NCBI GenBank assembly: GCA_964019135.1
Contig: OZ025257.1
Span: 25,776,352 to 25,840,351, forward strand
Reading direction: 5' to 3'
DNA length: 64,000 nt
Origin: Arenicola marina
Taxonomy: Eukaryota; Annelida; Polychaeta; Arenicolidae
The translations under genes and the position numbers were made by a program. Below, in pieces: positions 1 through 64,000 of the stretch. Numbering within the stretch: position 1 is the stretch's first letter; each line of letters starts with the position of its first letter. The notes beneath the pieces were generated by a model that was not told the origin of the DNA, ran no database searches, and saw nothing but the letters and a program-made list of their open reading frames with translations.

Positions 1-3000
1 CAGGTCTCTTCCCTATCCACCAGGCGTCTTCTTTATGCCACTGGCCTCTTCCCTGTCCACCAGACGCCTTCTTGGTCCAGCCTAACCTCTTCCCTGTCGA
101 CCAGGCGTCTTCCTTGTCCAGCTGGCCTCTTTCCTGTCCACCGGGCGTAGTCTTTGTCCAACTGGCCTCTTCCCTGTCCACCAGGCGTCTTCTTTGTCCA
201 ACTGGCCTCTTCCCTGTCCACCAGGCGTCTTCTTTGTCCAACTGGCCTCCGTCCTGTCCACCAGGAGTCTTCTTTGTCCAAATGGCCTCCGTCCTGTCCA
301 CCAGGCGTCTTCTTTGTCCAACTGGCTTCTTCCCTGTCCACCAGGCGCCTTCTTTGTCCAACTGGCCTCTTCCCTGTCCACCAGGAGTCTTCTTTGTCCA
401 ACTGGCCTCTTCCCTGTCCACCAGAAGTCTTCTTTGTCCAACTGGCCTCTTCCCTGTCCACCAGGCGTCTTCTTTGTCCAACTGGTCTCTTCCCTATCCA
501 CCAGGAGTCTTCTTTGTCTAACTGGCCTCTTCTCTGTCCACCAGACGCCTTCTTGGTCCAACTGGCCTCTTCCCTGTCCACCAGACGCCTTCTTTCTCCA
601 AATCACATCTTCCCTGTCCACCAGGCGTCTTCTTTGTCCAACTGGCCTCTTCCCTGTCCACCAGGCGTCTTCTTTGTCCAACTGGCCTCTTCCCTGTCCA
701 CCAGGCGTCTTCTTTGTCCAACTGGCCTCTTCCCTGTTCACCAGGCGTCTTCTTTGTCCAACTGGCCTCTTCCCTGTCCACCAGGCGCCTTCTTTGTCCA
801 TCTGGCCTCATACCTGTCCACCAAGCATCTTCTTTGTCCAACTGGCCTCTTCCCTGTCCACCAGGCGTCTTCTTTGTCCAACTGGCCTCTTCCCTGTCCA
901 TCAGGCGTTTTCTTTGTCCAACTGGCCTCTTCCCTGTCCACCAGGCGTCTTCTTTATCCCACTGGCCTCTCCCCTGTCCACCAGGCGTCTTTTTTGTCCA
1001 ACTGGCCTCTTCCCTGTCCATCAGGCGTTTTCTTTGTCCAACTGGCCTCTTTCCCGTCCACCAGGCGTCTTCTTTGTCCAACAGGTCTCTTCCCTATCCA
1101 CCAGGGGTCTTCTTTATCCCACTGGGGTCTCCCCTGTCCACCAGGCGTCTTCTTTGTCCAACTGGCCTCTTCCCTGTCCACCAGGCGTCTTCTTTCCCCA
1201 ATTGGCCTCTTCCCTGTCCACCAGGCGTCTTCTTTGTCCGACTGGCCTCTTCCATGTCCACCAGGCATCTTCTTTCTCCAACTGACCTCTTCCCTGTCCA
1301 CCAGGCGCCCTCTCTGTCCAGCTGGCCTCTTTTCTGTCCACCAGTCGCCTTCTTTGTCCACCTGGCCTCTTCCCTGTCCACCAGACGCCTTCTTTGTCCA
1401 ACTGGCCTCTTCCCTATCCACCAGGCGTCTTCTTTGTCCGTCTGGCCTCTTCCCTGTCCACCAGGCGTCTTCTTTGTCCAACTGGCCCCTTCCCTGTCCA
1501 CCAGGCGTCGTCTTTGTCCAACTGGCCTCCTCCCTGTCCATCAGACGCCTTCTTTGTCCAACTGGCCTCTTCCCTGCCAACCAGACGCCTTCTTTGTCCA
1601 TCTGGCCTCTTCCCTGTCCACCAGACGCCTTCTTTGTCCAACTGGCCTCTTCCCTATCCACCAGGCGTTTTCTTTGTCCGTCTGGCCTCTTCCCTGTCCA
1701 CCAGGCGTCTTCTTTGTCCAACTGGCCTCTTCTCTGTCCACCAGACGCCTTCTTTGTCCAACTGGCCTCTTCCCTGCCAACCAGACGCCTTCTTTGTCCA
1801 TATGGCCTCTTCCCTGTCCACCAGGCGTCTTCTTTGTCCAACTGGCATCTTCCCTGTCTACCAGACGCCTTCTTTGTCCAACTGGCCTCTTCCCTATCCA
1901 CCAGGCGTCTTCTTTGTCCAACTGGCCTCTTCTCTGTCCACCAGACGCCTTCTTTGTCCAACTGGCCTCTTCCCTGCCAACCAGACGCCTTCTTTGTCCA
2001 TATGGCCTCTTCCCTGTCCACCAGGCGTCTTCTTTGTCCACCTGGCCTCTTCCCTGTCCACCAGACGCCTTCTTTGTCCAACTGGCCTCTTCCCTATCCA
2101 CCAGGCGTCTTCTTTGTCCGTCTGGCCTCTTCCCTGTCCACCAGGCGTCTTCTTTGTCCAACTGGCCCCTTCCCTGTCCACCAGGCGTCGTATTTGTCCA
2201 ACTGGCCTCTTCCCTGTCAACCAGACGCCTTCTTTGTCCAACTGGCCTCTTCCCTGCCAACCAGACGCCTCCTTTTCCATATGGCCTCTTCCCTGTCCAC
2301 CAGGCGTCTTCTTTGTCCAACTGGCCTCTTCCCTGTCTACCAGGCGTCTTCTTTGTCCAACTGGCCTCTTTCCCGTCCATCAGGCGTCTTCTTTGTCCAA
2401 CAGGTCTCTTCCCTGTCCACCAGGCGTCTTCTTTATCCCACTGGCCTCTTCCCTGTCCACCAGGCGTCTTCTTTGTTCAACTGGCCACTTCCCTGTCCAC
2501 CAGGCGTCTTCTTTGTCCAACTGGCCTCATGCCTGTCCACTAGACGCCGTCTTTGTCCAACTGGCCTCCTCCCTGTCCACCAGGCGTCTTCTTTGTCCAA
2601 CTGGCCTCTTCCCTGTCCACCAGGCGTCTTCTTTATCCAACTGGCCTCTGCCCTGTCCACCAGGCGTCTTCTTTGTCCCACTGGCCTCTTCCCTGTCTAC
2701 CAGGCGTCTTCTTTCCCCAATTGGCCTCTTCCCTGTCCACCAGGCGTCTTCTTTGTCCAACTGGTCTCTTCCCTGTCCACCAGGCGTCTTCTTTGTCCAA
2801 CTGGCCTCATGCCTGTCCACCAGACGCCGTCTTTGTCCAACTGGCCTCCTCCCTGTCCACCAGGCGTCTTCTTTGTCCAACTGGCCTCTTCCCTGTCCAC
2901 CAGGCGTCTTCTTTATCCAACTGGCCTCTGCCCTGTCCACCAGGCGTCTTCTTTGTCCCACTGGCCTCTTCCCTGTCTACCAGGCGTCTTCTTTGTCCAA

Positions 3001-6000
3001 CTGGCCTCTTCCCTGTCCACCAGGCGTCTTCTTTATCCCACTGGTCTCTTCCCTGTCCACCAGGCGTCTTCTGTGTCCAACTGGCCTCTCGCCTGTCCAC
3101 CAGGCGTCTTCTTTGTCCACCTGGCCTCTTCCCTGTCCACCAGACGCCTTCTTTGTCCAACTGGCCTCTTCCCTGTCCACCAGGCGTCTTCTTTGTCCAA
3201 CTGGCCTCTTCCCTGTCAACCAGACGCCTTCTTTGTCCAACTGGCCTCTTCCCTGCCAACCAGACGCCTTCTTTGTCCATATGGCCTCTTCCCTGTCCAC
3301 CAGGCGTCTTCTTTGTCCAACTGGCCTCTTCCCTGTCCACCAGGCGTCTTCTTTGTCCAACTGGCCTCTTCCCTGTCTACCAGGCATCTTCTTTGTCCAA
3401 CTGGCCTCTTTCCCGTCCATCAGGCGTCTTCTTTGTCCAACTGGCCTCATGCCTGTCCACCAGACGCCGTCTTTGTCCAACTGGCCTCCTCCCTGTCCAC
3501 CAGGCGTCTTCTTTGTCCAACTGGTTTCTTCCCTATCCACCAGGCGTCTTCTTTATCCCACTGGTCTCTTCCCTGTCCACCAGGCGTCTTCTTTGTCCAA
3601 CTGGCCTCGTCCCAGTCTACCAGGCGTCTTCTTTGTCCAACTGGTCTCTTCCCTATCCACCAGGAGTCTTCTTTGTCTAACTGGCCTCTTCCCTGTCCAC
3701 CAGACGCCTTCTTGGTCCAACTGGCCTCTTCCCTGTCCACCAGACGCCTTCTTTCTCCAACTGACCTCTTCCCTGTCCACCAGGCGTCTTCTTTGTCCAG
3801 CTGGCCTCTTCCCTGTCCACCAGGCGTCTTCTTTGTCCAACTGGCCTCTACCCTGTCCACCAGGCGTCTTCTTTGTCCAACTGGCCTCTTCCTTGTCCAC
3901 CAGGCCTCTTCTTTGTCCAACTGGCCTCTTCCCTGTCCACCAGGCGCCTTCTTTGTCCATCTGGCCTCATACCTGTCCACCAAGCATCTTCTTTGTCCAA
4001 CTGGCCTCTTCCCTGTCCACCAGGCGTCTTCTTTGTCCAAGTGGCCTCTTCCCTGTCCATCAGGCGTTTTCTTTGTCCAACTGGCCTCTTTCCTGTCCAC
4101 CAGGCGTCTTCTTTATCCCACTGGCCTCTCCCCTGTCCACCAGGCGTCTTCTTTGTCCAACTGGCCTCTTCCCTGTCCACCAGGCGTCTTCTTTGTCCAA
4201 CAGGTCTCTTCCCTATCCACCAGGGGTCTTCTTTATCCCACTGGGGTCTCCCCTGTCCACCAGGCGTCTTCTTTGTCCAACTGGCCTCTTCCCTGTCCAT
4301 CAGGCGTTTTCTTTGTCCAACTGGCCTCTTCCCTGTCCACCAGGCGTCTTCTGTGTCCAACTGGCCTCTTCCCTGTCCACCAGACGCCTTCTTGGTCCAA
4401 CTGGGCTCTTCCCTGTCCACCAGACGCCTTCTTTGTCCAACTGACCTCTTCCCTGTCCACCAGGCGTCTTCCTTGTCCAGCTGGCCTCTTTCCTGTCCAC
4501 CGGGCGTAGTCTTTGTCCAACTGGCCTCTTCCCTATCCACCAGGCGTCTTCTTTATCCCACTGGCCTCTTCCCTGTCCACCAGGCGTCTTCTTTGTTCAA
4601 CTGGCCTCTTCCCTGTCCACCATACGTCTTCTTGGTCCAACTGGTCTCTTCCCTGTCCACCAGGCGTCTTCTTTGTCCAACTGGCCTCATGCCTGTCCAC
4701 CAGACGCCCTCTTTGTCCAACTGGCCTCCTCCCTGTCCATCAGGCGTCTTCTTTGTCCAACTGGTTTCTTCCCTATCCACCAGGCGTCTTCTTTATCCAA
4801 TTGGCCTCTGCCCTGTCCACCAGGCGTCTTCTTTGTCCCACTGGCCTCTTCCCTGTCTACCAGGCGTCTTCTTTGTCCACCTGGCCTCTTCCCTGTCCAC
4901 CAGGCGTCCTCTTTGTCCAACTGGTCTCTTCCCTATCCACCAGGCGTCTTCTTTGTCCAACTGGCCTCGTCCCAGTCTACCAGGCGTCTTCTTTGTCCAA
5001 CTGGCCTCTTTTCCGTCAACCAGGCGTCTTCTTTGTCCAACTGGCATCTTCCCTGTCTACCAGGCGTCTTCTTTGTCCAACTGGCCTCTGCCTGTCCACC
5101 AGGCGTCTTGTTTGTCCGTCTGGCCTCTTCCCTGTCCACCAGGCGTCTTCTTGGTCCAACTGGCCTCTTCCCTGTCCACCAGACGCCTTCTTTGTCCAAC
5201 TGGCCTCTTCCCTGCCAACCAGACGCCTTCATTGTCCAACTGGCCTCTTCCCTGTCCATCAGGCGTCTTCTTTGTCCAACTGGCATCTTCCCTGTCTACC
5301 AGGCGTCTTCTTTGTCCAACTGGCCTCTCGCCTGTCCACCAGGCGTCTTGTTTGTCCAATTGGCCTCTTCCCTGTCCACCAGGCGTCTTCTTTGTCCAAC
5401 TGGCCTCTTCCATGTCCACCAGGCATCTTCTTTCTCCAACTGACCTCTTCCCTGTCCACCAGGTGCCCTCTCTGTCCAGCTGGCCTCTTTCCTGTCCACC
5501 AGCCGCCTTCTTTGTCCACCTGGCCTCTTCCCTGTCCACCAGACGCCTTCTTTGTCCAACTGGCCTCTTCCCTATCCACCAGGCGTCTTCTTTGTCCGTC
5601 TGGCCTCTTCCCTGTCCACCAGGCGTCTTCTTTGTCCAACTGGCATCTTCCCTGTCTACCAGGCGTCTTCTTTGTCCAACTGGCCTCTCGCCTGTCCACC
5701 AGGCGTCTTCTTTGTCCACCTGGCCTCTTTCCTGTCCACCAGACGCCTTCTTTGTCCAACTGGCCTCTTCCCTATCCACCAGGCGTCTTCTTTGTCCGTC
5801 TGGCCTCTTCCCTGTCCACCAGGCGTCTTCTTTGTCCAACTGGCCCCTTCCCTGTCCACCAGGCGTCGTCTTTGTCCAACTGGCCTCTTCCCTGTCAACC
5901 AGACGCCTTCTTTGTCCAACTGGCCTCTTCCCTGCCAACCAGACGCCTTCTTTGTCCATATGGCCTCTTCCCTGTCCACCAGGCGTCTTCTTTGTCCAAC

Positions 6001-9000
6001 TCGCATCTTCCCTGTCCACCAGGCGTCTTCTTTGTCCAACTGGCCTCTTCCCTGTCTACCAGGCGTCTTCTTTGTCCAACTGGCCTCTTTCCCGTCCATC
6101 AGGCGTCTTCTTTGTCCAACTGGACTCTTCCCTGTCTACCAGGCGTCTTCTTTGTCCAACTGGCCTCTTTCCCGTCCATCAGGCGTCTTCTTTGTCCAAC
6201 AGGTCTCTTCCCTGTCCACCAGGCGTCTTCTTTATCCCACTGGCCTCTTCCCTGTCCACCAGGCGTCTTCTTTGTTCAACTGGCCTCTTCCCTGTCCACC
6301 AGGCGTCTTCTTTGTCCAACTGGCCTCATGCCTGTCCACCAGACGCCCTCTTTGTCCAACTGGCCTCCTTCCTGTCCACCAGGCGTCTTCTTTGTCCAAC
6401 TGGTTTCTTCCCTATCCACCAGGCGTCTTCTTTATCCAACTGGCCTCTGCCCTGTCCACCAGGCGTCTTCTTTATCCCACTGGTCTCTTCCCTGTCCACC
6501 AGGCGTCTTCTTTGTCCAACTGGCCTCGTCCCAGTCTACCAGGCGTCTTCTTTGTCCAACAGGTCTCTTCCCTATCCACCAGGCGTCTTCTTTATCCCAC
6601 TGGCCTCTCCCCTGTCCACCAGGCGTCTTCTTTGTCCAACTGGCCTCTTCCCTGTCCATCAGGCGTTTTCTTTGTCCAACTGGCCTCTTCCCTGTCCACC
6701 AGGCGCCTTCTTTGTCCATCTCGCCTCATACCTGTCCACCAAGCATCTTCTTTGTCCAACTGGCCTCTTCCCTGTCCACCAGGCGTCTTCTTTGTCCAAC
6801 TGGCCTCTTCCCTGTCCATCAGGCGTTTTCTTTGTCCAACTGGCCTCTTTCCTGTCCACCAGGCGTCTTCTTTATCCCACTGGCCTCTCCCCTGTCCACC
6901 AGGCGTCTTCTTTGTCCAACTGGCCTCTTCCCTGTCCACCAGGCGTCTTCTTTGTCCAACTGGCCTCTTTCCCGTCCATCAGGCATCTTCTTTGTCCAAC
7001 AGGTCTCTTCCCTATCCACCAGGGGTCTTCTTTATCCCACTGGGGTCTCCCCTGTCCAACAGGCGTCTTCTTTGTCCAACTGGCCTCTTCCCTGTCCATC
7101 AGGCGTTTTCTTTGTCCAACTGGCCTCTTCCCTGTCCACCAGGCGTCTTCTTTGTCCAACTGGCCTCTTCCCTGTCCACCAGACGCCTTCTTGGTCCAAC
7201 TGGCCTCTTCCCTGTCCACCAGACGCCTTCTTTGTCCAACTGACCTCTTCCCTGTCCACCAGGCGTCTTCCTTGTCCAGCTGGCCTCTTCCCTGTCCACC
7301 GGGCGTAGTCTTTGTCCAACTGGCCTCTTCCCTATCCACCAGGCCTCTTCTTTATCCCACTGGCCTCTTCCCTGTCCACCAGGCGTCTTCTTTGTTCAAC
7401 TGGCCTCTTCCCTGTCCACCATACGTCTTCTTGGTCCAACTGGTCTCTTCCCTGTCCACCAGGCGTCTTCTTTGTCCAACTGGCCTCATGCCTGTCCACC
7501 AGACGCCGTCTTTGTCCAACTGGCCTCCTCCCTGTCCATCAGGCGTCTTCTTTGTCCAACTGGTTTCTTCCCTATCCACCAGGCGTCTTCTTTATCCAAT
7601 TGGCCTCTGCCCTGTCCACCCGGCGTCTTCTTTGTCCAACTGGTCTCTTCCCTGTCCACCAGGCGTCTTCTTTGTCCAACTGGTCTCTTCCCTGTCCACC
7701 AGGCGTCTTCTTTGTCCAACTGGCCTCGTCCCAGTCTACCAGGCGTCTTCTTTGTCCAAGTGGCCTCTTTTCCGTCAACCAGGCGTCTTCTTTGTCCAAC
7801 AGGTCTCTTCCCTATCCACCAGGCGTCTTCTTTATCCCACTGGCCTCTCCCCTGTGCACCAGGCGTCTTCTTTGTCCAACTGGCCTCTTCCCTGTCCATT
7901 AGGCGTTTTCTTTGTCCAACTAGCCTCTTCCCTGTCCACCAGGCGTCTTCTTTATCCCACTGGCCTCTCCCCTGTGCACCAGGCGTCTTCTTTGTCCAAC
8001 TGGCCTCTTTCCTGTCCATCAGGCGTTTTCTTTGTCCAACTGGCCTCTTTCCCGTCCACCAGGCGTCTTCTTTGTCCAACAGGTCTCTTCCCTATCCACC
8101 AGGCGTCTTCTTTATGCCACTGGCCTCTCCCCTGTCCACCAGGTGTCTTCTTTGTCCAACTGGCCTCTTCCCTGTCCATCAGGCGTTTTCTTTGTCCAAC
8201 TGGCCTCTTTCCCGTCCACCAGGCGTCTTCTTTGTCCAACTGGTCTCTTCCCTATCCACCAGGCGTCTTCTTTGTCCAACTGGCCTCTTCCCTGTCCACC
8301 AGACGCCTTCTTGGTCCAACTAACCTCTTCCCTGTCGACCAGGCGTCTTCCTTGTCCAGCTGGCCTCTTTCCTGTCCACCGGGCGTAGTCTTTGTCCAAC
8401 TGGCCTCTTCCCTGTCCACCAGGCGTCTTCTTTGTCCAACTGGCCTCTTCCCTGTCCACCAGGCGTCTTCTTTATCCAACTGGCCTCCGTCCTGTCCACC
8501 AGGAGTCTTCTTTGTCCAAATGGCCTCCGTCCTGTCCACCAGGCGTCTTCTTTGTCCAACTGGCTTCTTCCCTGTCCACCAGGCGCCTTCTTTGTCCAAC
8601 TGGCCTCTTCCCTGTCCACCAGGAGTCTTCTTTGTCCAACTGGCCTCTTCCCTGTCCACCAGAAGTCTTCTTTGTCCAACTGGCCTCTTCCCTGTCCACC
8701 AGGCGTCTTCTTTGTCCAACTGGTCTCTTCCCTATCCACCAGGAGTCTTCTTTGTCTAACTGGCCTCTTCTCTGTCCACCAGACGCCTTCTTGGTCCAAC
8801 TGGCCTCTTCCCTGTCCACCAGACGCCTTCTTTCTCCAAATGACATCTTCCCTGTCCACCAGGCGTCTTCTTTGTCCAACTGGCCTCTTCCCTGTCCACC
8901 AGGCGTCTTCTTTGTCCAACTGGCCTCTTCCCTGTCCACCAGGCGTCTTCTTTGTCCAACTGGCCTCTTCCCTGTTCACCAGGCGTCTTCTTTGTCCAAC

Positions 9001-10128
9001 TGGCCTCTTCCCTGTCCACCAGGCGCCTTCTTTGTCCATCTGGCCTCATACCTGTCCACCAAGCATCTTCTTTGTCCAACTGGCCTCTTCCCTGTCCACC
9101 AGGCGTCTTCTTTGTCCAACTGGCCTCTTCCCTGTCCATCAGGCGTTTTCTTTGTCCAACTGGCCTCTTCCCTGTCCACCAGGCGTCTTCTTTATCCCAC
9201 TGGCCTCTCCCCTGTCCACCAGGCGTCTTTTTTGTCCAACTGGCCTCTTCCCTGTCCATCAGGCGTTTTCTTTGTCCAACTGGCCTCTTTCCCGTCCACC
9301 AGGCGTCTTCTTTGTCCAACAGGTCTCTTCCCTATCCACCAGGGGTTTTCTTTATCCCACTGGGGTCTCCCCTGTCCACCAGGCGTCTTCTTTGTCCAAC
9401 TGGCCTCTTCCCTGTCCATCAGGCGTCTTCTTTGTCCAACTGGCCTCTTCCCTGTCCACCAGACGCCTTCGTGGTCCAACTGGCCTCTTCCCTGTCCACC
9501 AGGCGTCTTCCTTGTCCAGCTGGCCTCTTTCCTGTCCACCGGGCGTAGTCTTTGTCCAACTGGCCTCTTCCCTGTCTACCAGGCGTCTTCTTTGTCCAAC
9601 TGGTCTCTTCCCTGTCCACCAGGCGTCTTCCTTGTCCAGCTGGCCTCTTTCCTGTCCACCAGGCGTCTTCTTTGTCCAACTGGCCTCTTCCCTGTCCACC
9701 AGGCGTCTTCTTTGTCCAACTGGCCTCTTCCCTGTCCACCAGGCGTCTTCTTTGTCCAACTGGCCTCTTCCCTGTCCACCAGGCGTCTTCTTTGTCCAAC
9801 TGGCTTCTTCCCTGTCCACCAAGCATCTTCTTTGTCCAACTGGCCTCTTCCCTGTCCACCAGGCGTCTACTTTGTCCAACTGGCCTCTTCCCTGTCCACC
9901 AGGCGTCTTCTTTGTCCAACTGGCCTCCTCCCTGTCCACCAGGCGCCTTCTTTGTCCATCTGGCCTCATACCTGTCCACCAAGCATCTTCTTTGTCCATC
10001 TGGCCTCTTCCCTGTCCACCAGGCGTCTTCTTTGTCCAACTGGGCTATTCCATGTCCACCAGGCGTCTTCTTTGTCCATATGGCCGCACACCTGTCCACC
10101 AGGCGTCTTCTTTGTCCATCTGGCCTCT
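1..10128. repeat. 40-bp minisatellite array, about 250 units
   Basis: Continuous tandem array with a 40-bp period. Each unit carries CTCTTCCCTGTCCACCAGGC followed by a TCTTCTTTGTCC-type half. Units differ by a few substitutions such as CCAGAC, CCAGGAG or CAACCAG. The consensus has no stop codon in any of the six frames, and 40 is not a multiple of 3. Overlapping open frames of up to 1,628 codons therefore arise on both strands with a 40-residue period; they are not genes. On the plus strand each unit has a pyrimidine tract followed by CCACCAG|GC, which resembles a 3' splice site. The array enters from outside the window and decays at about 10,100-10,170. Confidence 0.97.
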
Positions 10129-10220
10129 TTGCTGCCCCACTAACCTCTTTCCGGTCCCACCGGCCTCTTCCATGTCGTAACCATACAATAGACGTCTTGT
10201 TTACGCAATAGTCTTTCTTA

Positions 10221-10294
10221 TACAAGAAGCATATTGACTATACAAGAGGCATATTGACTATACAAGAAGCATATTGACTATACAACAGGCATCT
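10221..10294. repeat. Short 20-bp tandem repeat, about 4 copies
   Basis: Four near-identical 20-bp units of the form TACAAGAAGCATATTGACTA, the last one diverged. It lies just downstream of the big 40-bp array and is unrelated in sequence. Confidence 0.85.
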
Positions 10295-10392
10295 CGTTTA
10301 TACAAAAGCGTCTCTGCTATGAAAAAAAACCTAGACGTAAATAGGGCAATTGGTACCGACAGCGAATTTCTGTTCACTTAGTGGGGAGGATG

Positions 10393-10470
10393 GGGCTCTC
10401 TGGCTCCGTTGGTTAGCAGACTGAGCTGCAGATCACAGGCACGAACTCTGGTTCATGCATCATCTGGGGC
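10393..10470 (+). repeat. Possible tRNA-derived SINE head
   Basis: TGGCTCCGTTGGTTAGCAGA resembles a Pol III A box. About 45 bp downstream GGTTCATGCA resembles a degenerate B box. No tRNA cloverleaf is evident. A SINE fragment is the simplest reading, but no second copy is present in the window to define its ends. Confidence 0.35.
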
Positions 10471-12010
10471 AATTTTATTCCAACCCCATTTCATTGTCTC
10501 GGGAGGTTTTAGCCGTCTTGGACGCAAAAGCAAGGTAAAACACCAACCCTTTTTATTTAATTTTATTTCCCTCTCTTGTCTTGGCGTCAGGAGCTGTGCC
10601 GAGACACCCCGGACGGCCCTGGCGAAATCGACAAAAACTGCGCATTCTGGCTGAAACCGATCGATACGAAGACTGCCTTTAAACGACTGAGCGAGACAGG
10701 TAATATTGACAGGCAGGAATAAAAGCCATATGCGTCTTGCAAACAACCGTCTCATACCACACATGCATATTCCATTGATTTAAGAAGGTCTAATGTAGCC
10801 TTCGTACTTAATATCCATGGACCTGGGACCCAACTTATACCTTAATCGCGAAGGCATATCCACTCTTCTCATAACGTTTCATACGATATAATTCTATTAA
10901 TCTGAGAAGACCAAGGTGATTAGCTATTTAGCATAATACTATTTAGCATAGTAATATTTTGCATATGGATTGATTAATTTCTTTGGAGCAATGAATAGGC
11001 GGTTTCTGATTGGCGTTATGTCACACGTTCGCAATGGCTGGGCATTAAAACTTTATTGCCCGAACGGCCGCCCATAGAATTGATTATTCCATTATTGCCC
11101 GTTACGTCGCTCCATACGCCTGTACAGTCACTACAGGATCTGTCTAGACCACGCGAGACAAGGATACTTATGCTCTACGTCGATGCTATAGAGTCAACGG
11201 TATATTTTGTGTACCTTCCGGTGTCTCTTTGGAGAGATCAATGTCTTAACTTTAATTATATATCCGGAGTGTATAATCCGAACTGTCTGGACCAAAGCAG
11301 ATCGTTCACGGACAAACCGCGCAGCCAGCCAGTTCATAGCAGTGCACCATACGCAGCTGTAGCAGGAAGTAGCATAAACCGTAACGGATATAAATGTCCC
11401 CCAGGATGATACCAGAACTTTCCAGTCGTCCTCTGCTAAATTTGGTGTTGGCCTACATGTGAAACACATGCTCTGTGGAGGTAACTTTATGAAGATTGTA
11501 GTTATTAATAAATGGGTATTATTTTATGACAAATATCTGCTCTATATGGGTTCTTTTTCATGAGGAATGTCCGCTCTCTCAGGCATTAGAGAGTGTCCAT
11601 GACGTCCCCGCACAGGATTTGTGTAGCAAACCCTTCTTCTAACAATAGCATTGCTGCCAACATCGGGCACACGTACGGCACTAACGCATGACGTTTCTAA
11701 TTCCCAGACGTATACCTAGCCGTGAACAGAGACAGAACTTCAGTAACGCTGAAACATCCGGAAGACGCGGATGCTTTGAAACTCGACGATCATTTCCAGT
11801 TTGTCGTCTGCGACGCGAATTAAACGTGATCTTAACGTCAACTGGACGCGAACTGGCTGGGCAGGAACTAGCTCCACAGCTTACCTTACGGTCACGTGTT
11901 AAACAGTCATGTGACCTATTGTTGTTGGATTATTAACGCTAGCGGCCGGTGTATACGCCGTGTCAGTAAGGACTCTCACAGGAAGCAAGTTAGCGTCATG
12001 CCAACGTCAA
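10471..12010. other. No gene recognised
   Basis: Mixed-composition DNA with only short unconvincing open frames (60-117 codons, no recognisable domain, no supporting splice structure). I see no RNA gene or clear repeat here. Confidence 0.6.
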
Positions 12011-12252
12011 CACAACGTTATTTTTGGTTGCAATAACGTTGTGACCACGTGAAACTGTACGGTTTCTTTTTACGTTGCTCGAACTTTTTCAGATAACGTT
12101 GTCAGACATTCAGCCCAGTATTAAGATGAAGCCGCTAGTGAGAAACAAATGCGTAGATGATGAATTAAGATGTTTTTTGAAAAATGTTTTAACAACGTTG
12201 TCCTGATGGTAACTTTGAGATGACGTGATTACAACCAAAAACCAACGTTGTG
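12011..12252. mobile_element. Palindromic MITE-like element with AACGTTGT ends
   Basis: The left end CACAACGTTATTTTTGGTTG is mirrored by the reverse complement of the right end, CACAACGTTGGTTTTTGGTT, giving about 25-bp terminal inverted repeats with one indel. The core repeats AACGTTGT several times (12,036-12,043, 12,096-12,103, 12,193-12,200). There is no coding capacity. A target-site duplication is not clear (CAA at best), so the superfamily is undetermined. Confidence 0.55.
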
Positions 12253-12970
12253 CAAACATTATGTGTTTGCTGGGCTGCTATCCACTTTCCAATCCAGCCA
12301 ACAACAAAGATACATTCAATGCTAGCACACGTTACTTCAGTCGGAAAGTCTTAGTAGAAAGTAGCAATAGAGCTAAAATGAGAGTATATATGTGTCAAAG
12401 AGAATAATTATGCCTTTATATCTTTGTTTGATTTTCATGTACCGGGTCTATAGCGTTTTTCGAATAATGTCTTTTATAAACAGTGCAACATGATAGCATT
12501 TAATTTACGGATCAGTATTGCCGGTTTATATGTTGTATATTGTAAATGTAAGCTTTCAATATTTGTCCATCAGACCAAATTGGTCAAGCAACATGGCAAT
12601 CGCATGGCGTGTTGTATTATAACGTGAAGTCATACGATAATGTTATGTTCGCACGTGTTCAGCTGTATTCAAATATCTTAGTCGCTGTCTCATTGCAGTG
12701 GTTACGCCAACCTAGTGCCTGTGTCTCGTGCGGAAATGCCCCCTCCCCCCATGCGGCGATTCCCCTCTAAAATACATGATTTTTAGACCCGCTCCGCTTC
12801 ATGTGTTCGTACGGTGCCATTATCATGATAGATCTCCGCATGGGACACCGGTGTGGTAAGCGGGATGGCCCTCCATGCCAAGATGCTCCCCAACCCTTTG
12901 TATCTATCATAACGGCACCGTTTGAACACAGTTTTGTTCCGAGCCCCGATTCCACAATAGACTATGTATA
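12253..12970. other. No gene recognised
   Basis: AT-rich to mixed sequence with scattered short open frames only. Nothing supportable is seen. Confidence 0.6.
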
Positions 12971-13200
12971 TATATGAGGCGCCGTATCGGTCAAAATGCA
13001 TGTGGAACAGAAAAGGCATGTTGAAACTGCGCGGGTGCATGTTGAAACGGCGCGCGTGTAGGTTGAAACGGCGGAGGTGTGGGTTGAAACGGTGCGGGTG
13101 TGCGTTGAAACGGCGCAGGTGTGGGTTGAAACGGTGCAGGTGTGCGTTGAAACGGCCCGCAAGTGTGTTGGAACTGGGCGAATGTGTTGAAACGGGGAGC
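12971..13200 (+). repeat. 20-bp minisatellite inside a repeat element, copy 1
   Basis: A unique-looking arm at 12,971-13,018 (TATATGAGGCGCCGTATCGG and following) leads into about 8 units of a roughly 20-bp repeat with the core GGTTGAAACGGCGCGGGTGT. The same arm plus array occurs inverted at 15,491-15,850. The two are therefore copies of one element that carries its own minisatellite. Confidence 0.75.
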
Positions 13201-14017
13201 GTGCAGGTCGAAGCTGTGGTGGTGGAGGGTGAAAGTACTAGGAGATCGGCACATGCTGTATGGATAAAACCGGTCCCAGGTCAAACGGCTCACTTGCAAG
13301 CGAGGAAGCCTCATGATGGGTGAATCACATGCAGTCCTATACCAAAGTAATGTAGCCTACACTAAATAGTTGTAATTCATATATATATTTCTCATCATGA
13401 ATAAATCTGTTAAAAAACATAGCTGCCTCCGTGCTGCCAATTAAGATATCAGACACTCCTCGTTTTGCGACTGGGTAATCAATAGTGTGCCATCTTCTAA
13501 TCCAATAATGAACTTTGCATTTGATAGCTAGGAATAATCCAGAGCAACCTGCATGATGGAGCTGCGGTGGGATTGTGGTAGATGCTTGTGTTATTAAAAA
13601 AGATTAATTGGAAGAGGTGTTGTTATAAAATGAACTCGACTGGGTTCAGGAGTGCGGTGCGGTAACGTGTGGTATGAATATCCCTGTGTCATATAGCATT
13701 GTGGCTTCCTTTTTTACCTGTCATGTCACAGAGACCATAAGTGTCGCTTACCCACAATACCTCCTTCTCTGGTAGAAAGATTGGTGGAGTAAGGAGTAAA
13801 TACAGCGTATTTGTATTACAAAGATATGCTGGGTTTTTCATATTGAGCTTTCTTCATGAAGTGACAACCGTGTGAAAGACACTTGTTTAGCCTAATTAAT
13901 GGTTGCAGCCATCAGTAAGTGAAATTAGACTTCGCCCCTATTGAACGCGCAACCTTACGATGGTGCATCCGCTCTCATGACTACGTTGCCCAGGCTTTAT
14001 TCATACAGACTGCTGGT
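13201..14017. other. No gene recognised
   Basis: Degenerating end of the 20-bp array followed by ordinary non-coding sequence. No domain or RNA gene is recognised. Confidence 0.55.
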
Positions 14018-14370
14018 ATAGGGTCTGTAAGTGACATCACAGACAGCGCGCGCTCACCTCCAGCGAATCCGGTTTTGGGTACATGACGCTTCACCGCCCC
14101 ATATACAAAGTATAGGGAGCTCTTTGTAATGGCGTGAAACGCACAGAAAACCAGCGTCTTGCGATTTAAAACTAGTACGAGTATGAAGGTACACCCCAAA
14201 CATTTATTCCATATGGTTTTCAAATCTAACATTGCATTCATATCTCAAACATCAGTGAGTCTAGTTTGAGGCCCATAGTAAAGTATAGGGACCCGCTGAC
14301 GCGTTGTACCCAGAACCGTTGTTTCTAGAGGTGAGCGCGCGCTGTCTGTGACGTCACTTACAGGCCCTAT
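14018..14370. mobile_element. MITE-like element with about 42-bp inverted repeats
   Basis: The left end at 14,018 (ATAGGGTCTGTAAGTGACAT, continuing through GCGCGCTCACC) matches the reverse complement of the right end at 14,370 (ATAGGGCCTGTAAGTGACGT, same continuation). This gives inverted repeats of about 42 bp with two mismatches. A second internal inverted pair around AAAGTATAGGG (about 14,105 and 14,280) supports a fold-back structure. The element is about 353 bp and non-coding. I could not define the target-site duplication. Confidence 0.65.
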
Positions 14371-14846
14371 TTGAATCGCCTGCGTCTGAACGCCTGAAAC
14401 CGTTCTCGCCAAATTTGTGAGGCCCTGCTCTTCTAATGTTTACTTTTTGTTGAAATAGTTACTTTAAGATTTCTACTGAGTATGTACCTTTATAGTGTTA
14501 TCTGTGTTGCGTCACATTGTGTATTGAATTTCGCACATGTAATGCTATATGTCATTACGTTCAAATAAATCGCCTACTTTATGCCAATTTATATATTGTC
14601 ACTTTCTTTATACCAAACAGTTCACGCTCAGTAAAACTGTAGAGGAAACCACTGTTTCATAATGAACATAATAACTGGTATTAGCGTATCTGTATGAATG
14701 CCATGATTACCTGTACGTGTCCTAGGAAAGTATGATTTGGTTTTCTAAGCCACTCGTTTGTGCACACCGGGCCTAAACTGTACAAAGGAACATCAAGGTA
14801 CGATACAATATGAATAGATAAAACCTGCCCCAGATTAAGTGCCTCT
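14371..14846. other. No gene recognised
   Basis: AT-rich non-coding sequence with no feature I can support. Confidence 0.6.
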
Positions 14847-15490
14847 AACGCTGCTTTACCGATTCATATAGTATCCAATTGTCTATCCTCCAAATTATAG
14901 AATTTTTCGTTCTATCTATAGCTCACAATAAAATTTAGAAGTGACCGCCAGGCACGATTTCGCCGCCTACCCAGGCGGCAGCCCTTTTTGGAGGCGTGTC
15001 CGCAATTGACCAATCAGGATGCGATACTCTAATTTATTCAAACAAAAAATTGCGCCTATTGTGTGAGCAAAACAAGAGCGCGTGATAATCGCTAATATAA
15101 ATAGCAGCGATTCTAACTCCAATCATGGCATTGTTGCAGAGTCAATCGTCGCAAGACGTATATCAATTTGTTTGGACGGTATCTTTCCATGAAACACTAA
15201 GATCTTGCGCTACTGCGAGGCTTGGAACTGCCGCTGTTCATCTGTAAATCGCTGCCCCGATCTCTCTCTCTCCGCGAGTTATAACGTAAGGCGGCGCCAT
15301 ATGAATAGTCACAATATGCGTCACTGCTCTCGGCAAAATGGCGCTCTGCTTGAGATTCCTGGGGGCGGGTTGCCTTAATTTTCTTCTGCTTACCAGTCGG
15401 CCGAAACGAAGCGTTAACACTCGCCAATTTTATTTTAAGATGTAAACTTTCGGTGCAGATCGCGATTAAATTAGGTTGGACACCCGCTTT
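14847..15490 (+). repeat. Dispersed repeat family, copy 1 (about 645 bp)
   Basis: From AACGCTGCTTTACCGATTCA to ACACCCGCTTT this segment aligns by eye along its whole length with 20,461-21,120 in the same orientation. Shared blocks include CAATCAGGA, CCATGAAACACTAAGATC, ACCAGTCGGCCGAAAC and GGTGCAGATCGCGATTA. The copies have diverged by substitutions and small indels. There is no coding frame and no inverted termini, so it is an unclassified interspersed repeat. Confidence 0.8.
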
Positions 15491-15850
15491 AAGCAGTTTA
15501 AACACATCCGCGCCGTTTCAACGCACCTGCGCAGTTTCAACTTACTCGCGCGCCGTTTCCGCCTACACCCGTGCCGTTTCAATCTACACGCGCGCCGTTT
15601 CAATCTACACGCGCGCCGTTTCAACCTACACGCGCGCCGTTTCAACCTACACGCGCGCCGTTTCAATCTACACGCGCGCCGTTTCAACCTACACGCGCGC
15701 CGTTTCAACCTACACGCTCGCCGTTTCAACCTACACGCTCGCCGTTTCAATCTACACGCGCGCCGTTTCAACCCACACGCGCGCCGTTTCAAGCGTTTTT
15801 TTCTATTTCACATACCTTATGACCGCTATGGCGCTTCATATATATGTGTG
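15491..15850 (-). repeat. 20-bp minisatellite inside a repeat element, copy 2 (inverted)
   Basis: About 14 units of a 20-bp repeat, GCCGTTTCAACCTACACGCG, end in an arm (15,791-15,850) that is the reverse complement of the arm at 12,971-13,018. It is opposite in orientation to copy 1, and the units here are more homogeneous. The array directly follows the dispersed repeat that ends at 15,490. Confidence 0.8.
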
Positions 15851-16662
15851 TTGGCATCCAAGGTTATGCTAAGGTCATACGAATCAGGCAGGTTAGGACG
15901 GATTTCTTGCTCAGTGGGCAAGCTATTTTCCAGTTTACTTCTTCGTATAAAGATGCGTTGTCCACACGAAATAAAAATAAAGTGAACTCTGATTTCACGA
16001 ACAACTTTATCGAAATAAAGACATGAACCGAGTGCTTTGTATTTTGTTGCGAGATTGACCAGGGAACGATCGTTGTGCATGATAATAAGGTTATTTGCCG
16101 AGACAACTAATTGGCCTGCAAAGTTGATAATTTCGAACGCAATTCAATTAAGTTTAACACAGCAAGTACGAGGATGCTCAACCATAAATGACAATATAAA
16201 TTTAAATGCCTTATTTAAATTGCAACAACTAGACAAATTGTCAATAAACTAAATACTTTTTTTGTAGGTGAGTTGTGGACAAGATCGTGACGTTAGCAAA
16301 TTTACGTATCAACAATGTTAGCCAAATTTGCCTCATATGGTATTGTTTATGCTGTTCATTAGCCGAGCCATGCAGTCACCCATGTGTAGTAGACAGCAGA
16401 CGACAGTCTTTAGTTACGTGAGGGGTACCGGCTGGCATCATTGGTCCGTGCGGTGTCTACGGAATCCGGCACCGAAATGGAAGTGCCGATCAACGCGTAG
16501 CAGGCTCTTTCCAGAAATTAATGCCCAGTACTGACGACGTTATAACTGTTCTAACATTTATCAAGTCAAATCAGTTAGTGGTCTACCATAACATTCCGAG
16601 CTCAATTTATAACACAAAGTTTGTGACACACTAAAGAACTTACAAAACATTTTGTATACTAT
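15851..16662. other. Downstream flank of the sulfotransferase-like gene
   Basis: AT-rich sequence that should include the 3' UTR of the minus-strand gene ending at 16,663. I could not identify the polyadenylation site with confidence, and no other gene is seen. Confidence 0.5.
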
Positions 16663-16835
16663 TTAATCCTTCCACAGGAAGCGGTTGTCGTCAAGGAGAC
16701 GGGCCAGTTTCTGGTTGAAGCCGGAGTAGAAGGCCTGCAGCATTTGTTTGGTCTCGGGCAGCATGGGGGGGAGGGGCGCCCTGACGGTGGGCTCCTGAGC
16801 TTCCAGCATGGTCAGGCGCTTCGCCGGTAACTTAT
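16663..16835 (-). CDS. CHST15-like: CHST15-like coding exon 7 (C-terminus, stop)
   Basis: The acceptor is AACTCCCACAG|ATAAG and the exon is entered in phase 1. It encodes 57 residues ending in FLWKD and a TAA stop. LPETKQMLQAFYSGFNQKLA matches the C-terminal segment of CHST15-type enzymes. A 16-bp minisatellite begins only about 15 nt upstream of the acceptor. Confidence 0.88.
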
Positions 16836-19800
16836 CTGTGGGAGTTACAGACGTGGGGTCATACAGACGTGGGGTCATACAGACATGGGGTCATACAGAC
16901 GTGGGGTCACGCAGACGTGAGGTCATACAGATATGGGGTCATAGAGACGTGGGTTCATACAGACGTGAGGTCATAAGACGTGGGGTCATACAAACATGGG
17001 GTCATACAGACGTGGGGTCATACAAACGTGGGGTCATACAGACGTGGGGTCATACAGATGTGTGGTCATACAGATATGGGAGTCATACAGACGTGGGGTC
17101 ATACAGACGTGGGGTCATACAGACATGGGGTCATACAGGCGTGGGGTCATACAAACAAGAGGTCATACAGGCGTGGGGTCATACAGACGTGAGGTCATAC
17201 AGATGTGGGGTCATACAGACGTAGGGTCATACAGACGTGGGGTCATGCAGACGTGGGGTCATACAGACATGGGGTCATACAGGCGTGGGGTCATACAAAC
17301 AAGAGGTCATACAGGCGTGGGGTCATACAGACGTGAGGTCATACAGACGTGGGGTCATACAGACGTAGGGTCATACAAAAGTGAGGTCCTACAGACGTGG
17401 GGTCATACAGACGTGGGCTTATACAGTCGTGGGGTCATACAGACGTGGGGTCATACAGACGTGGGGTCATACAGACGTGGGGTCATGCAGACGTGGGGTC
17501 ATACAGACGTGGGGTCATGCAGACGTGGGGTCATACAGACGTGGGGTCATACAGACGTAGGGTCATACAGACGTGGGGTCATACAGACGTGGGGTTATAC
17601 AGTCGTGGGGTCATGCAGACGTGGGGTCATACAGACGTGGGGTCATACAGACGTAGGGTCATACAGACGTGAGGTCATACAGACGTGGGGTCATACAGAC
17701 GTGGGGTCATGCAGACGTGGGATCATACAGACGTGGGCCATGGGCCAATAAAATCCGACACTGGCTGAGTGTACTTGGCCAGTACCAGGCTATTACATTC
17801 ATATTTGCTGGGAACGCTCGCTTCATGTGCATATATTTCAATTATCACAAGATAACACTATGTGATCATGTTATTCCACATATCCATAATAAATCTCGGG
17901 AGAAATTTTCTTAAAGCAGAGACTCAACAATCAGACAAGCAATGTATTTCCCAATGTATGTTTTAAGGAACTGTAGCCAAAAAAGTGTGATCTGATACTC
18001 GAGGAAAATTCGGGTGGTTCCGATTGTAACCACGTGGTGGCGCATGCTTCTGACGCGTCCATCTCCTCATTCAACCATTGATTTTACCCGTTATTCTACA
18101 TACCGTCACCCAGCTCGAGGAACTCACCGAGCCCCAGAAATCGGAAGATTTGGCTAGCGAAAGCAGCTTTGTCTCTTGAAAAGTCTGCTGATCTGAGGAC
18201 GACAAGCCGGTCCTTGGGTATGACTTTCAGCCAGTCGACCAGGAAAGGGTGATAAAGTCCTGCCGTCAGCTGAACCTGCAATGCAATGGTTGTCACTCTC
18301 GGCCTTTGTCTCACTCCACTATGAGGGGAGGGAATACCTTTTCCGATCTCCTCGATTGGCATCCAGCATTTTTTTTTTCAAATCGTTGCTGGTGACATGC
18401 AAAATAACACACCTTATCAGATGGACAAAACTCGATATACAGATGGACAGACTCGGTAATTTGTTGTATCAAGTACGTAAGGGTCGTTATATATAGCGTA
18501 CCGGGGTGGCCTGGCCGTCACACACTTACCGGTGACGTTACCTGGGTGACCTGGCGGTCGTAGACGCAGGCTCTCGCCCGGCGGAGCTGCAAGCAGGCCT
18601 TCATGGCGAGTAGGCTGTGCTTCACGAGCTCATGGAAGTCCTGGGGCGTTCCTGCCAACCCCGCCACGCCGTAGTACGTGGCGTGAACCCTGGGGGGAGC
18701 CACCATCAATAATGCAAAACGCCAACCTTAACTCAAATTAAATTCGTTGTTTTATCTAATATTTGTTCACACAAGGGTTTAACTCTGCCAAGGAAATGAA
18801 ATAAATCGATGCTTCATGCCGATTTGATGCCCACAAGGTCTAAACCGGGGCAAGACACTCTTAGGAGAAGATGCGGCATTAACATATTAAACATGCTTGA
18901 AATTAGCCAGGTACCGAGGTAGGGATTCGAACCCAGGGTTTACTACTAATGTGCGATTTTTTTGTTCTCCAACGCCACCTACCGGTCAACCGGGTTGTCT
19001 AGGAGAAGAATGATTCTGATTTCTGGCCATAGGTGGTATATGACGTCAGCCAGGATGTAGAAGGGTTCCGTGCTGTTCGCCAGCTCCGGAAACTGATCCC
19101 AATGGGTGAAGTTCCACAAGTAGTTGGGCGCTACATCAACTGGCTCGGCACAACACGGCAAAACAATCATTCATTGGGGGGGGGGGGGGAGAGGGGGGTC
19201 GTGTTCCCAAGTCACGAAGAATACATTTCTTTATTCCCAGGTTACGATGCATTAAAGAGAGAACTCCCCACATACAAGGAAATGTCGGATACATGATAAA
19301 TTGGTTATTTCCCAAATCACGGTTACTTAATATTAAAATTCTCAGTTCACGATTACTTAATATTAAAATTCTCAGTTCACGATTACTTAATATTAAAATT
19401 CTCAATGCACGATTAATGAAAATCCTTGATCACGACGGTCGGCTAATATCCCATCCCCGGTTCACGGTGAAATGAAAAGCTCATTCCCAGGGAACACAAA
19501 CACCTCTCCCCCCCCACCCCCCCCACCCTGTCTCTCCTGTTCTAGTGGTGTAAGTGTTGACTTGGGAAGGACACTCTAAAGTAATTTCGAGTCCATAGGG
19601 AGGGTTAAGAGTTGAGCGGAACAGTGACTATCGGGGATGACTCCAACTATTTTCGAAAATGGACATGGTATCTTCCTCCTGCACAACTTAAGGGCCCCTG
19701 AGGGGGGGTAGCCATGTCGCGTGTCGATTTTAAGAAAAGGTCCATGTCGCGTGTCGATTTTAAGAAAAGTTCTATGTCGCGTGTCGCTAAGTCTTATGTC

Positions 19801-22800
19801 GCATGTCGATTCTAAGACAGCCCCAATGTCGCGTTGTCGATTTTAAAAATCGCCCGTGTCGCCGTGTCGAAAAAGCCCCTCTGGGGCCCTAACTTACGGT
19901 ACGATGGCTGGCTACTGTCATGCGTTCTGTCAGGCCAGTCAGTTTGGCCCCGTTAGATTCTAGATATAATGATCTAATAGATATCTAATAGATATTATAT
20001 CTATATTATCTATACGTAAGGCTACTGTAGGTATAGTTAAGGTTAATGCCCGCTTAGACTATAATGTTAGTGTATTTAAGGTTCGATTTTGTCGAAGGCC
20101 CCCAATGCCAGTAAAGCTGGCATGTATCCAAGCCTCGGTCTTGCTTGGTTAGCTTGCGACCGGGGGGGGGGCGGGGATCTGAACAACATTTCTAAAAAAA
20201 AGGGGGGGGGGGTCCACGCCATAGATTGCCTAAATTCGGACGGCATTCTTCCTCAAAAAGAAGAGGGGGTCCGGACCCCCTGGACCCCCCCCCCCCTGGA
20301 TCCGCCTTTGATCTAGCTGAGGCCAACAATGGCTTATCATCTACTGCTAATAAACAGGGCCATAGAACGGTAATAGCGGTCCATCTAATGGTCTGCATAC
20401 ACATAGTTCTTTCGCATGCTAATGCTCGACTGTTTAAAGGCTGTCGCCAGTCTGCCCTGTAACGCTGCTTTACCGATTTATGTAATACCCAAGTGTCTAT
20501 CCTCCAAATTACAGAAGTTTCCGTTTTGTCTGTAGCTCACAATAACATTTAGAAGTGACCGCCAGCTACGATTTCACCGGTTAACCAGGCGGCAGCCGTT
20601 TTTTGGATGTGTGTCCGCGATATACCAATCAGGAGGCGATACTCACTGATTTATTCAAACTGAAAGTGACGCTTACAGAAGAAACAAACAAGAGCGATTT
20701 TAACTCCAATCATATCTTTTTACGGAGGCAATCGTTGCAAGAGATATATCAATGTGTTTGGATGCTATTTTTCCATGAAACACTAAGATCATCATCTACT
20801 GCGCGGCTTGGAAGTGCCGCAATTTTATCCGTAAATCGCGGCCCTGATCTCTCGTTTCACGTGTTTCACAGTCACTGTGAAGCGTTCCTTCCGCGAGATC
20901 ACACGCGAGTTATAACGCAAAGCGGCGCCACATGAAGGGTCACAATATACGTCACATCCTTCGGCAAAATGACGCGCTGCTCGGCAGTGATGAGGGCGGG
21001 TTGCCACAATTTTTTTCTCTTTACCAGTCGGCCGAAACTCAGCGTTAACTCCACACGATTTAATTTTAATGTGTAAACTTTGGGTGCAGATCGCGATTAG
21101 GTTAGCTTTACACCCGCTTTCAGGTTAATTTCTAATAGAAATCATTGTCTATCTGTATCAATTACCAAGAGAGACCAATAGACCGCCATGGTCTAATGGC
21201 CACGCACAGTCATGGGTGGGAACACTTACACGTGACCTTGCTGTGAAATAACCGCCCCTTGACGGTCTTGTTGTCCTGCCCAATCAGCTCTGCGGCCACA
21301 TCAAACAGGTCCAGATAGTCATCCAGCCGACACCTGTCTGTGGACCTCAACAACATCAACATCAAACAGGTCCAGATAGTCATCCAGCCGACACCTGTCT
21401 GTGGACCTCAACAACATCAACATCAAACAGGTCGAGATAGTCACCCAGCCGACACATGTCTGTGGACCTCAACATCAAACAGGTTCAGATAATCATCGAG
21501 CCGACACCTGTCTGTGGACCTCAACAACATCAACATCAAACAGGTCGAGATAGTCATCGAGCCGACACCTGTCTGTGGACCTCAACAACATCAACATCAA
21601 ACAGGTCGAGATAGTCACCCAGCCGACACATGTCTGTGGACCTCAACATCAAACAGGTTCAGATAATCATCGAGCCGACACCTGTCTGTGGACCTCAACA
21701 ACATCAACATCAAACAGGTCGAGATAGTCATCCAGCCGACACCTGTCTGTGGACCTCAACAACATCAACATCAAACAGGTCCAGATAGTCATCCAGCCGA
21801 CACCTGTCTGTGGACCTCAACAACATCAACATCAAACAGGTCGAGATAGTCACCCAGCCGACACATGTCTGTGGACCTCAACATCAAACAGGTTCAGATA
21901 ATCATCGAGCCGACACCTGTCTGTGGACCTCAACAACATCAACATCAAACAGGTCGAGATAGTCATCCAGCCGACACCTGTCTGTGGACCTCAACAACAT
22001 CAACATCAAACAGGTCGAGATAGTCACCCAGCCGACACATGTCTGTGGACCTCAACATCAAACAGGTTCAGATAATCATCGAGCCGACACCTGTCTGTGG
22101 ACCTCAACAACATCAACATCAAACAGGTCGAGATAGTCACCCAGCCGACACATGTCTGTGGACCTCAACATCAAACAGGTTCAGATAATCATCGAGCCGA
22201 CACCTGTCTGTGGACCTCAACAACATCAACATCAAACAGGTCGAGATAGTCATCGAGCCGACACCTGTCTGTGGACCTCAACAACATCAACATCAAACAG
22301 GTCGAGATAGTCACCCAGCCGACACATGTCTGTGGACCTCAACATCAAACAGGTTCAGATAATCATCGAGCCGACACCTGTCTGTGGACCTCAACAACAT
22401 CAACATCAAACAGGTCGAGATAGTCACCCAGCCGACACATGTCTGTGGACCTCAACATCAAACAGGTTCAGATAATCATCGAGCCGACACCTGTCTGTGG
22501 ACCTCAACAACATCAACATCAAACAGGTCGAGATAGTCATCGAGCCGACACCTGTCTGTGGACCTCAACAACATCAACATCAAACAGGTCGAGATAGTCA
22601 CCCAGCCGACACATGTCTGTGGACCTCAACATCAAACAGGTTCAGATAATCATCGAGCCGACACCTGTCTGTGGACCTCAACAACATCAACATCAAACAG
22701 GTCCAGATAGTCATCCAGCCGACACCTGTCTGTGGACCTCAACAACATCAACATCAAACAGGTCGAGATAGTCATCCAGCCGACACCTGTCTGTGGACCT

Positions 22801-25800
22801 CAACAACATCAACATCAAACAGGTCCAGATAGTCATCCAGCCGACACCTGTCTGTGGACCTCAACAACATCAACATCAAACAGGTCCAGATAGTCATCCA
22901 GCCGACACATGTCTGTGGACCTCAACAACATCAACATCAAACAGGTCGAGATAGTCACCCAGCCGACACATGTCTGTGGACCTCAACATCAAACAGGTTC
23001 AGATAATCATCGAGCCGACACCTGTCTGTGGACCTCAACAACATCAACATCAAACAGGTCGAGATAGTCATCCAGCCGACACATGTCTGTGGACCTCAAC
23101 AACATCAACATCAAACAGGTCGAGATAGTCACCCAGCCGACACATGTCTGTGGACCTCAACATCAAACAGGTTCAGATAATCATCGAGCCGACCCCTGTC
23201 TGTGGACCTCAACAACATCAACATCAAACAGGTCGAGATAGTCACCCAGCTGACACATATATGTGGACCTCAACAACATCAATATCAAACAGGTCCAGAG
23301 TACGGGAGGCGAACTGACCTGTGTGGTAGAGGTGCTGGGTGGCTGTGAGTACGGGAGGCGGACTGACCTGTGTGATAGAGGAGCTGAGTGGATGTGAGTA
23401 CGGGAGGCGGACTGACCTGTGTGATAGAGGAGCTGGGTGGCTGTAAGTACGGGAGGCGGACTGACCTGTGTGGTAGAGGAGCTGGGTGGCTGTGAGTACG
23501 GGAGGCGGACTGACCTATGTGGTAGAGAAGCTGGGTGGCTGTGAGTAGGGGAGGCGGACTGACCTGTGTGGTAGAGGAGCTGGGTGGCTGTGAGTACGGG
23601 AGGCGGACTGACCTGTGTGGTAGAGGAGCTGGGGGGCTGTGAGTAGGGGAGGCGGACTGACCTGTGTGGTAGAGGAGCTGGGTGGGTGTGAGTACGGGAG
23701 GCGGACTGACCTGTGTGATAGAGGAGCTGGGTGGCTGTGAGTATAGGAGGCGGACTGACCTGTGTGGTAGAGGCGCTGGGTGGCTGTGAGTACGGGAGGC
23801 GGACTGACCTGTGTGATAGAGGAGCTGGGTGGCTGTGAGTAGGGGAGGCGGACTGACCTGTGTGGTAGAGGAGCTGGGTGGCTGTGAGTAGGGGAGGCGG
23901 ACTGACCTGTGTGGTAGAGGAGCTGGGTGGGTGTGAGTACGGGAGGCGGACTGACCTGTGTGGTAGAGGAGCTGGGGGGCTGTGCGTACGGGAGGCGAAC
24001 TGACCTGTGTGATAGAGGAGCTGGGTGGGTGTGAGTAGGGGAGGCGGACTGACCTGTGTGGTAGAGGAGCTGGGGGGCTGTGAGTACGGGAGGCGAACTG
24101 ACCTGTGTGATAGAGGAGCTGGGTGGCTGTGTGAGTACGGGAGGCGGATTGACCTGTGTGGTAGAGGAGCTGGGGGGCTGTGAGTACGGGAGGCGGACTG
24201 ACCTGTGTGGTAGAGGAGCTGGGTGGCTGTGAGTACGGGAGGCGGACTGACCTGTGAGGTAGAGGAGCTGGGTGGCTGTGAGTACGGGAGGCGGACTGAC
24301 CTGTGTGGTAGAGGAGCTGGGTGGCTGTGAGTAGGGGAGGCGGACTGACCTGTGTGGTAGAGGAGCTGGGTGGCTGTGAGTAGGGGAGGCGGACTGACCT
24401 GTGTGGTAGAGGAGCTGGGTGGCTGTGAGTACGGGAGGCGGACTGACCTGTGTGGTAGAGGAGCTGGGTGGGTGTGAGTACGGGAGGCGGACTGACCTGT
24501 GTGATAGAGGAGCTGGGTGGCTGTGAGTATAGGAGGCGGACTGACCTGTGTGGTAGAGGCGCTGGGTGGCTGTGAGTACGGGAGGCGGACTGACCTGTGT
24601 GATAGAGGAGCTGGGTGGCTGTGAGTAGGGGAGGCGGACTGACCTGTGTGGTAGAGGAGCTGGGTGGCTGTGAGTAGGGGAGGCGGACTGACCTGTGTGG
24701 TAGAGGAGCTGGGTGGGTGTGAGTACGGGAGGCGGACTGACCTGTGTGGTAGAGGAGCTGGGGGGCTGTGCGTACGGGAGGCGAACTGACCTGTGTGATA
24801 GAGGAGCTGGGTGGGTGTGAGTAGGGGAGGCGGACTGACCTGTGTGGTAGAGGAGCTGGGGGGCTGTGAGTACGGGAGGCGAACTGACCTGTGTGATAGA
24901 GGAGCTGGGTGGCTGTGTGAGTACGGGAGGCGGATTGACCTGTGTGGTAGAGGAGCTGGGGGGCTGTGAGTACGGGAGGCGGACTGACCTGTGTGGTAGA
25001 GGAGCTGGGTGGCTGTGAGTACGGGAGGCGGACTGACCTGTGAGGTAGAGGAGCTGGGTGGCTGTGAGTAGGGGAGGCGGACTGACCTGTGTGGTAGAGG
25101 AGCTGGGTGGCTGTGAGTACGGGAGGCGGACTGACCTGTGTGGTAGAGGAGCTGGGTGGCTGTGTGAGTACGGGAGGCGGACTGACCTGTGTGGTAGAGG
25201 AGCTGGGTGGCTGTGAGTAGGGGAGGCGGACTGACCTGTGTGATAGAGGAGTTGGGTGGGTGTGAGTACGGGAGGCGGACTGACCTGTGTGGTAGAGGAG
25301 CTGGGTGGCTGTGAGTAGGGGAGGCGGACTGACCTGTGTGATAGAGGAGTTGGGTGGGTGTGAGTACGGGAGGCGGACTGACCTGTGTGGTAAAGGAGCT
25401 GGGTGGCTGTGAGTAGGGGAGGCGGACTGACCTGTGTGGTAGAGGAGCTGGGTGGCTGTGAGAATAGGAGGCGGACTGACCTGTGTGATAGAGGCGCTGG
25501 GTGGCTGTGAGTACGGGAGACGGACTGACCTGTGTGATAGAGAAGCTGGGTGGCTGTGAGTAGGGGAGGCGGACTGACCTGTGTGGTAGAGGAGCTGGGT
25601 GGCTGTGAGTAGGGGAGGCGGACTGACCTGTGTGGTAGAGGAGCTGGGTGGCTGTGAGTAGGGGAGGCGGACTGACCTGTGTGGTAGAGGAGCTGGGTGG
25701 CTGTGGGAGTACGGGAGGCGGACTGACCTGCGTGGTAGAGGGCTGGGTGGCTGTGAGTAGGGGAGGCGGACTGACCTGTGTGATAGAGGAGCTGGGTGGC

Positions 25801-28800
25801 TGTGAGTAGGGGAGGCGGACTGACCTGTGTGGTAGAGGAGCTGGGTGGGTGTGAGTACGGGAGGCGGACTGACCTGTGTGGTAGAGGCGCTGGGTGGCTG
25901 TGAGTACGGGAGGCGGACTGACCTGTGTGATAGAGGAGCTGGGTGGCTGTGAGTAGGGGAGGCGGACTGACCTGTCTGGTAGAGGAGCTGGGTGGCTGTG
26001 AGTAGGGGAGGCGGACTGACCTGTGTGATAGAGGAGCTGGGTGGCTGTGAGTAGGGGAGGCGGACTGACCTGTGTGATAGAGGAGCTGGGTGGCTGTGAG
26101 TAGGGGAGGCGGACTGACCTGTCTGGTAGAGGAGCTGGGTGGCTGTGAGTAGGGGAGGCGGACTGACCTGTCTGGTAGAGGAGCTGGGTGGCTGTGAGTA
26201 GGGGAGGCGGACTGACCTGTGTGATAGAGGAGCTGGGTGGCTGTGAGTAGGGGAGGCGGACTGACCTGTCTGGTAGAGGAGCTGGGTGGCTGTGAGTAGG
26301 GGAGGCGGACTGACCTGTCTGGTAGAGGAGCTGGGTGGCTGTGAGTAGGGGAGGCGGACTGACTTGTGTGATAGAGGAGCTGGGTGGCTGTGAGTAGGGG
26401 AGGCGGACTGACCTGTCTGGTAGAGGAGCTGGGTGGCTGTGAGTAGGGGAGGCGGACTGACCTGTCTGGTAGAGGAGCTGGGTGGCCGTGAGTAGGGGAG
26501 GCGGACTGACTTGTCTGGTAAAGGAGCTGGGTGGCTGTGAGTAGGGGAGGCGGACTGACCTGTGTGGTAGAGGAGCTGGGTGGATGTGAGTAGCGGAGGC
26601 GGACTGACCTGTCTGGTAGAGGAGCTGGGTGGCTGTGAGTACGGGAGGCGGACTGACCTGTGTGATAGAGGAGCTGGGTGGCTGTGAGTAGGGGAGGCGG
26701 ACTGACCTGTCTGGTAGAGGAGCTGGGTGGGTGTGAGTACGGGAGGCGGACTGACCTGTGTGGTAGAGGCGCTGGGTGGCTGTGAGTACGGGAAGCGGGC
26801 TGACCTGTGTGATAGAGGAGCTGGGTGGCTGTGAGTAGGGGAGGCGGACTGACCTGTGTGGTAGAGGAGCTGGGTGGCTGTGAGTAGGGGAGGCGGACTG
26901 ACCTGTGTGGTAGAGGAGCTGGGTGGGTGTGAGTACGGGAGGCGGACTGACCTGTGTGGTAGAGGCGCTGGGTGGCTGTGAGTACGGGAAGCGGGCTGAC
27001 CTGTGTGATAGAGGAGCTGGGTGGCTGTGAGTAGGGGAGGCGGACTGACCTGTGTGGTAGAGGAGCTGGGTGGCTGTGAGTAGGGGAGGCGGACTGACCT
27101 GTCTGGTAGAGGAGCTGGGTGGCTGTGAGTAGGGGAGGCGGACTGACCTGTGTGATAGAGGAGCTGGGTGGCTGTGAGTAGGGGAGGCGGACTGACCTGT
27201 CTGGTAGAGGCGCTGGGTGGCTGTGAGTACGGGAGGCGGACTGACCTGTGTGGTAGAGGAGCTGGGTGGCTGTGAGTACGGGAGGCGGACTGACCTGTGT
27301 GGTAGAGGAGCTGGGTGGCTGTGAGTAGGGGAGGCGGACTGACCTGTGTGGTAGAGGAGCTGGGTGGCTGTGAGTACGGGAGGCGGACTGACCTGTGTGG
27401 TAGAAGAGCTGGGTGGCTGTGAGTAGGGGAGGCGGACTGACCTGTCTGGTAGAGGAGCTGGGTGGCTGTGTGTACGGGAGGCGGACTGACCTGTGAGGTA
27501 GAGGAGCTGGGTGGCTGTGAGTAGGGGAGGCGGACTGACCTGTGTGGTAGAGGAGCTGGGTGGCTGTGAGTAGGGGAGGCGGACTGACCTGTGTGGTAGA
27601 GGAGCTGGGTGGCTGTGAGTTCGGGAGGCGGACTGACCTGTGTGGTAGAAGAGCTGGGTGGCTGTGAGTAGGGGAGGCGGACTGACCTGTCTGGTAGAGG
27701 AGCTGGGTGGCTGTGAGTACGGGAGGCGGACTGACCTGTGTGGTAGAGGAGCTGGGTGGCTGTGAGTAGGGGAGGCGGACTGACCTGTGTGATAGAGGAG
27801 CTGGGTGGCTGTGAGTAGGGGAGGCGGACTGACCTGTGTGGTAGAGGAGCTGGGTGGCTGTGAGTACGGGAGGCGGACTGACCTGTGTGGTAGAGGAGCT
27901 GGGTGGCTGTGAGTACGGGAGGCGGACTGACCTGTGTGATAGAGGAGCTGGGTGGCTGTGAGTAGGGGAGGCGGACTGACCTGTGTGGTAGAGGAGCTGG
28001 GTGGCTGTGAGTACGGGAGGCGGACTGACCTGTGTGATAGAGGAGCTGGGTGGCTGTGAGTAGGGGAGGCGGACTGACCTGTGTGGTAGAGGAGCTGGGT
28101 GGCTGTGAGTACGGGAGGCGGACTGACCTGTGTGGTATAGGAGCTGGGTGGCTGTGAGTAGGGGAGGCGGACTGACCTGTGTGGTAGAGGAGCTGGGTGG
28201 CTGTGAGTAGGGGAGGCGGACTGACCTGTGTGATAGAGGAGCTGGGTGGCTGTAAGTACGGGAGGCGGACTGACCTCTGTGGTAGAGGAGCTGGGTGGGT
28301 GTGAGTACCGGAGGCGGACTGACCTGTGTGGTAGAGGAGCTGGGTGGCTGTGAGTAGATGAGGCGGACTGACCTGTCTGGTAGAGGAGCTGGGTGGCTGT
28401 GAGTAGGGGAGGCGGACTGACCTGTGTGATAGAGGAGCTGGGTGGCTGTGAGTACGGAAGGCGGACTGACCTGTGTGGTAGAGGAGCTGGGTGGCTGTGA
28501 GTAGGGGAGGCGGACTGACCTGTGTGGTAGAGGAGCTGGGTGGCTGTGAGTAGGGGAGGCGGACTGACCTGTCTGGTAGAGGAGCTGGGTGGCTGTGAGT
28601 AGGGTAGGCGGACTGACCTGTCTGGTAGAGGAGCTGGGTGGCTGTGAGTAGGGGAGGCGGACTGACCTGTGTGGTAGAGGAGCTGGGTGGCTGTGAGTAG
28701 GGGAGGCGGACTGACCTGTGTGGTAGAGGAGCTGGGTGGCTGTGAGTAGGGGAGGCGGACTGACCTTTGTGATAGAGGAGTTGGGTGGCTGTGAGTAGGG

Positions 28801-31786
28801 GAGACGGACTGACCTGTCTGGTAGAGGAGCTGGGTGGCTGTGAGTAGGGTAGGCGGACTGACCTGTCTGGTAGAGGAGCTGGGTGGCTGTGAGTAGGGGA
28901 GGCGGACTGACCTGTGTGGTAGAGGAGCTGGGTGGCTGTGAGTAGGGGAGGCGGACTGACCTGTGTGGTAGAGGAGCTGGGTGGCTGTGAGTAGGGGAGG
29001 CGGACTGACCTGTGTGGTAGAGGAGCTGGGTGGCTGTGAGTACGGGAGGCGGACTGACCTGTGTGATAGAGGAGTTGGGTGGCTGTGAGTAGGGGAGGCG
29101 GACTGACCTGTGTGGTAGAGGAGCTGGGTGGCTGTGAGTAGGGGAGGCGGACTGACCTGTGTGGTAGAGGAGCTGGGTGGCTGTGAGTAGGGGAGGCGGA
29201 CTGACCTGTGTGGTAGAGGAGCTGGGTGGCTGTGAGTAGGGGAGGCGGACTGACCTGTGTGGTAGAGGAGCTGGGTGGCTGTGAGTAGGGGAGGCGGACT
29301 GACCTGTGTGGTAGAGGAGCTGGGTGGCTGTGAGTACGGGAGGCGGACTGACCTGTGTGATAGAGGAGTTGGGTGGCTGTGAGTAGGGGAGGCGGAATGA
29401 CCTGTGTGATAGAGGCGCTGGGTGGCTGTGAGTAGGGGAGGCGGACTGACCTGTGTAGTAGAGGAGCTGGGTGGCTGTGAGTAGGGGAGGCGGACTGACC
29501 TGTGTGGTAGAAGAGCTGGGTGGCTGTGAGTAGGGGAGGCGGACTGACCTGTGTGGTAGAGGAGCTGGGTGGCTGTGAGTAGGGGAGGCGGACTGACCTG
29601 TGTGGTAGAGGAGCTGGGTGGCTGTGAGTAGGGGAGGCGAACTGACCTGTGTGGTAGAGGAGCTGGGTGGCTGTGAGTAGGGGAGGCGGACTGACCTGTG
29701 TGATAGAGGAGCTGGGTGGCTGTGAGTAGGGGAGGCGGACTGACCTGTGTGGTAGAGGCGCTGGGTGGCTGTGAGTACGGGAGGCGGACTGACCTGTGTG
29801 GTAGAGGAGCTGGGTGGCTGTGAGCAGGGGAGGCGGACTGACCTGTGTGGTAGAGGAGCTGGGTGGCTGTGAGTAGGGGAGGCGGACTGACCTGTGTGGT
29901 AGAGGAGCTGGGTGGCTGTGAGTATGGGAGGCGGACTGACCTGTGTGATAGAGGAGCTGGGTGGCTGTGAGTAGGGGAGGCGGACTGACCTGTCTGGTAG
30001 AAGAGCTGGGTGGCTGTGAGTAGGGGAGGCGGACTGACCTGTGTGGTAGAGGAGCTGGGTGGCTGTGAGTAGGGGAGGCGGACTGACCTGTGTGGTAGAG
30101 GAGCTGGGTGGCTGTGAGTAGGGGAGGCGGACTGACCAGTGTGGTAGAGGAGCTGGGTGGGTGTGAGTACGGGAGGCGGACTGACCTGTGTGGTAGAGGA
30201 GCTGGGTGGCTGTGAGTAGGGGAGGCGGACTGACCTGTGTGGTAGAGGAGCTGGGTGGCTGTGAGTAGGGGAGGCGGACTGACCTGTGTGATAGAGGAGC
30301 TGGGTGGCTGTGAGTAGGGGAGGCGGACTGACCTGTGTGGTAGAGGAGCTGGGTGGGTGTGAGTACGGGAGGCGGACTGACCTGTGTGGTAGAGGAGCTG
30401 GGTGGCTGTGAGTAGGGGAGGCGGACTGACCTGTGTGGTAGAGGAGGTGGGTGGCTGTGAGTACGGGAGGCGGACTGACCTGTGTGATAGAGGAGCTGGG
30501 TGGCTGTGAGTAGGGGAGGCGGACTGACCTGTGTGATAGAGGAGCTCCGTCGCAGCCCTAACTGGTGGCAAGACATCTTGGTGATACGCCAGGCTTTCCA
30601 TCAACTCCTTCGCCTCCTCAATGGATGACCCGATGATATAGAAAAACGGCAGACAGCGCATGCGCCAACCAGCTTTCGCTGGCCCTCTTACTATGATGTG
30701 TTTCTTGAGCATGCGCAGTGAAGGCTCATGGGTGACCCCGAAGCAGTTGTCGCGGTATAATGTGTTAGAATCTTCCACCTTCTCTTGCCAACACGGGTTT
30801 CGATATTTTCGCAGATCCTGAAATAACGACTGACAAAGGCAAAAGCATGTTTAAGATTAAGCCTTAATATGTCTTAATATGATAATAGATAAAAACAAAT
30901 ATCTGTGTAATAAATGACACACTTTTTTCAAGCGAAAATCTGGTCTGAGATTTTGTGATAATCGTATACGATGACAATGAACAGTTTTATTGTAAGTAAA
31001 TGAATAGTAAAGTGCATGACTGTATGGAAACCTTAAATCACAAATATTACACACATTATTTTCTTGAAGCCTACCATTTATAAAATAAAAATTCGGAACA
31101 TATTTTATTGGAACAATTTGAAGTAATAACTACTGTCTAGTATTCTCTGCTCGGCCGGCCCAACCGGTGCGTGGCTCGAATCCCACCTGTGGAGATACCT
31201 ATGTTTGTGCAGCTTAAGGACCCATGTCTTTCTTCACCAAGAGCAGGAGGCTTACTTGCTCCCAGAGACATGGCTCTTCTCTACCTTAACCCTTCCCATT
31301 GTGGCGATGTGACATACGCAGGGTGAAGAGTTGTACATAGACAAGTACCAGTTCACCCCCTCCCCCCTCCTTCCCCTCAGCGTGTCCAGTACTCACCCCG
31401 TTCACAGCCTTACGCATCAGGTCATCCACGGCCAGACCGTTGAAGAACAGCTGCTGCTTCCTCGAGTTCAGCGTGTGACGCCGGTCCCACGCCTCAGGGT
31501 CCTGTTGCCCATAGCGACCCCTGTGGAGCTGAACCCTGGCCGCTTGGGGCTCCCCCACGGCTTGGGGGGCTGGAGCCTCGGCGCCCCACGGGGGGAGACC
31601 CCCGGGCGCCTGGGGATCTGTGTCCTTGGTCGGCCGTCCGGTCTCGCGGGCGCCGGTCTCGCGGGCGCCATACCCCGTGACCAGGCCGTCAATGTACGAG
31701 ATGACGACGTAGGTGATGGCGGCGATGACGGCCAGCGTGGTGTACCGTCTGAGAGCGCTACGCCAGGCGGTCCGCTGCGAGAACAT
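16663..31786 (-). CDS. CHST15-like: CHST15-like carbohydrate sulfotransferase, probable pseudoenzyme (gene span, 7 coding exons)
   Basis: Coding exons in transcript order: 31786-31397, 30817-30529, 21337-21230, 19139-18983, 18689-18530, 18275-18104 (or to 18128) and 16835-16663. All junctions are GT-AG and the phases agree, giving 482 aa (or 474). A type II membrane anchor lies at about residues 16-32, as expected for a Golgi enzyme. The body resembles CHST15 (GalNAc4S-6-O-sulfotransferase) throughout: NPCW near 137, MRCLPFFYIIG at 183-193, DDYLDLFDVAAE, RACVYDRQ, GLYHPFLVDWL, FRFLGLG and a C-terminal FYSGFNQKLARLLDDNRFLW. The family transfers sulfate from PAPS to chondroitin/dermatan. Here the 5'-PSB loop after FYIIG (193-203) lacks the Lys/Gly/Thr residues. 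The 3'-PB motif reads DNPVDRVHA (310-318), without its Arg and Ser. Catalysis is therefore doubtful. The family call is secure; exact orthology is not. Confidence 0.88.
16850..17735. repeat. 16-bp minisatellite in the last intron
   Basis: About 55 units of GGGTCATACAGACGTG (plus strand), with variants ATACAGGCGTG, ATACAAACG and ATGCAGACG. It occupies the 3' end of the intron before coding exon 7, almost touching the acceptor. The branch point and most of the pyrimidine tract must therefore come from repeat units. Confidence 0.95.
17736..18103. other. Remainder of intron 6, nothing recognised
   Basis: Unique intronic sequence between the 16-bp array and coding exon 6. No repeat or RNA gene is evident. 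Confidence 0.6.
18104..18275 (-). CDS. CHST15-like: CHST15-like coding exon 6, with two in-frame donors
   Basis: The acceptor is TTGCATTGCAG|GTTCAG, phase 0. It encodes the segment with GLYHPFLVDWLKVIPKDRLV and FRFLGLG, corresponding to the conserved C-terminal part of CHST15. Two donors 24 nt apart are both in phase 1: CTCG|GTGAGT (exon end 18,128) and GACG|GTATGT (exon end 18,104). The downstream one adds eight residues. The upstream site has the better consensus, so either or both may be used. Confidence 0.85.
18530..18689 (-). CDS. CHST15-like: CHST15-like coding exon 5
   Basis: The acceptor is GGCTCCCCCCAG|GGTTC (phase 2 entry) and the donor ACCG|GTAAGT (phase 0). It starts with the second half of the 3'-phosphate motif (R-V-H-A-T-Y-Y) and contains PQDFHELV and RARACVYDRQ, which align with CHST15. 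The Ser expected in the 3'-PB motif is Ala here. Confidence 0.87.
18690..18982. other. Intron 4 with a tRNA-like B-box fragment
   Basis: The intron carries GGGTTCGAATCCCTACC on the minus strand at about 18,921-18,937. This is a good Pol III B-box core, but no A box is visible, so it is probably the remnant of a tRNA-derived SINE. Confidence 0.4.
18983..19139 (-). CDS. CHST15-like: CHST15-like coding exon 4
   Basis: The acceptor is TGCCGAGCCAG|TTGATG (phase 1) and the donor GACCG|GTAGGT (phase 2). It encodes FDVAPNYLWNFTHWDQFPEL, then the strand and turn IRIILLLDNPVDR that should be the PAPS 3'-phosphate site. The invariant Arg and Asp of the RDP core are replaced by Asp and Asn. Confidence 0.87.
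19318..19420. repeat. 30-bp tandem repeat, about 3.5 copies, in intron 3
   Basis: Near-identical 30-bp units starting CACGATTACTTAATATTAAA and ending AATTCTCAGTT. No similarity to the neighbouring splice junctions is seen. Confidence 0.9.
19712..19870. repeat. 29-bp degenerate tandem repeat in intron 3
   Basis: Four to five units around ATGTCGCGTGTCGATTTTAA, progressively degenerate. Further downstream (20,160-20,310) are homopolymeric G and C runs flanking GGGGGTCCGGACCCCC, a palindrome that may be the edge of another mobile element. Confidence 0.8.
20461..21120 (+). repeat. Dispersed repeat family, copy 2 (intron 3)
   Basis: Direct-orientation homologue of 14,847-15,490, starting AACGCTGCTTTACCGATTTA and ending ACACCCGCTTT. 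It contains a small insertion relative to copy 1 near 20,860-20,890. It lies within the intron between coding exons 3 and 4 of the sulfotransferase-like gene, antisense to it. Confidence 0.8.
21230..21337 (-). CDS. CHST15-like: CHST15-like coding exon 3
   Basis: The acceptor is GAGGTCCACAG|ACAGGTGTCGG (phase 1) and the donor TCACGT|GTAAGT (phase 1). It encodes DRCRLDDYLDLFDVAAELIG and a basic loop, matching the EDYLDLFDLAA region of CHST15. Its first ~40 nt, together with the acceptor, are the founder of the tandem array that fills the upstream intron. Confidence 0.87.
21338..23297 (-). repeat. Array of acceptor-plus-exon-start copies (61/52-bp units, about 33)
   Basis: On the minus strand each unit contains GAGGTCCACAG|ACAGGTGTCGG and then CTGGACCTGTTTGATGT. 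This is the 3' splice site and about 40 nt of coding exon 3, joined by a TGATGTTGTT linker. Units alternate between 61 and 52 bp, the difference being one AACAACATC block. Variants gtCCag, gtCGag and gtTCag recur in blocks, indicating higher-order amplification. The array is continuous with the exon at 21,337 and abuts the donor-derived array at 23,298. Confidence 0.95.
23298..30528 (-). repeat. Array of exon-end-plus-donor copies (49-bp units, about 148)
   Basis: On the minus strand each unit reads CTCCTCTACCACACAG|GTCAGT followed by CCGCCTCCCCTACTCACAG. The founder is the real end of coding exon 2, CTCCTCTATCACACAG|GTCAGT at 30,529/30,528. Every unit therefore carries a near-perfect 5' splice site. 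Upstream in each unit CCTACTCACAG also resembles a 3' splice site, which would bound a 24-nt micro-exon. The minus-strand unit has no stop codon in any frame, so exon 2 reads open for about 2,400 further codons. A few units have small indels (for example near 24,130 and 25,150). Confidence 0.96.
30529..30817 (-). CDS. CHST15-like: CHST15-like coding exon 2
   Basis: The acceptor is CGTTATTTCAG|GATCTG (phase 0) and the donor CACAG|GTCAGT (phase 1). It encodes KYRNPCWQEK, a basic linker, then RMRCLPFFYIIG, which in CHST15 leads straight into the PAPS 5'-phosphosulfate loop. Here the loop is SSIEEAKELMESL, with none of the Lys, Gly or Thr residues that bind PAPS. The last eight codons (ATELLYHT) are the template of the 49-bp array downstream. 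Confidence 0.88.
30818..31396. other. Intron 1, with a SINE-like fragment
   Basis: Mostly AT-rich intron. At about 31,170-31,190 on the plus strand, GTGGCTCGAATCCCACC resembles a tRNA-type B box, suggesting a SINE remnant. There is no tandem array in this intron. Confidence 0.45.
31397..31786 (-). CDS. CHST15-like: CHST15-like coding exon 1 (start Met, membrane anchor)
   Basis: ATG at 31,786 with a donor AACGGG|GTGAGT (phase 0). Residues 1-15 are basic, and TLAVIAAITYVVISYI forms the signal-anchor, giving a type II topology. A low-complexity stem rich in Gly, Pro and Ala follows, with a short duplicated GARETGARET motif. A strong acceptor (pyrimidine tract, CCCACCCCAG|GACC) 13 nt upstream of the ATG indicates that a 5' UTR exon lies further upstream. 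Confidence 0.82.
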
Positions 31787-31859
31787 GGCCCGCAGGGTCC
31801 TGGGGTGGGCGGAGAGAGACGTGGGTGGGAGGGGGGGGGGAGGGGTGGCAGACTCAGGA

Positions 31860-32425
31860 ATTGGCGGTGGTTTAAATGCTGGTCTGAGGGCTGGTTTAAC
31901 GGCTGGTCTAACGGCTGGTCTGACGGCTGGTCTAAAGGCTGGTCTGAGGACTGTTCCAAGGGCTGGTCTGACGGCTGGTCTGATAGCTGGTCTGAGGACT
32001 GGTCTAAAGCTGGTCTAAATGCTGGTTTGAGGACTGGTCTGAGGGCTGGTCAGACTGGTCTAAAGGCTGGTCTAAACCTGGTCTAAAGGCTGGTCTGATG
32101 ACTGGTCCAATGGCTGGTCTGAGGGCTGGTCAGACTGGTCTAAAGGCTGGTCTGAGGACTGGTCTAAAGCTGGTCTAAATGCTGGTCTAAACCTGGTCGA
32201 AAAGCTGGTCTGAGGGCTGGTCCAAGGGCTCGTCTGAGGGTTGGTCTAAAAGCTGGTCTGTGGGCTGGTCTAAAGCTGGTCTAAAGGCTGGTCTGAGGAC
32301 TGGTCTAAAGCTGGTCTGACGGCTGGTCTGACGGCTGGTCTGACGGCTGGGCTGTGGGCTGGTCTGAAAGCTGGTCTGTGGGCTGGTCTGACGGCTGGTC
32401 TGCCGCCCGATCTGAAGACTGGTCT
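31860..32425. repeat. About 10/20-bp GGCTGGTCTGA array in the putative 5' UTR intron
   Basis: Units AGGCTGGTCTGA, CGGCTGGTCTAA and GACTGGTCTAA repeat for about 565 bp, with degenerate edges. It lies just upstream (in the transcript) of the acceptor that precedes coding exon 1, so it probably sits in the 5' UTR intron of the sulfotransferase-like gene. Confidence 0.9.
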
Positions 32426-33430
32426 GGCCCGATCTATGGCCTGGTTAATGACAGACCCATGGATCGGGCGGAGGACTGTTGTGACGATTGATCTAAGCAA
32501 CAGTCTCACGACGGATCCACGACCAGATCCTGTGACTGATCCGACACTTCCTCAGTTAGTCTAGGGACCCAAATTAGTATTGACGAAAAAATACTGATCT
32601 AATCTGAATCCAGAAACTGTCCCACGGCTGATCTAGTGATCTTCAAGTTAGTTATGTTTTTTTATGTTCGATCGTCGCGTTCGAAGGTTTGTACCCTCGA
32701 TATTCCAGTGTGAGGCACTGTATTTCCAATATTGCACGTAAACCGGTGTAACGTGCGATGGTTCGAAATTATTTCGATATTCCTGTGCGGTGATATCCTA
32801 GATCCTTATCCGAAGCTTCACACTTCTGACATTCGCGCCTGTCAATCACAATACTTTCGAACGCCATTTGCATGTAAGTTTTAATACTGTACATCGTTCG
32901 CTGTCCTGTAAGGTCATAATGAAGACATCCATGCTATATTCAGAATATATTCCAAGTCAAACCAGCGGTCGTTCTGTTGAAGCGTATATATAGAGCTACG
33001 TTGTAAGTTGGGAAACTACGGCGGCCCATACAACTTCGCTACGGGGTGTGGTGACATCATTGCGATAAGTGTGCGGGAGGAATGGTGAAACGCCACCGAT
33101 GGAGGGAGTCCTAGCTTATTGTTCCTGTGGACTACAGTAAGGAGAACATCGTTTGACAGGGCGACAGTGTCTCCATATGGACATCATCTATGTTATAATG
33201 TCAAAGCTACAAGACGGAGAAGTAAATGTCACCACATACAGAGCGGCCTCAAGCGGAGTAAGCTCGTCTCTATAAACATATTCAGTCCGGGCAGATGGGA
33301 GGGTGTGTAGGGGGGGGGGGGGAGGTGGGGGTAGCGGTGTGGCAGGTCGGGGGTAGCCGTACGGCGGTCCGGTAGGTGGGGAGTGTCGGCTCCGAGTCAA
33401 TCGGTGCGTACGTGGGTTGTACCGCTACAA
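32426..33430. other. No gene recognised
   Basis: Unique sequence with a poly-G run near 33,310. It may contain the first exon or promoter of the sulfotransferase-like gene, but I cannot place it. Confidence 0.5.
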
Positions 33431-36400
33431 GGAGCAACGTTCTGTAGCTGGCAGGGCGTTTCACGATTGACAGGGCGTTCTGTAGCTGGCTGGGCGCTCT
33501 AGGACTGGCATTGTTCTGTAGCTGGCTGGGCGTTTCATGATTGACAGGGCGTTCTGTAGCTGCCTGGGCGTTTCATGATTGACAGGGCGTTCTGTAGCTG
33601 GCTGGGCGTTTCATGATTGACAGGGCGTTCTGTAGCTGGCTGGGCGTTTCACGATTGACAGGGCGTTCTGTAGCTGGCTGGGCGTTTCATAATTGACAGG
33701 GCGTTCTGTAGCTGGCTGGGCGTTTCACGATTGACAGGGCGTTCTGTAGCTGATTGGGCGTTTCACGATTGACAGGGCGTTCTGTAGCTGGCTGGGCGCT
33801 CTAGGACTGGCATTGTTCTGTAGCTGGCTAGGCGTTCTGTAGCTTGCTGGGCGTTTCATGATTGACAGGGCGTTCTGTAGCTGGCTGGGCGTTTCACGAT
33901 TGACAGGGCGTTCTGTAGCTGGCTGGGCGTTAGATGATTGACAGGGAGTTCTGTAGCTGCCTGGGCGTTTCATGATTGACAGGGCGTTCTGTAGCTGGCT
34001 GGGCGTTTCATGATTGACAGGGCGTTCTGTAGCTGGCTGGGCGTCTCACGATTGACAGGGCGTTCTGTAGCTGGCTGGGCGTTTCATAATTGACAGGGCG
34101 TTCTGTAGCTGATTGGGCGTTTCACGATTGACAGGGCGTTCTGTAGCTGATTGGGCGTTTCACGATTGACAGGGCGTTCTGTAGCTGGCTGGGCGCTCTA
34201 GGACTGGCATTGTTCTGTAGCTGGCTAGGCGTTTCATGATTGACAGGGCGTTCTGTAACTTGCTGGGCGTTTCATGATTGATAGGGCGTTCTGTAGCTGA
34301 TTGAGCGTTTCACGATTGACAGGGCGTTCTGTAGCTGGCTGGGCGTTTCACGATTGACAGGGCGTTCTGTAGCTTGCTGGGCGTTTCATGATTGACAGGG
34401 CGCTCTGTAGCTGGCTGGGCGTTTCATGATTGACAGGGCGTTCTGTAGCTGATTGGGCGTTTCACGATTGACAGGGCGTTCTGTAGCTGGCTGGGCGTTT
34501 CATGATTGACAGGGCGTTCTGTAGCTGGCTGGGCGTTTCATGATTGACAGGGCGTTCTGTAGCTGATTGGGCGTTTCATGATTGACAGGGCGTTCTGTAG
34601 CTGGCTGGGCGTTTCACGATTGACAGGGCGTTCTGTAGCTGGCTGGGCGTTTCATGATTGACAGGGCGTTCTGTAGCTGGCTGGGCGTTTCATGATTGAC
34701 AGGGCGTTCTGTAGCTGGCTGGGCGTTTCATGATTGACAGGGCGTTCTGTAGCTGGCTGGGCGCTCTAGGACTGGCATTGTTCTGTAGCTGGCTGGGCGT
34801 TTCATGATTGACAGGGCGTTCTGTAGCTGGCTGGGCGTTTCACGATTGACAGGGCGTTCTGTAGCTGGCTGGGCGTTTCATGATTGACAGGGCGTTCTGT
34901 AGCTGGCTGGGCGCTCTAGGACTGGCATTGTTCTGTAGCTGGCTGGGCGTTTCACGATTGACAGGGCGTTCTGTAGCTGGCTGGGCGTTTCATAATTGAC
35001 AGGGCGTTCTGTAGCTGATTGGGCGTTTCACGATTGACAGGGCGTTCTGTAGCTGTTTGGGCGTTTCACGATTGACAGGGCGTTCTGTAGCTGGCTGGGC
35101 GCTCTAGGACTGGCATTGTTCTGTAGCTGGCTGGGCGTTTCACGATTGACAGGGCGTTCTGTAGCTGGCTGGGCGTTTCATAATTGACAGGGCGTTCTGT
35201 AGCTGATTGGGCGTTTCACGATTGACAGGGCGTTCTGTAGCTGTTTGGGCGTTTCACGATTGACAGGGCGTTCTGTAGCTGGCTGGGCGCTCTAGAACTG
35301 GCATTGTTCTGTAGCTGGCTAGGCGTTTCATGATTGACAGGGCGTTCTGTAGCTTGCTGGGCGTTTCATGATTGACAGGGCGTTCTGTAGCTGGCTGGGG
35401 GGTTTCACGATTGACAGGGCGTTCTGTAGCTTGCTGGGCGTTTCATGATTGACAGGGCGTTCTGTAGCTGGCTGGGCGTTTCATGATTGACAGGGCGTTA
35501 TGTAGCTGATTGGGCGTTTCATGATTGACAGGGCGTTCTGTAGCTGGCTGGGCGTTTCATGATTGACAGGGCGTTCTGTAGCTGGCTGGGCGTTTCATGA
35601 TTGACAGGGCGTTCTGTAGCTGATTGGGCGTTTCATGATTGACAGGGCGTTCTGTAGCTGGCTGGGCGTTTCACGATTGACAGGGCGTTCTGTAGCTGGC
35701 TGGGCGTTTCATGATTGACAGGGCGTTCTGTAGCTGGCTGGGCGTTTCATGATTGACAGGGCGTTCTGTAGCTGATTGGGCGTTTCACGATTGACAGGGC
35801 GTTCTGTAGCTGGCTGGGCGTTTCATGATTGACAGGGCGTTCTGTAGCTGGCTGGGCGCTCTAGGACTGGCATTGTTCTGTAGCTGGCTGGGTGTTTCAT
35901 GATTGACAGGGCGTTCTGTAGCTGGCTGGGCGTTTCATGATTGACAGGGCGTTCTGTAGCTGGCTGGGCGCTCTAGGACTGGCATTGTTCTGTAGCTGGC
36001 TGGGCGTTTCACGATTGACAGGGCGTTCTGTAGCTGGCAGGGCGTTTCACGATTGACAGGGCGTTCTGTAGCTGGCTGGGCGCTCTAGGACTGGCATTGT
36101 TCTGTAGCTGGCTGGGCGTTTCATGACTGACAGGGCGTTCTGTAGCTGGCTGGGCGCTCTAGGACTGGCATTGTTCTGTAGCTGGCTGGGCGTTTCATGA
36201 TTGACAGGGCGTTCTGTAGCTGGCTGGGCGTTTCACGATTGACAGGGTGTTCTGTAGCTGGCTGGGCGTTTCATGATTGACAGGGCGTTCTGTAGCTGGC
36301 TGGGCGCTCTAGGACTGGCATTGTTCTGTAGCTGGCTGGGCGTTTCATGATTGACAGAGCGTTCTGTAGCTGGCTGGGCGTTTCACGATTGACAGGGCGT

Positions 36401-37500
36401 TATGTAGCTGGCTGGGCGTTTCATGATTGACAGGGCGTTCTGTTGCTGGCTGGGCGCTCTAGGACTGGCAGCGTTCTGTAGCTGACTGGGCGTTCTATGA
36501 CCGACAGCGTTCTGTAGCTGGCTGGGCGTTCTAGCACTGGGAGTGTTCTGTAGCTGGCTGGGCGTTCTATGACTGACAGTGTTCCGTAGCTGGCCGGGCG
36601 TTCTATAGGACTGACACAGCGTTCTGTAGTTGACTGCGCGTTCTAAGACTGACACAGCGTTCTGTAGCTGGCTGGGCGTTCTATGACTGACAGTGTTCCG
36701 TAGCTGGCCGGGCGTTCTAGCACTGGAAGTGTTCTGTAGCTGGCTGGGCGTTCTATGACTGACACAGCGTTCCGTAGGTGGGGCGGGCGTTCTACAGGAC
36801 TGACACAGCGTTCTGTAACTGGCTGCACGTTCTGGGACTGGCACAGTGTTCTGTAGCTGGCTGGGCGTTCTATGGCTGACAGCGTTCTGTAGCTGGCTGC
36901 GCGTTCTAGGACTGACACAGCGTTCTGTAGCTGGCTGCGCGTTCTATGACTGACAGCGTTCTGTATCTGGCTGGGCGTTCAATATGACTCACACAGCGTT
37001 CTATGGCTGGCTGCGCGTTCTATGACTGACAGCGTTCTGTAGCTGGCTGCGCGTTCTATGACGGACAGCGTTCTGTAGCTGGCTGCGCGTTCTATGATTG
37101 ACAGCGTTCTGTAGCTGGCTGCGCGTTCTGGGACTGGCACAGCGTTCTGTAGCTGGCTGCGCGTTCTAGGATTGACAGCGTTCTGTAGCTGGCTGCGCGT
37201 TTTATGACTGACAGCGTTCTGTAACTGGCTGGGCGTTTTATAACTGACACAGTGTTCTGTAGCTGGCTGGGCGTTCAATGACTAACGTTCTGTCGCTGGC
37301 TGGGCGTTCTAGGACTGACAGTGTTCTGTATCTGGCTGGACGTTCTATGACTGACAGCGTTCTGTAGCCGACTTGGCGTTCTGTGACTGACAGCGTTCTG
37401 TAGCCGGCTTGGCGTTCTAGGACTGTCACACCGTTCAGTAGGTGGTTGGGCGTTCTGTGACTGACAGCGTTCTGTAGCTGACTGGGCGTTCTAGGACTGT
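33431..37500. repeat. 38-bp minisatellite array, about 108 units
   Basis: The main unit carries GTTCTGTAGCTGGCTGGGCG plus TTTCATGATTGACAGGGC. A 36-bp variant with CTCTAGGACTGGCATT recurs at intervals, indicating block amplification. From about 36,470 the units diverge (CTATGACTGACAGC) and the period shortens. The short minus-strand open frames here (rich in R-T-P-S-Q-L-Q-N) are repeat artefacts. Confidence 0.96.
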
Positions 37501-39070
37501 CCCCGAGTGGTCCTGTGACTGGCCGGACGTTCTCCCCCAATCGCCCGCCCCCGGCTTCCTCAGAGCAGGTCGCCGCGCCCCGTGGACTCAGTGAGGAGAG
37601 AGAGGTAGCCAACGAGCAGGGCAGACCGTGCACATTAAATAAACAAACAAACAGTTTTCTTTTCTTTTATTGTACGCAAATCCGACATGAACGGATATCG
37701 CGTGACATAATCACAGGGTTTTCTCTGGTATAAAATACTTCCACAACCTGGGAGGGACTGTCTGTCACATATGTGTTATCTAAATAAACGTGTCGTTGCA
37801 GGATAACGGTGGCAAAGCGGGCATAGGCCCTAGGACCCCAGCAACGTCAATGGGAACGTTAGTGGGAGAACTCACCATTACCAATACAATAGGCCTTCAT
37901 TAAAACTTGGATAATAAAGAGATTTCCTGCCATACAAGCATGCAAGGAATTCCACTATTAATGAAGCTTCGTACATGCGATGAGCATGTAGGAATGATAA
38001 ACTTTAATGATATATATTGACATATAATGATATATATTGACATCCTAATCACCATTGGCAACATGAGTGTACAGGGGTATAAACAATTAACGATGATATG
38101 TAACATACACGGGGTTGTGTTTGACGCAAACTGTTCCCGTGTCCCTCAGAAAGGGTTTCATCCAGCTGTTAGCGATGTTAATTTTTTTCTTTTTGGAAAC
38201 GAAAACAAGCTACTAATACACATTGAGATGACCACCGGTGAGCGATAATTGGGGCAAATCCGTCATATGATTCGGCCGTGAGCCATAATATATTCATTTC
38301 ATATCGACGTGCCGTGAACTGTTGGAGCTGAGTGATAATATATGTGATACAGACACATTATGAGTGATAATAGATGTAGGTTGTAGCTACGGACACATCG
38401 CAGTTCGTCGGCGGAACGGAAAGCAGACCGCAAAACCCAGACCGAACCACATGGTCCAGTCAAATCTCCTACAGCCACTCAGCCATTGAGAAACTTCATC
38501 AATTTGCTATAAAACGGTGTATGCTTTCTGTATGTTAGCGATATCATAGCATCCACAGAGATATATAACCAAATCATTAGTAAAATTAATACAAAAAAGC
38601 GTCTTTTCCATTTACATTCCGATAAAATTTAAAAACCTGAATAATATAACATGTGCGTTATATATATATATATTTATATATATAAGTACAATTAGTAATT
38701 GTCACCTGGTTATAAACATAATGCGTTCGGATTCCATGGGAGTACAGGTAAGATAATCACGTCACCACAATTAGCAGTGTTCAAGTTGGTGATAGCATTG
38801 CAAGCAGTGAGCCCTCAACCAATGTTCAATGCTGCTCACCACAGCGGTACTTCCATAATGGCGTTCCAAGACCCAATCTCGTCATAGCTTGAGATAGCTA
38901 GTGAAACTTTCATTGCCCTCAGTATACAGACATGGAACTATTGCTTCATTGATCTCCTGCACTATATGCATTGGATCCGGCCGACGCTTGGTGACAATAT
39001 TCCACCACTGTCAGAGACGTAAACCGGGCTCGCTAACCCGAGACCTTGTTACTGTAACGCCCTGAGGGTG
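37501..39070. other. Intergenic, no gene recognised
   Basis: GC-rich at the array edge, then AT-rich with a TA microsatellite near 38,660. No coding or RNA feature can be supported. Confidence 0.55.
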
Positions 39071-39640
39071 GAAGTTCGTGATAGCACGGCAGTCCTGGCT
39101 GTCGGTAGGGTTGTTGGTATGGATGTCAGGGATGGATGTCAGTCCTGGCTGTCAGTCTGGCTGTCAGTCTGGCTGCCTGTATGGACGTCAGTCCTAGCTG
39201 TCAGTCCTGGCTGTCAGTCTGGCTGTCAGTCCTGGCTGTCACTCTGGCTGTTCGTATGGCAGTCGGTATGAATGTCAGTCTGGCTGTCAGTCTGGCTGTC
39301 AGTCGTGCCTGTCTGTATGGCTGTCTGTATGGATGTCAGTCCTGGCTGTCAGTCCTGGCTGTCACTCTGGCTGTTAGTATGGCAGTCTGTATGCATGTCT
39401 GGCTTTCAGTATGGTTGTCTGTATGGATGTCAGTCCTGGCTGTCAGTCCTGGCTGTCACTCTGGCTGTTAGTATGGCAGTCTGTATGCATGTCTGGCTTT
39501 CAGTATGGTTGTCTGTATGGATGTCAGTCCTGGCTGTCAGTCTGCCTGTCAGTCTGGATGTCAGTCTGCCTGCCAGTCGTGCCTGTCAGTATGGATGTCA
39601 GTCCTGGCTGTCAGTTTGACTGCCACCCTGGCTATCATCA
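39071..39640. repeat. 12-bp CTGTCAGTCTGG array with higher-order repeats
   Basis: Tandem units CTGTCAGTCCTGG, CTGTCAGTCTGG and CTGTCTGTATGG. A roughly 95-bp higher-order block is seen twice (about 39,320-39,415 and 39,415-39,510). It lies 370 bp or more downstream of the receptor gene stop codon. Confidence 0.9.
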
Positions 39641-40011
39641 AGACTATCATTCTAGCTGTCACGCCGGCTGCCAACCCTGGAGTCACACTAACCCAATGGA
39701 ATCCAATACGATTACACGTTAAACATTTTAACAACCCGGGACGTCTGGCGTGACGTCAGCGAGCGGAAGATAACACGTCCCAGGAAGACCAAACAAATAC
39801 GAGGCGGGAAACAGTAGAAAAACAGAAACGGTCAAGACGTCCCCTTCATCACAGACAACTAGCGGGCGAATAACGGCGTGAACCTCAGCGTGGGGTCCTC
39901 GCCAACCTCCACCCCCCTCCCACCCCCACAACCGACCCTCATTCTACCCCCACCCCATCCCACCCCCCTCCCCTTGTCTACTAGTCCAGGGGTGATCTTG
40001 AACGCTCGGCA
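39641..40011. other. Probable 3' UTR or flank of the LRP-like gene
   Basis: Unique sequence after the stop codon of the minus-strand receptor gene, with a C-rich/CACCCCC segment at 39,900-39,975. No polyadenylation site is assigned. Confidence 0.5.
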
Positions 40012-41093
40012 TTACGTGATGAGGTTAGCCGTGTCACGGCAGGGGCCGCTAGCGATCATGACGTCACTGTCCGGATCCGGGGAAGCCGTATCACAGGAGG
40101 GCGGGGGCGGGGGCGGGGGCGGGTCAAGGGGGATGGGGGAATCCGGCTCCAGAACCCCGGGATCCTGGGGGGTAGACCCGCATCCCTCTTCCGCCGCGCT
40201 AGCCCACTCCCCCATGGCGCTATCAGACTCCCCACCCAACGACTCGCCGTCCTCCCCTCCCCGCCGCCCAGCCCCAGACTCCTCCCCGTCTTCCTCCTCC
40301 GCCGCCGCGATTGGCTCCCCCTTCCGCTCCTCACTCGGATCACGTGACCCTTCCATAGCGCGCTGGGCGTCCTGGATCGTCGTGGCGGCCGCCGCGTTTC
40401 CCGGAGTGGCACCGGCGGGAGCGGAGGCGGGGGGTGGCGGGTCAGACGTCTGGTTGACGACGGGACGACGGGTGTAGCCGGGCGGGGCTGGATGCGGTGG
40501 AGGAGTTGGGGTGGATCGCGACGACGGGGGCCGAGGTCGCGGCGGGCAGGGGTCGCTGGAGTACTTGGGCGGTCGACGCTGCCAGCGCGCGCTGCCCCCG
40601 GCCGGGCCCCGCATGGCCGTCAGGTCCACCAACACGTCCCCGTCCACCCCGCCCGGGGGGGCGGCCGTTAAGTCCAGCAATGGTTCGTCAGAATCCTCAC
40701 TCCCGTCCTCCCCTCCCGCTCGCCGTCCTTCTCCGGCGGCCGCGCCCCCGTCCACGTCATCCCCGGCCTCGTCATCGCCCTCGGCGGTCAGCCTGTTGAG
40801 GTCGATCCGTCCGTCGGCCACCGCCAACAGGAACTCCCGGCGTGCCTCCTCGAACGGACGTGACGTCATCATGGCTTCGGTGTAACGCGGCGGCGCCGAG
40901 CGGCGCGCCAAGATCTCCTGCTGGACCTGCGTCAGTGGCGACATGTAGGGGGAGGACCGGGAGGGGTGCTGCTGCTGCTGCTGCTGCCGGGCGCGCAGGG
41001 CCTGCATCTTGCAGGTACAGGCCAGGGCGATGACTAGGAGCAGGCTACAGAGGACGGACCCCAGCACCGCGGCGATCACCACCTTGTTGGAGA
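40012..41093 (-). CDS. LRP12-like: LRP-like coding exon 10 (TM and cytoplasmic tail)
   Basis: The acceptor is TCGTTGTTTCAG|TCTCC (phase 1). It encodes the membrane span [20 protein letters not shown], a CTCK boundary, a poly-Gln run of six, [20 protein letters not shown], the PPRY motif, DEPLLDL and a second DVLVDL. Pro/Ser/Gly-rich and acidic low-complexity sequence follows, ending TANLIT and TAA. The GC content of this exon is very high. Long plus-strand frames opposite it are shadows. Confidence 0.92.
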
Positions 41094-44000
41094 CTGAAAC
41101 AACGAGAGGGGAGGGCGTCAGGGTTACCTACTAGCGCACACCCCAATTACCATAGTTACCGCGAGAGGGAGTTTCACCACACTATTACACTGGACTCAAT
41201 ACAATATTGACTGCTCATGACGTCCGCATTAAATAATGTTAAGTTATAAAATTGAAAACAAACCCGACCGGAGCGGGTGCGGTGTTATTCAGTAAAGCCC
41301 GAGGGGTATTTACGTTGGGGAGGGGGGTGGGGGGTTATCACGGGGAGTGGGTATGTAAACGGCTGGCTTGAGGTGAGAGTATGAGCTGTGGTGGGAGGCG
41401 GGGCGTGGAGAGTGGGGCGGGGCGTGGGGAGGGGGAGGAGGGTGGAGAGGGGGGAGGAGGAAAGGGGGGGGGGGTTACTCACGCGAGCAGTGCCTTTCGT
41501 CCGTGCCGTCCTTGCAGTCATCAGCGCCGTCACACACCCAGTACTCGTATATACACCGACCGTTGCCACAGAGAAACGTGCCGTTGTGTGGGCCGCATCG
41601 GGTCGGCGCTGAAAGAAGGATATGAAATTCCGGTTGTTTCAGGCCCGTTTCGTGCACACAAGGGCTCAATTGGGCCAAGGAACCCCCGGGGGCACTGCAT
41701 GATTTTGATAATGAAATATACCCCAGAGTAGATCCCCCAGATCGGGTATCGAACAGAGGTTGGTTGTATATTTCAGGTCGCTATAGCCAATTCTGTTCAT
41801 ATCGCGCCAATGGGAGGAGGAAGCTCTTTGCGAAGAAGGACATGGGCGCTTTATCCTGCGACCACACAGACATGGCCACAGCGGGGCTCGAACCACCGCT
41901 CCACGTGCCGTTAGGCTCTCAGGTGTCCAGAGCACTCAATGCGAGCGCTCCAACCCACTGAGCTATCGGGGCGGCCCCGGATCGGCTCCGGACAGCTAGT
42001 CTAGGGAGCTAGTCGAACAGTCGTTGAGGGGTCACCAGGCGGTGGTGAGTGGGGTGGCGGTCACCAGGGTTATGGTACGGTATCATTTACTGAGCTAGGT
42101 AGGTACGAGGCGACATGTCATACGAGGTTGATCAAATGGTTTTAAGCCGCTCATACAGCAATTTTCCACCCGCAGTATAATCCTCAAAATCTTTTGCAGA
42201 AACGTGCCCGACACAATATATGTGCATTTATACACGCGATCGCAAAAAAACATAATTTCCATGGACAAAAACATTTCAAACAAACAGGACAAATAAAATA
42301 AATCATCTTCCTTAATACGCATGTTTCATCATGGCATAAGGTACAAACGTGTACCAGTTGTCATTACTGCAGGTTAAAAAAATCTAACTTTATGCTTTAT
42401 CGTCTCGACGGGTAGAGGGATTATCGCAGTTGGCACAAAATAATGAAGCGGAAATATCGGTGCAGAACAACCACTCACTGCACTGTAGCTCGTCGTGCTG
42501 GTTGCTGCAGTCTGTATTCCCATCGCACCGCTGGCTGCTCAGGTAACACTCCGAGCGAACGTCGCACGAAAACTGTTCATTCGAGCAGTCACCTGCAGGG
42601 AAAAATAGTGAACTTTGAACTTTTATTTCCTGTTCTCACAATACATGTAGTTTTCTGTCGTCCGTTTACGCGATCTTTCAGGGTCTGCGTCGCCTAAAAG
42701 AGAGATAATGTAACTTCCTGGATCTCCATGAGGGCGGCCAGTTAACATATTCATTGACAGACTTGGCGTCATGACCAGCAAACGATATCATATTTCTTCG
42801 AATGGTCTTTGCTCTTATCTATGCGATAATAAACAGAAATCTAGCTTTACGTTTAAGCAACTAATAGTGTAGCTTTATATTTAATAATAAAAGTCTAAAT
42901 CAGCAATAATTAAATATATCTTAGTTATTGAATAAACGTTGGCCATTAACTGTACACAAATCCCCTTACCTAAATCGACGGAAATTCCGCCATATATACA
43001 TATAAAGATATGGCACAATACTGTAGTACATGGGTACTCGGTATCGTCGCTTGATAGTGTACTTAACAAGGCGTCAGTGCAAGAGTGCTTACGACACGAG
43101 GCCCTGGTGCACGAGTACTTTAGACACGAGACCGCAGTGCACGAGTGCTTACGACACGAGGCCCTGGTGCACTTGTACTTTAGACAAGAGACCCCGGTGC
43201 ACGCGTACTTTAGACACGAGACCCCGGTGCACGTGTACTTACGACAGCCAAGTTCGTCGCCTCCGTAGCGGCGGCAGTCCCACTTGCCGTCGCACTGGCC
43301 GGCCTTGGGGTAGCAGTCCCTCTCAGCTGGCCCACAGAACAGCTGATCACTGAGGCAGGCTCCTGCAGCCGCACAAGGACACGATAACCAGTTAGACGTC
43401 ATGAACTAATAATGGGTTCGTGTAAATATCTCTTACATATAACACATTACTCAATTTACAGGTAATAAACAAATCACATAAACAATCTTATTGCAAGACG
43501 GGTCATACTTGTATATATTTCCAGTTTAGCGACACTCTCAGAATACTTATACGACTATCACGTACCATCCACAGTGCGGTAAATATGCTCTCTTGGTGAG
43601 AAATTTGATGCCAACGTAAATTATTATTTATTGATACAGTATTGCACGTAAATAATCTGATGATTAGCTCCCTAACCTCAAGCCAAATCAGGCACACAAA
43701 GTCTATCGTTTGCCCTGACAAACCAAGTCTATCGTTTCTTGTGACAAACCAAGTCGATCGTTTGTCGCGAGAAACCAAGTCTATCGCTTCTCGTGACAAA
43801 CCACGGGTCTGGTTTCTCTAGCCAAATTCAATGTCTGGTGCACTTGGTTTGGCACGACCACCAATATACGTGGATCGCCAAGACGAACGATAGCCTTGTG
43901 GGGCACAGACTGGACGCTCACCTTTCTGCTGGAAGGTGAAGTTGAAGGGCGCCGGGTCGGTCACGTTCCCGGTGTGGTACAGCAGCAGCATCTGGTTGCC

Positions 44001-47000
44001 GGCCGACTCGATGACGTCAGGCGGGGGGTACCCGTGGCGGTACGACCCCACCAGCCGGGCCCGCGGCGTCCCCCCGTCGTACACCTCCAGGTACGCCCCA
44101 TCGGCCGCCGGGGCGAAATCGACCCGCCGTAGCTGCACCGCTCCCTGCCAGCCCACGTGGAGGTGCCACTGACACACGGTCAACTTGGGCAGGTTAGAGG
44201 TCGGGGTGACCACGCCCGTGGCGGTCTCCAGGTGGTAGGAACACGCGGTGCTGGCGTCTGTGATCCGGACGGAATCAGGATCAGGTTATCGACTATTAGG
44301 GAGGGGGTTTGGAGGGGGGGAGGCGGGGTGGGCAGTCAGGGTTACTTCATCGGGTCAAAAGTCACAACGATTTTCCTCCCGCCACACTCCATATGGCCTC
44401 GTAAAACTTCATGCCAACGCGAAATGTATTATTTTCTGGACTTAATATTTAGTTTTTAGACGCATAGATAAATGTGTATGGTAATCTCATCCTCATCCTC
44501 GTCCTCGCCACCCAGGCAGTGGGTCACGCCATGACCCCCACCCCCACGTCTGCTCAACAGTCCTTCTCGTCCTCGCCACCTGGCAGTGGGTCACGCCATC
44601 ACCCCCCCCCGCCCACCCAGCCACCCCCACGACAGCTCACCAGTCCTTCTCGTCCTCGCCACCCTGGCAGTGGGTCCCGCCATCACCACCCCCCCCCCCC
44701 CACACACACACACCCCGCCACCCCCACGACAGCTCACCACAGTCCTTCTCGTCCTCGCCACCCAGGCAGTGGGTCACGCCATCACCCCCACCCACCCAGC
44801 CACCCCCGACGTCTGCTCACCACAGTCCTTCTCGTCCTCGCCACCCTGGCAGTGGGTCACGCCATCACCCGCCCCCCCACCCAGCCACCCCCCACGTCTG
44901 CTCACCACAGTCCTTCTCGTCCTCGCCACCCTGGCAGTGGGTCACGCCATCACCCCCCCCCCACACACACACACACACACACACCCCGCCACCCCCACGA
45001 CAGCTCACCACAGTCCTTCTCGTCCTCGCCACCCAGGCAGTGGGTCACGCCATCACCCCCACCCACCCAGCCACCCCCCACGTCTGCTCACCACAGTCCT
45101 TCTCGTCCTCGCCACCCTGGCAGTGGGTCACGCCATCACCCGCCCCCCCACCCAGCCACCCCCCACGTCTGCTCACCACAGACCTTCTCGTCCTCGCCAC
45201 CCAGGCAGTGGGTCACGCCATCACCCGCCCCCCCACCCAGCTGCTCACCACAGTCCTTCTCGTCCTCGCCACCCAGGCAGTGGGTCACGCCATCACCCCC
45301 CCCCCCTCCCAGCCACCCCCACGACAGCTCACCACAGTCCTTCTCGTCCTCGCCACCCTGGCAGTGGGTCACGCCATCACCCCTCCCCCCACCCAGCCAC
45401 CCCCACGACAGCTCACCACAGTCCTTCTCGTCCTCGCCACCCTGGCAGTGGGTCACGCCGTCACCCCCCCCCCCCCACACACACACACACACCCCGCCAC
45501 CCCCCACGACAGCTCACCACAGTCCTTCTCGTCCTCGCCACCCTGGCAGTGGGTCACGCCGTCACACAGGGTGGAGTTCTGGAAGCAGCGATACTGGTCG
45601 GACTGGCGGTCGACGCAGCCGAACCACAGCGGGCCGCAGCTATACTTCGGGATGATCGGGGGGTGCCACTCGGCTGGGGGGAGAAACGGGGGGAGCGTCA
45701 GGGTGAGAGAAACAGGGTCACACTCAGGGTGAGAGAAATAGGGTGACCGTCAGGGTGAGAGAAACAGGCTGATCGTCAGGGTGACCGTCAGGGTGAGAGA
45801 AACAGGCTGATCGTCACGGTGACCGTCAGGGTGAGAGAAACAGGGTGAGAGAAATAAGCTGACCCTCAGGGAGAGAAACAGGGTGATCGTCAGGGCTAGA
45901 GAGAAACAGGGTGACCGTCAGGGTGACAGAAACATTGCGACCGTCAGGTCGAGAGAAACAGGGTGATCGTCAGGGCTAGAGAGAAACAGGGTGACCGTCA
46001 GGGTGACAGAAACATTGCGACCGTCAGGTCGAGAGAAACAGGGTGATCGTCAGGGCTAGAGAGAAACAGGGTGACCGTCAGGGTGACAGAAACATTGTGA
46101 CCGCCAGGGCGAGAGAAACAGGGTGATCATCAGGGCTAGAGAGAAACAGGGTGACGGTCAGGGTGACAGAAACATTGTGACCGTCAGGGCGAGAGAAACA
46201 GGGTGATCGTCAGGGCTAGAGAGAAACAGGGTGACGGTCAGGGTGACAGAAACATTGCGACCGTCAGGTCGAGAGAAACAGGGTGACCGTCAGGGCGAGA
46301 GAAACAGGGTGACCGTCAGGGCTAGAGAGAAACAGGGTGACCGTCAGGGCGAGAGAAACAGGGTGATGATCAGAGCGAGAGAAACAGGGTGACCGTCGGG
46401 TGCAAGTTAACACCTAGCTCTCCGTTGTGCAACATAATGATACAAACCGTGTGAACAATGCTTAAACCACAATGATACCTGCCGTGTAAACAGTTCTCCT
46501 TAAACCACAATGATACCTACCCTGTGAACAGTTATCCTTAAACCACAATGATACCTGCCGTGTAAACAGTTCTCCTTAAACCACAATGATACCTGCCGTG
46601 TGAACAGGTCTCCTTAAACCACAATGATACCTGCCGTGTGAACAGTTATCCTTAAACCACAATGATACCTGCCGTGTGAACAGTTCTCCTTAAACCACAA
46701 TGATACCTGTCATGTTAACAGGTCTCCTTAAACCACAATGATACCTGCCGTGTGAACAGTTCTGCTTAAACCACAATGATACTTGCCATGTGAACAGGTC
46801 TCCTTAAGCCACAATGATACCTGCCGTGTGAACAGTTATTCTATAAACCACAATGATACCTGCCGTGTGAACAGTTCTCCTTAAACCACAATGATACCTG
46901 CCGTGTGAACAGGTCTCTTTGAACCACAATGATACCTGCCGTGTGAACAGGTCTCTTTGAACCACAATGATACCTACCTTGTGTACAGGTCTGCTCGTCC

Positions 47001-50000
47001 GAATGGTCGAGGCATTCAAAGGCTCCGTTGCACAGCCACTTGTGAGGAATACAGTGGCCGTTTTTACATTGCCACTCTGCATTCTGACATTGGGGCATCG
47101 CCCTTGGACCTGGCCGTACAACATACATGGGTTAACCACAATCTATTAATGGTGTATGCATAAAGGCGATAGTTTTGTGACAAAAAACACACAAAAAACG
47201 GTACTACATAGAGTACCGGTAGCGGTACATCAAAATAGTCATAAACCTGTGACATAAAGATTTTACTGCAAAAGGATCATAAACCTGTGACAAAGATTTT
47301 ACAACACGAAAGAAGAGTAGAAATCAGATGATTTTATGGTATTTTAGGATTTTCTTCGGGGTACATGAAGAGTAAACTGTATCAAGAAATCTCCAAGGAC
47401 AATGACATGGACGATGCATGCCCCATAGGCCGGTACCAGGGCATGTAAACCTGTTCATTGGTATCTCAGCCAGATTGCCAACTGATACTAGGCAGGCTCC
47501 CTCAAACAGGTCACACGTCAGTGACCTAGACCTAGTGCTACATTAAGCTCATTGACCTCTGATATAAACCTATTGCCACATAAAGCTCAGTGGCATAAAC
47601 CTATTGCCACATGAAGCTCAGTGACATAAACCTATTGCTCCATAAACCTATTGCCACATAAAGCTCAGTAACATAAACCTATTGCCACATAAAGCTCAGT
47701 GACATAAACCTATTGCCCCACAAAGCTCAGTGACATAAACCTATTGCTCCATAAAGCTCAGTGACATAAACCTATTGCCATATAAAGCTCAGTTACATAA
47801 ACCTATTGCCACATAAAGCTCAGTGACATAAACCCATTGCTCCATAAACCTATTGTCACATAAAGCTCAGTGACATAAACCTATTGCCACATAAACCTTA
47901 GTGACATAAACCTATTGCCACATAAAGCTCAGTGACATAAACCTATTGCCATATAAAGCTCAGTGACATAAACCTATTGCCACATAAAGCTCAGTGACAT
48001 AAACCTATTGCCACATAAAGCTCAGTGACAATAAACCCATTGCTCCATAAACCTATTGCCACATAAAGCTCAGTGACATAAACCTATCGCCACATAAAGC
48101 TCAGTGACATAAACCTATTGCTCCATTAAGTTCAGTGACATAAACCTATTGCCACATAAAGCTCAGTGACATAAACCTATTGCCACATAAAGCTCAGTGA
48201 TATAAATCTATCCCCACATCAAGTATACTAACATAAACCTATTGCTCTATGAAGCTCATAGACCTGTGATATAAACCTATTGCCACATAAATTTGTGACA
48301 TAAACCTATTGCTCCATAAAGCTCAGTGACATAAACCTATTGCTCCATAAAGCTCAATGACATAGACATATTGCTCCAAAAAGCTCAGTGACATAAACCT
48401 GTTGTTACATAAAGTTCATAAACCTGTGATATAAACCTATTGCCACATACATACCCCTGTAACATTTTATGTCACTATTTTATACAGGTCCTAGGCCAAT
48501 GAGAATAACTATTACTTAGTGGTGTCACCCATCATTAACTAGTACCATATCAGTTACAACTCCCTTGCAAACTAGCAAATCATTCAAGACAACAACAAGG
48601 CAAGAATTCCACAAACCTATGACATAATTAAAGCTGAATCCCCGACCCAGTTCATGTGGCCGGTGGAAGTATGTGATCGAGAGATAATTGCTTGCGGACG
48701 TCAATGCTCTGTTGGAAATGTCGAGGTTTTCTATTTTGCCACAATATGTGTAGTTGGGCTTTGGACCGATTTCGACATAGCTCTCTGCACAGTTAGAGAG
48801 CAGGTTCAAGTCCAAGAAGCTGAAACACAAACCGATGTTGCTGCATTACAGGAAGCACATGCATAGTTACATGGATATCTTATATGGCTAGGTCACCAAT
48901 TTATCTGTACAGAGGATACTTGTAAAGTTATATCTGTTACCACTAGGTCAACAATTTATCTGTACAGAGGATACTTGTAAAGTTATATCCATTCCAACTA
49001 GGTCACCAATTTGTAAATATAGGAGATTCCATGACCATAAAATATGATGATTTCTGCAATCATTTTGTTTCTAAGCATAGTGGTAATAGCTATATACAGG
49101 TACATGCCCCATTTGTCCCCCATTTTATCAGTGTCCCCAATTCCATTGTTATGTCAGCAAATATATTTCATCACAACCCATACATTGATAACTATAAGAA
49201 ATTTTGATGAAATGATTACACTAGCCCATCTATGCAAATGACTCTTCTTTATATTGATAATTTAATCATAGCCAGCCAAAATTTTAGCTAGTCAAAAAAG
49301 GGTTTGTATCATATTGTGAGCACTATGAGCGCTTTTTATAAACCTCCAGACCAAAACAGCACAGGAGTGCCCTCCAAACCGAAAATCAAACTGCCATAAT
49401 TGAAACTGGCTGCCAGATGGTCTCTGGCTAATACCCTGTTGCTGCGATACCAATAGAGTGTGAATAATACCTTATTGTGATTTGGTCCGTTGCGTTGCCC
49501 CTGAAATACCACTTGTGGCAGGCTGGACCCTCTTCAGGCCGGGGGTAGATAGCACTGCTGTTTACTAAGCCATTTGGCTCCGTCAACTCAATGGCATTCG
49601 TCGGGCATACTTGGGTAACACCTATAAGATTAAAGACAATCAAAGGTAATTCCAATTTCATCAAATTTAGAGCTGTTCAAACAGCCATGTTTTGTTTACA
49701 AATTGTTTCTATAAATATACTAGACCTGATCTTCACAGTGTTAACTCTTGTATCTCTATTGTCGCATTTTGTATATTACTATCCAATAATAATTCAAATA
49801 TATATTAGTTCCATAGAAAGTCATTTTAGATATTTCTTAAGGAAAAACTGTGGTAGGAGCGTCTACAATATATATAGCATATATTAGCATATACTTAAAC
49901 GTAATATATGATAAATGGATATATTATATATACAAATAAGGATAAGGAAGTTTATTAAACTTACTCAGATAATATAACAGTTTATCTTCTAGTTCCTTTC

Positions 50001-50351
50001 TTATAATTTTATTATAAAGATTAAATGCTTTAATATAAAATAACTGATATGAACTTCTATGAAAGATATATTATCAATAAAACTTTAATGTTGCAAAGAT
50101 TAAATTGATATAAATCATTACCAAAGTTAGCTATAATGGAGACTTAAAAATAAATATAAATAAATAGAGTCTAAAAGCTAGATTTAATTTATAAATTTTA
50201 ATAACATATATTATTTCAATACGCTTACATCAGGATAAAATATGCAAAACATAAGCTTACCATAAACAACATGCCCTATACAAAAGCTGTGTAACTGAAA
50301 TAACAGCAATATCTGTAAGAGTCCTAGCCTGGATATTGCGCTTGCCAACAT
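40012..50351 (-). CDS. LRP12-like: LRP3/LRP12-like receptor (gene span, 10 coding exons)
   Basis: Coding exons in transcript order: 50351-50261, 49621-49471, 48819-48617, 47109-46978, 45673-45518, 44257-43922, 43362-43243, 42592-42479, 41608-41483 and 41093-40012. Every junction is GT-AG and the phases agree, giving 836 aa. The domain order is signal peptide (1-26), CUB1 (36-148), LDLa1 (154-191), LDLa2 (205-244), CUB2 (245-356), LDLa3-5 (358-476), TM (about 481-503) and a 330-residue cytoplasmic tail. This CUB-2xLDLa-CUB-3xLDLa-TM order is that of the LRP3/LRP10/LRP12 subfamily. The tail has PPRY after RRSA and an acidic DEPLLDL, a DXXLL-type sorting signal like those known to bind GGA adaptors in LRP10. 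The expected role is an endocytic or trafficking receptor. An in-frame TAA upstream of the first ATG supports the start. Which vertebrate paralogue is closest is unresolved. Confidence 0.93.
41483..41608 (-). CDS. LRP12-like: LRP-like coding exon 9 (LDLa5)
   Basis: The acceptor is CTTCTTTCAG|CGCCG and the donor CTCGC|GTGAGT, both phase 1. One complete LDL-receptor class A module with six Cys; the calcium cage [16 protein letters not shown] is intact. Confidence 0.93.
41876..41978 (-). repeat. tRNA-derived SINE head in the LDLa4-LDLa5 intron
   Basis: On the minus strand GATAGCTCAGTGGGTTGGAG is a clear A box and GGTTCGAGCCCC a clear B box. They are separated by a roughly 50-bp insert too long for a functional tRNA. 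The SINE body probably continues towards 41,640, ending near the polypyrimidine tract of LDLa5. It is oriented with the gene. Confidence 0.7.
42479..42592 (-). CDS. LRP12-like: LRP-like coding exon 8 (LDLa4)
   Basis: The acceptor is TTTCCCTGCAG|GTGAC and the donor TGCA|GTGAGT, both phase 1. One LDLa module with an intact calcium cage [16 protein letters not shown]. No junction array is attached to this exon. Confidence 0.93.
42597..43062. other. Intron 7, nothing further recognised
   Basis: AT-rich intron between the LDLa3-derived 30-bp array and the LDLa4 exon. No gene or clear repeat. Confidence 0.6.
43063..43242 (-). repeat. 30-bp array derived from the LDLa3 donor junction
   Basis: About six units alternate between TCGTAAGCACTCGTGCACC and TCTAAAGTACTCGTGCACC types on the minus strand. 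The real junction reads TGTC|GTAAGTACACGTGCACC at 43,243/43,242. Units of the first type keep a usable GTAAG donor. Because 30 is a multiple of 3, the exon frame continues into the array as a Cys-rich 10-residue repeat. Confidence 0.85.
43243..43362 (-). CDS. LRP12-like: LRP-like coding exon 7 (LDLa3)
   Basis: The acceptor is TGCGGCTGCAG|GAGCC and the donor GGCTGTC|GTAAGT, both phase 1. One LDLa module, slightly extended in the last loop ([17 protein letters not shown]). Confidence 0.92.
43363..43921. other. Intron 6 with a small 26-bp repeat
   Basis: Four units around CAAACCAAGTCTATCGTTTC lie at about 43,684-43,812. They show no obvious similarity to the CUB2 donor. The rest is unique AT-rich intron. 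Confidence 0.75.
43922..44257 (-). CDS. LRP12-like: LRP-like coding exon 6 (CUB2)
   Basis: The acceptor is CCGGATCACAG|ACGCC and the donor CAGAAAG|GTGAGC, both phase 1. It encodes a complete CUB fold in one exon: [29 protein letters not shown] and PFNFTFQQK. Only the first Cys pair is present (ACSYHL, VCQW); the second CUB disulfide is missing. CUB1, by contrast, has all four Cys. Confidence 0.92.
44500..45517 (-). repeat. Array of LDLa2 exon-end plus donor copies (about 12)
   Basis: Each unit (70-100 bp, varying with C and CA runs) on the minus strand carries a copy of the last ~47 nt of the LDLa2 exon, encoding [15 protein letters not shown]. The donor TGTG|GTGAGC follows, then a G-rich linker. 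It starts immediately at the real donor of 45,518. Nearly all copies keep GTGAGC and the reading frame, so any could act as a 5' splice site. The proline-rich plus-strand frames here are shadows. Confidence 0.95.
45518..45673 (-). CDS. LRP12-like: LRP-like coding exon 5 (LDLa2)
   Basis: The acceptor is GTTTCTCCCCCCAG|CCGAG and the donor CTGTG|GTGAGC, both phase 1. An LDLa module with six Cys; the cage reads [16 protein letters not shown], with His where Asp is usual. The exon end is the founder of about 12 downstream copies, so the 5'-most donor is assumed to be used. Confidence 0.88.
45690..46395. repeat. 26-bp array next to the LDLa2 acceptor, 80-bp higher order
   Basis: Units GGGTGACCGTCAGGGTGAGA plus GAAACA (plus strand), with 28-bp variants containing GGGCTAGAGAGAAACA. 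They are organised into an 80-bp higher-order repeat seen about four times. On the minus strand the unit (GTTTCTCTCACCCTGACG) resembles the polypyrimidine stretch just before the LDLa2 acceptor. Confidence 0.93.
46430..46977 (-). repeat. 38-bp array derived from the LDLa1 donor junction
   Basis: About 14 units. The minus-strand unit GACCTGTTCACACGGCAG|GTATCATTGTGG copies the real exon-intron border GACCTGTACACAAG|GTAGGTATCATT at 46,978/46,977. The copied donors read CAG|GTATCA. The array begins at the authentic donor and ends about 35 bp before the acceptor-proximal array, so this intron also has almost no unique DNA. Confidence 0.93.
46978..47109 (-). CDS. LRP12-like: LRP-like coding exon 4 (LDLa1)
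   Basis: The acceptor is TACGGCCAG|GTCCAAG and the donor ACAAG|GTAGGT, both phase 1. An LDLa module from [15 protein letters not shown] to [10 protein letters not shown] with six Cys; the first cage residues are Asn and Glu rather than Asp. Confidence 0.92.
47110..47540. other. Intron 3, 3' part
   Basis: Unique sequence with two stray copies of CATAAACCTGTGACA near 47,240 and 47,278, related to the adjacent 31-bp array. No gene is seen. Confidence 0.6.
47540..48450 (-). repeat. 31-bp array related to the CUB1 exon-3 donor
   Basis: About 29 units of CATAAACCTATTGCCACATA plus AAGCTCAGTGA (plus strand). On the minus strand the unit contains GGCAATAG|GTTTATG, close to the authentic junction GTCATAG|GTTTGTG at 48,617/48,616. 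Unlike the other junction arrays, a partly degenerate spacer of about 165 bp lies between the exon and the array. Confidence 0.8.
48617..48819 (-). CDS. LRP12-like: LRP-like coding exon 3 (CUB1, second half)
   Basis: The acceptor is TTGTGTTTCAG|CTTCTTGG (phase 2) and the donor GTCATAG|GTTTGT (phase 1), a weak donor. It encodes the rest of the CUB fold, [18 protein letters not shown] to FSFNYVIG, with the third and fourth Cys (NCAES, YCGK). Confidence 0.9.
48820..49470. other. Intron 2 with a 55-bp duplication
   Basis: A 55-bp segment starting CTAGGTCACCAATTTATCTG is repeated 2.3 times at 48,888-49,013, starting about 70 bp upstream of the exon 3 acceptor. The rest is AT-rich intron. Confidence 0.8.
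49471..49621 (-). CDS. LRP12-like: LRP-like coding exon 2 (CUB1, first half)
   Basis: The acceptor is AATCTTATAG|GTGTTACC (phase 1) and the donor ATAAG|GTATTA (phase 2). It encodes [20 protein letters not shown] to [16 protein letters not shown], the first two strands and first Cys pair of CUB1. Confidence 0.91.
49622..50260. other. Intron 1, AT-rich, nothing recognised
   Basis: Very AT-rich sequence with no array, gene or RNA feature that I can support. Confidence 0.6.
50261..50351 (-). CDS. LRP12-like: LRP-like coding exon 1 (signal peptide)
   Basis: The ATG at 50,351 opens [20 protein letters not shown], a hydrophobic signal peptide, ending TTTATG|GTAAGC in phase 1, which fits exon 2 exactly. 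An in-frame TAA 27 nt upstream with no intervening Met supports this start. Too short for most ORF calling; found by phase matching and the donor. Confidence 0.85.
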
Positions 50352-53300
50352 GCTGCAATTTTCTAGCAATGTATCTTAGTCACATATCAATAAGTCTTGG
50401 ACCATAATGCTGCTGTGAATCACAGTGTCTTGCATCTTTTTTCATCAACCAATCAGCTGTCGATTGGGAAATCTCCAAAGGAAAATAGTTATCTTTATTC
50501 AGCCTAGCCTTGTTTTAAGTTGTTTAGGCATAGAATTGCATGACCTGATCAACAAGTGCTCGCACAAGGCAAAATGTAGCAGCCACAGAGTAGTTTGACT
50601 GTAATCTAGCCGCGTTTTAGCTTAATGGATCGTCGGGACAGTTATTGTCATGTGATCCCGTGTTCGGTGACTCTTGTGCCACTTGGATCCCGTTGTATCA
50701 GCTATCCCTCATCCTCCAAACAGATGATTTAGAAGGTAAATACTCCTACTTCCGGGACTTCCGGAAAACTTTCCGTGAGGTCAGCAGTCAACGACTTTGT
50801 TCGATAGATGGCAGCACTTTTCGGAGCCCAACACCTAGATTGACGCAGGGTACGTTATGATTTTACGTAGCTTTTTGTGCGCTTTTGTGCGATTGGACGT
50901 GAAAGATAAAACGGAATATAGATCTATGGTAACGTTGGCCAAAACGAATGTTATTATTCATAAAGAGAGTACTATTGCTTCTCTTGAGCAACGGACAATT
51001 TTCTTTAAATAACGTAAGGAAAAGTGGTAAATGAGGGAGAGCAGCGTTGTTATCCATACGAACGCAAATGTGTAAAATAAAACTCCCCAACCCCCTCCGC
51101 AGAGCCGCGGATAACACTCAGTCAAACCCGAAAGAGCGCGTGACTTAGCGCGGTCCCCTGGCAAACACTGGTCAAGAGGCGGGAAACTGAGTGCCCACTT
51201 GAACAGGCTTAACAAGGGTATGGTGTCTTGTGGGTAACGAATGAGGTATGAACTGCATGCCGGCTACATTGCAAATTATCCCCATCACAAAACAATTCTC
51301 TATCGGCATATGGGCCATGGGCCGTCCAGACTGACAGTGTTGACGGTGTAACATAATAACTTGACTGGTTTCTTTATTACTGCCATATGGCCATGTAGGG
51401 TGCTTGACGCGAAAATTTACGCTTTCTGTTCACCGGCCATGCAGCCCTCTTTTTCCGAAGAGCATGTAAAATGTGGCACATGGGATCATTCCAGGAGTGA
51501 TTTAGTGATGGTAGAGGTTGGTTAACTTTTTAGAGTCGAATCATGCACGCCAGGACCGCATTGGGTGTCCCTTGATGCCTGAGAAAGCGGACATAGATCT
51601 ATGTGATAAAAGAGATACCCCTACAGAGCGGACATTTTTTATTAAAAAAGTTATCCCAATAGAGAGAACAACTGGGATGAAAATGATAGAGTTTAACATA
51701 GTCTATAGAGTATTTAATTTTTTTGTAAAAATTCCGATCGGATTTTTGAGGTGAAAAGTGTGTGTGTGGGGGGGGGGGGGGGGGGAGGGGGTCCGCGGAA
51801 CCCTCTCAAACACCGTTATTCCCAAAATCGACATTTCAGAACACGCTTAGAGTAGTTCTTTGTCTAAATGAGGTAAAGGCATCATAATTCACTGCGTGAC
51901 CATAGCAACGTAAATACACCTTGACTCCCGCCTTGCCTACAGCTAGCTATGACGTAACATGGAACGTATATAGTATATGCATGTTACCATGATCACGAAG
52001 TCACTTCGATCATTACATGTATCCTTTCCATTCTAAAAGTTCTAAAGGACAGGTCCCCAAGGAGAAGTCATGCCGGGGTGCATGCATCATGTATCTCGGT
52101 AAATGACCGGTAGGCCATTTTGTTATCCGTAGATCTAACTTATGACTTTTTTACAAGGATTATAGCATCTCTCCATTACAATGCATACGATGCAAGATGA
52201 ACTGCGCCTGTGAAACCTAATTCATAGAAATGGCCTGACGTCACGGAGCCTCGTTATCGCGCAGGTAAAAACATTGCCACGTGGTTATAAATCTGCATAC
52301 AAATCGATGGGAGGTGGGAGGGGAGGGGAGAGGTATTGGGTATGGGGTAGGAGGTTTGCCTCTCTTAATTTAAATTGTATATATCCGCCCCTGATAAAGC
52401 TATACCCATATAGCATTTATTGTCATTTATTTGAAAGCATATATACGTCTACTGAATTCATGGGATTAAGATTAAGATCAATGCTAGACTCCATGGAGCA
52501 ACTGAACCATGCAACATGCACCCCCATAGATCTAGGCGCCAAATAATATGCTTAACTTCAGCGGGAAATTCCTATAGTGTCTTAGAAAAGATATCCAATA
52601 GCATTGTAAGGCACATATAATAATATGTCTATCTTATGATTTATAGTTTAATTGTGTTTTGACAAGCAAGATAAAACCCCGTAATCAATGAACTATTGCA
52701 CTTGAGAAAGCTACGTAAGTCAGTAAAAGCAAAATTCACAATTCCCGTTCAGACCGTTTTTTGCTAATATTTTCGTTACCAGCTGCATATACCATATTTA
52801 TGGCAACAGTTGTTTCATCTTTTTTATGCAATAATAGCCACTATTGTCCCATCAATGCAAATTCACCTCATATGGAAGCGAGATGCGCCCCGCGGGTAGG
52901 CCTAGCGCAATTCCAAAGATGCGGCCTTCCCTCCGAATCAAATATCGGTTGGATTGGAATATTTCGGTTTATAGTATTTCTATGGCGATGTGACTGTTTT
53001 GCCAGTTGACGGAGAACCGAGCAGTTCGAAGTGGTTTTATATGATGAATTAGTGGTAATTCCTTCATGTAGTAGCACCTATGTTATTATTTTTGCTTATC
53101 ATTTGGTAAGTTGTACGCTTTGGTAGTTGAAGTGATGGGTGTCAGGTCACGGACCTTGACAATGAGTGTAGCTAAAGTTGACTTGTGTCACCTGGTCACA
53201 CACAGTTTGAGTTTGTGTACAGCAGTACATACAGTTGTTCCGCGCAAAGTTGGATTCTGCGCTGATTCGGAATTGGCGCAGCGCATTTTCGGAATTCCCA

Positions 53301-53581
53301 TTCAGCGCAACCGGCGACTGCGCGATCCCGGGATATTTAAAAAATATCCACCAACCCAACAGTCAGTTGACCTGGAAGACTAGAAACAGTCAGCATATAT
53401 TTAGCCACTCTCTTTACCTGTTTACTGCTACGGTCCCAACCATTACTGATTGGACCATCCAACCATGTTATACTGAAGACCACAAAAACATTGGTTGGCG
53501 GGAAAGATTTAATGTGATGCTAAATGTTATTAAAAATGCTGAATAGGTAAATAGGTTTTAATTCGCCAGAAGCAGACATGG
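50352..53581. other. Upstream flank of the LRP-like gene, no gene recognised
   Basis: Should contain the 5' UTR and promoter of the receptor gene, but no core promoter element is convincing. A poly-G tract lies at 51,768-51,786. Several open frames of 60-103 codons lack any recognisable domain. A donor-like GAAG|GTAAAT at about 50,733 on the plus strand leaves open a divergent first exon. Confidence 0.5.
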
Positions 53582-53590
53582 CCTGAATCA

Positions 53591-53889
53591 GGGCCCGGAT
53601 ATTTTGTCTGAAGTAATTACATCGGCGCCGAGGAAAAAATGTAGCGCCGATGTAGCAGGGGGAGGCTTCCACAAAAAATCTGTCACATTATTATCAAAGA
53701 TCCTACCTCAGAGAAACAGAAAATGTTAAGTCCAATGAATTTGGTATCCGAATAAGTGTGTTATGGCGTATAAACCGTTCCTGTTGGCAGCCTCAGCTCA
53801 AATGGCTGCCTCCTCGGCATGCCGTAATCTCGCCAGTTGCGAAGTCTCGCGGACCAAGGGGGGGGGGGGGGGTGGGGGGTGCATATGTG
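53591..53889 (+). repeat. Left terminal inverted repeat of the transposon
   Basis: About 299 bp, matching the reverse complement of 55,874-56,164 with few mismatches apart from length change in the poly-G run near 53,860. Confidence 0.92.
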
Positions 53890-54491
53890 TGCGGTCGCGT
53901 GCAACGGTGGGTGGCTCAGACGGCATGCAGGGGTGTGGGGTAATTTACATCGACGCCGAGGAAAAATGATGCAGGGGTGGGGGGTGCACTTCGAAGTGTT
54001 ACTGGGCATTGGTCCGAGGATCCCCCTGCTACATCGGCACTACATTTTTCCTCGGTGCCGATGTAAATTACTTCAGACAAAATGTGGCTCAGACGGCATG
54101 CAGGGGTGGGGGGTGCACTTCGAAGTCAAGAGGCGGGGGAGAGGGGTGGGGGTGTTACTGGGCATTGGTCCGAGGAACCAAGTAGGACCGAGGAGAGGAG
54201 ACGGGGGAGGCGTTTCGCTACCGTTTCATTTAGAAAGAAGCCATTAAGCGTGGTGTGGGCTGGGGTATCGCGTTGTTAATGAGAATGTGTCGGAGAGCAT
54301 GAACTTGTTATGTCTGAAAAAGCCGTTATGACTGGTGGCTTAAGGTCGATTGGTGTTTATAGTACGAAAGGAATGAGGGCGCGCGGCGAAGTTAATAGAA
54401 ATAAAATAAAAACCTGAGCAAGTGAAAGAACAGACACAAACAACAATGTGTAAGTTAAATGAAGCATTTTATTTTGTTTTATTTTGATTAA

Positions 54492-55289
54492 TCATGAGCA
54501 AACCGAACAAAAGAAATCCCTATCCATCTTAGCTTTCGTCAAGTTAACACACTTTTGAAATAACCACCTATCACATACATTACATTGCACCATGTCGCCA
54601 TAGCATTGCGGCAGATGACAACAGCAATACAATGGCACCCGGCGAGGGGCCGGAGTAGGCACCGGACGAGGGGCTGGAGTAGGCACCGGACGAGGGGCCG
54701 GAGTAGGCAACGTCGGCCACTCGGCTAACGACGACAGCGGTGGAAGAGTGCTGATAGGCCGACACGACCCAACGCAAAGCAGAATGCGGTGAGCAAGGAA
54801 CTCAGCCCCATAAAACGATAGATGTAAGCCATCCCGAGAAAGAAGCCTCCTATCTCCGGACCAAAAATCCGGGTGTTCCATGAAGGAAACGCCATCCAAA
54901 GGCGAGCATAGACTCCTGAGATCCTGATTAGTCTCCATCGCTAAGCGATTAACACGATCCAAAAACCGAAGGGAGTTAGTCGCACCGTCAAACCGATTAT
55001 CCGCCCTAGGCAGAATTCCTGAAAGAATCACCCGAGAGGTCGGGCACAAAGATCGGAGAATTGCAACCAGAGTTGCATAATCATCGAGAGGAGGTTGATC
55101 ACAACGGGGCAAGTCATTTGTCCCAACGTGGACAACCCACACATCCGGGACAGAATCGATCTGCAGATAACGATGCAAGCCGGCGACAGTGATCCCGGAA
55201 AACGACAAAGTCCTCACATGAGAAGGCAAATACTGATGCAGATACTTCACTATAGAATCCCCAATCACGACAACGGACAAAGGAGCCAT
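54492..55289 (-). CDS. SGNH-fold hydrolase with C-terminal PHD-like zinc finger, transposon-borne
   Basis: Intronless ORF of 265 aa. Residues 5-170 carry the SGNH esterase blocks: GDS with nucleophile Ser12 (VVVIGDSIVKYL), Gly32 or 37, GTND with Asn58 (HVGTNDL), and the Asp153/His156 pair in SRDGLHLSFYGAEF. A linker of three PAPRPVPT-type octamers (about 196-218) leads to a Cys-rich finger (222-264) with CCCH, CNVC, QKC and CSVC pairs, like a PHD domain. All catalytic residues are intact. SGNH/esterase and PHD domains are known in ORF1 of some CR1/L2-type LINEs, so the ORF may be retrotransposon-derived or host cargo. It lies between long inverted repeats, consistent with capture by a DNA transposon. 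Its substrate is unknown. Confidence 0.85.
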   Translation of the reverse strand: MAPLSVVVIGDSIVKYLHQYLPSHVRTLSFSGITVAGLHRYLQIDSVPDVWVVHVGTNDLPRCDQPPLDDYATLVAILRSLCPTSRVILSGILPRADNRFDGATNSLRFLDRVNRLAMETNQDLRSLCSPLDGVSFMEHPDFWSGDRRLLSRDGLHLSFYGAEFLAHRILLCVGSCRPISTLPPLSSLAEWPTLPTPAPRPVPTPAPRPVPTPAPRRVPLYCCCHLPQCYGDMVQCNVCDRWLFQKCVNLTKAKMDRDFFCSVCS

Positions 55290-55873
55290 ATCGACAAGTC
55301 AACCAAGAAACGAAAAACCAAGTAAGCGAGAGAGAGATGATTAAAGAAAAAAGGTACAAAATCCTGTAAATAAAAGAAATGATTAAAACAGAAGTATGAA
55401 AAGGGAAAAGCAACAAATCCTTTATACAATGGGAGAGAAATGATTAAGTCACAATCACCAAAAAATGAATACAAGTATAATCCAGTGTTTGTAAGCCTAT
55501 GTCACTTGCAACATCAAAATGGTCGTAATGCCAGAAGCGACATTGGGTGTATGATAATCTTCGTACAAGCCAACCATTTTATACCAAAACATCAAAGCTG
55601 GTGGCTTATGAAGGTTGGAAGCCAGGTCAACACCTATAAACCACATTAACCAACCACATTGACTGTGTGGTTCGTAACCAGTCCGCCTTCAATGACTAAT
55701 TGACTCAAACACCCGAAGTCAAAAATCGGAGAAGGCGGCTATAGTTAATGGGACGAATTCAATTCCACTTGTCCGAGTTTCCCTTTGATGACTACGACGG
55801 CTAATTGCCTACAATTTGAATGCGCCCGGAATGATAAGGGGGGGTCCGGATATGCCGTAATCTCGCCAGTTGC

Positions 55874-56164
55874 ACATATGCACCCCCCCCCCCCCCCTTG
55901 GTCCGCGAGACTTCGCACCTGGCGAGATTACGGCATGCCGAGGAGGCAGCCATTTGAGCTGAGGCTGCCAACAGGAACGGTTTATACGCCATAACACACT
56001 TATTCGGATACCAAATTCATTGGACTTAACATTTTCTGTTTCTCTGAGGTAGGATCTTTGATAATAATGTGACAGATTTTTTGTGGAAGCCTCCCCCTGC
56101 TACGTCGGCGCTACATTTTTTCCTCGGCGCCGATGTAATTACTTCAGACAAAATATTCGGTCCC
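55874..56164 (-). repeat. Right terminal inverted repeat of the transposon
   Basis: Reverse complement of the left terminus at 53,591-53,889. The C-run at 55,883-55,897 corresponds to the poly-G run of the left copy. Confidence 0.92.
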
Positions 56165-56173
56165 CCTGAATCA

Positions 56174-56954
56174 TTTGGAACTTGGTTCCATAAAAAAAAT
56201 CCTATTTAGGCTACAACCATATCAGAATTATTCCAACTGAGCCAGCTATTCTATTGTAGTTGTTTTATTTAACTGGGCGAGAACCGTGTAAGAATAAATC
56301 CAGTTACTATTATTATTATTAAAATGCAGAAAGATTAAATTCCACACGATTCCGATATGGCCTCCCCATGTGGGAATTCCTATTTGGCGCAGCGCCATAT
56401 GAGAATATTCCCACATGGCGCGGATCACGACATGGCGCAGACCACAATCACTGAGTCAGCAGGTCAGTGGTGTACAACTGGAATTTAGTTTTACTCAGTT
56501 CCGCTTCATAGCCGCTGGCAACGAAACCACTGTAACTGCTGGTTACCTGCTTATTCGTTAGTCCCAGAAGGTGAAGTGCTTATTCAAGTGGGCCTCCGGG
56601 TGTGATATAGGAGATCGCCATGACAAATAAGATAAATAATAATAAATAAGAGTGGAAATTGAACGAGCGAAAACTACAGGCACAGTAAATCAGCCCACCC
56701 TCGGGCCTCCCCCCTCCACTGATTGACTGTGCCTGTGGCAAAAACTAATAAAAAGAGCTAGGGGAAGGTCGGTATATTTCAATCACTTCGTGACAGGACT
56801 GCTGCAATGTACAACTACAAACTAAGCAGTACATAATGCATTATGAGGTCGCCTTCTGTTTAGTGCATCCCTCTAGCGAATATATGTTGTAAATGTTAAT
56901 ATCAGTGATCTTTTAACAGGCCAATACGATATCCGGCTAAATTCATTGAATAGA
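56174..56954. other. No gene recognised
   Basis: Short AT-rich stretch with ATT triplet repeats near 56,310 and a small palindrome TTGGCGCAGCGCCA near 56,390. No coding or RNA gene is seen. Confidence 0.6.
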
Positions 56955-59900
56955 TTTGATAGAAGTCGGGATCGGGAGAGATTGAGGCATCCTTGACTTT
57001 GATGAAAGTCGGGATCGGGTGAGGACTGAGTCGTCCCTGACTTTGATGGAAGTCGGGGTCTGGAGAGGACTGAGGCGTCCTTGACTTTGATAGAAGTCGT
57101 GATCGGGTGAGGACTAAGAAGTCCCAGACTTTGATAGAAGTCGTAATCCGGTGACGACTGAGGAGTCCCTGACTTTGATAGAAGTCGGGGTCTGGAGAGG
57201 ACAGGGGCGTCCCCGACTTTGATAGAAGTCGTGATCGGGTGAGGACTAAAGAGTCCCCGACTTTGATAGCAGTCGTGATCGGGTGAGGACTAAGGAGTCC
57301 CTGACTTTGATAGCAGTCGTGATCGGGTGAGGACTAAGGAGTCCCAGACTTTGATACAAATCGTGATCGGGTGAGGACTAAGGAGTCCCTGACTTTGATA
57401 CAAGTCGTGATCGGGTGAGGACTAAGGAGTCCCAGACTTTGATAGCAGTCGTGATCGGGTGAGGACTAAGGAGTCCCTGACTTTGATACAAGTCGTGATC
57501 GGGTGAGGACTAAGGAGTCCCAGACTTTGATAGCAGTCGTGATCGGGTGAAGACTAAGGAGTCCCTGACTTTGATACAAGTCGTGATCGGGTAAGGACTA
57601 AGAAGTCCCAGACTTTGATAGAAGTCGTGATCGGGTGAGGACTAAGGAGTCCCTGACTTTGATACAAGTCGTGATCGGGTGAGGACTAAGGAGTCCCAGA
57701 CTTTGATAGCAGTCGTGATCGGGTGAGGACTAAGGAGTCCCTGACTTTGATACAAGTCGTGATCGGGTGAGGATTAAGGAGTCCCAGACTTTGATAGAAG
57801 TCGTGATCGGGTGAGGACTAAGGAGTCCCAGACTTTGATAGAAGTCGGGGTCTGGAGAGGACAGGGGCGTCCTTGACTTTGATAGAAGTCGTGATCGGGT
57901 GAGGACTAAGGAGTCCCAGACTTTGATAGAAGTCGTGATCGGGTGAGGACTAAAGAGTCCCAGACTTTGATAGAAGTCGTGATCGGGTGAGGACTAAGGA
58001 GTCCCTGACTTTGATAGAAGTCGTGATCGGGTGAGGACTAAAGAGTCCCAGACTTTGATACAAGTCGTGATCGGGTGAGGACTAAGGAGTCCCAGACTTT
58101 GATAGCAGTCGTGATCGGGTGAGGACTAAGAAGTCCCAGACTTTGATACAAGTCGTGATCGGGTGAGGACTAAGGAGTCCCAGACTTTGATAGAAGTCGT
58201 GATCGGGTGAGGACTAAGGAGTCCCAGACTTTGATACAAGTCGTGATCGGGTGAGGACCAAGGAGTCCCTGACTTTGATACAAGCCGTGATCGGGTGAGG
58301 ATTAAGGAGTCCCTGACTTTGATAGAAGTCGTGATCGGGTGAGGACTGAGGAGTCCCTGACTTTGATAGAAGTCGGGGTCTGGAGAGGACAGGGGCGTCC
58401 TTGACTTTGATAGAAGTCGTGATCGGGTGAGGACTAAAGACTCCCAGACTTTGATAGAAGTCGTGATCGGGTGAGGACTGAGGAGTCCCTGACTTTGATA
58501 GAAGTCGGGGTCTGGAGAGGACAGGGGCGTCCTTGACTTTGATAGAAGTCGTGATCGGGTGAGGACTAAAGACTCCCAGACTTTGATAGAAGTCGTGATC
58601 GGGTGAGGACTGAGGAGTCCCTGACTTTGATAGAAGTCGGGGTCTGGAGAGGACAGGGGCGTCCTTGACTTTGATAGAAGTCGTGATCGGGTGAGGACTA
58701 AAGACTCCCTGACTTTGATAGAAGTCGTGATCGGGTGAGGACTAAGAAGTCCCAGACTTTGATACAAGTCGTGATCAGGTGAGGACTGAGGAGTCCCTGA
58801 CTTTGATAGAAGTCGTGATCGGGTGACGACTAAAGAGTCCCAGACTTTGATAGAAGTCGTGATCGGGTGAGGACTAAGGAGTCCCTGACTTTGATAGAAG
58901 TCGTGATCGGGTGAGGATTAAAGAGTCCCAGACTTTGATAGCAGTCGTGATCGGGTGAGGACTAAGGAGTCCCTGACTTTGATAGAAGTCGGGGTCTGGA
59001 GAGGACAGGGGCGTCCTTGACTTTGATAGAAGTCGTGATCGGGTGAGGACTAAGGAGTCCCAGACTTTGATAGAGGTCGTGATCGGGTGAGGACTAAGGA
59101 GTCCCTGACTTTGATAGAAGTCGTGATCGGGTGAGGATTAAAGAGTCCCAGACTTTGATAGCAGTCGTGATCGGGTGAGGACTAAGGAGTCCCTGACTTT
59201 GATACAAGTCGTGATCGGGTGAGGACTAAGGAGTCCCTGACTTTGATAGAAGTCGGGGTCTGGAGACGACAGGGGCGTCCTTGACTTTGATAGAAGTCGT
59301 GATCGGGTGAGGACTAAAGAGTCCCCGACTTTGATAGCAGTCGTGATCGGGTGAGGACTAAAGAGTCCCAGACTTTGATAGCGGTCGTGATCGGGTGAGG
59401 ACTAAGGAGTCCCCGAATTTGATACAAGTCGTGATCGGGTGAGGACTAAGGAGTCCCAGACTTTGATAGAAGTCGTGATCGGGTGAGGACTAAAGAGTCC
59501 CAAACTTTGATAGAAGTCGTGATCGGGTGAGGACTAAAGAGTCCCAGACTTTGATACAAGTCGTGATCGGGTGAGGACTGAGGAGTCCCCGACTTTGATA
59601 GAAGTCGGGGTATGGAGAGGACAGGGGCGTGCTTGACTTTGATAGCAGTCGTGATCGGGTGAGGACTAAAGACTCCCAGACTTTGATAGAAGTCGTGATC
59701 GGGTGAGGACTAAAGAGTCCCATACTTTGATAGAAGTCGTGATCGGGTAAGGACTAACGAGTCCCTGACTTTGATAGAAGTCGGGGTCTGGAGAGGACAG
59801 CGGCGTCCTTGACTTTGATAGAAGTCGTGATCGGGTGAGGACTAAAGAGTCCCAGACTTTGATAGAAGTCGTGATCGGGTGAGGACTAAGGAGTCCCAGA

Positions 59901-62900
59901 CTTTGATAGAAGTCGTGATCGGGTGAGGACTAAGGAGTCCCTGACTTTGATAGAAGTCGTGATCGGGTAAGGACTAAGGAGTCCCAGACTTTGATAGCAG
60001 TCGTGATCGGGTGAGGACTAAGGAGTCCCTGACGTTGATAGAAGTCGGGGTCTGGAGAGGACAGGGGCGTCCTTGACTTTGATAGAAGTCGTGATCGGGT
60101 GAGGACTAAAGAGTCCCAGACTTTGATACAAGTCGTGATCGGGTGAGGACTAAGGAGTCCCAGACTTTGATAGAAGTCGGGGTCTGGAGAGGACAGGGGC
60201 GTCCTTGACTTTGATAGAAGTCGTGATCGGGTGAGGACTAAAGAGTCCCAGACTTTGATACAAGTCGTGATCTGGTGAGGACTGAGGAGTCCCTGACTTT
60301 GATAGAAGTCGGGGTCTGGAGAGATCAGGGGCGTCCTTGATTTTGATAGAAGTCGTGATCGGGTGAGGACTGAGGAGTCCCTGACTTTGATACAAGTCGT
60401 GATCGGGTGAGGACTAAGGAGTCCCTGACTTTGATACAAGTCGTGATCGGGTGAGGACTAAGGAGTCCCCGACTTTGATAGAAGTCGTGATCGGGTGAGG
60501 ACTAAGGAGTCCCAGACTTTGATAGAAGTCGTGATCGGGTGAGGACTAAGGAGTCCCCGACTTTGATACAAGTCGTGATCGGGTGAGGACTAAGGAGTCC
60601 CAGACTTTGATAGAAGTCGTGATCGGGTGAGGACTAAGGAGTCCCCGACTTTGATACAAGTCGTGATCGGATGAGGACTAAGGAGTCCCAGACTTTGATA
60701 GAAGTCGTGATCGGGTGAGGACTAAGGAGTCCCCGACTTTGATACAAGTCGTGATCGGGTGAGGACTAAGGAGTCCCAGACTTTGATAGAAGTCGTGATC
60801 GGGTGAGGACTAAGGAGTCCCAGACTTTGACATAAGTCGGAGTCTGGAGAGGACAGGGGCGTCCCTGACTTTGATAGAAGTCGTGATCGGGTGAGGACTA
60901 AGGAGTCCCTGACTTTGATAGAAGTCGGGGTCTGGAGAGGACAGGGGCGTCCCTGACTTTGATAGAAGTCGTGATCGGGTGAGGACTAAGGAGTCCCAGA
61001 CTTTGATAGAAGTCGTGATCGGGTGAGGACTAAGGAGTCCCTGACTTTGATAGAAGTCGTGATCGGGTGAGGACTAAAGAGTCCCCGACTTTGATAGAAG
61101 TCGTGATCGGGTGAGGACTAAAGAGTCCCAGACTTTGATAGAAGTCGTGATCGGGTGGGGACTAAGGAGTCCCAGACTTTGATAGAAGTCGTGATCGGGT
61201 GAGGACTAAGGAGTCCCAGACTTTGATAGAAGTCGTGATCGGGTGAGGACTAAGGAGTCCCTGACTTTGATAGAAGTCGTGATCGGGTGAGGACTAAAGA
61301 GTCCCCGACTTTGATAGAAGTCGTGATCGGGTGAGGACTAAAGAGTCCCTGACTTTGATACAAGTCGTGATCGGGTGAGGACTAAGGAGTCCCTGACTTT
61401 GATAGAAGTCGGGGTCTGGAGAGGACAGGGGCGTCCTTGACTTTGATAGAAGTCGTGATCGGGTGAGGACTAAGGAGTCCCAGACTTTGATAGAGGTCGT
61501 GATCGGGTGAGGACTAAGGAGTCCCTGACTTTGATAGAAGTCGTGATCGGGTGAGGATTAAAGAGTCCCAGACTTTGATAGCAGTCGTGATCGGGTGAGG
61601 ACTAAGGAGTCCCTGACTTTGATACAAGTCGTGATCGGGTGAGAACTAAGGAGTCCCTGACTTTGATAGAAGTCGGGGTCTGGAGACGACAGGGGCGTCC
61701 TTGACTTTGATAGAAGTCGTGATCGGGTGAGGACTAAAGAGTCCCCGACTTTGATAGCAGTCGTGATCGGGTGAGGACTAAAGAGTCCCAGACTTTGATA
61801 GCGGTCGTGATCGGGTGAGGACTAAGGAGTCCCCGAATTTGATACAAGTCGTGATCGGGTGAGGACTAAGGAGTCCCAGACTTTGATAGAAGTCGTGATC
61901 GGGTGAGGACTAAAGAGTCCCAAACTTTGATAGAAGTCGTGATCGGGTGAGGACTAAAGAGTCCCAGACTTTGATACAAGTCGTGATCGGGTGAGGACTG
62001 AGGAGTCCCCGACTTTGATAGAAGTCGGGGTATGGAGAGGACAGGGGCGTGCTTGACTTTGATAGCAGTCGTGATCGGGTGAGGACTAAAGACTCCCAGA
62101 CTTTGATAGAAGTCGTGATCGGGTGAGGACTAAAGAGTCCCATACTTTGATAGAAGTCGTGATCGGGTAAGGACTAAGGAGTCCCTGACTTTGATAGAAG
62201 TCGGGGTCTGGAGAGGACAGCGGCGTCCTTGACTTTGATAGAAGTCGTGATCGGGTGAGGACTAAAGAGTCCCAGACTTTGATAGAAGTCGTGATCGGGT
62301 GAGGACTAAGGAGTCCCAGACTTTGATAGAAGTCGTGATCGGGTGAGGACTAAGGAGTCCCTGACTTTGATAGAAGTCGTGATCGGGTAAGGACTAAGGA
62401 GTCCCAGACTTTGATAGCAGTCGTGATCGGGTGAGGACTAAGGAGTCCCTGACGTTGATAGAAGTCGGGGTCTGGAGAGGACAGGGGCGTCCTTGACTTT
62501 GATAGAAGTCGTGATCGGGTGAGGACTAAAGAGTCCCAGACTTTGATACAAGTCGTGATCGGGTGAGGACTGAGGAGTCCCAGACTTTGATAGAAGTCGG
62601 GGTCTGGAGAGGACAGGGGCGTCCTTGACTTTGATAGAAGTCGTGATCGGGTGAGGACTAAAGAGTCCCAGACTTTGATACAAGTCGTGATCTGGTGAGG
62701 ACTGAGGAGTCCCTGACTTTGATAGAAGTCGGGGTCTGGAGAGATCAGGGGCGTCCTTGATTTTGATAGAAGTCGTGATCGGGTGAGGACTGAGGAGTCC
62801 CTGACTTTGATACAAGTCGTGATCGGGTGAGGACTAAGGAGTCCCTGACTTTGATACAAGTCGTGATCGGGTGAGGACTAAGGAGTCCCCGACTTTGATA

Positions 62901-64000
62901 GAAGTCGTGATCGGGTGAGGACTAAGGAGTCCCAGACTTTGATAGAAGTCGTGATCGGGTGAGGACTAAGGAGTCCCCGACTTTGATACAAGTCGTGATC
63001 GGGTGAGGACTAAGGAGTCCCAGACTTTGATAGAAGTCGTGATCGGGTGAGGACTAAGGAGTCCCCGACTTTGATACAAGTCGTGATCGGATGAGGACTA
63101 AGGAGTCCCAGACTTTGATAGAAGTCGTGATCGGGTGAGGACTAAGGAGTCCCCGACTTTGATACAAGTCGTGATCGGGTGAGGACTAAGGAGTCCCAGA
63201 CTTTGATAGAAGTCGTGATCGGGTGAGGACTAAGGAGTCCCAGACTTTGACATAAGTCGGAGTCTGGAGAGGACAGGGGCGTCCCTGACTTTGATAGAAG
63301 TCGTGATCGGGTGAGGACTAAGGAGTCCCTGACTTTGATAGAAGTCGGGGTCTGGAGAGGACAGGGGCGTCCCTGACTTTGATAGAAGTCGTGATCGGGT
63401 GAGGACTAAGGAGTCCCAGACTTTGATAGAAGTCGTGATCGGGTGAGGACTATGGAGTCCCTGACTTTGATAGAAGTCGTGATCGGGTGAGGACTAAAGA
63501 GTCCCCGACTTTGATAGAAGTCGTGATCGGGTGAGGACTAAAGAGTCCCAGACTTTGATAGAAGTCGTGATCGGGTGGGGACTAAGGAGTCCCAGACTTT
63601 GATAGAAGTCGTGATCGGGTGAGGACTAAGGAGTCCCAGACTTTGATAGAAGTCGTGATCGGGTGAGGACTAAGGAGTCCCTGACTTTGATAGAAGTCGT
63701 GATCGGGTGAGGACTAAAGAGTCCCCGACTTTGATAGAAGTCGTGATCGGGTGAGGACTAAAGAGTCCCAGACTTTGATAGAAGTCGTGATCGGGTGAGG
63801 ACTAAGGAGTCCCAGACTTTGATAGAAGTCGTGATCGGGTGAGGACTAAGGAGTCCCAGACTTTGATAGAAGTCGTGATCGGGTGAGGACTAAGAAGTCC
63901 CAGACTTTGATACAAGTCGTGATCGGGTGAGGACTAAGAAGTCCCAGACTTTGATAGAAGTCGTGATCGGGTGAGGACTAAGAAGTCCCAGACTTTGATA
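56955..64000. repeat. 44-bp minisatellite array, about 160 units, continuing past the window
   Basis: Period 44 bp; the plus-strand unit carries GTCGTGATCGGGTGAGGACT and AGTCCCAGACTTTGATAGAA. A recurring variant, GTCGGGGTCTGGAGAGGACA, appears every few units. A 2,420-bp (55-unit) block at about 58,950-61,350 is followed by a nearly identical copy at about 61,370-63,770. CGG|GTGAGG in each unit resembles a 5' splice site on the plus strand, but no exon of this type is in the window. Short minus-strand open frames with 44-residue periodicity are artefacts. Confidence 0.97.

Follow-up and report, generated by a model that had tools for sequence, protein, structure and literature searches.

Tandem duplications of exon-intron boundaries, termed mirages, have been described in the amphioxus Adh3, globin, troponin C and PGBD5 genes, according to two reports (PMC3087553, PMC3902484). 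The globin genes BflGb6 and BflGb9 carry mirages, whose units measure 150-160 bp, and BflGb6 contains 6 and 3 units in two haplotypes (PMC3087553). Adh3 mirages, as cited in the same paper, consist of 10-72 bp units and combine length and somatic instability with regular splicing, and the PGBD5 and troponin C mirages were added by PMC3902484. In both papers, regular splicing is undisturbed by the published mirages. Intronic minisatellites have also been described in lophotrochozoans, including intron 3 of an abalone TSSK1-like gene, with a 27-bp unit (PMC6905558), and intron 1 of an earthworm metallothionein gene (PMC12783039).

We analyzed a 64-kb stretch of DNA (hereafter, the window), in which intron 2 of a CHST15-like gene consists of copies of its own two splice junctions. 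An earlier note on this DNA knew of no standard class of intron with such a structure, a statement that has to yield to the amphioxus mirages already described in PMC3087553 and PMC3902484. We propose, with a probability of about 0.68, that intron 2 represents an array of the mirage type, two-sided and filling the whole intron, which originated through junction duplications, expanded by unequal exchange, is spliced out and is anchored by the exons.

Organization of CHST15-like intron 2

The CHST15-like gene is located on the minus strand and contains seven coding exons with a 467-aa open frame, and all of its six introns are of the GT-AG type. Intron 2 (30528-21338; 9191 bp; phase 1) is devoid of array-free bases. 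Segmentation assigned each of its 9191 bp to either a donor-junction or an acceptor-junction array, in agreement with the earlier proposal that the intron lacks unique sequence. The intron array had previously been delimited as 21230..30817; the array is real, but these limits take in both flanking exons (Table 1).

Each donor unit starts with the exon 2 end and proceeds to GTCAGT and the intron start, and each acceptor unit consists of the intron end (...CCACAG) followed by the first 39-40 nt of exon 3. Sequence found in neither exon accounts for about 25-31 nt of each donor unit and 22 nt of each acceptor unit. The final 24 nt of exon 2 agree with the donor unit consensus at 20 of 24 positions, as counted by eye on the alignment. 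TRF returned the array limits listed in Table 1, with a period of 49 bp, 147.8 copies and 94% matches for the donor array and with a period of 61 bp, 34.3 copies and a higher-order period of 174 bp for the acceptor array. The earlier note had counted about 148 donor copies of 49 bp, running to 23,298, and about 33 acceptor copies of 61/52 bp, and both counts hold. A BLAST search of intron 2 with the two real junctions detected 147 copies spanning the donor junction with 18 nt of exon and 33 additional copies spanning the acceptor junction with up to 40 nt of exon within intron 2. The best copies are 100% identical to the authentic junctions over 43 nt (donor) and 65 nt (acceptor). The two arrays meet at the position originally assigned to their encounter, where they share a TC dinucleotide (23299-23298), and the partial unit of the acceptor array sits at this meeting point in the segmentation.

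The splice signals are retained in nearly all copies. The donor GT is kept in 148 of 148 units and the donor 9-mer CAG/GTCAGT in 137 of 148, and the acceptor AG is kept in 33 of 34 units, the sole exception being the outermost unit, at the meeting point.

Table 1. Exons of the CHST15-like gene that flank intron 2 and tandem arrays associated with splice junctions
Feature	Position in the window	Strand	Description
Exon 3, CHST15-like gene	21230..21337	-	108 nt; initial 39-40 nt recur in acceptor array
Acceptor-junction array	21298..23299	-	34 full units including the authentic one, plus one partial; 61 or 52 bp
Array meeting point	23298..23299	-	2-bp overlap, TC on gene strand
Donor-junction array	23298..30546	-	148 units including the authentic one; 49 bp, exactly 49 bp in 144
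Exon 2, CHST15-like gene	30529..30817	-	289 nt; terminal 18 nt recur in donor array
16-bp array	16846..17737	-	Ends 10 nt before acceptor of CHST15-like exon 7 (16835)
Weak 30-bp array, donor of LRP exon ending 43243	43075..43246	-	About 4 nt of exon; 1 BLAST copy, E 0.059
About 85-bp array, donor of LDLa exon ending 45518	44538..45565	-	10 BLAST copies; 48 nt of exon
26-bp array	45681..46402	-	Ends 7 nt before acceptor of LRP exon starting 45673; exon not entered
38-bp array, donor of LRP exon ending 46978	46461..46992	-	10 BLAST copies; about 15-18 nt of exon

Junction arrays in the window and integrity of the CHST15-like gene

Beyond what the earlier note had recorded, further junctions within the same window bear arrays of the same type. 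The neighboring LRP3/10/12-like gene is located on the minus strand and contains nine exons with an intact 805-aa frame. Donor-junction copies were identified by BLAST at three of its eight introns, one of them weak. The TRF end of the 85-bp LDLa array is 45474, and this array was extended by hand to include the exon copy. In the weak 30-bp array, GT is lost in most copies. The 38-bp and 26-bp arrays cover 1239 of the 1304 bp of the LRP intron 46977-45674 (arithmetic from the coordinates). This intron is nearly full from both ends, with 58 bp separating the arrays, and perhaps captures the same process before completion.

Are such arrays located at splice junctions more frequently than expected by chance? 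Across both genes, arrays occupy 13,996 of the 20,910 intron bases, and junction-spanning copies are present at 5 of the 28 tested junctions, one of them weak. The positions of 14 TRF arrays (including 48888-49012) were evaluated against a null in which one unit per array was placed randomly in introns with the arrays collapsed. Five of the 14 intronic arrays span a junction, compared with 1.70 by chance (P 0.0185), and eight lie within 11 nt of one, compared with 2.39 by chance (P 0.0006), in a small test that covers two genes of one window, contains one hand-extended array and uses cut-offs (3 nt and 11 nt) set post hoc. When the two arrays of intron 2 were excluded, 3 of 12 arrays spanned a junction (P 0.022) and 6 of 12 were near one (P 0.00007), in a run whose null is too lax because intron 2 was kept at its full 9191 bp. 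Among the 10 arrays of at least three copies, five were spanning (P 0.003) and seven were near (P 0.0002). Our conclusions on anchoring rely on the 14-array run. As an exon-interior control, the exons were tiled into 1159 24-mers, of which 40 have at least three matches elsewhere; with a cut-off of 24 nt, these comprise 20 of the 246 junction-near 24-mers and 20 of the 913 interior ones. Three of the 20 interior 24-mers extend junction segments (at 24 and 27 nt from the start of exon 3 and at 27-30 nt before the end of the LDLa exon) and have at least about 13 matches, and the remainder occur in 3-12 copies deeper within exon 3, exon 7 and LRP exon 9. The control is thus less sharp than a yes/no answer, and the junction argument therefore rests on the BLAST searches with real junctions.

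The intact LRP-like gene bears on one alternative, in which the CHST15-like gene is decaying or a pseudogene, so that splicing no longer matters and repeats at its junctions can persist only for this reason. The best named relatives of the CHST15-like protein are squid N-acetylgalactosamine 4-sulfate 6-O-sulfotransferase and bivalve and gastropod proteins, with 28-32% identity over part of the sequence. Compared with four molluscan relatives, the protein has SSIEEAK in place of the P-loop PKCGTT/PKSGTT and a degenerate RNPxxRLYSDY. Its Pfam sulfotransferase scores are below the curated cut-offs. These features would suit a gene in decay, but the frame retains 467 stop-free codons and the introns are clean GT-AG introns. 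Because the LRP-like gene carries junction arrays with its frame intact, decay is not needed to account for them, and we consider this alternative unlikely. The CHST15-like protein, whose frame is intact, may be inactive as a sulfotransferase.

The 467-aa CHST15-like protein found no match in the PDB at E 0.001. A 129-aa piece yielded unconvincing PDB matches (best E 0.14) and none in Pfam, and the Rfam search gave 0 matches at the gathering threshold. The top named protein matches come from chiton, Solemya, Haliotis, Lottia and Mytilus (35-39%). No match named as lancelet occurs among the best 120 of 207 LRP matches or among the 28 CHST15 matches, the latter from a search that scored only the 8000 candidates with the most shared words, and amphioxus as the source finds no support in these protein searches. 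In a 16-row tree, the window sequence groups with molluscs at 85/76, which is below the strong mark, and occupies a long branch. By protein comparison, the host is probably a lophotrochozoan near molluscs.

The window contains additional repeats and open frames. Upstream of the CHST15-like start codon are a 38-bp array and a 12-bp array (33438-37490 and 31878-32426), which perhaps reside within a 5' UTR intron. The units of two 21-bp arrays (13019-13195 and 15509-15792) resemble mutual reverse complements by eye and may mark the termini of a mobile element. The minus-strand translations of 15197-15517 and 20828-21124 have long similar runs in common by eye, and both segments are probably members of one dispersed repeat. 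A minus-strand ORF at 54495-55298 has an SGNH-hydrolase-like start, produced one weak match with PF13472 in a protein search and is perhaps of retroelement origin. Very long arrays are located at the window ends, at 6-10129 (40-bp unit; 253 copies) and 56955-64000 (44-bp unit; higher-order periods of 88/132 bp).

Homogenization and origin of the arrays

Both arrays of intron 2 undergo concerted evolution. The 148 donor units represent 54 distinct sequences, and 12 successive unit types recur 16 units on. Given that the longest run in 200 shuffles averaged 3.6 units and reached 7 at maximum, this recurrence points to block duplication in the donor array. The 174-bp pattern of the acceptor array likewise reflects concerted evolution. 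The identity of donor units to the authentic junction declines weakly with distance (Spearman -0.17, P 0.035), and 10 of the 147 units are identical to it over 43 nt. Such a slight gradient indicates that homogenization acts on the donor array as a whole and not by outward copying from the exon, and counts against re-seeding by the exon copy, which predicts that the nearest units are most similar to the exon.

The pattern of variation within the units was analyzed for signs of selection. The donor 9-mer exhibits 0.89 distinct variants per column, compared with 1.0 elsewhere in the unit, and thus no extra constraint was detected in the 9-mer across the 148 units (P 0.46), as expected of passive copies. 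However, GT and the next two bases are invariant in all 148 units and form the sole variant-free four-column stretch, which counts against the passive-copy reading. In the acceptor unit, variable columns number 9 of 39 in the exon-like part and 1 of 22 in the intron-like part (P 0.08).

Could the array copies themselves be spliced? They might serve as alternative donors, 24-nt mini-exons or recursive splice points and introduce variable ATQLLYHT-like repeats into the protein. In 129 of 147 units, the donor is preceded at a distance of exactly 24 nt by an AG, which would delimit a stop-free, phase 1-1 mini-exon. Eighty-five of these 129 mini-exons read ATQLLYHT, and exon 2 ends in ...ATELLYHT; the 18 nt preceding the mini-exon AG are 81% pyrimidine. 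Moreover, the sense strand of the 7.2-kb donor array contains one stop in total over its three frames, compared with 26-55 per frame in five mononucleotide shuffles, and one stop-making variant is observed where 4.16 are expected (P 0.029, one-sided, in a test chosen post hoc). However, the donor consensus is itself stop-free, so homogenization alone maintains open frames, and stop-making changes close to the donor mostly also damage the donor. Conservation of the donor 9-mer does not exceed that of the remaining unit, stops in the acceptor array number 42-49 per frame on the sense strand, and amphioxus mirages yield regular mRNA (PMC3087553, PMC3902484). The near absence of stops from the donor array is explained by composition and homogenization; this explanation still leaves room for a splicing-active array, which we regard as very unlikely. 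We assign a slightly smaller chance to a combined scheme, in which junctions are preferred minisatellite seeds in the lineage and the donor array is splicing-active, with its approximately 129 mini-exons or alternative donors providing a hypervariable repeat that tunes the protein between individuals.

An assembly artefact that created the array itself, its length or its lack of unique sequence is scarcely plausible. Long near-identical arrays assemble poorly, and the BflGb6 mirage was misassembled in the amphioxus draft, according to PMC3087553. However, the 54 distinct donor units differ by scattered changes, the arrays run with exact continuity into exons 2 and 3, and further arrays of the same type are present in the window. 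The array copy number in the assembly may be off.

An equally small probability is given to the birth of intron 2 by tandem duplication of AG/GT exon sequence (Rogers-type gain), as opposed to an old intron with repeated edges. Exon-containing repeats form both intron ends with nothing else remaining, the exon 3 start ACAG/GTGTCGG matches the AG/GT motif, and such an origin has been proposed for a globin intron in PMC3087553. However, the units of the two arrays are unrelated and stem from two different exon edges, and every unit also contains the sequence of neither exon described above. Array-to-array base pairing that brings the splice sites together was rejected since the duplex of two donor and two acceptor units (-61.6 kcal/mol) is not unusual against mononucleotide shuffles (-54.2 kcal/mol; SD 7.9), 16% of which are as low or lower.

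We return to an exon-anchored array of the mirage type and propose the following course. A short DNA segment across each splice junction was tandemly duplicated, as the observed unit of exon edge and intron edge shows. The arrays would then have grown and been homogenized by unequal exchange and block duplication, processes for which the repeated unit blocks provide the visible trace. By analogy with amphioxus, the surplus copies would be tolerated because they are enclosed by the outermost donor and acceptor, and splicing at these two sites would take them out with the intron. Protein-level selection would hold the exon copy, such that an anchored array could never disappear completely and could be rebuilt from that copy, which would account for the location of arrays at junctions. 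Finally, a deletion would have removed the unique interior and fused the arrays, which fits the 2-bp overlap at the meeting point, or the starting intron would have been very short. We propose no role for the arrays other than intron lengthening. The earlier picture of two boundaries that expanded from both ends until they met is retained in that the two junctions of the intron supply all the copies in both arrays and no other sequence remains. However, expansion alone is insufficient because repeat growth adds DNA and leaves the interior un-overwritten, and the account has to be completed by a deletion or by an intron that was very short at the outset.

Comparison with described systems

Should the host prove to be a lophotrochozoan, minisatellites seeded at junctions would extend beyond lancelets and could offer introns a general way to grow, and intron 2 would represent such growth taken to the point where the original intron sequence is gone. 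The intron also provides a natural test of splice-site choice, given that its 148 near-identical donors and 34 near-identical acceptors are indistinguishable by site strength alone. With several junction arrays per 64-kb window, the cause of their junction placement becomes approachable by a genome-wide count.

Related copies of introner-type mobile introns occur in other introns or genes. In the 64-kb window, neither the donor unit nor the acceptor unit matches any sequence outside intron 2. Intron 2 resembles Rogers-type gain, as described in PMC3087553, in that exon sequence and splice signals are duplicated and the copies are intronic. In that model, duplication gives rise to a new intron, whereas the roughly 180 copies here lengthen an intron at its two edges. 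Intron 2 is also similar to the abalone and earthworm minisatellites in that tandem arrays form much of the intron. However, its units contain an exon edge, whereas the abalone and earthworm units are not known to include one (PMC6905558, PMC12783039).

In the open-licence literature searched, junction-spanning minisatellites were found only for amphioxus (PMC3087553, PMC3902484), and a mollusc report may exist elsewhere. Measured against these sources, the novelty of intron 2 lies in its degree (both junctions, about 180 copies and no unique base) and probably in its host, and a two-sided or intron-filling mirage may already be in print.

The amphioxus mirages are the described system that shares the architecture of intron 2. 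As in the published mirages, the units of intron 2 combine an exon edge with the adjoining intron edge, AG/GT is retained in many units, and the units are homogenized within a cluster. Amphioxus mirages occur at 5' or 3' junctions, and their range of unit lengths overlaps that of intron 2 (Adh3, 10-72 bp). Unlike the mirages in these two papers, intron 2 repeats both junctions, with 147 and 33 extra copies (6 and 3 units in BflGb6), its arrays abut without a unique base, and its host is probably a lophotrochozoan. Intron 2 thus displays the structural hallmarks of a mirage, namely a boundary-spanning unit, copies of the splice signals and concerted evolution.
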